From Nitrosomonadales bacterium (GTDB taxonomy: Bacteria; Pseudomonadota; Gammaproteobacteria; Burkholderiales; SG8-39), in contig SBAS01000130.1 in assembly GCA_005240145.1 (NCBI GenBank), positions 1 to 49,610 on the forward strand: a DNA stretch of 49,610 bases, read 5' to 3'. The notes under the pieces are model-generated. The model saw nothing but the letters and a program-made list of their open reading frames with translations. It was not told where the DNA came from and did not search any database. Below, in pieces: positions 1 to 49,610 of this stretch. Positions within the stretch are counted from its first letter, which is position 1. Each line of letters starts with the position of its first letter. Position numbers and translations under genes: made by a program.

Positions 1-346
1 GATGCAGGCCGTGCCGGTGCGGCACGCGCCCGGTCATCAAGGTCGCGCGCGAAGGCGAGCAGCTCGGCTCCGAGTAGCAGGAAGTGAGTTGCAGTCCCGA
101 GCGCGCGAGGCGATCGAAGGCTGGCGTTGGCGCGCCGACCGCCACGCCGCCGCCGTAGCAGCCGAAATCGCCCCAACCGACGTCGTCCATCAGGAACACC
201 AGCACGTTCGGCCGCTTGCCGCGGCGCTTGACGAAGTCGGCGATCTTCTGCTGCGCGGCCTTTGACTGGGCCGGATGCGCGAACGCGGGTTCGAGGTTGT
301 CCGCGGCACGAACGGTCGGCGATGCGATGGTGTCGAATGACGTCAT
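1..346 (-). CDS. Sulfatase (arylsulfatase family, formylglycine type), N-terminal part
   Basis: This is the first 115 codons of a type I sulfatase; the rest lies beyond the left edge. It should hydrolyse a sulfate ester to an alcohol and sulfate using a formylglycine nucleophile. The metal-binding Asp pair (FLMDDVGWGD, residues 51-60) and the modification motif CSPSR (Cys96) are both present in the expected spacing, so the catalytic head is intact. No signal peptide is evident; residues 1-45 are a polar extension. The ATG at 344-346 shares ATGA with the stop of the upstream TctC gene, which suggests translational coupling. It closes the visible leftward operon of ABC transporter, ferredoxin, P450, monooxygenase and TctC. 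The family is clear; the substrate cannot be told. The formylglycine-generating enzyme it needs is not in this window. Confidence 0.9.
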   Translation of the reverse strand, partial: MTSFDTIASPTVRAADNLEPAFAHPAQSKAAQQKIADFVKRRGKRPNVLVFLMDDVGWGDFGCYGGGVAVGAPTPAFDRLARSGLQLTSCYSEPSCSPSRATLMTGRVPHRHGLH

Positions 347-1308
347 TGGCCTTGCTCCTTCGCCAGCCCGGCGCGCACCAGCGTCGGGCGTATGTCGATG
401 AAGTATTTTTCCGCCCAGGCGCGGTATTCGGCCGAACTTTTGTACCAGACGGGCTGGATGAACTTGTGCAGCAGCGGCGCGTGTTCCGGGTCGTCCATTG
501 CCTGCTTGAACGCGTCGTGCAGCAACTTGATCACGCTGGCGGGGGTACCCCGCGGCGCGAGGATGCCGTAGGGGCTCCAGCCGACCGCGTCGATGCCTTT
601 CTCGCGCAACGTCGGCACGCCTTTGAAGCGGTCCGTCGGTTGCTCGGTGGCGAGCGCGAGGATGCGCACGCGGCCTTCGTCTGCAAGCGGGGCGAACTGC
701 GCACCGTCGGTGATGAAGTCGATGTGACCGCCGAGCAGCGCCGCCACCGCGTCCGGCCCGCCCTTGAACGGCACTTGCGTGAATTTCGCGCCGCTCGCCT
801 TCTCGATGTCGAGGAGAATCAGATGGCCGGTGCCGCCGTGTCCGGTCGAGCCGCTGGTGAGCTTTCCCGGATTCGCCTTTCCCGCGGCAATCAGGTCTTC
901 AATCGTCTTGTGCGGCGCATCCGCCTTTACCGCCACCGCGAAGGTGAAGTTCGACAGGCCGATTACATACTCCCAATCCTTCAGCGGATGATAGTTGGTC
1001 TGCTGGTAGTGGGGATAGCGCAGGCTGTTCACCGTCATCGCCGCGAGCGCATGCCCGTCGGGCGCGGCATTGAGCAGGAAGGTCGGCGCGAGCGTAGCGC
1101 CCGCACCCGGCTTGGGATCGACCGTGATCGGCTGGCCGAGCAGTTTCTGCACGCGCTCGGCGAGAAAGCGAAGATGGATGTCCATGATGCCGCCAGCCGG
1201 AAGCGCGCCGTAAAGCGTGATCGCACGCTGGGGAAAGCGCGTCTGTGCCCGCAGCGGCGCGGGCAGCACAGCCGCAGCAGCCGCAATTAGCAGTGTTCTA
1301 CGTTTCAT
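343..1308 (-). CDS. Tripartite tricarboxylate transporter binding protein (TctC/Bug family)
   Basis: This is a 321-residue periplasmic solute-binding protein. Residues 1-21 form an export signal (KRR, then an Ala/Leu-rich core, ending PAPLRA before Q22). The mature part shows Bug-family hallmarks: a Pro-Gly-rich first beta-alpha turn (YGALPAGG), the loop AAPDGHAL, and the GKLTSGSTGHGG ligand-loop region. Bug proteins bind carboxylates or other small polar ligands and normally pass them to TctA/TctB membrane subunits. No tctA or tctB is present here, so this is an orphan binding protein, as is common in Burkholderiales. A GGGAG ribosome-binding site lies 5 bases before the ATG. The stop overlaps the start of the sulfatase gene, so it may bind the same substrate or its product (inference). 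Confidence 0.9.
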   Translation of the reverse strand: MKRRTLLIAAAAAVLPAPLRAQTRFPQRAITLYGALPAGGIMDIHLRFLAERVQKLLGQPITVDPKPGAGATLAPTFLLNAAPDGHALAAMTVNSLRYPHYQQTNYHPLKDWEYVIGLSNFTFAVAVKADAPHKTIEDLIAAGKANPGKLTSGSTGHGGTGHLILLDIEKASGAKFTQVPFKGGPDAVAALLGGHIDFITDGAQFAPLADEGRVRILALATEQPTDRFKGVPTLREKGIDAVGWSPYGILAPRGTPASVIKLLHDAFKQAMDDPEHAPLLHKFIQPVWYKSSAEYRAWAEKYFIDIRPTLVRAGLAKEQGQ

Positions 1309-1332
1309 CTCCGCTCCCTGTCCAGATCACGG

Positions 1333-2928
1333 TTAACCCAGCACAAACCCTTCGTAACCCCGCGCCGCGACTTCGTTGCACTTCTCGACGTAGGGCGGAA
1401 ACCCGATCAGCGGCATGAACACGCGCGGCTTGCCGGGGACATTGGCGCCCAGATACCAGGAGTTGCAGGACGGGAACAGCGTCCGGTCGGCAACCGCGTT
1501 CACGTGCGCGCCCCACGCGGCCTCTGCCTCCGGGGCCGCCTCGATGCACTCGTGCTGCTCGCGGCGCATCCAGTCCAGGCACTCGCCGATCCAGTTCACG
1601 TGCTGCTCGATGGACACCATCATGTTGGTCAGGACCGAGGGACTGCCCGGCCCGGAGATGGTGAAGAGATTCGGGAACCCCGCGCTGCCCAGGCCGAGGT
1701 ATGTGCGCGGCCCGTCGCGCCATTTGTCGCGCAATGCAAGGCCGCCGCGGCCGCGTATGTCGATCGCCAACAGCGAGCCGGTCATGGCGTCGAAACCGGT
1801 CGCGAAAACGAGGCAATCGAAGGCATGCTCCACGCCCCCGCTGCGCACGCCGGCGGGCGTGATCTCCTCAAGGGGCGACTCGCGCAAATCGACAAGGCGC
1901 ACGTTGGGCCGATTGAAGGTGGCGTAGTAATCCGTGTCGACGCAAAGCCGCTTGCAGCCGATCGTCTGGCGCGGCATGAGGCGCGCCGCGGTCGCCGGGT
2001 CCTGCACGATCTCCTGGATCTTGCCGCGCACGAACTCGGCCGCGGCCGTGTTGGCTTCCGCGTTGAGCAGCAGGTCGTTGAAAGCGCCCATGAACGGCAG
2101 CCCGCCGTGCTCCCAACGCTTCTCGAAAGCCTGCGTGCGCCGGTCGGCGCCGACCGACAGAGCAGACGTTTCGTTGCGCGGAAGGTCCGAGCCGAACGCG
2201 TTCAGCATGCGGCTGTTGCGCGCGCGGAAGCCGGCATAGTCGGACTTGACTCGTGCTTCGTACGCCGGGTCGGTCGGACGGTTGCGCGCCGGCACCGAAT
2301 AGGTCGGGGTGCGCTGGAACACGACGAGCGACTTCGCCTGGCGCGCGATCAGCGGGATCGATTGGATCGCGGAGGAACCGGTGCCGATGACCCCCACCCG
2401 CTTTCCCGAGAAATCCACCGCGTGGTGCGGCCAGCGCCCGGTGTGGTATTGCTCTCCGGCAAAACGCCCGATGCCCTCGATCTCGGGCAGCTTCGCCGAC
2501 GACAGGCAGCCGGTGGCCAGGATCAGGAAGCGGGCCGATGTTTCCCACGTTTCGCTCGCGCCGCTCACAGTGACGCGCCAGCGTTCCGCGGCCTCGTCGT
2601 AGGCTGCCTTTTCGACGCGGGTGTTGAACTGGATATCGCCTTTCAGACTGAAGCGCTCCGCGACATGCTCGGCGTAGCGCAGAATTTCGGGCTGCGGCGC
2701 GTAGCGCTCGCTCCACTGCCATTCCTGCTGCAGCGCCTCGTCGAACTGGTAGGAATATTCGAGGCTGTCGACGTCGCAGCGCGCGCCAGGGTAGCGGTTC
2801 CAGTACCAGGTACCGCCGACGCCCGATCCCGCTTCGAACGCGCGTGCCCGCAGCCCCAGGCTGCGCGCCTTGTGCAGCATGTACATGCCGCCGAAGCCGG
2901 CGCCGACGATGAGGACGTCTACTTCCAA
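1333..2928 (-). CDS. Flavin-containing monooxygenase, Baeyer-Villiger type
   Basis: This is a class B flavoprotein monooxygenase of about 531 residues that would insert oxygen into a ketone (ester or lactone product) using NADPH, FAD and O2. Near the N-terminus the FAD Rossmann motif reads VLIVGAGFGGMY. The Baeyer-Villiger fingerprint F-x-G-x3-H-x3-W-P is present as FAGEQYHTGRWP, followed by the NADPH motif VIGTGSSA. The frame stays open to 3024, but those upstream codons lie over the P450 gene in another frame and look like shadow. I therefore take the TTG at 2926-2928, only four codons before VLIVGAG; no ATG or GTG suits better. It overlaps the P450 3' end by 10 bases. Its ketone substrate could come from the alcohol dehydrogenases across the divergent promoter. 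Confidence 0.88.
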   Translation of the reverse strand: MEVDVLIVGAGFGGMYMLHKARSLGLRARAFEAGSGVGGTWYWNRYPGARCDVDSLEYSYQFDEALQQEWQWSERYAPQPEILRYAEHVAERFSLKGDIQFNTRVEKAAYDEAAERWRVTVSGASETWETSARFLILATGCLSSAKLPEIEGIGRFAGEQYHTGRWPHHAVDFSGKRVGVIGTGSSAIQSIPLIARQAKSLVVFQRTPTYSVPARNRPTDPAYEARVKSDYAGFRARNSRMLNAFGSDLPRNETSALSVGADRRTQAFEKRWEHGGLPFMGAFNDLLLNAEANTAAAEFVRGKIQEIVQDPATAARLMPRQTIGCKRLCVDTDYYATFNRPNVRLVDLRESPLEEITPAGVRSGGVEHAFDCLVFATGFDAMTGSLLAIDIRGRGGLALRDKWRDGPRTYLGLGSAGFPNLFTISGPGSPSVLTNMMVSIEQHVNWIGECLDWMRREQHECIEAAPEAEAAWGAHVNAVADRTLFPSCNSWYLGANVPGKPRVFMPLIGFPPYVEKCNEVAARGYEGFVLG

Positions 2929-4109
2929 ACGACGCGCAGCGTGCGGGGCCCTCGCACCGTGCCCTCGGACCAGGTCACGCCGGCGGGATTCTCGAGCCGG
3001 AATTGCGGAATGCGCTTGAGCCATTCCTCGAGTGCCACGCGCAGTTCCATGCGCGCCAGATTCGAGCCGATGCAGCGATGGATGCCCAGGCCGAAGGCCG
3101 CGTGGCGGTTCTCCTGCCGGTCGAGCAATACCTTGTCGGCGTCGGGAAACATCTCCGGATCGCGGTTGGCCGCGGGAAAGGACAGCAGCACCATGGCGCC
3201 GGCCTTCATCGGGCAGCCGTTGATGGTCACGTCCTTCTTCACTTCGCGCGCCATGGTCACCGGCGCGTAGGCGCGCAACAGTTCCTCGACCGCGGTATCC
3301 ATGAGCGCGGGCTCAGCCACGAGGCGCGCCGTGTCCTGCGGATTTTTCGCCAGGTGCCACAGGCTCGCGCCGATGGCGCTCCAGGTCGTGTCGATGCCCG
3401 CGATGAGGAGCAGGCGCAGCGTGCCGATGATCTTTTCGGGTGGCAGCGGCTGGCCGTCCACGCGCTGGTCGCGCATGAAGGAAATCAGGTCGTCGCCCGG
3501 CATGTCACTGCGCTTCGCCAGCTCCTGGCCAAAATAAATCGTCATTTCCTTCAGCGATTCCGTGACCTTGGAGTTGTCGTGGATGCCCTCCTCCAGCGCC
3601 ATCTTGATCCAGCGCCGGTAGCGATCGCCATCCTCCTCGTCCATGCCGAGCATGTTGGCGATCACGCGCGTCGGGATGTGCTGCGCGTAGTCGGTCGCCG
3701 CGTCGCAAGAACCCTTATCGATGACGCCGTCGATCAGTCGGTTGCACAGCGCGCGCGTGCCGGGCGTGAGCTTCTCGATCGCCTTTGGGTTGAACGCGGG
3801 CAGCAACGGCATTCGCGCCGGACGGTGCTCGGGCGGATCGGAGGTGATCGGCGGCGCCGGCATCACCGGGTTGAATTTCTTCTCGCGCACGATCACGCGC
3901 CGCGACGAAAAGTGCTCTGTGTCGTAGGAAATCTCGCGCACATCCGCGTAGCGGGACGGGAAGAACGCGCCGTCCTCAAAGCGCTCGCTGCGCGCCATCG
4001 GACAGCGCTTCCTCAGGTCATCCCAGATCGGATATGGATCGTTGTTCCACGCCGGATCGGTATGGTCGAAATCGGTGGCCCAGTCCTTGACCGGCTGTTT
4101 CGTGCTCAT
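2919..4109 (-). CDS. Cytochrome P450
   Basis: This is a soluble bacterial P450 of 396 residues, normal length for class I. The I-helix oxygen-binding motif is AGIDTT (residues 237-242), the ExxR motif is EELLR (275-279), and the heme-thiolate loop is FGLGIHRCIG with Cys346 as the axial ligand. It should hydroxylate or oxidatively cleave an unactivated C-H or C-C position with electrons from the ferredoxin encoded 12 bases upstream. No ferredoxin reductase is encoded here, so one must come from elsewhere in the genome. Its 3' end overlaps the Baeyer-Villiger monooxygenase start, which ties the two oxidations together. The substrate is unknown. The general fold resembles CYPs acting on terpenoids, steroids or fatty acids, but that is only a guess from context. 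Confidence 0.96.
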   Translation of the reverse strand: MSTKQPVKDWATDFDHTDPAWNNDPYPIWDDLRKRCPMARSERFEDGAFFPSRYADVREISYDTEHFSSRRVIVREKKFNPVMPAPPITSDPPEHRPARMPLLPAFNPKAIEKLTPGTRALCNRLIDGVIDKGSCDAATDYAQHIPTRVIANMLGMDEEDGDRYRRWIKMALEEGIHDNSKVTESLKEMTIYFGQELAKRSDMPGDDLISFMRDQRVDGQPLPPEKIIGTLRLLLIAGIDTTWSAIGASLWHLAKNPQDTARLVAEPALMDTAVEELLRAYAPVTMAREVKKDVTINGCPMKAGAMVLLSFPAANRDPEMFPDADKVLLDRQENRHAAFGLGIHRCIGSNLARMELRVALEEWLKRIPQFRLENPAGVTWSEGTVRGPRTLRVVWK

Positions 4110-4121
4110 GGCGGCTCCCCC

Positions 4122-4340
4122 TCAGTTCTTCGCTGTCATGCGGATCGCGTGCTCGGGGCAATTCTTCACCGTGAGCCGTGCTTTCTCTTCCAGCTGCGGC
4201 GGCACCGCGCCGTCGCCCCTGGCTCGGGCATTGCCCAGGTCGTCGACCTCGAACAGCTCGGGCGCAATCGAGTAGCACCGGTTGTGGCCCTGGCAAAGCG
4301 CCGTCTCGACATGCACCTTGAATTTCTTCGGTTCGCTCAT
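4122..4340 (-). CDS. Small ferredoxin, CxxHxxC...CP type
   Basis: This is a 72-residue ferredoxin with Cys16-x2-His19-x2-Cys22 and a distal Cys61-Pro62. The position that would be Cys in a classic cluster is His19. This pattern is typical of small one-cluster ferredoxins ([3Fe-4S], or His-ligated [4Fe-4S]) encoded beside actinobacterial and proteobacterial P450 genes. It almost certainly delivers electrons to the P450 immediately downstream (12-base gap). The ATG at 4338-4340 gives a protein of standard length. No targeting signal is seen, so it acts in the cytoplasm. Confidence 0.93.
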   Translation of the reverse strand: MSEPKKFKVHVETALCQGHNRCYSIAPELFEVDDLGNARARGDGAVPPQLEEKARLTVKNCPEHAIRMTAKN

Positions 4341-4362
4341 GCGTCGTTTCCTGTGTTGGTGG

Positions 4363-5118
4363 TCACTGCCACTTCAAGAGCGCCCGCTCGAGCCGCGACA
4401 TGCCGCGCGTCACCAGCATCCCCAGGCAGGCGAGCAGCGCGAGCAGCCCCATCACGCCATTCATGTTGAAGGTGGCCTGCTGGTAGGACAATACCTGTCC
4501 CAACCCGTGCTCGGCGGCGATGATTTCGCCGCCGATTACCCCCAGCATCGAGAAGATCAGCGCCAGACGCAACCCGGAAAAAATGACCGGCACGGCGGAG
4601 GGGAGCGTTACCTTGAAGAAAATCTGCGACGGCGACGCACCCAGCGAGCGCGACAACGTGATGTGGTCGGGCGAAACGCCACGCACGCCCGCCACCGTGT
4701 TCGCCAGCACGATGAAAAACGAAAGGCTGGTGCCGATCGCGATCTTCGAGCCGATCCCCAGACCGAACCAGAGCAGGAACAGCGGCGCAAGCGCAATCCT
4801 GGGCATTGCATTCAGCACCATGAGGTAAGGGTCCATCGCCTGCTCGAGCTTCGGCAAGATCACGAACGCGAGGCCGAGCGCCATCGCCAGCGTCGCACCG
4901 AGCACGAAGGAGATCAGCGTGCCGGACACCGTGTAGCCCAGGTCGAGCCAGATTTTCTTCGATACCGCGAACCCGTCCCACAGGTAGGCCACAATGCCGG
5001 CCGGGCTGCCAAAGAACAGTTGCGGCAGGAATTCCGTGCGCGCGCCATACTCCCAGAGCCCGAGGAACGTGGCGATAAACGCGGCGTGCGCCGCATAAAC
5101 CCGAAGGCCGGCGGTCAT
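4363..5118 (-). CDS. ABC transporter permease (SsuC/TauC/NrtB-like)
   Basis: This is a 251-residue inner-membrane permease with about six hydrophobic segments. It carries the cytoplasmic coupling (EAA) loop around the segment reading SLGASPSQIFFKVTLPSAVPVI. The last segments (GLGQVLSYQQATFNMNGVM, then a hydrophobic stretch) match the nitrate/sulfonate/taurine permease family. The open frame extends to 5166, but the ATG at 5116-5118 gives the natural start MTAGLRVYAA and overlaps the ATPase stop as ATGA. With the ATPase and binding protein it makes a complete importer. Given the sulfatases nearby, a sulfonate, sulfate ester or similar anion is a reasonable but unproven cargo. Confidence 0.92.
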   Translation of the reverse strand: MTAGLRVYAAHAAFIATFLGLWEYGARTEFLPQLFFGSPAGIVAYLWDGFAVSKKIWLDLGYTVSGTLISFVLGATLAMALGLAFVILPKLEQAMDPYLMVLNAMPRIALAPLFLLWFGLGIGSKIAIGTSLSFFIVLANTVAGVRGVSPDHITLSRSLGASPSQIFFKVTLPSAVPVIFSGLRLALIFSMLGVIGGEIIAAEHGLGQVLSYQQATFNMNGVMGLLALLACLGMLVTRGMSRLERALLKWQ

Positions 5119-5888
5119 TCGATCATCGCCGGCGCGCCCTTCATGCCCGCCTCCAGCGCCTCCCAAAGGTCGGAGTAGATGTCGTGGAACTCGTGGCTCT
5201 TCTGTAGCGCGCGCACAGAGCGGGGCCGCGGCAGGTCGATCGGCATCTGCTTGACGATCCGCCCCGGCCGGGCGCTCATCACGATCACCCGGTCAGACAG
5301 CGCCACCGCCTCGCCCAGATCATGGGTGATGAAGACCACAGTGCGGCGTTCCGCGTTCCACAGCTCGAGCAGCAGGTCCTCGAGCTGGAGCTTGGTCTGC
5401 GCATCGAGCGCGCCGAAGGGCTCGTCCATCAGCATCACCGGCGAATCCAGGCAGAAGGTGCGCGCCAGCGCCGCGCGCTGGCGCATGCCGTGCGAGAGTT
5501 GCTTGGGCCAGTGCCGCTCGAAGTCCGCGAGACCGACGCGCGCGAGCAACTGCCGGGCCTTGGCTTCGCGCAGCTCCTTCGCGACGCCGCGGATCTCCAG
5601 GCCATAACTCGCGTTGGCAAGCGTCGAGCGCCAGGGCAGCAGGCTGTCGCGCGCCAGCATGTAGGCGACTTCCGGGTTGCCGGCGAAGGGGCGCTTGCCA
5701 AGGATCGAGATCCCGCCTGATTCGAGCGGCAGCAGGCCTGTGAGGAGGTTGAGGAGCGTCGTCTTGCCGCAGCCGCTCGGCCCGACGATGGAAACGAATT
5801 CGCCCTCCTCGATCTGGATCGAGACATCGTCCACGGCGAGCACGTCGCCAAAGCGCACCGTGAGGCGCTCGATCTCGATCGCCGCCAT
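5115..5888 (-). CDS. ABC transporter ATP-binding protein (SsuB/TauB-like)
   Basis: This is a 257-residue nucleotide-binding subunit. Walker A is GPSGCGKTT (residues 36-44), the signature is LSHGM (131-135, a variant of LSGGQ common in this subfamily), Walker B is VMLMDEPFGALD from residue 151, and the switch histidine sits in VVFITHDLGEA. It powers import with the permease that follows (4-base ATGA overlap) and the binding protein that precedes (17-base gap). Family assignment is firm. The cargo cannot be read from this subunit. Confidence 0.95.
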   Translation of the reverse strand: MAAIEIERLTVRFGDVLAVDDVSIQIEEGEFVSIVGPSGCGKTTLLNLLTGLLPLESGGISILGKRPFAGNPEVAYMLARDSLLPWRSTLANASYGLEIRGVAKELREAKARQLLARVGLADFERHWPKQLSHGMRQRAALARTFCLDSPVMLMDEPFGALDAQTKLQLEDLLLELWNAERRTVVFITHDLGEAVALSDRVIVMSARPGRIVKQMPIDLPRPRSVRALQKSHEFHDIYSDLWEALEAGMKGAPAMIE

Positions 5889-5905
5889 GCCGCGACCCCG
5901 GTGGC

Positions 5906-6916
5906 CTAGGGCGCCTTGTCGTGGACGAACTCGGAGACCGGCGGCGCCTTGTCGATCTGCTTGTTCTCGATCAGGAAGTCCAGACCGGCCTTGACGGCAT
6001 TTCGATTGATGGCGGCAGAGTAGGCCTTGGCGATGGCAGCTCGCCTGAGCGCTTCGCGCAGTACCTCGTCGCCCTTGGCCATTTCGAACTTGAAGTACGT
6101 CTCCGCGATCTTCGCCAATTCCTCGAAGTTTGCCGGGTTGTTGATGAATGCGTCGGCGTCCTTTACCGCTTTGATGACCGCTTCGATGACATGCGGGTTA
6201 CGGTCGATGTAGTCCTGCGTGAACACCTGGCCGTTGCCGCCGCCGTTGAGCGCGTACTGCGCGGCGGGCTCCTTGTCCTCCGCGCCACGCCAGATTACCT
6301 TGCAGGTGGCAAGCACCGTGCACATCGCGCCGGCCGGCTCGAACATCATGATCGCATCCACCTGCTTGGAGACCAGCGCGCCGTAAGCCGTGTTCGGTCC
6401 ACCGACCGCGACGAAAACGACGTCCTCCGCTTTCATGCCCGCCTTGAGAAACATCCAGGTGGTGATCATTTCCATCACCGACCCGCGCGCGGGAACGCCG
6501 ATTTTCTTGCCCTTGAAATCCTGCATGAACGCGGGCCAGCCCTTGCCCGCATTCGGCGTTTCAGTGTGGTTCCCCGCGATCAGCGCAGCGACGTTGGCGG
6601 TCGCACCGCCGACCACGAGCTTCATTTTCGCGCCCTTGGTGATGGCGCCGACCATGATCTCCGCGGGAAACAGCCCCGCATCGATGCTTTTCGCGAGCAG
6701 CGCCTGCGCCCCCAGCGGCCCGGACGGGATCACCTGCAACGTGCACTTGATGCCGTACTTGTCGCAATAGCCCTTGCTGATCGCCACACGCATCAGCATG
6801 TTGCCGATGCCGGGGTAGTCCTGGAACTTCACCGACTCGCCCTTGCCTTGCGCCCAGGCGCCGCCGCCCGCAATGAACGAAACAATAGCTACTAATCCGA
6901 TACGAAGCCGTTTCAT
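5906..6916 (-). CDS. ABC transporter substrate-binding protein (NMT1/SsuA-like)
   Basis: This is a 336-residue periplasmic binding protein of the nitrate/sulfonate/thiamine-precursor superfamily. It has a Sec signal (MKRLRIGLV, hydrophobic core, AWAQ at about residues 20-23). The mature protein shows the typical FQDYPG, GYCDKYGI and KKIGVPARGS segments. An upstream ATG-less frame runs to 6946, but the ATG at 6914-6916 is preceded by a strong GGAGGGGA ribosome-binding site, so I chose it. It is the first gene of the leftward operon and faces the TetR gene across an 86-base regulatory region. It is probably co-regulated by that TetR protein (inference). Confidence 0.92.
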   Translation of the reverse strand: MKRLRIGLVAIVSFIAGGGAWAQGKGESVKFQDYPGIGNMLMRVAISKGYCDKYGIKCTLQVIPSGPLGAQALLAKSIDAGLFPAEIMVGAITKGAKMKLVVGGATANVAALIAGNHTETPNAGKGWPAFMQDFKGKKIGVPARGSVMEMITTWMFLKAGMKAEDVVFVAVGGPNTAYGALVSKQVDAIMMFEPAGAMCTVLATCKVIWRGAEDKEPAAQYALNGGGNGQVFTQDYIDRNPHVIEAVIKAVKDADAFINNPANFEELAKIAETYFKFEMAKGDEVLREALRRAAIAKAYSAAINRNAVKAGLDFLIENKQIDKAPPVSEFVHDKAP

Positions 6917-6933
6917 CGCCTGTCCCCTCCCCA

Positions 6934-6947
6934 GTTGACCTGTCAAC
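6934..6947. promoter_or_regulatory. Inverted repeat, candidate TetR operator
   Basis: GTTGAC and GTCAAC form perfect 6-base arms with a 2-base spacer. The element lies in the leader of the leftward binding-protein gene and overlaps the -35 hexamer proposed for the rightward promoter. A dimeric TetR-family repressor binds this kind of short dyad. No binding data are available; the assignment rests on symmetry and position. Confidence 0.5.
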
Positions 6948-6964
6948 GCGGTAACGATTACTAT
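6935..6964 (+). promoter_or_regulatory. Candidate promoter for the tetR-sulfatase operon
   Basis: TTGACC (6935-6940) and TACTAT (6959-6964) are separated by 18 bases and lie about 40 bases before the TetR ATG. Five of six and four of six bases match the sigma-70 consensus. The -35 falls inside the inverted repeat at 6934-6947, which would give autorepression. Confidence 0.4.
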
Positions 6965-6965
6965 T

Positions 6966-6985
6966 TTCGAATCCTAATTCGAATT
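6966..6985. repeat. Paired TTCGAA palindromes in the divergent promoter
   Basis: TTCGAA occurs at 6966-6971 and again at 6978-6983, with starts 12 bases apart, so both copies lie nearly on the same helical face. The second extends to the perfect 10-base palindrome AATTCGAATT (6976-6985). The region is AT-rich against a GC-rich background and lies over the -10 region of the leftward promoter. It could be a second operator or simply an AT-rich promoter element. Confidence 0.45.
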
Positions 6986-7001
6986 TTTTGACGCCTGTCA
7001 A
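6973..7001 (-). promoter_or_regulatory. Candidate promoter for the ABC-P450-sulfatase operon
   Basis: On the minus strand a perfect TTGACA (7001 to 6996) is followed after 17 bases by ATTAGG (6978 to 6973), or after 19 bases by TAGGAT. It would drive leftward transcription toward the binding-protein gene at 6916. The -35 match is perfect; the -10 is weak. Confidence 0.4.
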
Positions 7002-7002
7002 T

Positions 7003-7677
7003 ATGGCTACGTCTTCGGCCCGAACCAAGGTTGTGCTGCGCCGCCACATCCGGCGTGCCGGCGTGCTGCGGGTAGTGCAGCCGCGCGCGGAGGCAACGCG
7101 TGACGCCCTGCTCGATGCCGGCCGCCGGCTCCTCAACGAACGCGACTTCGACGCCATGTCGATCGCCGATCTGGCGGCTGCCAACGCCCTTTCGGTCGGC
7201 TCCTTCTACGGCAGGTTCCGCGACAAGGAGGCGTATTTCGCGCTGCTCCAGGAGATGGTTACATCGGAGTGGACGGAAGCCACGCTGCGTGATTTCGACG
7301 TCCGGCGGCTGGCCGGATGGTCCGCAGGTCGGATCGTCCGCCTGGTTACCACCCAGGTGGTAAATGTCTATCGCAATGACCGAGGCTTCATCAGCGCCGC
7401 GCTGCGGCACGCCTCCACGCACCCGGGCGCATGGACGCCGCTCAAGCGCGCCGGCGCCCGATTCGCAAATGTCGTGACCGCGCTGCTTGCGCCACGCCTG
7501 ACGCATCTGCCGCGGATGGCACGTGCCGCGCGGGTGCGCTTTGCCATGCAACTGCTCTACGGGATGCTCATCAACGCCGTGCTGAACGATCCGGGCCCGC
7601 TCAATCTTGACGACCCACGCCTGGAAAAAGAACTGGCGCGCGCGCTGTCCGCCTACCTCGGATTGCGACCGCGATGA
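7003..7677 (+). CDS. TetR-family transcriptional regulator
   Basis: This is a 224-residue regulator. Residues around 30-75 form the TetR DNA-binding domain: helix 1 (ATRDALLDAGRRLL), the turn with MSIADLAAANALSVGSFY, and the closing RFRDKEAYFALL. The rest is an all-helical ligand-binding domain without recognisable motifs. A TTG at 6988 is in frame, but the ATG at 7001-7003 region (first base 7003) fits better. Its stop overlaps the alkylsulfatase start (ATGA). It is the first gene of the rightward operon and divergent from the ABC-P450 operon, so it likely represses both and responds to the catabolic substrate or an intermediate (inference from layout). Confidence 0.92.
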   Translation: MATSSARTKVVLRRHIRRAGVLRVVQPRAEATRDALLDAGRRLLNERDFDAMSIADLAAANALSVGSFYGRFRDKEAYFALLQEMVTSEWTEATLRDFDVRRLAGWSAGRIVRLVTTQVVNVYRNDRGFISAALRHASTHPGAWTPLKRAGARFANVVTALLAPRLTHLPRMARAARVRFAMQLLYGMLINAVLNDPGPLNLDDPRLEKELARALSAYLGLRPR

Positions 7678-9632
7678 GTGCGGCGGGAGAGCGCGGCAAG
7701 GACTCCGTCGCGCCCAAAGACGCGGCGCCCGGGACGCGTCGCGCCAACCAGGCCATCGGAGCATTGCTCCGCTTTGACGACACCGCCGATTTCGACGATG
7801 CCCGCCGCGGTTTCATCGGCACGCACGACAGCGGCGTGATCCGCAACGCGTCGGGAGCCGTGCTCTGGAATCTCCCGGCCTACCGCTTCCTGGACGGGCC
7901 CGAGGCGCCGCCCACCGTGAATCCGAGTCTGTGGCGCATGGCGCGCCTGAATCTCAATCACGGCCTTTTCAAGGCCGCCGATGGCGTCTACCAGGTACGC
8001 GGCTTCGACATTGCCAATCTCACGATCGTCGAGGGCGCCGAGGGCGTGGTCCTCATCGATCCTCTGACCACAACGGACACCGCGCGCGCGGCGCTGGAGC
8101 TGTACTACGCCCACCGCCCGCGGCGCCCGGTCAGCGCCGTGATCTACAGCCACAGCCATACCGACCACTACGGCGGCGTCAAAGGCGTGATCTCGGAGGA
8201 AGAGGTGCGTGCCGGCGGCGTTCAGGTCATCGCGCCGGCGGGTTTTCTGGAAGCCGTCGCCGGTGAAAACGTCCTCGCCGGCAATCCGATGGCGCGCCGC
8301 GCGCAGTTCCAGTTCGGCACATTGCTGCCGCCGGGGCCGCGCGGACAGGTGGACGCGGGGCTGGGCAAGGCCGTGGCGCGCGGCATCGTCAGCCTGATCG
8401 CCCCAACGATGGAAATCATGCAGGACGTCGAGACCCATATCGTGGACGGCGTCGAGATCACGTTTCAGCTGGCGCCGGGAACGGAAGCGCCGGCAGAAAT
8501 GCACATGTTCCTGCCGCGTCATGCGGTCCTCAACATGGCCGAGAACGCGACGCGGCATCTGCACAATTTCTGTCCGCTGCGCGGCGCCGTGGTGCGCGAC
8601 CCGCGCCAGTGGTCGCACTACCTGTCGCAGGCGATGGAGTTGTTCGGTGGCGGAAGCGACGTGCTCATCGGACAGCACCACTGGCCGACCTGGGGCAAAG
8701 AGCGGATCCGCGAGTTTCTCGAAAAGCAGCGCGACCTGTACAAGTACGTGCACGACCAGACCGTGCGGTTGATGAACCATGGCCGCAAGCCGGCCGAGAT
8801 CGCCGAGGTCCTCGAGTTGCCGCCGGAGCTTGCCCGCGAATGGTCGGTGCGCGGCTATTACGGCACGATCAGCCACAACGCGAAGGCTGTATATCAGCGC
8901 TACCTCAGCTGGTACGACGGCAATCCGGCGAACCTCAATCCGTTGCCGCCCGCGGAAACCGCGCGCAAGACGGTTGCGTACATGGGCGGCGCGGACGCGG
9001 CGCTGGCTCGCGCACGCGAGGATTTCGCTGCGGGCGAGTTCCGCTGGGTGGCGCAGGTGGCGAGCCAGGTGGTGTTCGCCGAACCCGACAGCCGCGACGC
9101 GCGCGAACTCGCCGCCGACGCGTTCGAGCAGCTCGGTTACCAGGCGGAATCGGCGACCTGGCGCAATGCCTACCTGTACGGCGCGCAGGAGTTGCGCAAC
9201 GGCGTCGCGCAGCTTCCTCCCCGGCCGATGCTCAGCCCCGACCTGATGACTGCGGTCACCACCGCGACACTCTTCGATTTCATCGCGATCCGACTCAATC
9301 CGGCGTCTGTCGCCGGCCGCAGCTTCGTGCTCAACTGGCACCTGACCGATACCGGCGAGCGCCTTGCTCAGACCTTGCGCCATAGCACGCTGACGCAGGT
9401 CATGGGGAAGACCGCGGCCAGCGCGGACGCAAGCATTGCCGCGTCGCGCGAAACGCTGGTCGCGCTGGTGCTGCGCAAAATAACCGTCGCGCAGGCGATG
9501 CAGGGCGGCAAGCTCGCCGTCGACGGGGATACATCGCTGATCGAAGCGCTGTTCGCAATGCTGGATGATTTCTCCATGCAGTTCGACGTCGTAACACCGG
9601 CGCGCGATTTGACCGCAAAGGAAAAGAAGTGA
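7674..9632 (+). CDS. Alkyl/aryl-sulfatase, SdsA1-like zinc hydrolase
   Basis: This is a 652-residue type III sulfatase. The metallo-beta-lactamase core carries HSHTDHYGG (zinc ligands His160, His162, Asp164, His165). The downstream glutamates are in GTEAPAEMH and in the AENATRHLHN segment, and the GQHHWPTWG segment matches SdsA1. A helical dimerisation domain follows, then a C-terminal SCP2-like domain (about residues 530-640) that in SdsA1 binds aliphatic chains. It hydrolyses primary or secondary alkyl sulfates to the alcohol and sulfate. Unlike secreted SdsA1 it starts with a polar segment and no obvious signal peptide, suggesting cytoplasmic action after uptake. Its stop overlaps the GTG of the GMC gene, so product alcohol and oxidising enzyme are co-translated. 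Confidence 0.93.
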   Translation: MSAAGERGKDSVAPKDAAPGTRRANQAIGALLRFDDTADFDDARRGFIGTHDSGVIRNASGAVLWNLPAYRFLDGPEAPPTVNPSLWRMARLNLNHGLFKAADGVYQVRGFDIANLTIVEGAEGVVLIDPLTTTDTARAALELYYAHRPRRPVSAVIYSHSHTDHYGGVKGVISEEEVRAGGVQVIAPAGFLEAVAGENVLAGNPMARRAQFQFGTLLPPGPRGQVDAGLGKAVARGIVSLIAPTMEIMQDVETHIVDGVEITFQLAPGTEAPAEMHMFLPRHAVLNMAENATRHLHNFCPLRGAVVRDPRQWSHYLSQAMELFGGGSDVLIGQHHWPTWGKERIREFLEKQRDLYKYVHDQTVRLMNHGRKPAEIAEVLELPPELAREWSVRGYYGTISHNAKAVYQRYLSWYDGNPANLNPLPPAETARKTVAYMGGADAALARAREDFAAGEFRWVAQVASQVVFAEPDSRDARELAADAFEQLGYQAESATWRNAYLYGAQELRNGVAQLPPRPMLSPDLMTAVTTATLFDFIAIRLNPASVAGRSFVLNWHLTDTGERLAQTLRHSTLTQVMGKTAASADASIAASRETLVALVLRKITVAQAMQGGKLAVDGDTSLIEALFAMLDDFSMQFDVVTPARDLTAKEKK

Positions 9633-11209
9633 CCGAGTTCGACTACATTGTCGTCGGCGGCGGTTCCGCAGGATGCGCCATCGCGGCACGCCTGTCCGAG
9701 AACCCGGCGGTCAGCGTGTGCCTCATCGAAGCGGGCGGCAACGGCCGCTCGATGCTCATCGACACGCCGCTGATGCTCGCGGTGACGGTGCCAAGGCCGA
9801 TCCACAACTGGGCCTTCGAGACCGAGCCGCAACCGGGCCTCGGCGGCCGGCGCGGCTACCAGCCGCGTGGCAAGGGCCTTGGCGGTTCGAGCGCTATCAA
9901 TGCCATGGTCTACATGCGCGGCCATCCGCACGACTACGACGACTGGGCGGCCGCGGGCAACGCAGGCTGGGGCTGGAAGGATGTCCTGCCCTGGTTCCGG
10001 CGCAGCGAGAACAACGAGCGCGGCGCGGACGAATTCCACGGCAGCGGCGGTCCGCTGAACGTGGCGGAACTGCGCTCGCCGCATCCGGCCTCGCTTGCAT
10101 TTGTCGAAGCGGGGGTGCAGGCCGGGCAGGTGCGCAACCGGGACTTCAACGGCGCCAGCCAGGACGGGGTAGGCCTGTACCAGGTGACGCAGAAAAACGG
10201 CCGCCGCTGGAGCGCGGCGCGCGCCTACCTGGACCAGACGGCGGGGCGCGGCAACCTGAGCATCCGCACCGGCCTGCGCGCGCTGCGCCTGAGCTTCGAG
10301 GGCAAGGCCTGCACCGGCGTCGTGACGTCGCAAGGGGAACTGCGCACGCGGCGCGAAACGATCGTTGCCTGCGGCGCATTCGGTTCGCCGCAGCTCCTCT
10401 TGCTTTCGGGCATCGGCCCGCAAGAGGAGCTGGCGCGCCACGGCATCTCCCTTCGCCATGGGCTGCCCGGCGTCGGCATGAACCTGCAGGACCATCCCGA
10501 CTACGTCGTCGGCTATTTTTCCCAGGCGCCGGGATTGCTGGGACTGACGCCACGCGGCTTCTACAACATGGCTGCGGGAATCCTGCCGTTCCGGCGCGAC
10601 GGCAGCGGCATCCTGTCCTCGAACATCGCCGAATCGGGCGGCTTCCTTCACTCCGAACCCCGGCTCGAGCGCGCCGATATCCAGCTGCATTTCGCCATCG
10701 GCCTGGTCGCGAACCACGGCCGCGACCGGGCGCCGCGCTACGGCTTCAGTTGCCACGCCTGCGTGCTGCGGCCAGAAAGTCGCGGCAGCGTCGGCCTTGC
10801 TTCGGCGGATCCGCTGGCGCCCCCACGCATTGACCCGGCGTTCCTGCAGGCCGAGGACGACGCGAGCCGATTGCTGCGCGGCGTCAAGATGACACTGGAC
10901 ATTCTCGGCCAGAAAGCCCTGTCCGCATACCGCGGCGCCAACGTTTTCGGCGAAGAAGGCGCCTCGGACGAGACGCTCATGCAACTCATCCGCCAGCGCG
11001 CCGACTCCGTGTACCACCCCGTCGGAACCTGCCGCATGGGCACGGACGAGATGGCGGTGGTCGATCCTCAGCTTCGCGTGCGCGGCATCGAACGCCTGCG
11101 CGTGGCCGACGCCTCGATCATGCCGACGCTGATCGGCGGCAATACCAATGCAGCCGCCATCATGATCGGCGAACGGGCCGCGGCCATGGTCAGCGGGCGG
11201 TCCGCATGA
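9629..11209 (+). CDS. GMC-family FAD alcohol oxidoreductase (choline dehydrogenase-like)
   Basis: This is a 526-residue GMC oxidoreductase. The N-terminal FAD motif is VVGGGSAG (about residues 8-15), followed by the GMC signature stretch with GKGLGGSSAINAM. Near the C-terminus the catalytic His lies in VYHPVGTCRMG and the partner Asn in GGNTNAAA. It should oxidise an alcohol to an aldehyde or ketone, passing electrons to the respiratory chain. The start is GTG, overlapping the alkylsulfatase stop (GTGA). Its position right after the sulfatase suggests it oxidises the released alcohol. It is not a close match to choline dehydrogenase by context: there is no betaine aldehyde dehydrogenase nearby. 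Confidence 0.92.
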   Translation: MTEFDYIVVGGGSAGCAIAARLSENPAVSVCLIEAGGNGRSMLIDTPLMLAVTVPRPIHNWAFETEPQPGLGGRRGYQPRGKGLGGSSAINAMVYMRGHPHDYDDWAAAGNAGWGWKDVLPWFRRSENNERGADEFHGSGGPLNVAELRSPHPASLAFVEAGVQAGQVRNRDFNGASQDGVGLYQVTQKNGRRWSAARAYLDQTAGRGNLSIRTGLRALRLSFEGKACTGVVTSQGELRTRRETIVACGAFGSPQLLLLSGIGPQEELARHGISLRHGLPGVGMNLQDHPDYVVGYFSQAPGLLGLTPRGFYNMAAGILPFRRDGSGILSSNIAESGGFLHSEPRLERADIQLHFAIGLVANHGRDRAPRYGFSCHACVLRPESRGSVGLASADPLAPPRIDPAFLQAEDDASRLLRGVKMTLDILGQKALSAYRGANVFGEEGASDETLMQLIRQRADSVYHPVGTCRMGTDEMAVVDPQLRVRGIERLRVADASIMPTLIGGNTNAAAIMIGERAAAMVSGRSA

Positions 11210-11281
11210 CTGCGCTTGGAGTCGAATTGGCGCGAATGCTTTCCACGTCTACTCGGCATGACAACGCATAAGGAATAGCGG

Positions 11282-12286
11282 ATGCAATGGCAACCATCGC
11301 GTTTTCGCAGAAGATTTCTGGCGGCTGGCGCCGCGCTCGGCGCGGGTGCGGCACTGCGCTTGCCTGCGGCGATTGCGCAAACCTATCCCGCGCGCGCGGT
11401 CAGGCTGCTGGTGCCCTTCGTCGCGGGCGGCGGCCCGGACGTAGTCTGCCGCTTCGTTGCTGATCGCATGTCGCGCGCGCTGGGCCAGCCGATGGTGATC
11501 GAGAATCGCCCTGGCGCAAACGGCATGCTCGGGCTGCAGGTGGTGCGGCAGGCCGCGCCCGACGGTTACACGCTGCTATACCTGTCGAGCGCGCAGGTAT
11601 CGGTGCAGGCGATGTCTCGTTCTGCCGACATCCTGCGCGATTTCGCGCTGATCGGCCGCATGAGCGACACGCCCTCGGTGCTGGTGGTTCCGCCCAAGTT
11701 GCCGCCCGCCAACCTGATTGAGCTCATTGCCTACCTGAAGAAGAACCCCGGCAAGCTCAACTACGGCACGGGCGGGGTCGGCTCGCCGAGCCACTTCGCT
11801 ACCGGTATGTTGCACAGCATAGCGGGGCCATTCGATAGCGTTCCAATCCACTACAAGGGTGCGCCGGAAATAGGCCATGCGCTGGCGCAAGGCGATATTC
11901 ATTTCACCATCACGATCGTCCCGCCCCTCCTGCCGCTGATCCGCCAGGGCCGGGTGCGGGCGCTTGCGGTCACCGCCTCTGAACGGCTCGCCGCATTGCC
12001 GGAGGTGCCGACCATGGCGGAAGCCGGCTTGCCGGCCTACCGGTTTCATTCCTGGGGCGGCATCGCCGCGCCCGCGGGAACGCCGCCGAAGATCGTCGAA
12101 CTTCTGCACCGCGAAATGAACCGTGTGCTCGCGAGCGCGGAAACCGCGGCGTTTGCCGACGCGATCGCCTCGCGTGCGGTGCCCAGCGAGTCGCCCGCGG
12201 CCTTTGTGGCATTCGTAAGGGAGGAACTGATGCGCCTGGAGAAGCTGGTGAAGGACTTCAATATCCGTCCGGAACAGGGATCGTGA
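11282..12286 (+). CDS. TctC/Bug-family solute-binding protein
   Basis: This is a 334-residue periplasmic binding protein. The N-terminus has a twin-Arg-like RRRFLAAGAALGAG and a hydrophobic stretch ending AIAQ before TYPARAVRLLVPF. Bug hallmarks follow: VPFVAGGGPD, VIENRPGANG, APDGYTLLY and GKLNYGTGGVGSPSH. AAGGA lies 8 bases before the ATG. A 72-base gap separates it from the GMC gene, the only sizeable gap in this operon, and nothing clear is seen in it. Its stop overlaps the GTG of the following sulfatase (GTGA). The same TctC-sulfatase pairing is found at the left edge on the other strand. No TctA/B subunits are encoded here. Confidence 0.9.
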   Translation: MQWQPSRFRRRFLAAGAALGAGAALRLPAAIAQTYPARAVRLLVPFVAGGGPDVVCRFVADRMSRALGQPMVIENRPGANGMLGLQVVRQAAPDGYTLLYLSSAQVSVQAMSRSADILRDFALIGRMSDTPSVLVVPPKLPPANLIELIAYLKKNPGKLNYGTGGVGSPSHFATGMLHSIAGPFDSVPIHYKGAPEIGHALAQGDIHFTITIVPPLLPLIRQGRVRALAVTASERLAALPEVPTMAEAGLPAYRFHSWGGIAAPAGTPPKIVELLHREMNRVLASAETAAFADAIASRAVPSESPAAFVAFVREELMRLEKLVKDFNIRPEQGS

Positions 12287-14517
12287 GCACGCCACCGACG
12301 GCGCAATTCCCGGGCAAGATCGGCCGCACGCGCGAGGAGTCAACGCCGCATTGGCCGCAGCCGCAAGCGGCGCCGGCCGGCGCGCCGAATATCGTCATCC
12401 TGTACATGGACGACATGGGCTGGTCCGATCCCGGCTGCTACGGCTCGGAGATCGAGACACCGAACCTCGACCGGCTGGCGGCGCGCGGGCTGCGCTTCAC
12501 CAACTACACCACGCACCCGATCTGCTCGCCGGCGCGCGCGGCACTGCTCACCGGCATGAACGCGCACTCAGTCGGCACCGGCTGGCTGGCGAACAACAAC
12601 GCCGGATTCCCGGGTTACACGGGCGAGATCCCGCTCGATGCGGCGACGCTCGCCGAGACGCTGCGCGAGCGCGGCTACTCCACGTTGATGACCGGCAAAT
12701 GGCACAACACGCCCACCCCGGACAGCCTGCCCGGCTCTCGCAAGGATCAATGGCCAACGCAGCGTGGCTTCGAGTCGTTTTACGGCTTCATGGAGGGAGA
12801 GACGAGTTTCTTTTTCCCCTCGCGGCTGATGCTGAACAACGCCTTGGTAGACATCGACGCCTATCCGGCCGGCTACTACAGTACCGACGACTGGACGCGG
12901 CAGGCCATCGGCTTCCTGCGCGACCTTCACAGCTCGCCCGCGCGCAAGCCGTTCTTCCTGTACATGGCGCAAAACGCGATGCACGCTCCTCTGCAGGCGA
13001 AGGAGGCCGATATCGCGAAATACCGCGGCCGCTACGATGCGGGGTGGGATGAGACGCGCGCAGCGCGCTATCGCCGCCAGGTGGACATGCGCTTGCTGCC
13101 TGCCGGCACGCGCCTTGCCGCATCGGATGCGATGACGCTGCCCTGGGCCCGTACCGACCCGGCCGATCGCGCGTTGTATGCGCGCCACATGGAGGTCTAC
13201 GCCGCGATGCTCGATTGCGTCGACCAGAATGTGGGACGCTTGACGACGTATCTCGAGGCGATCGGCGAACTCGATAACACGATCATCGTATTTTCCTCGG
13301 ACAACGGCGGTACTCACGCCGGCGGCCCAACCGGGTCGCTGTCGAACAACCGCCGCTTCAATGGCCTGCCGTACTTGCCGCCAGAGATCGAGCGCGCCGG
13401 AATCTCCAGGCTCGGTTCGGGCGCCCTGTATCCGCTCTATCCGACGGGCTGGGGCGAGGTCTCGAATACGCCCTTTCCGAACTTCAAGACTTACACCGGG
13501 GCGGGCGGGAGGCGTGTCTCGTTCATCGTTTCCTGGCCGGAGCGAATCAAGGACGGCGGCACGCTGCGCACGCAGTTCGCGCACGTCACGGATGTCATGC
13601 CGACGCTGCTCGATCTTGCCGGCGTCGCGCCGCTGACGCAGATTCGCGGCGCGCCGGCACGGCCGATGCACGGCGTGAGCCAGAAGCCGATGCTTCTCGA
13701 TCCGGGTGCTCCGGATGCGCGAACCGAACAGTATTACGAGTGCTGGTCGAATCGCGGTTTCTACCGCGAAGGCTGGTTCGCACGATCGCTGCAGAAGCGC
13801 GGCGAGCCGGTCGACTTCGACAACTGGACATTGCACGATCTGCGCGCCGATTTTTCCGAATCGGTCGACGTTCGCGGCGCGCACCCGGACAAGCTGGAAG
13901 AACTGGTCGAGGCCTTCGATCGAGCCGCGTGGGCGAACACGGTGTATCCGCTCGACAACCGCAGCATGCTGCAAAAACTGACGGAGCCGGGCCGCCCGCG
14001 GCATGCGGCGGCCGATGCTCCGCGGCGCTTCGAACCCGGAGGCCAGACGGTGCACCGTGCGATCATCGCGGCGCTCGTATCGGACCGCAACTTCCGCGTG
14101 GTGGCGCGCATCGCGCAAGGCGTCGCCGATGAGGGCGTACTGTGGTCGATCGGCGACGTGCAGAGCGGCATGGTGCTCTCGATCGAAGGCGGTGCGCTGA
14201 ACTTCTGCTACGTCGCGTTTGGCGCCGAAGTGCGATTCGCTGCCACCGCCATCGGCGCCGGCGAGCACGAGATCGTACTCGACTATGCGGCCCTCGGCGC
14301 GCGCAAGGGGCGCGGGCGACTGCTCCTGAATGGCATGGAACGCGTCACATGGACGGAACTCTCGCCCACGCTGCAGGTGCCATTTCACGAAGGGCTGGAT
14401 ATCGGCATCGACCGGCGAGGTCCGGTGGATTGGGCGCTCTACCAGCGCCGCGGCGTGTTTCGATATGCCGGAACGGTGCGCGAAGTCCTGATCGAGCCCG
14501 GCAAGCGCCCGGAATGA
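12283..14517 (+). CDS. Sulfatase, formylglycine type (arylsulfatase family)
   Basis: This is a complete 744-residue type I sulfatase. The metal site starts with YMDDMGWSDPGCYG (Asp43, Asp44), the formylglycine motif is CSPARAALLTG with Cys81, and later come KWHNTP and SSDNGGTHAGG, which carries the second Asp-Asn metal pair. The last 150 residues form a beta-rich C-terminal domain, longer than in small arylsulfatases and resembling the large PAS/choline-sulfatase-like group. No signal peptide is visible, so it is probably cytoplasmic. The GTG start overlaps the TctC stop and the stop overlaps an in-frame ATG upstream of the alcohol dehydrogenase. It is the second mechanistic type of sulfatase in this operon, implying either two ester positions or a mixture of substrates (inference). 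Confidence 0.92.
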   Translation: MSTPPTAQFPGKIGRTREESTPHWPQPQAAPAGAPNIVILYMDDMGWSDPGCYGSEIETPNLDRLAARGLRFTNYTTHPICSPARAALLTGMNAHSVGTGWLANNNAGFPGYTGEIPLDAATLAETLRERGYSTLMTGKWHNTPTPDSLPGSRKDQWPTQRGFESFYGFMEGETSFFFPSRLMLNNALVDIDAYPAGYYSTDDWTRQAIGFLRDLHSSPARKPFFLYMAQNAMHAPLQAKEADIAKYRGRYDAGWDETRAARYRRQVDMRLLPAGTRLAASDAMTLPWARTDPADRALYARHMEVYAAMLDCVDQNVGRLTTYLEAIGELDNTIIVFSSDNGGTHAGGPTGSLSNNRRFNGLPYLPPEIERAGISRLGSGALYPLYPTGWGEVSNTPFPNFKTYTGAGGRRVSFIVSWPERIKDGGTLRTQFAHVTDVMPTLLDLAGVAPLTQIRGAPARPMHGVSQKPMLLDPGAPDARTEQYYECWSNRGFYREGWFARSLQKRGEPVDFDNWTLHDLRADFSESVDVRGAHPDKLEELVEAFDRAAWANTVYPLDNRSMLQKLTEPGRPRHAAADAPRRFEPGGQTVHRAIIAALVSDRNFRVVARIAQGVADEGVLWSIGDVQSGMVLSIEGGALNFCYVAFGAEVRFAATAIGAGEHEIVLDYAALGARKGRGRLLLNGMERVTWTELSPTLQVPFHEGLDIGIDRRGPVDWALYQRRGVFRYAGTVREVLIEPGKRPE

Positions 14518-14537
14518 TTTCACTGAAAGGCCTGACT

Positions 14538-15599
14538 ATGAAGAGCTATGACGTGACCGAATGGGGCAAGCCGCTGCAGGCGCGGATCCGCGATACGCCC
14601 AAACCCATCGGCAACGAAGTCCTCCTGCGTCTCACGCACTGCGGCGTTTGCCACTCGGATGTGCATGTGCGCGACGGCTACTTCGACATGGGCGGCGGCA
14701 GAAAACTCAGCCTGGCGGAGCGCGGGCTCAAGCTGCCGGTGACGCTCGGCCACGAGCCGCTGGGGGTGGTGGTGGCGACAGGCGAATCCGTCGCGGGCAT
14801 CGAAATCGGCGGCACCTACCTGGTGAATCCGTGGATCGGCTGCGGCAAGTGCCGCATGTGCGCCGCGAACAACGACAACCTGTGCGCGAACATGAGCGCG
14901 CTCGGCATCGCCGCTCCTGGCGGCTTCGCCACCCACCTCATGGTGCCCGACCCGCGCTACCTGATCGACGCCGCCGGCCTGGACGCGGCGCGCGCGGCGC
15001 CCCTGGCGTGCTCCGGCGTGACGACCTATTGCGCGGTCAAGAAGCTGCAGCCCATCGACCCCGAGGAGTGGGTCGCGGTCCTCGGTTGCGGCGGCCTCGG
15101 CCTGATGGCTCTGGCCGTGCTGCGCGGCCTCGGCCATGCCAAGGTGATCGCCTGCGACATCGACGATGCGAAGCTCGAAGTGGCGCGCGCGCGCGGCGCG
15201 GCGCAAACCTGCAATCTCAAGACCGAGGGCGTGAAGCGGCTCCTGGAAATCTCGCCCGGCGGCGTCTGCGGCATGCTCGATTTCGTCGGCATGCCCCAGA
15301 CCGTGGCGCTTGCCATCCCCGGCCTGCGCAAGGGCGGCCGCTTCGTCCTCTGCGGGCTCATCGGCGGCGAAGCGAATCTGCCGCTTCCCGCATTCGGCTT
15401 GCGCGAGATCTCAATACTCGGTTCGGCGGTTGGCACCACGCGCGACATCGCCGAGCTGGTCGCGCTGGTCCGTGCCGGGAAAATCGCCCTGCCTGAAGTT
15501 GACCGCCGGCCGCTGGCGGCAGTCGAGAATGTGCTCGCGGATCTCGTCGCCGGCAGAGTGACCGGCCGCGTGGTGCTCGAAGTCGGCGAGGAGCGCTAA
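14538..15599 (+). CDS. Zinc-dependent alcohol dehydrogenase (MDR family)
   Basis: This is a 353-residue medium-chain dehydrogenase. The catalytic zinc ligands lie in THCGVCHSDVH and LGHEPLG, and the structural zinc lobe is the Cys cluster in GCGKCRMCAANNDNLC. The NAD(P) Rossmann motif is VLGCGGLGLMAL. It interconverts an alcohol with an aldehyde or ketone. Two starts are possible: ATG at 14514, sharing ATGA with the sulfatase stop, or ATG at 14538 with AAAGG eight bases before it. I prefer 14538 because MKSYDVTEWG is the usual beginning, but coupling through 14514 is possible. It would follow the sulfatase in the pathway as a second alcohol-oxidising step. Confidence 0.92.
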   Translation: MKSYDVTEWGKPLQARIRDTPKPIGNEVLLRLTHCGVCHSDVHVRDGYFDMGGGRKLSLAERGLKLPVTLGHEPLGVVVATGESVAGIEIGGTYLVNPWIGCGKCRMCAANNDNLCANMSALGIAAPGGFATHLMVPDPRYLIDAAGLDAARAAPLACSGVTTYCAVKKLQPIDPEEWVAVLGCGGLGLMALAVLRGLGHAKVIACDIDDAKLEVARARGAAQTCNLKTEGVKRLLEISPGGVCGMLDFVGMPQTVALAIPGLRKGGRFVLCGLIGGEANLPLPAFGLREISILGSAVGTTRDIAELVALVRAGKIALPEVDRRPLAAVENVLADLVAGRVTGRVVLEVGEER

Positions 15600-16355
15600 A
15601 TGAAAAACAAAGTCGTTCTGGTCACGGGCGGCGGTTCCGGCTTCGGTCGCGCGACGGCAACAGGCCTTGCGGCGCTGGGCGCGAAGGTCGTCGTCGGCGA
15701 CCTCAATCTGGAAACCGCGGAGGAAACCGCGCGCCTGGCACGAGTGGCCGGCGTCGAGGCCAGGGCGCAAAAGCTGGATGTCACGCAGGAGAAATCGGTA
15801 CAGGCCTTCACCGAGGGTGCGCTCAAGGCATTCGGCCGCATCGATGGTGCGTTCAACAACGCGGGCATCCTCGGCCCGTTGCAAGAGATGGCCGAGGTGC
15901 CGCTGGAGGATTTCGAGCGCGTGATGGCGGTGAACGTTCGCGGCGTGTGGTTGTGCATGCAGGCGCAGATTCGCGCCATGCTGCGGCAGGCGCCACCCGA
16001 AGGCGGCCATTCGATCGTCAACATGGCCTCAATCGCCGGCCTGGCTGCCAGCCCGATGCTGCCCGCCTACTCCGCCTCGAAGCACGCGGTGGTCGGCCTG
16101 ACGCGCTCCGCGGCGCGCAACTACGGCAGGCGCGGCATCCGCGTGAACTGTGTCTGTCCCGGGCCGGTTGAAACGCCGCTCGCGGAACCCCTGTTCGAGG
16201 CGAGCGGCATGCGGGAAATGATGCTGGCGCGCCAGTCGATGGCGAAATTCGGCACGCCCGGCGAAGTCGCGGCGCTGGTGCTGTGGCTGCTTTCGCCGGC
16301 CGCGTCGCTCGTCACGGGCACGCCGATGCGCGTGGACGCCGGGGCGCTCGCTTAA
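15600..16355 (+). CDS. Short-chain dehydrogenase/reductase (SDR)
   Basis: This is a 251-residue classical SDR. The cofactor motif is TGGGSGFG near residue 9, NNAG is present, and the catalytic Ser and YxxxK are seen in NMASIAG and AYSASKHAV. The C-terminal PGPVETPL is normal. The acidic residue after the second strand (VVGDLN) favours NAD(H). It starts directly after the alcohol dehydrogenase stop (TAA then ATG) and ends the rightward operon. It probably oxidises a secondary alcohol or 3-hydroxyacyl intermediate; the exact substrate is not readable. Confidence 0.92.
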   Translation: MKNKVVLVTGGGSGFGRATATGLAALGAKVVVGDLNLETAEETARLARVAGVEARAQKLDVTQEKSVQAFTEGALKAFGRIDGAFNNAGILGPLQEMAEVPLEDFERVMAVNVRGVWLCMQAQIRAMLRQAPPEGGHSIVNMASIAGLAASPMLPAYSASKHAVVGLTRSAARNYGRRGIRVNCVCPGPVETPLAEPLFEASGMREMMLARQSMAKFGTPGEVAALVLWLLSPAASLVTGTPMRVDAGALA

Positions 16356-16407
16356 GCCGAATTTCTCCCAGCTCAACCTATCGCTTCACCGGTGTGAGAA
16401 ATCCGGG

Positions 16408-17952
16408 CTAGAGCTTGCGGCCGGCGTCTTTCCAGTAGCGCTCGCGCAACAGGCGCTTGTAGAGTTTGCCGGTCGGGTGGCGCGGCAGCTCGGCTTCGAA
16501 ATCGACCGATTTCGGGCATTTGACGTGCGACAGGTGGGCGCGGCACCAGGCGATCAGTTCCTCCGCCAGCGCCGGACCCGCCGCGGCCGGATCGGCGGGC
16601 TGCACCACGGCTTTCACCTCCTCGCCGAAATCCGCGTTCGGCACGCCGATCACGGCGACGTCGGTCACCTTGGGATGCGTCACGAGCAGGTTCTCGATTT
16701 CCTGCGGGTAGATGTTGACCCCGCCCGAGATGATCATGAAGTGCTTGCGGTCGGTGAGGTAGAGATAGCCCTCGCCGTCCACGTAGCCCACGTCGCCCAG
16801 CGTGGTCCAGCCTTGCATCGACTTGGAGGCCGCGGTTTTCTCCGCATCGTTGTGGTACTCGAATGCCGGCGCATTGGCGAAGTAGATCGTGCCGGTCTCC
16901 CCCGCGGGCCGCAGCGCGCCGCTTTCATCGTCGAGGATGCGGATTTCGCCCAGCAGCGCGCGGCCTACGGTGCCCTTGTGCGCCAGCCACTCGGCGGACG
17001 TGCAGGCGACGAAGCCGTTGCCCTCGGTGCCGGCGTAGTACTCGTAGAGCACCGGGCCCCACCAGCCGATCATTTCCTCCTTCACCTGCAGCGGGCACGG
17101 GGCGGCGGCGTGGATCGCCACGCGCAGGGAGGAAAGATCGTGCCGGCGCCGCGCCGCGGCCGGCATTTTCAGCATGCGCACGAACATGGTCGGCACCCAC
17201 TGGCTGTGCGTGACGCGATGCCGCTCGATGAGCGCGAGCGCTTCCTCCGCGTCGAAATGCTCCATGATCACGGCAGTGCCGCCGAAGCGCAGCACCGCCA
17301 TGTTGAAGCGCAGCGGCGCGGCGTGATAAAGCGGCGCCGGCGAGAGGTAGACGCAGTTCGCATCCAGCCCGTAGAGCTTGCTGGTGATGGCGGTGAGGCT
17401 GTTGGGTGCGTCGATCGCCTCGTCGAGCAGTTCGGTCTTGACGCCTTTTGGCCTGCCGGTGGTGCCCGAGGAATAGAGCATGTCGCGCCCGGCGCTTTCA
17501 TCCTTGATACGTACGGCCGGCTGCTTGCCGGCGGCAGTCTCCCAGGACTCGTGGCCGGGCAGCGTACCGCCCACCGAGTAGCGATGGCGCACCTGCGGGA
17601 CCTTCGTCAGCAGCTCGGCCGCCTGACCGGCGAGGCTCGCCGATACGATGAGGGCTTTCGCGCCGCAATCGCCAATGATGTACTCGGCCTCCTGCGGCGC
17701 GAGCCGCGAACTCATGGCGGTGTAGAACAGGCCCGCGCGCTGCGCGGCAAAGCAGATCTCCAGGTAGCGCGCGTTGTTGTCCATGAGCAAGGCGATCGCA
17801 TCGCCGCGCGTCAGGCCGAGCGCACGGAAAAGCTGCGCGCCCTGATTCGAGCGGGCTTCGAGTTCGCGGTAAGTCACCGTTTCGCCCGAGCGCGCCATGA
17901 CGAGCGCGGGCTTGTCCGGCGTACTGAGCGCGTGATGGCAGGGGTGGAGCAT
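16408..17952 (-). CDS. Acyl-CoA synthetase (AMP-forming)
   Basis: This is a 514-residue ANL-superfamily ligase. The P-loop reads YSSGTTGRPKGV, followed by the YYAGTEGN segment, the GDVGYVDGEGYLYLTDR hinge region and SGGVNIYPQEIE of the C-terminal domain. The catalytic Lys is expected in HPTGKLYKRLL. It activates a carboxylic acid to acyl-CoA with ATP. An upstream frame is open to 18297 but covers the preceding gene; the ATG at 17950-17952 overlaps its stop as TGATG. It ends an SDR / AcuI-like / ligase operon, so it most likely feeds a beta-oxidation-like route for the acid produced by the neighbouring oxidative genes. Confidence 0.93.
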   Translation of the reverse strand: MLHPCHHALSTPDKPALVMARSGETVTYRELEARSNQGAQLFRALGLTRGDAIALLMDNNARYLEICFAAQRAGLFYTAMSSRLAPQEAEYIIGDCGAKALIVSASLAGQAAELLTKVPQVRHRYSVGGTLPGHESWETAAGKQPAVRIKDESAGRDMLYSSGTTGRPKGVKTELLDEAIDAPNSLTAITSKLYGLDANCVYLSPAPLYHAAPLRFNMAVLRFGGTAVIMEHFDAEEALALIERHRVTHSQWVPTMFVRMLKMPAAARRRHDLSSLRVAIHAAAPCPLQVKEEMIGWWGPVLYEYYAGTEGNGFVACTSAEWLAHKGTVGRALLGEIRILDDESGALRPAGETGTIYFANAPAFEYHNDAEKTAASKSMQGWTTLGDVGYVDGEGYLYLTDRKHFMIISGGVNIYPQEIENLLVTHPKVTDVAVIGVPNADFGEEVKAVVQPADPAAAGPALAEELIAWCRAHLSHVKCPKSVDFEAELPRHPTGKLYKRLLRERYWKDAGRKL

Positions 17953-18932
17953 CAGCCGAGGGAAAAATCCACCACCTGCCGGCCCGCGACGCGCGCCGCG
18001 AGCAGTTCGTCGAAGGCCTGGTCCAGGTCGGCAAAGCGTATCTTGCGCGCGATGCGATCGAGGTGCCCTGGCTTCAAGTCGCCCGCCAATCTTCCCCAGA
18101 GCATTGTCATGCGCTCGATGGGATTGTTGACGTTGACGCCGAGCAGCCGCACACCGCGCAGGATAAAGGGCAGGACGTTGCCGGCGAATTCTGCACCCGC
18201 CGCGTTGCCGAAGGAGGCGATGACCCCGTCGCGCTGCATGCTGCGCGCAAGCCACGACATCTGTGCGCCGCCGACGGAATCGAGCGCGCCTGCCCAAAGA
18301 GGGTTCTCCAGCGCCCGCCCGGCGTCTGCAATCGCGTTCCTGCCGATGACTTCCTTCGCACCCAGGCCCTTCAGATACTCCGCCTGCTCCGCCTTGCCGC
18401 TCATCGCCACGACGTGGTAGCCGCGGCCGGCGAGGATGTCGATGGCGATGCTCGCCACGCCGCCGGTGGCCCCGTTTACCAGCACCTTGCCCTTCGCGGG
18501 CGCAAGGCCGTTCAATTCCATCAGGTCGATCGCGTGCGCCGCGGTGTGCCCCGCCACGCCCAGCGCGCTTGCCTCGAAAAGGCTCATGCCCGCAGGCAGC
18601 GGAATTACCCAGTCAGCTGGAAAGCGCCCGAACTCGGCGTAACCGCCGTCGTGGTCGGCGCCCAGGCCGAAGCTGTGCACGATGACCGCATCACCGGATT
18701 TGAAGCGCGGGTCGGCGGATTGCTCGACCTTCCCGGCAAGGTCGATGCCGGCCACGAGCGGAAACTTGAGCGCGATCTTCGCCTTGCCTCGTGCGGTCAG
18801 CGCGTCCTTGTAGTTGACGCTGGCGTAGGCGATGCGCACCACGACGTTGCCTGAGTCCAATTCATCGCGCGACATGGTGTCGATGCGTCCGGCACCGAAC
18901 CTGCCGCCTGCGTGAACGCGGTAAGCCTTCAA
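17952..18932 (-). CDS. NADPH-dependent enoyl/acrylyl-CoA reductase-like MDR (YhdH/AcuI family)
   Basis: This is a 326-residue zinc-free medium-chain reductase. SVNYKDALTARGK followed by PLVAGIDLAGKV is the YhdH/AcuI hallmark, and the Rossmann loop is VNGATGGVASIA. AcuI enzymes reduce acrylyl-CoA to propionyl-CoA with NADPH; broader enoyl reductases occur in the family. No ATG fits. The TTG at 18930-18932 gives the normal N-terminus (LKAYRVHAGG) and overlaps the SDR stop as TTGA, so I take it. Longer open frames upstream lie over the SDR gene and are shadow. With the acyl-CoA synthetase downstream it would handle a short or branched enoyl-CoA (inference). Confidence 0.88.
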   Translation of the reverse strand: MKAYRVHAGGRFGAGRIDTMSRDELDSGNVVVRIAYASVNYKDALTARGKAKIALKFPLVAGIDLAGKVEQSADPRFKSGDAVIVHSFGLGADHDGGYAEFGRFPADWVIPLPAGMSLFEASALGVAGHTAAHAIDLMELNGLAPAKGKVLVNGATGGVASIAIDILAGRGYHVVAMSGKAEQAEYLKGLGAKEVIGRNAIADAGRALENPLWAGALDSVGGAQMSWLARSMQRDGVIASFGNAAGAEFAGNVLPFILRGVRLLGVNVNNPIERMTMLWGRLAGDLKPGHLDRIARKIRFADLDQAFDELLAARVAGRQVVDFSLG

Positions 18933-19696
18933 ACGACGGTGACGCCGCCGTCGGCGACGATGACCTGGCCGGTGATGAACGCGGCCGCTTCGGAGGCGAG
19001 GAACACCGCGATGCCGCCGATGTCGCGCGGCACGCCGAGGCGGCGCAGCGGCGTGGAGTCCTCCCGCGCCTTGCGCCGTGCCGCGTCCTCCCACAGCGCC
19101 TTGGCGAAGTCCGTCTTGATCAGGCCGGGCGCAATGGCGTTGACGCGCACGTTCTTCGGCCCCCATTCCGCGGCAAGGTTGCGCACCAGATGGTGGTCGG
19201 CCGCCTTCGACATGCCGTAGGCGCCGATCACCGTGTTCGCCCTGATGCCGCCAATGGAGCCCACCGTGACGAAACTGCCGCCGCCGCGTTCGGCCATGCC
19301 CGGCAGGGTCAGCGCGGCAAACCAGAGCACGCTCTTCACGTTATTGAGGAAGACCTTGTCGAAAGCCTCATCCGGAATCTCGGTCAGCGGCCCGTAATAC
19401 GGATTCACGGCCGCGTTGGCGATGGCGATGTCGACGCGGCCCCATTTGGCGAGCGTCTTTTCCACCAGCGCCCTGAGTTCCTCCTTGCGCGAAACGTTGC
19501 AGGGCTGCGCGAGTACTTCAAAGCCTTGTTTTTCGAATTCCGCGCGCGTTGCGTCACATGCTTCAACCTTGCGGCTCGAGACGACGACTTTGCAGCCGGC
19601 CCAGGCCAGCTCCTCGGCCATCGACTTGCCGATCCCGCGCGTCGAACCGGTGATGATTGCCACTTTGCCGGTCAAATCAAACAAGGACTTGGACAT
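18929..19696 (-). CDS. Short-chain dehydrogenase/reductase (SDR)
   Basis: This is a 255-residue classical SDR. TGSTRGIG near residue 16 binds the cofactor, the Ser is in VGSIGG, and YGMSK supplies Tyr and Lys. The C-terminus GQVIVADGGVTVV is typical. SSRK after the second strand suggests NADP(H). NAAV replaces the usual NNAG. It is the first gene of the leftward operon with the AcuI-like reductase and acyl-CoA synthetase, divergent from the IclR regulator 107 bases away, which probably controls it. Confidence 0.92.
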   Translation of the reverse strand: MSKSLFDLTGKVAIITGSTRGIGKSMAEELAWAGCKVVVSSRKVEACDATRAEFEKQGFEVLAQPCNVSRKEELRALVEKTLAKWGRVDIAIANAAVNPYYGPLTEIPDEAFDKVFLNNVKSVLWFAALTLPGMAERGGGSFVTVGSIGGIRANTVIGAYGMSKAADHHLVRNLAAEWGPKNVRVNAIAPGLIKTDFAKALWEDAARRKAREDSTPLRRLGVPRDIGGIAVFLASEAAAFITGQVIVADGGVTVV

Positions 19697-19731
19697 GGTT
19701 GTTCCGATATGTGAAAATAAGTACGACTAAG

Positions 19732-19761
19732 TTGACATGCCGTACCTGCGGATGGAATATC
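19732..19761 (+). promoter_or_regulatory. Candidate promoter for the iclR gene
   Basis: A perfect TTGACA at 19732-19737 is followed after 18 bases by AATATC (19756-19761), a weak -10 hexamer. The region lies in the 107-base gap between the divergent SDR and IclR genes, 43 bases before the IclR ATG. No clear operator dyad is seen in this gap. Confidence 0.35.
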
Positions 19762-19803
19762 GAAATGCGAAACATCCTGCAGGTCCCATCAAGGAGCCGT
19801 TCC

Positions 19804-20628
19804 ATGGGCGCTTCCGAGCCTACCGCATCCCTTTCCCCTCTCGCCGGCCCCTACAGCTACGAGCACGAAGGCGACCGCCAGTTCGCGACCACGCTTGCGC
19901 GGGGGCTGGAAGTGCTGCGCTGCTTCACGCCCCTCGAACCGATGCTCGGCAACAAGGAAATCTCAGTGCGCACCGGACTGCCCAAGCCGACCGTTTCCCG
20001 CCTTACCTACACGCTCACCAAGCTGGGCTACCTGCGGCACAACCTGCGCATGGGCAAGTACCAGCTCGGCTCGGCGGTGCTCTCGATCGGCTACCCGCTC
20101 CTCGCCTCGATGAGCATACGCCAGATCGCGCGCCCGTTCATGAAGGAACTCGCCGACTACTGCAATGGCGCGGTGAGCATGGGAATCCGCGACCGCCTGA
20201 ACATCGTCTTCGTCGAAACCTGCCGCAGCGGCAACCTCACCACGCTCCCCGACATCGGCACCTCGGTACCCATCGCCCAGTCGGTCATCGGCCACGCCTT
20301 CCTCTACGCCTGCACGCCGCCCGAGCGCGAGTCGGTGCTCAACCAGATGAAGGTGAAGGATCCAGAGTCGCTGCGAAAGTACAGGGCAAACATCGACAGG
20401 AGCCTGGAGGACATCCGCCGCAAGGGCTTCTGCCTCACGAACGGCGAGCTGCGGCGCGAGGTGCACGGCGTCGGCGCGCCGATGCGGCGGCACCTGGACG
20501 GCGAAATCCTGACTTTCAACTGCGGCATACCCTCGTTCGGCGTCAAGAAAGGCCAGCTCGAGGACGACATCGGCCCGCGCCTGGTGGCGATGGTGCGCAA
20601 CATCGAAGCCGCGATAGGGATTCACTGA
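19804..20628 (+). CDS. IclR-family transcriptional regulator
   Basis: This is a 274-residue regulator. The winged helix-turn-helix covers about residues 30-85 (LARGLEVLRCF, then KEISVRTGLPKPTVSRLTYTL). The C-terminal IclR effector domain follows, with its typical PDIGTSVPIAQSVIGHA and KGFCLTNGELRREVHGVGAP segments. The frame is open upstream, but AAGGAG at 19791-19796 is seven bases before the ATG at 19804. It is divergent from the SDR/AcuI/ligase operon and its stop overlaps the convergent hydrolase gene by seven bases. IclR proteins commonly respond to aromatic or short organic acids; here the likely targets are its divergent operon and possibly the dyad at 21908. Confidence 0.93.
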   Translation: MGASEPTASLSPLAGPYSYEHEGDRQFATTLARGLEVLRCFTPLEPMLGNKEISVRTGLPKPTVSRLTYTLTKLGYLRHNLRMGKYQLGSAVLSIGYPLLASMSIRQIARPFMKELADYCNGAVSMGIRDRLNIVFVETCRSGNLTTLPDIGTSVPIAQSVIGHAFLYACTPPERESVLNQMKVKDPESLRKYRANIDRSLEDIRRKGFCLTNGELRREVHGVGAPMRRHLDGEILTFNCGIPSFGVKKGQLEDDIGPRLVAMVRNIEAAIGIH

Positions 20629-21887
20629 GCCTTGGTTTCCGACTCACGCGCAGCGGCGCCATAAATGCCGCGCGACATGGTCGAGGCAGCCCCCTCCTTC
20701 AGCGCGCGGTAGACCGCGGCGCGCGCGGCATGCACCTCGCGGCTCGCCGGCTCCGCGTCGGCCGCCCAGTCAACCAGGTGCGCCGCGAGACGTGCGTCGC
20801 CGGCGGCGAGCAGTGCGCGGCCGCGCTCCAGCAGCCGCTCGATGCCGCCGGCTAGCGCAGCGAGTTCCCGTGCCAGCGCGCGCCGCGGCGCCGGTTTCAG
20901 TTCGCTCGGCACGCCGCTGTGCCAGCCGCCGAAGCAGCGCCACAGGTTGCGCACGATGAATTCCGGCTCGTCGTACACGGGCCTCAGGTAGGGCTTGGCC
21001 TCCAGCGCCGGCGGCGGGCGCACCTCCTCGAGGATTTCGTAGAGCGTTGCGCCGGCGTTGAGGCGCTCCAGCGTCTGCTCCACCAGCGACTCCAGGTAAG
21101 CCGCGGTGTCGAGCAGCGCCGCCTGCACGCGCGCCGCCCCCGCAATGGGCAACCCATGTCCCGGCAGGAGCAGTTCGGGCCGAAGCGCCGCCATGTTGCG
21201 CAGCGCGGCCGCCCATTCCACGGCGTAGCGCTGCACCTTCTGCGGATTGCCGGCATTGGGCGCCGCCCAGATGAACAGGTCGCCCGTGCACAGCGTTTTC
21301 GTCTCGGGCAGGAAAACCCAGGTGTGATCGTCGGTTTCGCCCTTGGCGTGGTGCAGCTGGAAGCGTGTGCCGCCGAGCGAAAATTCGAGCGCATCGGCGT
21401 AGACCTCGGTCGGCGCCTGGAACTCCACCGGCCACTGCGTCTCAAACCCGAACTGGCGCGTGTTGATGATCGAGTTGTAGCCCGCGGTGCGGACGTAGCG
21501 CTGCATCCGCGGCAGGACATTGGCGTGGCCGACGATGCGCGGCGGCTGCCAGCGGCGCTCGCGTGCCTCGGCAAGGAACGGCGGCAGGCCGTAGGCGTGA
21601 TCGACATGGCCGTGCGTGTAGACCGCCGTATGCACGCGCTCGCCGTTCCAGTGGCGCACCGCGTCGAAGCTGAGCTTGTGCGCGGCCGGATGGAACGAAC
21701 CGGTATCGACCAGCACCAGACCCTCCGCGGTCTTCACCGCGGTGACATTGACGAAGGCCTTGAAGAACGCGATGCCGGGCGCAAGTTCCTCCAGCAGCCT
21801 GGGACCAGAAAAAGGGTGGTATTCCGCCTGCGTGGTGCTCGCTTCCCCGCTCCACAGCCGATCGGTTCGCTGCAACAATTCGGACAT
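20622..21887 (-). CDS. Metallo-beta-lactamase-fold hydrolase, alkylsulfatase-like
   Basis: This is a 421-residue MBL-fold enzyme. THGHVDHAYG supplies zinc ligands (His92, His94, Asp96, His97), CTGDLFIW gives the bridging Asp, and LLPGHG a further His. After the core (about residue 245) a helical segment resembles the alkylsulfatase dimerisation domain. The SCP2-like C-terminal domain of the 7674 gene is absent, which makes this a shorter relative. No export signal is seen. It stands alone, convergent with iclR and divergent from the TctC-racemase operon. Sulfate-ester hydrolysis is plausible but other esters or lactones are possible. Confidence 0.85.
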   Translation of the reverse strand: MSELLQRTDRLWSGEASTTQAEYHPFSGPRLLEELAPGIAFFKAFVNVTAVKTAEGLVLVDTGSFHPAAHKLSFDAVRHWNGERVHTAVYTHGHVDHAYGLPPFLAEARERRWQPPRIVGHANVLPRMQRYVRTAGYNSIINTRQFGFETQWPVEFQAPTEVYADALEFSLGGTRFQLHHAKGETDDHTWVFLPETKTLCTGDLFIWAAPNAGNPQKVQRYAVEWAAALRNMAALRPELLLPGHGLPIAGAARVQAALLDTAAYLESLVEQTLERLNAGATLYEILEEVRPPPALEAKPYLRPVYDEPEFIVRNLWRCFGGWHSGVPSELKPAPRRALARELAALAGGIERLLERGRALLAAGDARLAAHLVDWAADAEPASREVHAARAAVYRALKEGAASTMSRGIYGAAARESETKAQ

Positions 21888-21907
21888 GGCTGGTTCCCGT
21901 GAGGAAT

Positions 21908-21922
21908 GTCTACGAGGTAGAC
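21908..21922. promoter_or_regulatory. Perfect dyad, candidate operator
   Basis: GTCTAC and GTAGAC flank a 3-base spacer (GAG) to make a perfect 15-base dyad. It lies in the 57-base gap between the divergent MBL hydrolase and TctC genes, 23 bases before the TctC GTG. Size and placement suit an IclR-type dimer site, and an iclR gene is one gene away. This is a proposal from symmetry only. Confidence 0.5.
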
Positions 21923-21944
21923 TTTACGCGGGAGGAGGTACCTA

Positions 21945-22907
21945 GTGAACAAAATTCTGCTTTCATTTGGCGCGCTTGCGATCGCGGTGAGCGCGCACGC
22001 GCAGCAATTCCCGATACCCGGCAAGACGGTGCGCATGGTCGTGCCATTTCCGCCGGGGGGCCAGACCGACATCCAGGCGCGCGCCATCGCGCAGAAAATG
22101 GCCGCGACGCTCGGCAACCCGGTGATCGTAGAGAACAAACCCGGCGGCTCGACCGTGATCGGCGCCCGCGAAGTGCAGAAGGCGGCGCCGGACGGCCACA
22201 CCCTGCTCTACACCATCGCGACCCATGTGCAGAATCCGCACCTGTTCAAGACCCCGCCGTGGGACCCGTTCAAGGACTTCACGCCGATCACTGCGGGGGC
22301 GAAATCGGCGACCGTGCTCACCGCACACGTTTCAATGCCCTTCAGCGACGTGAAGGGCCTTATCGACTACGCCAAGGCGAATCCGGGCAAGCTCAACTTC
22401 GCGTCCTTCGGCGCAGGCTCGAGTTCGCACCTGAACGGCGAGAAGTTCAAGCGACTCGCGGGCATCGACATCGTGCACGTGCCTTACAAGGGCAGCGGCG
22501 ATGCGATGAGGGACCATCTCTCCGGTGTGGCGCAGTTGTTTTTTGACGGCCCGACTACCGCCATCTCCAACACGAAAAGCGGCAGGGTGAAGATGCTCGC
22601 CGCGGCCGCGGAGACGCGCTATGCAGCGATGCCCGACCTACCGACAATGCGCGAGTTGGGCTACGACGTCGGCTACTGGGGCTACCTCTGGTTCTGGGGT
22701 CCGGCCGACATGCCGCGCGGCGTCATCGATGCGGTCTACCGCCACCTCGCGTTCGCGATCAAGCACCCGGAGATCGTCAAGCTGTTCGCCGAGGGGGGCT
22801 CCGAAGCCTCGGGCATGCCGCCAGCGGAAATGGCCCGGACTGCGAAGGAGCTCTCCGAGCGCTGGGGCGCGGTGATCCGCGAGGTCGGCGTCAAGCTCGA
22901 CCAGTAG
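21945..22907 (+). CDS. TctC/Bug-family solute-binding protein
   Basis: This is a 320-residue periplasmic binding protein, the third of its family in the window. A short Sec signal runs MNKILLSFGALAIAVSAHAQ. VPFPPGGQTD, VIENKPGGST and APDGHTLLY are the Bug motifs, followed by GKLNFASFGAGSSSH. The start is GTG, preceded by GGGAGGAGG. Five bases separate it from the racemase gene. No TctA/B membrane genes accompany it. It probably binds a carboxylate that the downstream CoA enzymes process (inference from context). Confidence 0.92.
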   Translation: MNKILLSFGALAIAVSAHAQQFPIPGKTVRMVVPFPPGGQTDIQARAIAQKMAATLGNPVIVENKPGGSTVIGAREVQKAAPDGHTLLYTIATHVQNPHLFKTPPWDPFKDFTPITAGAKSATVLTAHVSMPFSDVKGLIDYAKANPGKLNFASFGAGSSSHLNGEKFKRLAGIDIVHVPYKGSGDAMRDHLSGVAQLFFDGPTTAISNTKSGRVKMLAAAAETRYAAMPDLPTMRELGYDVGYWGYLWFWGPADMPRGVIDAVYRHLAFAIKHPEIVKLFAEGGSEASGMPPAEMARTAKELSERWGAVIREVGVKLDQ

Positions 22908-22911
22908 CGCC

Positions 22912-24057
22912 ATGGGACCGCTCGCCGGACTGAAGATTCTGGAATTCGAAGCGATCGGGCCCGGACCGTTCTGCGGCATGATGCTCGCCGATATGGGCGC
23001 CGACGTGCTGCTCATCGACCGGCAGGGCGAATTCGGGCTGGGATTGGGAAGGGATCGCTGGTTCGAAGTCATGCTGCGCGGCCGGCGCTCGGCGACACTG
23101 GACCTGAAGTCGAAGGACGGCGTCGCAGCCGCGCTGCAGCTCGCAAGCAAGGCCGACGCGCTCATCGAGGGCTTCCGCCCCGGGGTCATGGAGCGCCTTG
23201 GCCTCGGGCCCGATGCGCTGCTGAAGAAAAATCCGAAGCTGGTCTATGGCCGCATGACCGGTTGGGGCCAGGACGGGCCGCTCAGCACCCGCGCGGGCCA
23301 CGACATCAATTACATCGCGTTGACCGGCGTGCTGCATGCCGTCGGCCGCGCCGGTGCCGCGCCGGTGCCGCCGCTGAACCTCATCGGCGATTTCGGCGGC
23401 GGCGGCATGCTGCTCGCCTTCGGCATCGCCTGCGGACTGCTCGAGGCGCAGCGCTCGGGCAAAGGCCAGGTGGTGGACGCGGCGATGGTGGACGGCGCAT
23501 CGCTCCTCGCGGCGATGTTCTCGGGCATGCTCGCGGCGAAGCGCTGGAGCGAGACGCGCGGCGAGAACATACTCGACAGCGGCGCGCCCTGGTACGACGT
23601 CTACGCAACCAAGGATGGCAAGTACGTCTCGATAGGTTCCATCGAAGCAAAATTCTATGAGGATTTGCTTCAGCGTCTTGGTCTGCAGGGGAAAGACCTG
23701 CCGAAGCAACACGACCGCAAGGGCTGGCCAGCCCTGAGGACACTGTTCTCGGACCGATTCAGGCAGAAAACTCGCGACGAATGGTGCACGGTGTTCGAGG
23801 GTTCGGACGCTTGCTTTGCGCCGGTGCTGACCTTTTCCGAAGCACGCGCGCATCCGCACAATATCCAGCGGCGCGGTTTCGTCGACTCGGGCGGCGTGCC
23901 GCAGCCCGCGCCGGCACCACGGTTTTCGCGCACGCCGGGATCGATTCGCGCCGCAGCGCCAGAGCGCGGCGCGGGCGGCAAAGACGCGCTATCGGACTGG
24001 GGATTTTCAGCAACGGAAGTTTCCCTCCTCGAGCAGCGGGGCTTGGGTTTCAAATGA
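22912..24057 (+). CDS. Alpha-methylacyl-CoA racemase-like family III enzyme
   Basis: This is a 381-residue CaiB/BaiF-family protein. The segments GFRPGVMERLGLGP, YGRMTGWGQDGP and GHDINYIALTG match alpha-methylacyl-CoA racemases. His130, Asp160 (in LIGDFGGGG) and Glu245 (in GSIEAKFYE) align with His126, Asp156 and Glu241 of the mycobacterial racemase with a constant offset of four, which is strong support. The enzyme epimerises (2R)- and (2S)-2-methylacyl-CoA so that branched chains can enter beta-oxidation. It precedes a second family III protein by an ATGA overlap. Its presence points to a methyl-branched substrate for the region. Confidence 0.9.
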   Translation: MGPLAGLKILEFEAIGPGPFCGMMLADMGADVLLIDRQGEFGLGLGRDRWFEVMLRGRRSATLDLKSKDGVAAALQLASKADALIEGFRPGVMERLGLGPDALLKKNPKLVYGRMTGWGQDGPLSTRAGHDINYIALTGVLHAVGRAGAAPVPPLNLIGDFGGGGMLLAFGIACGLLEAQRSGKGQVVDAAMVDGASLLAAMFSGMLAAKRWSETRGENILDSGAPWYDVYATKDGKYVSIGSIEAKFYEDLLQRLGLQGKDLPKQHDRKGWPALRTLFSDRFRQKTRDEWCTVFEGSDACFAPVLTFSEARAHPHNIQRRGFVDSGGVPQPAPAPRFSRTPGSIRAAAPERGAGGKDALSDWGFSATEVSLLEQRGLGFK

Positions 24058-25262
24058 GCGGGCCGCTCGAAGGCCTCAAAGTCCTCGACATCTCGAACGT
24101 CATTGCGGGTCCTTTTGCCGCCGCATTGCTCGGCGATTTTGGTGCCGAGGTATTGAAGGTTGAACTTCCAGTGAGGGGAAATGCGGGCGGCGATCCCCTG
24201 CGCGGGCTACCGCCGCACAAGGACGGCAAGCCCCTCCTGTGGAAGGCGGTCAACCGCAACAAGCAGGCGATCACGCTCGACCTGCGCAAGCCTGAAGGCC
24301 AGGCGCTCTTCTGCCGGCTGCTGCCGCGCTTCGACGTGCTGATCGAGAACTACCGCCCCGGGACGCTCGACCGCTGGAACCTGCCGAAAGAAAAGCTCTG
24401 GGAACTGCAGCCGAAACTGGTGATCCTGCGCGTGACGGGCTTCGGCCAGACCGGCCCCTATAGCGGCTTCGCCGGGTTCGCGCGCCTGTTCGAGGCCTAT
24501 GCCGGCCTCACCTACATCACGCGCGCGCCTGCCGAGCCGCCGATGCATCCCGGCTATCCGATTGGCGACCCCATCGGCGGCGTGTTTGGCGCCTTCGGCG
24601 TTCTCGCGGCGCTCATGCATCGGGCGAAGAATCCGGACGCCCCCGGCCAGGAGATCGACCTGTCCTGCACCGAAGCCATGATGCGCCTGCTCGAAGTGCT
24701 GCCGATCGAATATGACCAGCTCGGCCAGCTGCACGAACCGGTGGGCAACGGCAACGCCTACGTCGCGCCGGCGGGCGTGTTCCGCTCGGCCGACGGCGAG
24801 TGGGTCACCTTCACCGCGGCGACGCAAAGCGTGTTCGAGCGCTTCTGCCGGATGATCGGCCGCGCCGAGCTGGTCGCCGACCCGCGCTACGCCAGCAACC
24901 CATTGCGCATGCAGCATGCGCCGGCCTTGAACGCGATCGTCGCCGAGTGGATCGGTGCGCGTCCCTACCGCGAGGCGATCCGGGAATTGTCCGAGGCCGG
25001 CGTCTCGGTGGCGCCGGTCTACTCCAATCGCGACATCGCCGAAGACGAGCACTTCCGCTTCAGGCAGTCCATCACCAGGGTAACGGACGCGGACTTCGGT
25101 TCGGTCGCCGTTATCTGCGTCGTACCGCGGCTCTCGGCCACGCCCGGGGAAGCCCGCAGCGCGGGCCCCGCGCCAGGCGCGCACAATGCCGAGGTCTACG
25201 GCAGTTGGCTCGGCCTGTCCGAGCCGGAACAGGATCGACTGCGCGGCGCCGGGGTGATATAG
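24054..25262 (+). CDS. Family III (CaiB/BaiF) CoA-transferase
   Basis: This is a 402-residue family III CoA-transferase. The N-terminal GPLEGLKVLDISNVIAGPFA, then ENYRPGTLDRW and VTGFGQTGPY are typical. The catalytic Asp is expected as Asp172 in PIGDPIGGVFGAFG. It lacks the racemase His/Glu pattern seen in the preceding gene, so a true CoA-transferase between a CoA donor and a carboxylic acid is more likely. The frame is open upstream, but the ATG at 24054 overlaps the racemase stop (ATGA). The two genes would activate and epimerise a carboxylic acid. Confidence 0.92.
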   Translation: MSGPLEGLKVLDISNVIAGPFAAALLGDFGAEVLKVELPVRGNAGGDPLRGLPPHKDGKPLLWKAVNRNKQAITLDLRKPEGQALFCRLLPRFDVLIENYRPGTLDRWNLPKEKLWELQPKLVILRVTGFGQTGPYSGFAGFARLFEAYAGLTYITRAPAEPPMHPGYPIGDPIGGVFGAFGVLAALMHRAKNPDAPGQEIDLSCTEAMMRLLEVLPIEYDQLGQLHEPVGNGNAYVAPAGVFRSADGEWVTFTAATQSVFERFCRMIGRAELVADPRYASNPLRMQHAPALNAIVAEWIGARPYREAIRELSEAGVSVAPVYSNRDIAEDEHFRFRQSITRVTDADFGSVAVICVVPRLSATPGEARSAGPAPGAHNAEVYGSWLGLSEPEQDRLRGAGVI

Positions 25263-25295
25263 AATCCCGCGCGCGATCCACCGCCGAGGTTCCCC

Positions 25296-25922
25296 ATGCT
25301 CAGCCGCCTGATGCCCCGCGAGGGCAATTTCTTCGAATTGTTCAACGCCCACGCCGAGCGCATCGTCGAAGGCAGCCGCGAGCTGGCGGCGATGATCACC
25401 ACGTTCACCGAGGTGGAAAAGCACGCCCAGTACATCGACACCGCCGAGCGCGCCGCGGACAAGATCACGCACGAAACCATCACTCTGCTGCACAAGACCT
25501 TCATCACGCCCTTCGACCGCGAGCAAATCCACCAGCTGATCACCAGGATGGACGACATCCTGGACCTGATGCAGGACGTCGCCGAGTCGATCGTGCTCTA
25601 CGATATCCGCAAGATCACGCCGGAATCCAGGCAACTCGCCGAGATCTGCCAGATGTGCTGCGAGCGCGTGCGCAGCGCCGTGTCGCTGCTGAAGAACGTC
25701 AAGGACGCCGAGGCGATCCTCAAGACCTGCGAGGAAATCGACCGCCTGGAGTCGGACGCCGATCGCGTCATGCGCTCGGCGATGTCCAAACTCTTTCGCG
25801 ACGAGTCGGACATCAAGCAGCTGATCAAGATGCGCACCATCTACGAGTTGCTTGAGCAGATCACCGACCGCTGCGAGGACGTGGCGAACATCATCGAAGG
25901 CATCGTGCTGGAAAATTCCTGA
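25296..25922 (+). CDS. DUF47/PhoU-like accessory protein of a phosphate transporter
   Basis: This is a 208-residue all-helical protein of the DUF47 (TIGR00153) family, distantly related to PhoU. ExxxD-type helices that bind metal are seen in RAADKITHE, TRMDDILDLMQDVAE and ESDADRVM. Such proteins are encoded with PiT transporters and are thought to gate or regulate them. The ATG at 25296 has a GAGG stretch ten bases upstream, and a TATAGAAT element at 25257-25264 may be its -10. The PiT gene follows 29 bases later, so the two form an operon, apparently outside the catabolic region. Confidence 0.93.
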   Translation: MLSRLMPREGNFFELFNAHAERIVEGSRELAAMITTFTEVEKHAQYIDTAERAADKITHETITLLHKTFITPFDREQIHQLITRMDDILDLMQDVAESIVLYDIRKITPESRQLAEICQMCCERVRSAVSLLKNVKDAEAILKTCEEIDRLESDADRVMRSAMSKLFRDESDIKQLIKMRTIYELLEQITDRCEDVANIIEGIVLENS

Positions 25923-25951
25923 GCCCGGACCGCAACCCGGTCGCCGCCTGA

Positions 25952-26968
25952 GTGGAAACCCCGCAACTCGCGCTCTGGATCGTCGTCACGCTGGTGCTGG
26001 TCGCCCTGGCGTTCGACTTCATGAACGGCTTTCACGATGCCGCCAATTCCATTGCAACCGTGGTTTCGACGCGCGTGCTCTCGCCTTACCAGGCGGTGAT
26101 GATGGCGGCGCTCTTCAATTTCCTCGCGCTGTTGGTATTCCAGCTCTCGGTCGCCACCACGATCGGCCGCGGCATCATCGACCAGGGCGTCGTCGATCAC
26201 TTCCTGGTGTTCGGCGCGCTGGTCGGCGCGATCAGCTGGAACGTGATCACCTGGTACTACGGCATTCCGTCCTCGTCCTCGCACGCGCTGATCGGCGGAC
26301 TGGTGGGCGCGGCGGTGGCCAAGGCCGGCACCTGGGCGCTGGTGCCCGCCGGATTGCTGAAGACCATTGCGTTCATTTTCGTCGCACCCTTGCTCGGCAT
26401 GCTGCTGGGCGCCACCCTCATGCTTGCGGTCGCGTGGTTGTTCGTACGAAGTTCGCCGAGCCGGGTCGACCGATGGTTCAGGCGCCTGCAGCTAATCTCG
26501 GCCTCCCTGTATTCGCTCGGCCACGGCGGCAACGACGCGCAGAAAACCATCGGCATCATCTGGATGCTGCTCATCGCCGCCGGCTATCTCGGCACCCAGG
26601 ACCCGGTGCCGGTCTGGGTGATCGCAGCCTGCTACGTCACCATCGCGCTCGGCACCGCATTCGGCGGCTGGCGCATCGTGAAAACCATGGGACAGCGCAT
26701 CACCAAGTTGAAGCCCGTGGGCGGCTGCTGCGCCGAGACCGGCGGCGCGATCATGCTGTTCGTCGCCACCGGCCTCGGCATCCCGGTGTCCACGACGCAC
26801 ACCATTACGGGCGCGATCGTCGGCGTGGGTAGCGCCCAGTCGGCGTCCGCCGTGCGCTGGGGCGTGGCGGGCAACATCCTCTGGGCATGGATCCTGACCA
26901 TCCCCTGTTCCGCCTTCATCGCCGGCGCGGCCTGGTATCTGGGTCGGCTGCTGCTTTCGACCGCCTGA
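25952..26968 (+). CDS. pit: Low-affinity inorganic phosphate transporter, PiT family
   Basis: This is a 338-residue membrane protein with about ten hydrophobic segments. Both copies of the PiT signature are present: FDFMNGFHDAANSIATVVS in the N-terminal half and GHGGNDAQKTIGIIWM in the second. SSSSHALIGGLVG and VSTTHTITGAIVG are the paired inner-loop motifs. It imports phosphate with protons or as a metal-phosphate complex. It is shorter than E. coli PitA, like the single-domain betaproteobacterial form. It starts with GTG at 25952, and its stop lies four bases from the convergent RidA stop. Confidence 0.94.
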   Translation: METPQLALWIVVTLVLVALAFDFMNGFHDAANSIATVVSTRVLSPYQAVMMAALFNFLALLVFQLSVATTIGRGIIDQGVVDHFLVFGALVGAISWNVITWYYGIPSSSSHALIGGLVGAAVAKAGTWALVPAGLLKTIAFIFVAPLLGMLLGATLMLAVAWLFVRSSPSRVDRWFRRLQLISASLYSLGHGGNDAQKTIGIIWMLLIAAGYLGTQDPVPVWVIAACYVTIALGTAFGGWRIVKTMGQRITKLKPVGGCCAETGGAIMLFVATGLGIPVSTTHTITGAIVGVGSAQSASAVRWGVAGNILWAWILTIPCSAFIAGAAWYLGRLLLSTA

Positions 26969-26972
26969 GAGT

Positions 26973-27368
26973 TCAAGGGCGCCTGGCCAGCAGGTCGATT
27001 TCCACGCGCGCGCCAAGGACCAGCGCGGTGACGCCGATGCAGGTGCGCGCCGGACGACGCTCGAGAGGGAAGTAGGACGCGTAGACCGCGTTCATTGGCG
27101 CGTAGTCCGCCGTGAAATGGGTCAGGTAAACGCGCGCGAAGAGGACGTGGCCGAAATCGAGCTTCACGCCCTCCAGCACGCGTTTCAGGTTGTGCATCAC
27201 CTGGTGCGTCTGCGCCTCAATTCCCGCGGGCAACGCTTTGGCGTGGTCGTCGCCTTCGTTCGGCATCTGCCCCGTGACGAAAACCCAGCCGTCGGCCTCG
27301 ACCGCATGGCTGAAAGGCGCCACCGGGCGCGGCCCTCCTGGAATCAGGTGGAATATCGGCGCGGCCAT
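26973..27368 (-). CDS. RidA family protein (Rid/YER057c/UK114)
   Basis: This is a 131-residue Rid-superfamily protein, normal in length. VTGQMP, the NLKRVLEGVKLDFGHVLFARVY helix-strand region and RRPARTCIGVTAL are typical. Arg108 and Glu123 correspond to the catalytic Arg105 and Glu120 of RidA by spacing. RidA hydrolyses reactive 2-aminoacrylate and other enamines or imines to keto acids. The VGVTAL-type end rather than VEVARLP suggests a subgroup (Rid1-7-like) rather than archetypal RidA. The eight-base gap to the histidine phosphatase upstream suggests co-transcription. Confidence 0.9.
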   Translation of the reverse strand: MAAPIFHLIPGGPRPVAPFSHAVEADGWVFVTGQMPNEGDDHAKALPAGIEAQTHQVMHNLKRVLEGVKLDFGHVLFARVYLTHFTADYAPMNAVYASYFPLERRPARTCIGVTALVLGARVEIDLLARRP

Positions 27369-27376
27369 GAAAGGCC

Positions 27377-28039
27377 TCAGGAGTAGGTCAGCGCGCCGTC
27401 GCGCTCTGGCCGGTCGAGGTGCGGCACGTTGTTGAAACTCACGCAGTGGATCCGGCTAGCGCCCGCCTGCAGCTCGCTGATGCCGGTGTTGCGCGTCTGC
27501 AGGTTGAGATCGACCACGCCACGCAGCGGCATGCCCATCACGTCGGCGAGGATGGTCGAGATCGGTCCGCCCGAGCTGACGACGAGCACCCGCTTCGCGG
27601 TGGACTTGCCCATGTCCGCCAGAGCGGAGAGCACGCGGCTGCGGAAATCGGCAAAGGGTTCATGGGGATGCCCCTGCAGCGTGCCATCGGCCCACGCGTA
27701 CATCGCTTCGCGCAGGATACGGAAGTGCTCGCGGCGGTCCCCGCTTTGCGGCAGCGGCTTGCCCTTCAGGTGGGCGTGCAGCAGCGAATGGCTGTCGTAT
27801 TCGTCGAGCCGCGCGTCCTCCGCGGCGGCGAGCGTGCGGCCCAGGCCTTCGCCGATCCCCGCCAGCGTCTCGGCGTGGCGCCGCAGCGAGCCGCGCACGT
27901 GCAGGTCGAAAGCGACACCCCTTTCCTTGAAGTACTCGCCCAGCCAGCGCGACTGGCGCCAGCCGAGTTCGGAGAGCTTGTCGTAGTCGTCCGCCCCGAA
28001 GGACGCCTGTCCGTGCCGCACGAGGATCAGTTCAGCCAT
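27377..28039 (-). CDS. Histidine phosphatase superfamily protein with altered second catalytic site
   Basis: This is a 220-residue branch-1 histidine phosphatase. LILVRHGQA near the N-terminus holds the phosphorylated His9, with the phosphate-binding Arg8 and a later Arg in RGSLRRHAETL. Where members usually have a second catalytic His (S-H-G-G), this protein reads VVSSGGPIS, so the residue is Ser. The reaction (phosphomonoester hydrolysis or mutase) may therefore be weakened or changed. The ATG at 28037-28039 gives MAELILVRHG; longer frames upstream lie over the divergent SDR and are shadow. A 36-base gap separates the two divergent starts. Confidence 0.88.
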   Translation of the reverse strand: MAELILVRHGQASFGADDYDKLSELGWRQSRWLGEYFKERGVAFDLHVRGSLRRHAETLAGIGEGLGRTLAAAEDARLDEYDSHSLLHAHLKGKPLPQSGDRREHFRILREAMYAWADGTLQGHPHEPFADFRSRVLSALADMGKSTAKRVLVVSSGGPISTILADVMGMPLRGVVDLNLQTRNTGISELQAGASRIHCVSFNNVPHLDRPERDGALTYS

Positions 28040-28075
28040 AGCCCTGGATTGTATGAAATATGGAACAATCGCCGC

Positions 28076-28870
28076 ATGCAAATCAAAGACAGAGTGGTGG
28101 TCGTCACGGGAGCCGCGAGCGGCATCGGCAAGGCGCTCGCCCTGCGATTCGCCAGGGAAGGCGCGCGCGGCGTGGTCTGCGCCGACCTGAGCGAGAACGA
28201 CGCCAAGGCGGTCGCGGCGGGCATCGGCGGCCTGGGAATGCGCTGCGACGTGGGCCAGGAGGGCGACATGAACGCGCTCGTGGTCGCCGCGCTCGAGCGC
28301 TACGGCGCGGTCGACATCTTCTGTTCCAACGCCGGCATCATCGGGCGCCACGGCCTGGATGCCTCGCTGAAGGAGTGGCGGCGCACGATGGACGTCAATT
28401 TCATGGCCCACGTGCTCGCGGCGCGCGCCGTGATCCCCGTGATGCTCAAGCAGGGCAGCGGCTACATCGTCGCCACCGCCTCGGCCGCGGGCCTCCTGAT
28501 GCAGGTGGACTCGGCGACCTACACCGTCTCGAAACATGCCGCGGTCGCGTTCGCCGAGTGGCTGTCGGTGAACTACGCGGAGCGCGGCATCAAGGTCTCG
28601 TGCCTCTGCCCCCAAGGCGTGCGCACGCCGATGCTGCTCGGCCCGACGGGCGAGCGCAAGTCCTTCCTCTCGGAGGGCTCGGTAAGCGCGGAAGACGTGG
28701 CGGCGCGCGTCATGGAGGCGATCGAGGCGGAGAAATTCCTCATCCTGCCGCATCCCGAGGTGGCGGAGTACGAGCGCCGCAAGACCGCCGACCGCGATCG
28801 GTGGCTGGGCGGCATGCGCCGCCTGCGCGCCTCGATCCTGGCGGATCCCAACATGCGCGGCCTGGACTGA
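28076..28870 (+). CDS. Short-chain dehydrogenase/reductase (SDR)
   Basis: This is a 264-residue classical SDR. TGAASGIG (11-18) binds the cofactor, CADLS after the second strand favours NAD(H), SNAGI replaces NNAG, and Ser and TYTVSKHA supply the Ser-Tyr-Lys set. The C-terminal 40 residues extend beyond minimal SDRs with a basic, helical tail. It is a single gene, divergent from the histidine phosphatase and convergent with the copper chaperone gene. No pathway link is visible. Confidence 0.9.
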   Translation: MQIKDRVVVVTGAASGIGKALALRFAREGARGVVCADLSENDAKAVAAGIGGLGMRCDVGQEGDMNALVVAALERYGAVDIFCSNAGIIGRHGLDASLKEWRRTMDVNFMAHVLAARAVIPVMLKQGSGYIVATASAAGLLMQVDSATYTVSKHAAVAFAEWLSVNYAERGIKVSCLCPQGVRTPMLLGPTGERKSFLSEGSVSAEDVAARVMEAIEAEKFLILPHPEVAEYERRKTADRDRWLGGMRRLRASILADPNMRGLD

Positions 28871-28888
28871 ATGAAAATTGAATAGCGG

Positions 28889-29338
28889 CTAGTGTTTGTG
28901 CTGGCCGGAAGGAGCGGCACTATCGCCGAGGCGGCCGACGTGGAATTCAGCGCTGACCTCGCCGGCTTTTTCGAACTTCAGCTTCACCGCCACCTTCTCG
29001 CCTTCCTTGAACGGCCGCGTGAGGTCCATGAACATCAGGTGCGCCCCGCCGGGCTTGAGCTCGAAGCTGCCCTTCGCCGGCACGTCGTAGCCAGCCACCT
29101 GGCGCATTTTCATCACGCCGTTGTCGTTGATGTGCACGTGCAGCTCCACCTTCGCGGCAGCGGGCGAGGACGCCGACACCAGGCGATCGGGCGCGGCGCC
29201 CGCGTTGCGGATCACCATGTAGCCGCCGGCGACCTTCGCACCGGGTGCGGTGGCGCGCGCCCAGGGCTTTTCGATCTGCATTTGCGCCTGGACGGGAAAT
29301 GCAATGCAGAGAACAAGGATAAAAAACGGGATTTTCAT
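28889..29338 (-). CDS. PCu(A)C periplasmic copper chaperone
   Basis: This is a 149-residue secreted copper-binding protein. The signal peptide is MKIPFFILVLCIAFPVQAQ. The cupredoxin-like core has the copper-site pieces LHVHINDNGVMKMRQV and, 20-odd residues later, GGAHLMFMDL, close to the family consensus of paired His and Met ligands. The C-terminus ends in GQHKH, a further possible metal site. PCu(A)C delivers Cu(I) to the CuA centre of cytochrome oxidase with Sco proteins. The partners are not encoded here. The ATG overlaps the stop of the enolase-superfamily gene (ATGA), which is an unusual neighbour. Confidence 0.93.
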   Translation of the reverse strand: MKIPFFILVLCIAFPVQAQMQIEKPWARATAPGAKVAGGYMVIRNAGAAPDRLVSASSPAAAKVELHVHINDNGVMKMRQVAGYDVPAKGSFELKPGGAHLMFMDLTRPFKEGEKVAVKLKFEKAGEVSAEFHVGRLGDSAAPSGQHKH

Positions 29339-30426
29339 GCGGCGTACCGCTTCACGGCCTTCTCGTTCCATTTCATTCCCAGGCCTGCACCCGCAGCGCC
29401 CACGGCCCTGCCCCTGACGATGCGCACCGGCTCCTCCAGCACGGGGTCGGCCCAGTCCACATACTCCAGCCAGTGGCAGGTCGGCGTCACGGCAAGAAGC
29501 TGGCAGCTCGCCTCGGCAAAAAGGTGGCTCGACATCTCCAGGCCCGCGCCCTGCGCCAGCGCCGCGGCGCGCATCCAACCCGTGACGCCGCCGATGCGCT
29601 GCGCATCGGGCATGACGTAGTCACAGCAACCGGCGGCGATGGCCTGCGCCATCTGCTCCGGGCCCATGAAATTCTCGCCGATCTGGATCGGCGTCGCGAC
29701 TTCGCGCGCAACTTCGGCGCAACCGGCGAAGTTATCGGCGCGGATCGGCTCTTCGATCCACAGCACCCCGCCCTCTGCGTCGATCATGCGCCCGCGCCGG
29801 ATCGCCTCCGACACCGTCAGCGCCTGGTTGAAATCCACCATCAGCGTAATTTTCGGCCCGATGGTTTTCTTCACCGCGCGCAGCGCTGCGATGTCGGCCG
29901 CCGCCGTCGGCCTGCCAAGGCGCAGCTTCACCGCCGAGAATCCGGCGGCAACCAGCTGCTCGGCTTCCTTTGCCAGCGGCTTCAATTCCTGTATGCCCAG
30001 GCCATTCGAGTTGTACGCGAGGACCGGCCGCGGCGCGCCGCCCAGCAACCGCACCACCGGCTTGCCGAGTGCCTGTCCGAGCGCGTCCCAGGCGCACATG
30101 TCGATGGCCGACATGGCAAAGAGCACGATGTTGTGGACACCGAGCAGGGTGTGCCGCGCGCGCAGTTTCTTCTCGATCTCGAACGGCGCCACGGCATCGC
30201 CCTGCAGCATCTCGCCCATCGCCTCCACCAGCGCGGCGACCGGTTTCAAAGCCGATCTGGTTATGGAAAAGAGATATGAGCGACCAACGATGCCGCCGTC
30301 CGTTTTCAGGTCAACCAGCAGCAACGGCGCCACGCTCACTGCGCCGGTGCTGGTCTGCAGCGGCCGGCGCATCGGCACCGCCACCGCACGCACCGAAACG
30401 GACTTTACTTTCAGATCTGCCCTCAT
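29335..30426 (-). CDS. Enolase-superfamily enzyme, mandelate racemase type
   Basis: This is a 363-residue TIM-barrel enzyme of the mandelate racemase/muconate lactonising group. The three metal ligands are Asp198 (VDFNQ), Glu225 or Glu226 (WIEEP) and Glu251 (GEN). His301 (SSHLF) pairs with Asp274, and Glu321 is in place. These line up with mandelate racemase residues D195, E221, E247, H297, D270 and E317 at a +3 or +4 offset. The Lys164 equivalent is Lys167, but the catalytic Lys166 equivalent is Arg169 (KLR). It therefore abstracts an alpha-proton from a carboxylate but may do so with only one base, for example as a dehydratase. It overlaps the alpha/beta hydrolase upstream by four bases. 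Confidence 0.9.
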   Translation of the reverse strand: MRADLKVKSVSVRAVAVPMRRPLQTSTGAVSVAPLLLVDLKTDGGIVGRSYLFSITRSALKPVAALVEAMGEMLQGDAVAPFEIEKKLRARHTLLGVHNIVLFAMSAIDMCAWDALGQALGKPVVRLLGGAPRPVLAYNSNGLGIQELKPLAKEAEQLVAAGFSAVKLRLGRPTAAADIAALRAVKKTIGPKITLMVDFNQALTVSEAIRRGRMIDAEGGVLWIEEPIRADNFAGCAEVAREVATPIQIGENFMGPEQMAQAIAAGCCDYVMPDAQRIGGVTGWMRAAALAQGAGLEMSSHLFAEASCQLLAVTPTCHWLEYVDWADPVLEEPVRIVRGRAVGAAGAGLGMKWNEKAVKRYAA

Positions 30427-31313
30427 GGTTTTCCGGACGGGCCCCAGATGGAAGGGGGCGCGGCGCGCAGATCGCGCTCGCCCCAGCGGCCAGCCTCGAC
30501 CTGGTGGAGGAAGTCCTCCAGCAGCGAATTGAACAGCGCCGGTTCCTCCAGGTTGATGCCGTGCCCGCTCCTGGGCAGGATCGCCAGTCCCGCGGTGGGG
30601 ATGCAGCGCTTCATCAGCAGGCAGACTTCGAGGCAGGGCTCCTCTTCGTCCCCCGCCATGATCAGCGTGGGCACCCGGATGCGCTTCATTTCCTCGGTCA
30701 GATCGTAGAGCGACGGCCGGCGCCCCTGGTAGCCCAGATTGGTGTTCGCCGAGCCCAGCGCGGAATGCCCGGAGAGTTGCTCGATGTATTCCGCAAAACC
30801 GCGCGGGTCCTTGTTCTGGTACTGCACGCGCGTCGGGCCATGGCCATAGGTGGAAGCGAAAAACACCATGCCCTTTTCGAGGATGATTTTGGCGTTGTCG
30901 CGTGCCGCCGCCTGGAAGCTCGCGTACTGCGCCGGGTGGGCGCCATAGCCGCCGCCCGCGACGGTGATCGACAGCGAGCGCGCCGCGTAGTGCATGCCGA
31001 AATGCAGCGACGCGAAGGCGCCCATGGACAGGCCGACGACGTGCGCCTTGGCGATCGACAATCCGTCGAGTACGCAGCGGATGTCGTCGCGGGCGCGCGC
31101 CTGCGAGTAGCGCTCGAAGTCATCGGGGACGTCCGAGGGCGGATAGCCGCGCGCGTTGTAGGCGATACAGCGGTAGCGCCGCGAGAAATACCGCATTTGC
31201 GGTTCCCAGCTGCGGCCATCGCCGGCGAATTCGTGCACGAAAACGATGGGCGCGCCGCTGCCGGCCTCTTCGTAGTGGAGTTTTACTCCGTCGTCGGTCG
31301 AAATGGAGGGCAT
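30423..31313 (-). CDS. Alpha/beta-fold hydrolase
   Basis: This is a 296-residue alpha/beta hydrolase. The oxyanion strand reads VFVHEFAGDG, the nucleophile elbow is GLSMGA with Ser96, and the catalytic His lies in RSGHGINLEEP. The acid is expected in AGDEEEP. The fold resembles carboxylesterases and enol-lactone hydrolases of the 3-oxoadipate type. It is the first gene of a leftward operon with the enolase-superfamily enzyme, which could act on the same acid. The start lies 20 bases from the divergent SDR start, so promoter elements for each must sit partly inside the neighbour's coding sequence. Confidence 0.9.
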   Translation of the reverse strand: MPSISTDDGVKLHYEEAGSGAPIVFVHEFAGDGRSWEPQMRYFSRRYRCIAYNARGYPPSDVPDDFERYSQARARDDIRCVLDGLSIAKAHVVGLSMGAFASLHFGMHYAARSLSITVAGGGYGAHPAQYASFQAAARDNAKIILEKGMVFFASTYGHGPTRVQYQNKDPRGFAEYIEQLSGHSALGSANTNLGYQGRRPSLYDLTEEMKRIRVPTLIMAGDEEEPCLEVCLLMKRCIPTAGLAILPRSGHGINLEEPALFNSLLEDFLHQVEAGRWGERDLRAAPPSIWGPSGKP

Positions 31314-31333
31314 GTTGCTAGACTATCAAATCC

Positions 31334-32068
31334 ATGGACCTAAATCTCAAAGGCAAGAGAGTCCTGATCACCGGGGCGTCGAAAGGCATAGGCTGGGCCT
31401 GTTCAAATATCTTTGCTAAAGAAGGCGCCATCGTCCTCTGTACGTCGCGGACGATTGCCGAAGGAACAAACTCCAAACAGGCAGATCTTTCTCTCAGGGG
31501 AACTGCAGAAGATATAGCCGCTTGGGCGGGAGATCTGGACATCCTGGTGAACAACGCTGGCGCGATCCCGGGCGGCGACCTGCAACGCGTCGACGAAGAC
31601 ACCTGGCGCAAAGCCTGGGACCTGAAGGTGTTCGGCTATGTCAACCTGACTCGCGCGGTATATGCCACGATGAAAAAACGAGGCCGCGGCGTGATCATCA
31701 ACATCCTCGGCAACGCCGGGGAGCGGCTCAATCCGGCCTACATCGCGGGCAGCACCGCCAACGCCGGGCTCATGGCCTTCACGCGCACGCTTGGCGGCGC
31801 ATCGCATGCCGACGGCATCCGAGTGCTAGGCATCAACCCGGGGCCGGTTGCGACCGACCGGCTGGTCAGCCTGCACAAGCAAATGGCGCAGACGAAGCTC
31901 GGCGACGCTAACCGCTACGAGGAGCTGTTCAAGGAAATGTCCTTCGGCCGGCCCGCGACGCCGGAGGAGATCGCCTCGGCCGTCGCCTTTCTCGCCTCGG
32001 AGCGCTCCGCCTACACCACCGGCTGCATTCTTTCCATCGACGGCGGCCTCGCCGCGCGCTGGAACTGA
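31334..32068 (+). CDS. SDR-fold protein lacking most catalytic residues
   Basis: This is a 244-residue SDR fold. The cofactor loop TGASKGIG (13-20) and NNAG (73-76) are intact. The catalytic tetrad is not: the helix-4 Asn position is Lys98 (DLKVFG), the Ser strand reads INILGNAGE, and the Tyr136 motif is AYIAGS, so the Lys four residues later is Ser140. It may bind NAD(P) without normal reductase activity, or use another mechanism. Its first 150 bases are less GC-rich than its surroundings. The quinone oxidoreductase gene starts ten bases after its stop. The SDR family is certain, the activity is not. Confidence 0.85.
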   Translation: MDLNLKGKRVLITGASKGIGWACSNIFAKEGAIVLCTSRTIAEGTNSKQADLSLRGTAEDIAAWAGDLDILVNNAGAIPGGDLQRVDEDTWRKAWDLKVFGYVNLTRAVYATMKKRGRGVIINILGNAGERLNPAYIAGSTANAGLMAFTRTLGGASHADGIRVLGINPGPVATDRLVSLHKQMAQTKLGDANRYEELFKEMSFGRPATPEEIASAVAFLASERSAYTTGCILSIDGGLAARWN

Positions 32069-32078
32069 GGGAGTAACC

Positions 32079-33059
32079 ATGAAAGCCGTCCTCTGCAAGC
32101 AGTTCGGCCCCCCGGAATCGCTCGTGATCGAGAATTTGCCCTCGCCCGTCGCCGGTGCCGGCGAAGTCGTGATCAGCGTCAGGGCCGCGAGCCTGAATTT
32201 TCCGGACGTGCTCATCATCCAGAACAAATACCAGTTCAAGCCGCCGCTCCCCTTCTCGCCCGGGAGCGAACTGGCCGGCGTAATCAAGGACGTCGGTGAA
32301 GGCGTCAAGGGATACAAGCGCGGCGAGCGCGTGATCGCGTTCACCACTTACGGCGCGTTCGCCGAGGAAGTGAAGGTCGAGGCCGCGCGCCTGGTGCCGA
32401 TGCCGGAGGGCATGGACTTCAACAGCGCCGCGGCGTTCCTCCTGACCTACGGCACCTCGGACCATGCCTTGCGCGACCGCGGGCAACTGCGCGCCGGCGA
32501 AACCCTGCTCGTGCTGGGGGCGGCAGGTGGCGTCGGTCTGGCGGCGATCGAGATCGGCAAGGCGATCGGCGCGCGCGTGATCGCCTGCGCTTCGAGCGCC
32601 GACAAGCTCGAAGTCTGCAAGCAGCACGGGGCCGACGCCGTGATCAACTACAGCAGCGAGGACATGCGCGAGAAAATCAAGCAGATTACCGACGGTAAGG
32701 GCGTGGACGTCGTCTATGACGCGGTTGGCGGCCTCTATACCGAGCCGGCGCTGCGCTCCACCGCCTGGCGCGGGCGGCTGCTGGTGGTCGGCTTCGCGGC
32801 CGGCGAAATTCCGAAAATTCCCCTCAATCTCACCCTACTCAAGGGATGCTCGATCGTCGGCGTGTTCTGGGGGGATTTCACGCGCCGCGAACCGAAAGTA
32901 TTCGCCGAGAGCATCGCGCAGCTGGGGAAGTGGTTCCGCGAAGGCAAGTTGAAGCCCCACGTGTCGCAGACCTTTCCCCTGGACCAGGCGGTCGAGGCGC
33001 TCAAGCTGATGGCGGCGCGCAAAGTCAAAGGCAAGGTGGTCCTCACCACGCCGGACTAG
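32079..33059 (+). CDS. NADPH:quinone oxidoreductase-like MDR
   Basis: This is a 326-residue zinc-free medium-chain reductase of the quinone oxidoreductase type. The N-terminal domain reads MKAVLCKQFGPPESL and carries ASLNFPDVLIIQ, the Rossmann loop is LGAAGGVGLAA, and the C-terminus ends with VKGKVVLTTPD. It uses NADPH to reduce quinones, enones or acyl-CoA analogues. GGGAG lies six bases before the ATG. It follows the degenerate SDR in the same operon and converges on the GNAT gene with a four-base overlap. Confidence 0.93.
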   Translation: MKAVLCKQFGPPESLVIENLPSPVAGAGEVVISVRAASLNFPDVLIIQNKYQFKPPLPFSPGSELAGVIKDVGEGVKGYKRGERVIAFTTYGAFAEEVKVEAARLVPMPEGMDFNSAAAFLLTYGTSDHALRDRGQLRAGETLLVLGAAGGVGLAAIEIGKAIGARVIACASSADKLEVCKQHGADAVINYSSEDMREKIKQITDGKGVDVVYDAVGGLYTEPALRSTAWRGRLLVVGFAAGEIPKIPLNLTLLKGCSIVGVFWGDFTRREPKVFAESIAQLGKWFREGKLKPHVSQTFPLDQAVEALKLMAARKVKGKVVLTTPD

Positions 33060-33571
33060 GGTTTGCTGCCGTCTCCGGCGCCCAGGGGCCGCTGCATGAT
33101 CACCGTATTCACCCAGCGGCCGAATTTGTAGCCGGTCGAGCGCAAGGCCCCGGCGCGCACGAATCCCAGGCTCGCGTGCACCGCGATCGATGCCGCGTTG
33201 CCGCTGTCGCCGATCACGGCGATGAGCTGCCGGTATTCGAGCGTTTCGCAGCGCGCGATCAATTCGGCGAGCACCGCCTTGCCGATGCCTTTGCCCTGCA
33301 TGCCATGCCTGACGTAGATGGAATCCTCGAGCGTATAGCGGTAGGCGGAGCGGCTCCGGTAGAGCGTGCAGTAGCCGTAGCCGAGGATTTCCGCCTGGTC
33401 CCCGGCCACCACGTACGGCAGGCCCTGGCGGGTCACCTCCTCGTAACGCCGGCGCATTTCCTCCAGCGGCGGCGCTTCCTCCTCGAACGAGGCCAGCCCC
33501 TTCGATACATGGTAGGCGTAGATGGATTGGATCGCAGGCAGGTCTTGCGGTGCAGCAGGTCTGATGCGCAT
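33056..33571 (-). CDS. GNAT acetyltransferase (phosphinothricin acetyltransferase-like)
   Basis: This is a 171-residue GNAT-fold enzyme. The acetyl-CoA loop is RHGMQGKGIGKA, and the C-terminal NAASIAVHASLGFVRAG segment is characteristic of the Pat/Bar/YncA group. It acetylates an amino group of a small molecule such as methionine derivatives. The ATG at 33571 is preferred to an upstream TTG. It is divergent from the rhodanese fusion gene with 20 bases between starts. No target is readable. Confidence 0.92.
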   Translation of the reverse strand: MRIRPAAPQDLPAIQSIYAYHVSKGLASFEEEAPPLEEMRRRYEEVTRQGLPYVVAGDQAEILGYGYCTLYRSRSAYRYTLEDSIYVRHGMQGKGIGKAVLAELIARCETLEYRQLIAVIGDSGNAASIAVHASLGFVRAGALRSTGYKFGRWVNTVIMQRPLGAGDGSKP

Positions 33572-33591
33572 CAAACGATTATAGTGGCGGC

Positions 33592-35727
33592 ATGACGATC
33601 CAGATGGAGCGGGCGACCGCGGTTGCGGAGCTGATCGGGCGCGTGCGCGCGATCGAGGCGCGCGACGGCGTTTCGCGCGCGTCGCTCGAACTGATCAAGG
33701 CTGAATTGATCGCGCTTGCTAGCCGCTCGGAGTTGTTTCCACCCGCGCACTTCGTCAATGTCCCGGGCCGCACCGGCACGATTTACCACCTTGCGGAGGA
33801 CGCCGGGGGCCGCTTTGCGCTCTACGGCTCCGCGGGCGTGCCCGGCAAGGCGCAGCCGCCGCACAACCACACCACCTGGGCTTCGATCGCGGGCGTCTAC
33901 GGCGACGAGCACAACGCCTTCTACGAGCGGACCGATCGCGGCGAAACGCCCGACGAAGGTCGCCTGAAAAAGACGCACGAATTGACCATCCGGCGCGGCA
34001 ATGCCTGCGCCATGCTGCCCGACGATTTCCACACCATCGAGGTGACCGGCAGCGCGGAGTCGCTGCACCTGCACCTCTACGGCAAGACGCTGGAAGACCT
34101 GCCCGACCGGATCGGATTCCCCTCCAGCACCGGCGGCAGAGTCGCGCGCTTCATGGCGAAACCGGAGATCTACGCCACGCGCATCGAGGCGCGCGAGCTG
34201 CGCAGCCTCATTGGCGCGGGAGGTGAGCTCGCGATCCTCGACGTGCGCGAAGAAGGCGTGCACGCACGCGGCCACCTCTTCCTGGCAACTTCGGCGCCGC
34301 TGTCGCAGTTCGAACTGCGCATCGGCCACTTGGTGCCGCGCGCCGGCACGCGCATCGTGCTGGTCGACGACGACGAGCGCCTCGCGCAGCGCGCCGCGCG
34401 CGTGCTGCGCCGCCTCGGTTACCGCAACATCGACGTGCTCGCGCGCGGCCATGCCGCCTGGCAGGCCGCCGGCCACGAACTGTATTCGGGCGTGCACGTG
34501 CCTTCGAAGGCATTCGGCGAGCATGTCGAGCACCGCGACGGCACCCCGCGCATTGCGGCAGCCGATTTGAAGGCAAAACTGGATGCGGCGGAGGACCTCG
34601 TGATCCTCGATTCGCGCCCGATGAGCGAGTTCCGCGTCATGAACATCCCGGGAGCGCTCGACTGCCCGGGCGCCGAGCTCGTCTACCGTGTCGCGCAGGC
34701 CGCCCCGCGCGCGGAGACGCTGGTGGTGGTGAACTGCGCCGGACGCACGCGATCGATCATCGGCGCGCAATCGCTGATCAATGCCGGAATTCCGAACCGT
34801 GTCGTGGCGCTGAAGAACGGCACCATGGGCTGGCACCTTGCCGGCCTGGAGCTGGAGCGCGGGCAATCGCGCGCAGCGCAACCTCCTTCTGAAATTCCTC
34901 TGAAAATATCCATTGAAGCAGCGGCGCGGGTCGCACGGCGTTTCTCCATCCGGACCGTTTCCGTCAACGAACTCGAAAAACTGAGTGAAAACCGCACCCT
35001 CTATATCTTCGACGTGCGTTCCCCCGAAGAATATGTCGCGGGCCACCTGCCCGGCTCGGTCTCGGCACCCGGTGGCCAGCTGGTGCAGGCGACCGATATC
35101 TATTGTGCGGTGCACGGCGCCCGCATCGCGCTCGTGGACAACGATGGCGTACGCGCGACGCTGACCGCGTCCTGGCTGCTGCAGATGGGCTGGGAGGAGG
35201 TTTTTGTCGTCAAAGACGCAGTTTTGGATTCGACCGATCCTGCGTTTGTTCCGAAAGCTCCTCTCTGCCCGGTACTTTCGCCTCGGGAGCTTAAAGAGGA
35301 AAAAGACATCCTGGTTCTCGATTTCGGCACCAGCCTGCAGTACCGTGACGGCCATGTCCCGGGCGCCAGCTTCGCGATCCGCTCGCGGCTCGCCGATCAT
35401 CTGCAGGAAATCGGCTCGAAAAACGTGGTCTGTACCTCCCCCGACGGCCGGCTTGCCCGCTATGCCGCCGCGGACCTTGCAGGCCTGCTGGGGCGCGAGG
35501 TGCGCGTCCTGGAAGGCGGCACCGAAGCCTGGCGCGCGGCGGGACTGCCGTTGGAGACGGGCGAGACGAAGCTGCTCGAGCCGCCCGAGGACCTCTACTA
35601 CAAGCCCTACGACGGCAAGACGCAGATCGAGGCCGCGATGCGCGACTACCTGCAGTGGGAAGTCGCGCTGCTGGAGCAGATCCGCCGCGACCCGGACTGC
35701 CGATTCCGGGATTTCCCCGCGCACTGA
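33592..35727 (+). CDS. Cupin (thiol-dioxygenase-like) fused to four rhodanese domains
   Basis: This is a 711-residue fusion. Residues 1-185 form a cupin resembling cysteine or mercaptopropionate dioxygenases, with His91-x-His93 (PPHNHTTW) and His147 (DDFHTIEV) as the likely iron ligands. Four rhodanese domains follow: about 195-295 (loop VDDDERLA, no Cys), 318-425 (loop NCAGRTRS, active Cys382), 453-545 (loop VDNDGVRA, no Cys) and 560-655 (CTSPDGRLA, Cys614 in a lengthened loop). Only domain 2 has a canonical C-x5 loop, so the others may be structural or pass persulfide along. It likely oxidises a thiol or persulfide and moves sulfane sulfur. No signal peptide is seen. It stands alone between GNAT and yheS. 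Confidence 0.9.
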   Translation: MTIQMERATAVAELIGRVRAIEARDGVSRASLELIKAELIALASRSELFPPAHFVNVPGRTGTIYHLAEDAGGRFALYGSAGVPGKAQPPHNHTTWASIAGVYGDEHNAFYERTDRGETPDEGRLKKTHELTIRRGNACAMLPDDFHTIEVTGSAESLHLHLYGKTLEDLPDRIGFPSSTGGRVARFMAKPEIYATRIEARELRSLIGAGGELAILDVREEGVHARGHLFLATSAPLSQFELRIGHLVPRAGTRIVLVDDDERLAQRAARVLRRLGYRNIDVLARGHAAWQAAGHELYSGVHVPSKAFGEHVEHRDGTPRIAAADLKAKLDAAEDLVILDSRPMSEFRVMNIPGALDCPGAELVYRVAQAAPRAETLVVVNCAGRTRSIIGAQSLINAGIPNRVVALKNGTMGWHLAGLELERGQSRAAQPPSEIPLKISIEAAARVARRFSIRTVSVNELEKLSENRTLYIFDVRSPEEYVAGHLPGSVSAPGGQLVQATDIYCAVHGARIALVDNDGVRATLTASWLLQMGWEEVFVVKDAVLDSTDPAFVPKAPLCPVLSPRELKEEKDILVLDFGTSLQYRDGHVPGASFAIRSRLADHLQEIGSKNVVCTSPDGRLARYAAADLAGLLGREVRVLEGGTEAWRAAGLPLETGETKLLEPPEDLYYKPYDGKTQIEAAMRDYLQWEVALLEQIRRDPDCRFRDFPAH

Positions 35728-35781
35728 CGCGCGCTCTTCTGTAGAATCGCGGGCCTTTCAAGAGACCCGCCCGTTCCAAGC

Positions 35782-37662
35782 ATGATCCGCTTTTCCAATA
35801 TCAGCCTGATCCGAGGCACCAAGGTGCTGCTCGAGGGCGCCGACGCGGTGCTCAATCCCGGCGACCGCATCGGCCTCATCGGCGCCAATGGTTCGGGCAA
35901 ATCGAGCCTGTTCGCGGTGCTGCGCGGCGAGCTGCATACCGACAAGGGCGACGCCGAGTATCCGCCGCAATGGCGGGTGGCGCACGTGGCACAGGAAACC
36001 ACGGCGCTCGAGCGCCCGGCGGTCGAATACGCCATCGACGGCGACACGACTTTGCGCAAGCTGGAAGCACAGCTCTGCGTCGCGGAAGAAGCAAACGACG
36101 GCGAGGCGATGGGGGAGATCTACGCGCAGCTGGCAGACGCGGACGCCTACACCGTGCGCTCGCGCGCCGAGCAACTCCTTGTTGGTTTGGGCTTTAAGAA
36201 TTCTGAATTGGAAAACCCCGTTGCAAGCTTCTCCGGCGGCTGGCGCATGCGCCTCAACCTCGCGCAGGCGCTGATGTGCCCCTCGGACCTGTTGCTGCTC
36301 GACGAGCCCACCAACCACCTGGATCTGGACGCCATCCTCTGGGTGGAGGATTGGCTCAAGCGCTATGCGGGAACGCTGCTGATCGTTTCGCACGACCGCG
36401 ACTTCCTCGACGGCGTGGTAAACGTGATCCTGCACATCGACCAGAAAAAGCTGCGGCGCTACGCGGGCAACTACTCCGATTTCGAGGTGCAGCGGGCACA
36501 GTCGGTCATCCTGGCCGCGGGCCAGAGGGCGAAGCAGGAGCGTGAACGCGCCCACCTGCAATCCTTTATCGACCGTTTCAAGGCCAAGGCCACCAAGGCA
36601 CGGCAGGCGCAGAGCCGCATGAAAATGCTGGCGAAGATGGAGGACCTCGCGCCCCTGCACGTGACGGCCCCCTTTTCCTTCGAGTTCCGCGAGCCGCTGC
36701 GGGCGCCGAATCCACTGCTAGTGCTCGAGGACGCGGACGCGGGTTATGAGGGAAAGACCGCCGGGGTAAAAACCGTCCTGCGCGATATCAACTTCTCGCT
36801 CCAGTCGGAGCAGCGCTACGGCCTGCTCGGCATCAACGGCGCGGGCAAGTCCACGCTCATCAAGACCATCGCCGGCGAACTCAAGCCGCTGCGGGGCACG
36901 GCCCTGTTCAACAAGGGACTGGTCATCGGCTACTTCGCCCAGCACCAGGTGGAGATGCTGCGCGACGACCAGTCGCCCTTGTGGCACCTGCAGAAAATTT
37001 CACCCGCCACGCGCGAACAGGACCTGCGCAATTTTCTCGGCGGCTTCAATTTTCCCGGCGAAATGGCCCTGGGCCCGATTACGAGTTTTTCCGGCGGCGA
37101 GAAAGCGCGCCTCGCCCTCGCGCTGATCGTCTGGGCGCGGCCCAACCTGCTGCTGCTGGACGAGCCCACCAACCACCTCGACCTCGAGACGCGCGAAGCG
37201 CTCACCGTGGCGCTGGCGCAGTTCGAGGGCACGCTGGTGCTGGTATCGCACGACCGGCACTTGTTGCGCGCGACGACAGACCAGTTCCTGATCGTCGCCG
37301 ACGGCGCCCTGCGCCCCTTCGACGGCGATCTGGACGACTACCGCGACTGGTTGTTCAAGAGCAAGCAGGGCAAACCGGCCGAACCCGCGGCGACGCGGAA
37401 AGCAGCGGTGCCGCGACTCTCGTCGTCCTCCAGGAAGAGCCTGGAGGCGCGCATCAAGCGGCTGGAGGAAATGATCTCGCGCTTGAACGCGAGAAAGGCG
37501 GAGCTGGAAGGGCGCCTCGCCGATCCGGCGCTCTACCAGGATGCTTCGAAGGAAGCGTTGGAGACGATGTTGCGCGACCAGGCATACATCGGCAAGGAAC
37601 TCGGCCTGCTCGAGGGCGAGTGGCTGGAGAAACAGGCCCAACTGGAGCACATCGAGGTCTGA
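35782..37662 (+). CDS. yheS: ABC-F family ATPase YheS
   Basis: This is a 626-residue tandem ATPase without membrane segments. Domain 1 has GANGSGKSS and FSGGWRMRLNLAQAL; domain 2 has GINGAGKST and FSGGEKARLALAL. Both carry LLLLDEPTNHLDL. The linker between them (about residues 240-315) is helical and carries FEVQRA and RFKAKATKARQAQSRMKML, and the C-terminus has a coiled coil. Sequence features match YheS rather than Uup or EttA. It binds the ribosome E site and affects translation. A TAGAAT element at 35742-35747 may be its -10. It converges on rpoC. Confidence 0.94.
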   Translation: MIRFSNISLIRGTKVLLEGADAVLNPGDRIGLIGANGSGKSSLFAVLRGELHTDKGDAEYPPQWRVAHVAQETTALERPAVEYAIDGDTTLRKLEAQLCVAEEANDGEAMGEIYAQLADADAYTVRSRAEQLLVGLGFKNSELENPVASFSGGWRMRLNLAQALMCPSDLLLLDEPTNHLDLDAILWVEDWLKRYAGTLLIVSHDRDFLDGVVNVILHIDQKKLRRYAGNYSDFEVQRAQSVILAAGQRAKQERERAHLQSFIDRFKAKATKARQAQSRMKMLAKMEDLAPLHVTAPFSFEFREPLRAPNPLLVLEDADAGYEGKTAGVKTVLRDINFSLQSEQRYGLLGINGAGKSTLIKTIAGELKPLRGTALFNKGLVIGYFAQHQVEMLRDDQSPLWHLQKISPATREQDLRNFLGGFNFPGEMALGPITSFSGGEKARLALALIVWARPNLLLLDEPTNHLDLETREALTVALAQFEGTLVLVSHDRHLLRATTDQFLIVADGALRPFDGDLDDYRDWLFKSKQGKPAEPAATRKAAVPRLSSSSRKSLEARIKRLEEMISRLNARKAELEGRLADPALYQDASKEALETMLRDQAYIGKELGLLEGEWLEKQAQLEHIEV

Positions 37663-37673
37663 GCTCGATGTGC
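37647..37673. terminator. Perfect hairpin between convergent yheS and rpoC
   Basis: GCACATCGAG (37647-37656) and CTCGATGTGC (37664-37673) make a perfect 10-bp stem with a 7-base loop that includes the yheS stop codon. Symmetry means it forms in either transcript, so it could end both yheS and rpoC transcription. Neither side has a clear U-tract, so it is not a textbook intrinsic terminator; it may instead protect the 3' end. Confidence 0.55.
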
Positions 37674-37686
37674 CCCGAATCCAGCG

Positions 37687-46172
<8,486 letters not shown>

Positions 46173-46201
46173 GGACGCTCCCAAAAAACCAATACAAAAC
46201 T

Positions 46202-46230
46202 CCGGGAAGGGGTCTCAGACCCCCGCCCGG
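46202..46230 (-). terminator. Hairpin between rplL and rpoB, probable attenuator
   Basis: On the minus strand CCGGG and CCCGG flank a 6-bp inner stem (GGGGTC / GACCCC) with small internal loops, followed by an AGTTTTG and then TTTTTT stretch before rpoB. Such a partial terminator in this position is known in Escherichia coli, where it lowers rpoBC relative to ribosomal protein expression. Function here is inferred from structure and position. Confidence 0.7.
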
Positions 46231-46243
46231 TATTGAAGTTCAA

Positions 46244-46621
46244 CTACTTGATTTCGACTTTAGCCCCAGCGTCGCCAAGCTTCTTCGCGATCGCGTCGGC
46301 GTCCGCCTTGGAGATGCCCTCCTTGACGGCCTTGGGCGCGCCATCGACCAGGTCCTTGGCCTCTTTCAGGCCCAGGCTGGTCACTTCACGCACCGCCTTG
46401 ATCACGTTCACCTTGTTCTCGCCGTGCGCGAGCAGCATGACCGTGAATTCGGTCTGCTCCTCGGCTTTGGCGGCTGACGCGCCACCGGCTGCCGCCGGAC
46501 CCGCCACCGCGACGGCGGCTGCGGCGGATACGCCGAACTTCTCTTCCATGTCCTTGATGAGCTGCGAGAGCTCGAGGACGGTCAATTTCGATACTGCTTC
46601 CAGAATCTGCGCTCTTTCCAT
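46244..46621 (-). CDS. rplL: Ribosomal protein bL12 (L7/L12)
   Basis: This is a 125-residue stalk protein. An N-terminal dimerisation helix (residues 1-30) is followed by an Ala/Gly-rich hinge around 35-55 and the factor-binding globular domain with [20 protein letters not shown]. It recruits elongation factors to the ribosome. AGGAGA lies about eight bases before the ATG. It is 30 bases after rplJ, so the two are translated together; the stalk needs several L12 copies per L10. Confidence 0.98.
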
Positions 46622-46651
46622 TGCTCTTTCTCCTGAAAAATTAGTTCCTGA

Positions 46652-47173
46652 TTAAGCGGGTTTGGCGTCGCGAACCGCCGCCAGGGTCCGCACGAATTTC
46701 CCCGGCACTTCATTCATGGTGCGTACGAGCTTGACGATCGGCGCCTGCATCGTGCCCACCAGCTTCGCCAGCAGCTCGTCGCGGCTGGGCAGAGCTGCGA
46801 GGGCCTTGACGTCCTTGACGGACATCAGCAGGTTGGGCATCGCGCCGCCGCGGATGACGAACTTCTCGTTATCCTTGGCGAAGGCCGACAGCACCTTCGC
46901 GCCGGCGACCAGGTCCTGCGAAATGCCGTAGATCAGCGGTCCGACCATCTGCTCGGACAGCTTCTCGAACGGCGTGCCCTTGACGGCGCGCCGCGCGAGC
47001 GTGTTCTTCAGCACCCGCAGGTAGAGGCCCGACTTGCGCGCTTTCGAGCGCAGGTCGGTGACCGCGCCGACGTCGAGGCCGCGATACTCCGCGACGATCA
47101 CCGACTGCGCCTTGCCGATCTGCGCCGCGATCTCGCTTACGACCGCTTGCTTCTGCTCAAGATTCAATCCCAA
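46652..47173 (-). CDS. rplJ: Ribosomal protein uL10
   Basis: This is the 173-residue base of the ribosomal stalk, which binds 23S rRNA and L12 dimers. [16 protein letters not shown] and the basic [14 protein letters not shown] region are typical. Three starts are in frame: a far upstream one at 47221, a GTG at 47179 and a TTG at 47173. AAGGAG at about 47181-47186 is one base from the GTG but seven from the TTG, so I chose the TTG ([12 protein letters not shown]). An L10-leader-like structure precedes it. Confidence 0.95.
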
Positions 47174-47315
47174 GGTCACTCTCCTTTCTGCTTTGAACGG
47201 CCGTTTCTTGGCCGTCCACACACGTACGGTGACCTGGGTTCAGGAACACCGCCTGCGTAGGACACTGCTGAATTAAGCCCAACCTTCAGGCTCCTACGGT
47301 CTTCGACAGCTACTA
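47174..47315 (-). promoter_or_regulatory. rplJ leader: L10-leader-like region before rplJ
   Basis: This 142-base gap between rplA and rplJ is rich in structure. CGTAGGA (47256-47262) and TCCTACG (47292-47298) form a perfect 7-bp stem around a 29-base internal region. A second hairpin (ACGGCC 47197-47202 and GGCCGT 47210-47215, 7-base loop) lies just before the ribosome-binding site. In many bacteria L10-(L12)4 binds a leader in this position to repress its own translation. A structure search is needed to confirm the fold; position and symmetry support it. Confidence 0.65.
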
Positions 47316-48020
47316 CTACTGCGCTTGTGTCGAGAGCGAAGCCGGGTCCACCTTCACGCCCAGGCCCATCGTGCTCGACACCGACACCTTTTTCAGAAAA
47401 ATTCCCTTCGTGCTCGCAGGCTTCGACTTGTTAAGGGCCTCCAGCAGCGCCCCCAGGTTGTCGCGCAGCTGTTCCGGCGAGAACGAGGCGCGTCCGATCG
47501 TGCATTGCACGATGCCCGTCTTGTCGGCGCGGAACTGCACCTGCCCGCCCTTGGCGTTCTTCACCGCGGCCGCCACGTCCGGCGTCACGGTTCCCACCTT
47601 GGGGTTCGGCATCAGGCCACGCGGGCCCAGAATCTGGCCCAGTTGGCCGACGATGCGCATCGCATCAGGCGCGGCGATCACCACGTCGAACTCCATCTTG
47701 CCCGCCTTGACCTGCTCGGCAAGATCCTCCATCCCGACCAGCTCCGCGCCGGCCGCCTTCGCCGCCTGCGCCTTGTCGCCCTGCGCGAAAACCGCCACCC
47801 GCACCTGCTTGCCCGTTCCTGCCGGCAGCACGACCGAACCGCGCACCGTCTGGTCCGATTTCTTGGTGTCGATGCCCAGGTTGACCGCGACATCCACCGA
47901 TTCGTCGAACTTCGCGGTCGCCGTCTCCTTGACCAGTTTCATGGCCTCGAGAGCCGCGTAGGCCTTCGCGCGGTCCACCTTGCTTGCGAACGCCTTGCGG
48001 CGCTTCGAAATGGCGGCCAT
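47316..48020 (-). CDS. rplA: Ribosomal protein uL1
   Basis: This is a 234-residue L1, normal length, with the two-domain fold and the [19 protein letters not shown] region typical of the family. L1 forms the mobile stalk that helps release E-site tRNA and represses the rplK-rplA mRNA. The ATG directly abuts the rplK stop (TAA then ATG). The gene ends with three in-frame TAG codons in a row (47310-47318). Confidence 0.98.
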
Positions 48021-48452
48021 TTACATGCCCTCCACGATGATGCCCATGGAGCGCGCGCTGCCGGCGACCGTGCGCATCGCGGCCTCGAGGCTGGCGGCGT
48101 TGAGGTCGGGCATCTTCACCTTGGCGATGTCCTCGACCTGCTTCTTCGTGATCTTGCCGACCTTGTCGGTATGCGGCCGCGGGCTGCCCGATTCGATCCC
48201 GGCGGCCTTCTTGATCAGCACCGTGACCGGCGGGGTCTTGATGATGAAGCTGAAGCTCTTGTCCGTGTACGCGGTGATCACCACGGGCAGCGGCAGGCCG
48301 GGCTCAACTTTCTGCGTCTGGGCGTTGAACGCCTTGCAGAATTCCATGATGTTGAGACCGCGCTGGCCGAGCGCCGGCCCGATGGGCGGGGCAGGATTCG
48401 CTTTCCCCGCGGGAACCTGCAACTTGATGAAACCGACGATCTTCTTTGCCAC
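48021..48452 (-). CDS. rplK: Ribosomal protein uL11
   Basis: This is a 143-residue L11. The proline-rich [20 protein letters not shown] and the C-terminal rRNA-binding [23 protein letters not shown] are intact. It shapes the GTPase-associated centre and is needed for RelA activation. The start is GTG with AGGAGA upstream. The 66-base gap to nusG contains a short imperfect hairpin and no gene; it may include the L1 target site. Confidence 0.98.
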
Positions 48453-48518
48453 GTTTCTCTCCTAATGTGGGTACAAGCGGACGCTGAGCGCCCTCCCCGG
48501 TTGCTCCAATTCCTGCGC

Positions 48519-49064
48519 TTACGCCTTCTCGACCTGCCCGAATTCCAGCTCCACCGGCGTCGATCTGCCGAAAATGGTCACTGCCACGCGGATGCGGCTC
48601 TTCTCGTAATTGACGTCTTCCACGGTGCCCTGGAAATCGGTGAACGGACCGTCCTTCACCCGCACCATCTCGCCGTTCTCGAACAGCACCTTGGGTTTGG
48701 GCTTTTCCACGCCTTCGCGCATCTGCTGCATGATCGCGTTGACTTCCTTCTCGGAAATCGGCGTCGGCCGCATCGCCGAGCCGCCGACAAAGCCGGTGAC
48801 CTTGTTGGTGTTCTTGACCAGGTGCCAGGTGTCATCGTTCATTTCCATCTCGACCAGCACATAGCCCGGAAAAAACTTGCGCTCGGACATGTGCTTCTGG
48901 CCGCTCTTCATCTCGACGACTTCCTCGACCGGGACGAGGATCTTGCCGAACTTGTCCTTCATCCCGGCGCGGTTAATGCGGTCCTCTAGAGCGCGCAGCA
49001 CCGACTTCTCGAATCCCGAGTAAGCGTGCACCACGTACCAGCGCTTCGTTGCTTGTGCGGTCAT
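48519..49064 (-). CDS. nusG: Transcription antitermination/elongation factor NusG
   Basis: This is a 181-residue NusG. The N-terminal NGN domain starts [14 protein letters not shown], with [10 protein letters not shown]; the C-terminal KOW domain reads [18 protein letters not shown]. It links RNA polymerase with Rho or ribosomal S10. An upstream ATG (49076) is in frame, but the ATG at 49062-49064 overlaps the secE stop (ATGA) and has GGAAGAAG upstream, so I chose it. Confidence 0.98.
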
Positions 49065-49420
49065 GTCTTCTTCCATCCCAGAACGAGGTCATACAGCGCC
49101 CATTCCAGGGTTTTGTCGCTGAGCCACAGGAACACCGCCATCACCACCGCGAAGGCGAAAACCGCGGCGGTCGTCTGCACCGTTTCCTTGCGCGTCGGCC
49201 AGACCACTTTCTTCACTTCGACCAGCGCTTCGCGCGCGAAAACGACAAATTCGCGCCCCGGCGTGGTCATCCATGCCACCGCTACTGCTGCGGCGATTCC
49301 CGCCGCCACCGACAGTATGCGCAGCAGGATCGAGCCCGCCCCAAGCCAGTAATAGCCGGCGATGCCGAGCAGCACCAGCGCCGCGGCGATTACCAGCTTT
49401 ACGATGTCAGTTGCAGCCAT
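49061..49420 (-). CDS. secE: Preprotein translocase subunit SecE
   Basis: This is a 119-residue SecE with three predicted membrane segments (about 7-26, 33-50 and 85-107), like the gammaproteobacterial long form. The conserved amphipathic segment [15 protein letters not shown] precedes the last segment. It forms the SecYEG channel. It lies 16 bases after the tRNA-Trp gene and overlaps nusG by four bases. Confidence 0.97.
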
Positions 49421-49436
49421 TCATCTTTTCCGCTGT

Positions 49437-49512
49437 TGGCAGGGGCAGAGGGAATCGAACCCCCAACCTTCGGTTTTGGAGACCGACGCTCTGCCAGTTG
49501 AGCTATGCCCCT
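49437..49512 (-). tRNA. trnW: tRNA-Trp (anticodon CCA)
   Basis: This is a 76-base cloverleaf on the minus strand. The acceptor arms AGGGGCA and TGCCCCT pair over 7 bp, the anticodon loop is CTCCAAA (CCA), and the T arm has GGTTCGATTCC-type sequence. Discriminator G and an encoded CCA end at 49437. The first base of the gene lies within the tuf stop codon. It sits in the conserved tuf-trnW-secE arrangement. Confidence 0.97.
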
Positions 49513-49610
49513 ATTCGATCACCTTGGCGACGACGCCGGCGCCGACGGTCTTGCCGCCCTCGCGGATGGCAAAGCGCAAGCCCTGCTCCATCGCGATCGG
49601 GGTGATCAGC
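49511..49610 (-). CDS. tuf: Elongation factor Tu, C-terminal end
   Basis: The last 32 codons of tuf and its TAG stop are visible. The sequence reads [22 protein letters not shown] and ends VVAKVIE, the standard end of EF-Tu domain 3. EF-Tu carries aminoacyl-tRNA to the ribosome. The rest lies beyond the right edge. Its stop codon shares two bases with the tRNA-Trp gene, so a primary transcript must be processed at the tuf 3' end to free the tRNA. Confidence 0.96.

Follow-up and report, generated by a model that had tools for sequence, protein, structure and literature searches.

Introduction

In Streptomyces, TetR-family genes lying less than 200 bp from a divergently transcribed gene mostly repress that neighbour, as did five of the five that were tested according to PMC3511530. 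The same source describes the tetR/tetA pair, in which a gap of 81 bp holds two 15-bp operators, both promoters are repressed and the target is an efflux gene. As for the binding mode, PMC4150764 presents TetR, SimR and DesT as single dimers on 15-17 bp. CprB and QacR bind as dimers of dimers, QacR to 28 bp and CprB to an imperfect palindrome of 22 bp with its two dimers on opposite sides (same source). DarR from Rhodococcus is also described as a dimer of dimers, bound to overlapping palindromes (PMC10636190), and TetR-family repressors dedicated to P450 genes and displaced by fatty acids have been described in PMC3814354.

The locus considered here lies in a window (the whole stretch of DNA that was analysed) of 49.6 kb, where a TetR-family gene stands 86 bp from a divergent gene for a substrate-binding protein (SBP), within the 200-bp range of the Streptomyces cases. 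It resembles tetR/tetA in the divergent TetR-family gene, the short gap and the repression of both promoters, which is proposed here. Unlike tetR/tetA, with its two operators and efflux target, it would have one longer putative operator and an uptake and catabolic target. That operator, with 22 bp and two overlapping dyads 6 bp apart, is like those of CprB and QacR in length and layout, the likeness being drawn apart from the operator sequences. It differs from the DarR operator, which has 20 bp and another sequence and belongs to a regulator that binds c-di-AMP. By analogy, the binding modes of CprB and DarR make a two-dimer mode plausible for the window TetR. The P450-gene repressors offer a likeness of description; the P450 gene here is the fifth of its run.

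On the sequence evidence set out below, it is highly likely that an autoregulating TetR repressor, acting at one operator shared by two face-to-face promoters, controls the SBP-ABC-P450 operon together with the tetR-alkylsulfatase operon. The architecture is an ordinary one, a textbook bacterial switch; here the putative operator has a sequence with recognizable counterparts in other bacteria. A TetR subfamily without a named NCBIfam equivalog thereby gains an operator open to testing, and a regulator is assigned to a locus of alkylsulfatase, sulfatase, SsuABC-like and P450 genes. No account of this regulator was found among the papers listed by the literature searches, as judged by titles and the beginnings of abstracts, and three strings of operator letters had no match in the papers searched, which does not show that the regulator is unstudied.

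The intergenic region and its predicted opposed promoters

The gap (6917-7002) extends over 86 bp from the SBP start codon (ATG, minus strand, 6916-6914) to the tetR start codon (ATG at 7003), and contains promoter boxes for both directions (Table 1). A TTG at 6988 is a candidate alternative start of tetR. All the letters named in a preliminary description of the gap were found, namely both pairs of promoter boxes, GTTGAC-CT-GTCAAC (6934-6947) and TTCGAA at 6966 and 6978. The leftward promoter had been read as TTGACA-17-ATTAGG; the letters are there, but ATTAGG agrees with TATAAT at only 2/6 positions, and TAGGAT (6976-6971), with 4/6, is the better -10 box. The two -35 boxes (6935-6940 and 7001-6996) bound a common stretch of ~67 bp across which the promoters face each other, and the start points, predicted near 6971 rightward and near 6964 leftward, would both fall at the putative operator.

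Table 1. Features of the locus, in positions of the window
Feature	Position	Strand	Basis or remark
TctC receptor	343-1308	-	leftward run
Flavin monooxygenase	1333-3024	-	leftward run
P450	2919-4109	-	fifth gene of leftward run
Ferredoxin-like	4122-4340	-	leftward run; named by eye
Permease	4363-5166	-	leftward run
ABC ATPase	5115-5888	-	leftward run
Leftward run behind the SBP gene	343-5888	-	co-transcription inferred
NMT1/SsuA-like SBP, first gene leftward	5906-6916	-	profile matches
GTTGAC-CT-GTCAAC dyad of the preliminary description	6934-6947		judged a chance arm beside the rightward -35
Rightward (tetR) promoter, -35 TTGACC	6935-6940	+	same operator distance (32 bp) in L008
Rightward promoter, -10 TACTAT	6959-6964	+	spacer 18, same spacer in L008
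Proposed TetR operator, 22-bp frame TCGAATCCTAATTCGAATTTTT, oriented as tetR	6967-6988	+	top matrix match in window; identical in L008
Leftward promoter, better -10 candidate TAGGAT	6971-6976	-	spacer 19 (18 in L008); inside putative operator
Leftward (SBP operon) promoter, -35 TTGACA	6996-7001	-	TTGACG in L008
TetR-family regulator, 224 aa (TetR_N, TetR_C_15)	7003-7677	+	Pfam, NCBIfam
Rightward run behind tetR	7674-16355	+	putatively co-transcribed, judging by overlaps and short gaps
Alkylsulfatase	7674-9632	+	ATGA overlap with tetR
GMC oxidoreductase	9629-11209	+	rightward run
TctC-like	11282-12286	+	named by eye
Sulfatase	12283-14517	+	rightward run
Alcohol-dehydrogenase-like and SDR-like ORFs	after 14517	+	named by eye

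Chance levels were taken from dinucleotide shuffles of the 86-bp gap, under criteria chosen after the sequence had been seen. At least one dyad (6-bp arms, gap of up to 14) occurred in 15% of 5000 shuffles and at least three in 1.06%, against three in the gap itself, a pair of which is nested within one TTCGAA repeat. Of the 5000 shuffles, 0.26% had two TTCGAA words, and in 4/2000 both strands carried promoter-like pairs. Since 15% of shuffles hold one, a single dyad is unremarkable, whereas the TTCGAA pair and the two promoters do stand out.

The TTCGAA words had been described as paired palindromes at the leftward -10. Both words are present and conserved, but they form a single 18-bp inverted repeat, TTCGAAT-CCTA-ATTCGAA (6966-6983), rather than two palindromes. 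The operator frame overlaps this repeat. In the CGAATN hexamer repeat of this one putative operator the words make up repeats 1 and 3, repeat 2 being degenerate in the window. By its sequence, 6967-6988 is a palindromic element over both promoters, covering the start point predicted for the rightward promoter and the candidate -10 box of the leftward one. A second operator copy was not found in the 86-bp gap, where the other high matrix matches fall on the same element, offset by 6 bp or read from the other strand. The gap very probably holds one TetR operator able to shut two head-on promoters at once.

Comparison with the closest relative

At 1e-15, TetR homologues were found in 6/98 genomes of the family, the window's own included. 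None was found in the 12 other genomes of the same genus that were searched, several of them incomplete, and the class-level search returned the own genome only (1/275). The nearest TetR, 70% identical, is encoded in L008 (JACPYS010000028.1), which is apparently identical with contig G048:C36. The divergent run of this relative likewise comprises SBP, ABC ATPase, permease, ferredoxin-like and P450 genes, its SBP being 79% identical to that of the window, so that the pairing of SBP and TetR is retained. Its gap keeps GTTGACCT, a 36-bp block identical to 6953-6988. As proof by itself the block was set aside, for it ranks sixth in a comparison that also holds five exact runs of 38-45 bp. The leftward promoter, compared in this relative only, keeps GTCAA for its -35 box, with the spacer shifted by one base.

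Behind tetR the two loci differ. The next gene in L008 is a convergent TctC-like one, and a match to the alkylsulfatase gene (67%) is found farther along. Only in the window was an alkylsulfatase gene seen immediately after tetR, so that its control as part of a tetR operon is not conserved in L008.

The preliminary description had put forward two symmetric elements, with the conservation of both dyads in close relatives as a check. In L008, the one close relative found, the TTCGAA element is retained and the GTTGAC/GTCAAC dyad is not: TTGACC is still there, and GCCGGC stands in place of GTCAAC. Among the 32 related clade tetR promoters with TTGAC (see below), moreover, none has GTCAA within ten bases after it, and the first dyad was therefore discarded as an operator; on these comparisons it is the rightward -35 box with a chance arm. 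The same evidence bears on the idea of two separate operators, GTTGAC/GTCAAC serving the rightward promoter and the TTCGAA pair the leftward one. Both dyads are indeed present in the window, and the two operators of the tetR/tetA gap offer a described parallel (PMC3511530). Besides the missing partner arm, it is opposed by the frequency of dyads of such size in shuffles and by the two elements being unlike in sequence, and this arrangement is very unlikely.

Occurrence of the proposed operator before related TetR genes

TetR proteins 42-49% identical to that of the window are encoded in L015 (G250), L016 (G398), L018 (NC_007974.2) and L019 (NZ_CP043441.1), and in all four the 22-mer CCGAATCCGAATTCGAATACGG or a near copy lies between the promoter and the tetR start. 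L018 and L019 are named Cupriavidus records, and the genus of G250 is taken to be Cupriavidus. TetR homologues were found in 54/60 genomes of this genus. The 38 examined among these 54 comprise 32 with the site before the clade tetR (two of them weak), four with only a sister group lacking the site, one with other paralogues only and one without upstream DNA. TTGAC precedes the operator by 35-43 bp in 32/33 clade rows, and by 32 bp in the window and L008.

Distant homologues from the same family of bacteria were found in L004 (42%) and in L005 and L006 (33-37%, depending on the method). L004 carries CTGAATCCGAATCAATATTCGGATTCAG after a TTGACT promoter and before tetR. In L005 (23.7 bits) and L006 (31.0 bits), the element precedes an SBP gene that is followed by tetR on the same strand, the SBPs being 32% identical to that of the window.

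These arrangements weigh on a further alternative, in which TetR would repress its own promoter only and another regulator would set the leftward operon. The sites of the Cupriavidus clade precede tetR, which makes autoregulation the most widely seen role. Against a restriction to that role, the site of L005 and L006 precedes the SBP gene with tetR downstream, L008 retains the SBP gene next to tetR, and the putative operator includes the leftward -10 candidate. Control of tetR alone is accordingly improbable, though it is the strongest of the competing explanations. Weaker than any other is the notion that the conserved block is promoter DNA only, made of opposed -10 boxes with no protein site. 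Both -10 candidates do lie within the block identical in L008, but in the Cupriavidus clade and in L004-L006 the motif is situated 3' of the promoter boxes, and it tracks the TetR subfamily while the rest of those promoters differs. This leaves promoter DNA alone hardly credible, and a single shared TetR operator is the preferred explanation.

The site is absent from L003, L007 and L116-L119, the last being grouped with the clade, and no site was found before tetR in L020, L021 and L022, whose TetR proteins are 28-31% identical by tblastn (30% for L021). A 19.5-bit place in L021 (3467-3488), inside a neighbouring MBL-fold gene and ~490 bp before tetR, was taken as chance. A search of plasmids with the SBP gave no match at 1e-30.

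In the group L116-L119, the nearest to the TetR clade that bears the operator, a stretch of the recognition helix is similar (ELSVGAFYGRFRDK), but the operator is missing, and the 200 bp upstream show no TTGAC box by eye. Another arrangement was seen in L084, L085, L086 and L087 (G490, G486, G524 and G540), and perhaps also in L088, where two homologues of the window TetR stand tail to tail within ~1.3 kb. None of L084-L088 is among the operator-like upstream regions.

Matrix of the proposed operator and its match in the window

A matrix was built from 18 distinct sites in 33 Cupriavidus-clade rows, with the window and L008 left out. The motif had first been noticed in the window, the consensus for picking the clade sites was taken from L019/L015, and the 33-row clade was defined after the upstream regions had been inspected; of the TetR matches in the genus of G250, 30 loci and 40 further regions were examined. 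L116-L119 were left out of the clade because they have no site (support 99/99 for the joint group and 84/69 for the separating fork), and counted together with them the site occurs in 34/38. L120, without upstream sequence, was dropped.

The 22-bp consensus consists of three CGAATN hexamers. Positions 4, 11-15 and 17 are invariant, and positions 2, 3, 5, 6, 16 and 18 each deviate in a single site. Over the 18 sites, which are related members of one clade and not independent, identity is 0.63 at period 6 and 0.68 at period 12. Over the same related sites, the two overlapping dyads, centred at 8.5 and 14.5, pair at 0.71 and 0.78, compared with 0.61 at centre 11.5 and 0.06-0.45 at other centres. 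In the window's own site the two dyads pair at 6/8 and 5/8.

In the 49.6-kb window, the best match is 6967-6988 with 31.6 bits (37.1 for the consensus). The three that follow coincide with it apart from a 6-bp shift or a change of strand, and the next independent one has 11.3 bits. The maximum in 40 simulated windows was 22.0 bits, with a mean of 13.0. Within 400 bp upstream of tetR, 34/34 clade rows reached at least 18.8 bits and 32/34 at least 28.5, largely by construction, as 33 of these rows built the matrix. Among the 55 other rows, at least 18 bits upstream of tetR were found only in the window, L008 and L004, the next value being 15.2; L005 and L006 are counted in the 55 because their site stands before the SBP gene, more than 400 bp from tetR. 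On the TetR tree the operator label takes 6 changes, against a mean of 29.1 when shuffled, with near-copies helping the clustering and L053 (identical to L018) left unlabelled although it bears the operator. By these comparisons the motif goes with this TetR subfamily, which supports the earlier proposal of two opposed promoters and of control of both operons by the adjacent TetR.

Genome-scale scans

Scanned at up to two mismatches, the 19-mer element appears, among the 98 family genomes, only in the two carrying a close TetR. In 399 genomes of the order, the 17-mer core has two exact matches (G250 and G398), each a short way upstream of a TetR homologue. Allowing at most one mismatch gives 30 places in 24 genomes, of which three adjoin a TetR homologue (L023, L024 and the window's own L041); such matches are mostly background, because the other 27/30 have no TetR homologue beside them. 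Five genomes of the order draw have a TetR homologue at 1e-30, and two of these, G026 and G092, are without any place at up to one mismatch. The search tool's backwards-pattern control was rejected as an estimate, since its word composition differs.

The window's own genome has three places for the 17-mer core at up to two mismatches. The best besides the window site, at about 1497-1518 of L134 (G000:C119), has 22.2 bits and is overlapped on the opposite strand by an open frame of 325 codons that may be spurious; this place is likely background. In a scan for a wider regulon, 30 of the 31 places found were scored, one being without a locus, and in G000, G048, G026, G080 and G075 the places ranged from 10.0 to 31.8 bits, known sites included. 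Two places not beside a known TetR reached 25.4 bits (L137) and 28.6 bits (L144, in a CGAATA repeat), which puts scores in the twenties at the level of genome-scale background. Since 20-29 bits occur at such unrelated-looking places, the weaker sites of L004 (20.1), L005 (23.7), L069 (18.8) and L070 (19.2) rest on position. A tandem CGAATC array was also noticed at G091:C30:25046-25092 (L038, L047, L049-L052), and the loci fetched there have no TetR homologue.

Proposed regulation and gene content

The window TetR has an N-terminal TetR_N helix-turn-helix, with 41 bits for PF00440 (cut-off 24) and 36.5 for PF17918 (cut-off 26.8). Six families of named NCBIfam equivalogs (CurR, ScbR-like, AcrR, AcuR and others) all scored far below their cut-offs, the best with 29.4 of 300.

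According to the proposed mechanism, TetR would bind 6967-6988, covering the rightward +1 region just after the -10 box as well as the leftward -10. Polymerase would probably occupy one promoter at a time, because both promoters share one stretch of ~67 bp in opposite orientation and each polymerase would cover the other's promoter. Bound TetR would exclude polymerase from both. The operon of SBP, ABC, ferredoxin-like, P450 and monooxygenase genes would thereby be repressed, and tetR would be autoregulated, being repressed along with the alkylsulfatase, GMC and sulfatase genes behind it. Release would probably be brought about by an organic, perhaps sulfated or sulfonated, substrate or early product, which is a guess. 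The sequence itself displays the promoter-like boxes, the conservation of the putative operator and the tie between motif and TetR subfamily; from these we infer binding, repression rather than activation, the extents of the operons and the ligand.

A more specific reading is offered tentatively and is somewhat less likely than not to hold: the TetR subfamily would read (CGAATN)x3, with two dimers on opposite faces of the DNA via the dyads 6 bp apart, and use it here as one 22-bp bidirectional switch of an organosulfur uptake and oxidation locus. This subfamily is common in what is taken to be Cupriavidus and scattered among uncultured Burkholderiales-like bacteria. Given the clade site in that genus, the targets and the inducer could be sought in a culturable strain.

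The combination of an SsuABC/TauABC-like transporter, a P450, a flavin monooxygenase, an alkylsulfatase and a sulfatase suggests an organosulfur or sulfate-ester substrate. The region 343-16355 around the one regulator is a candidate sulfate-ester or organosulfur catabolic island, and it holds two TctC-type receptors, one of them named by eye.
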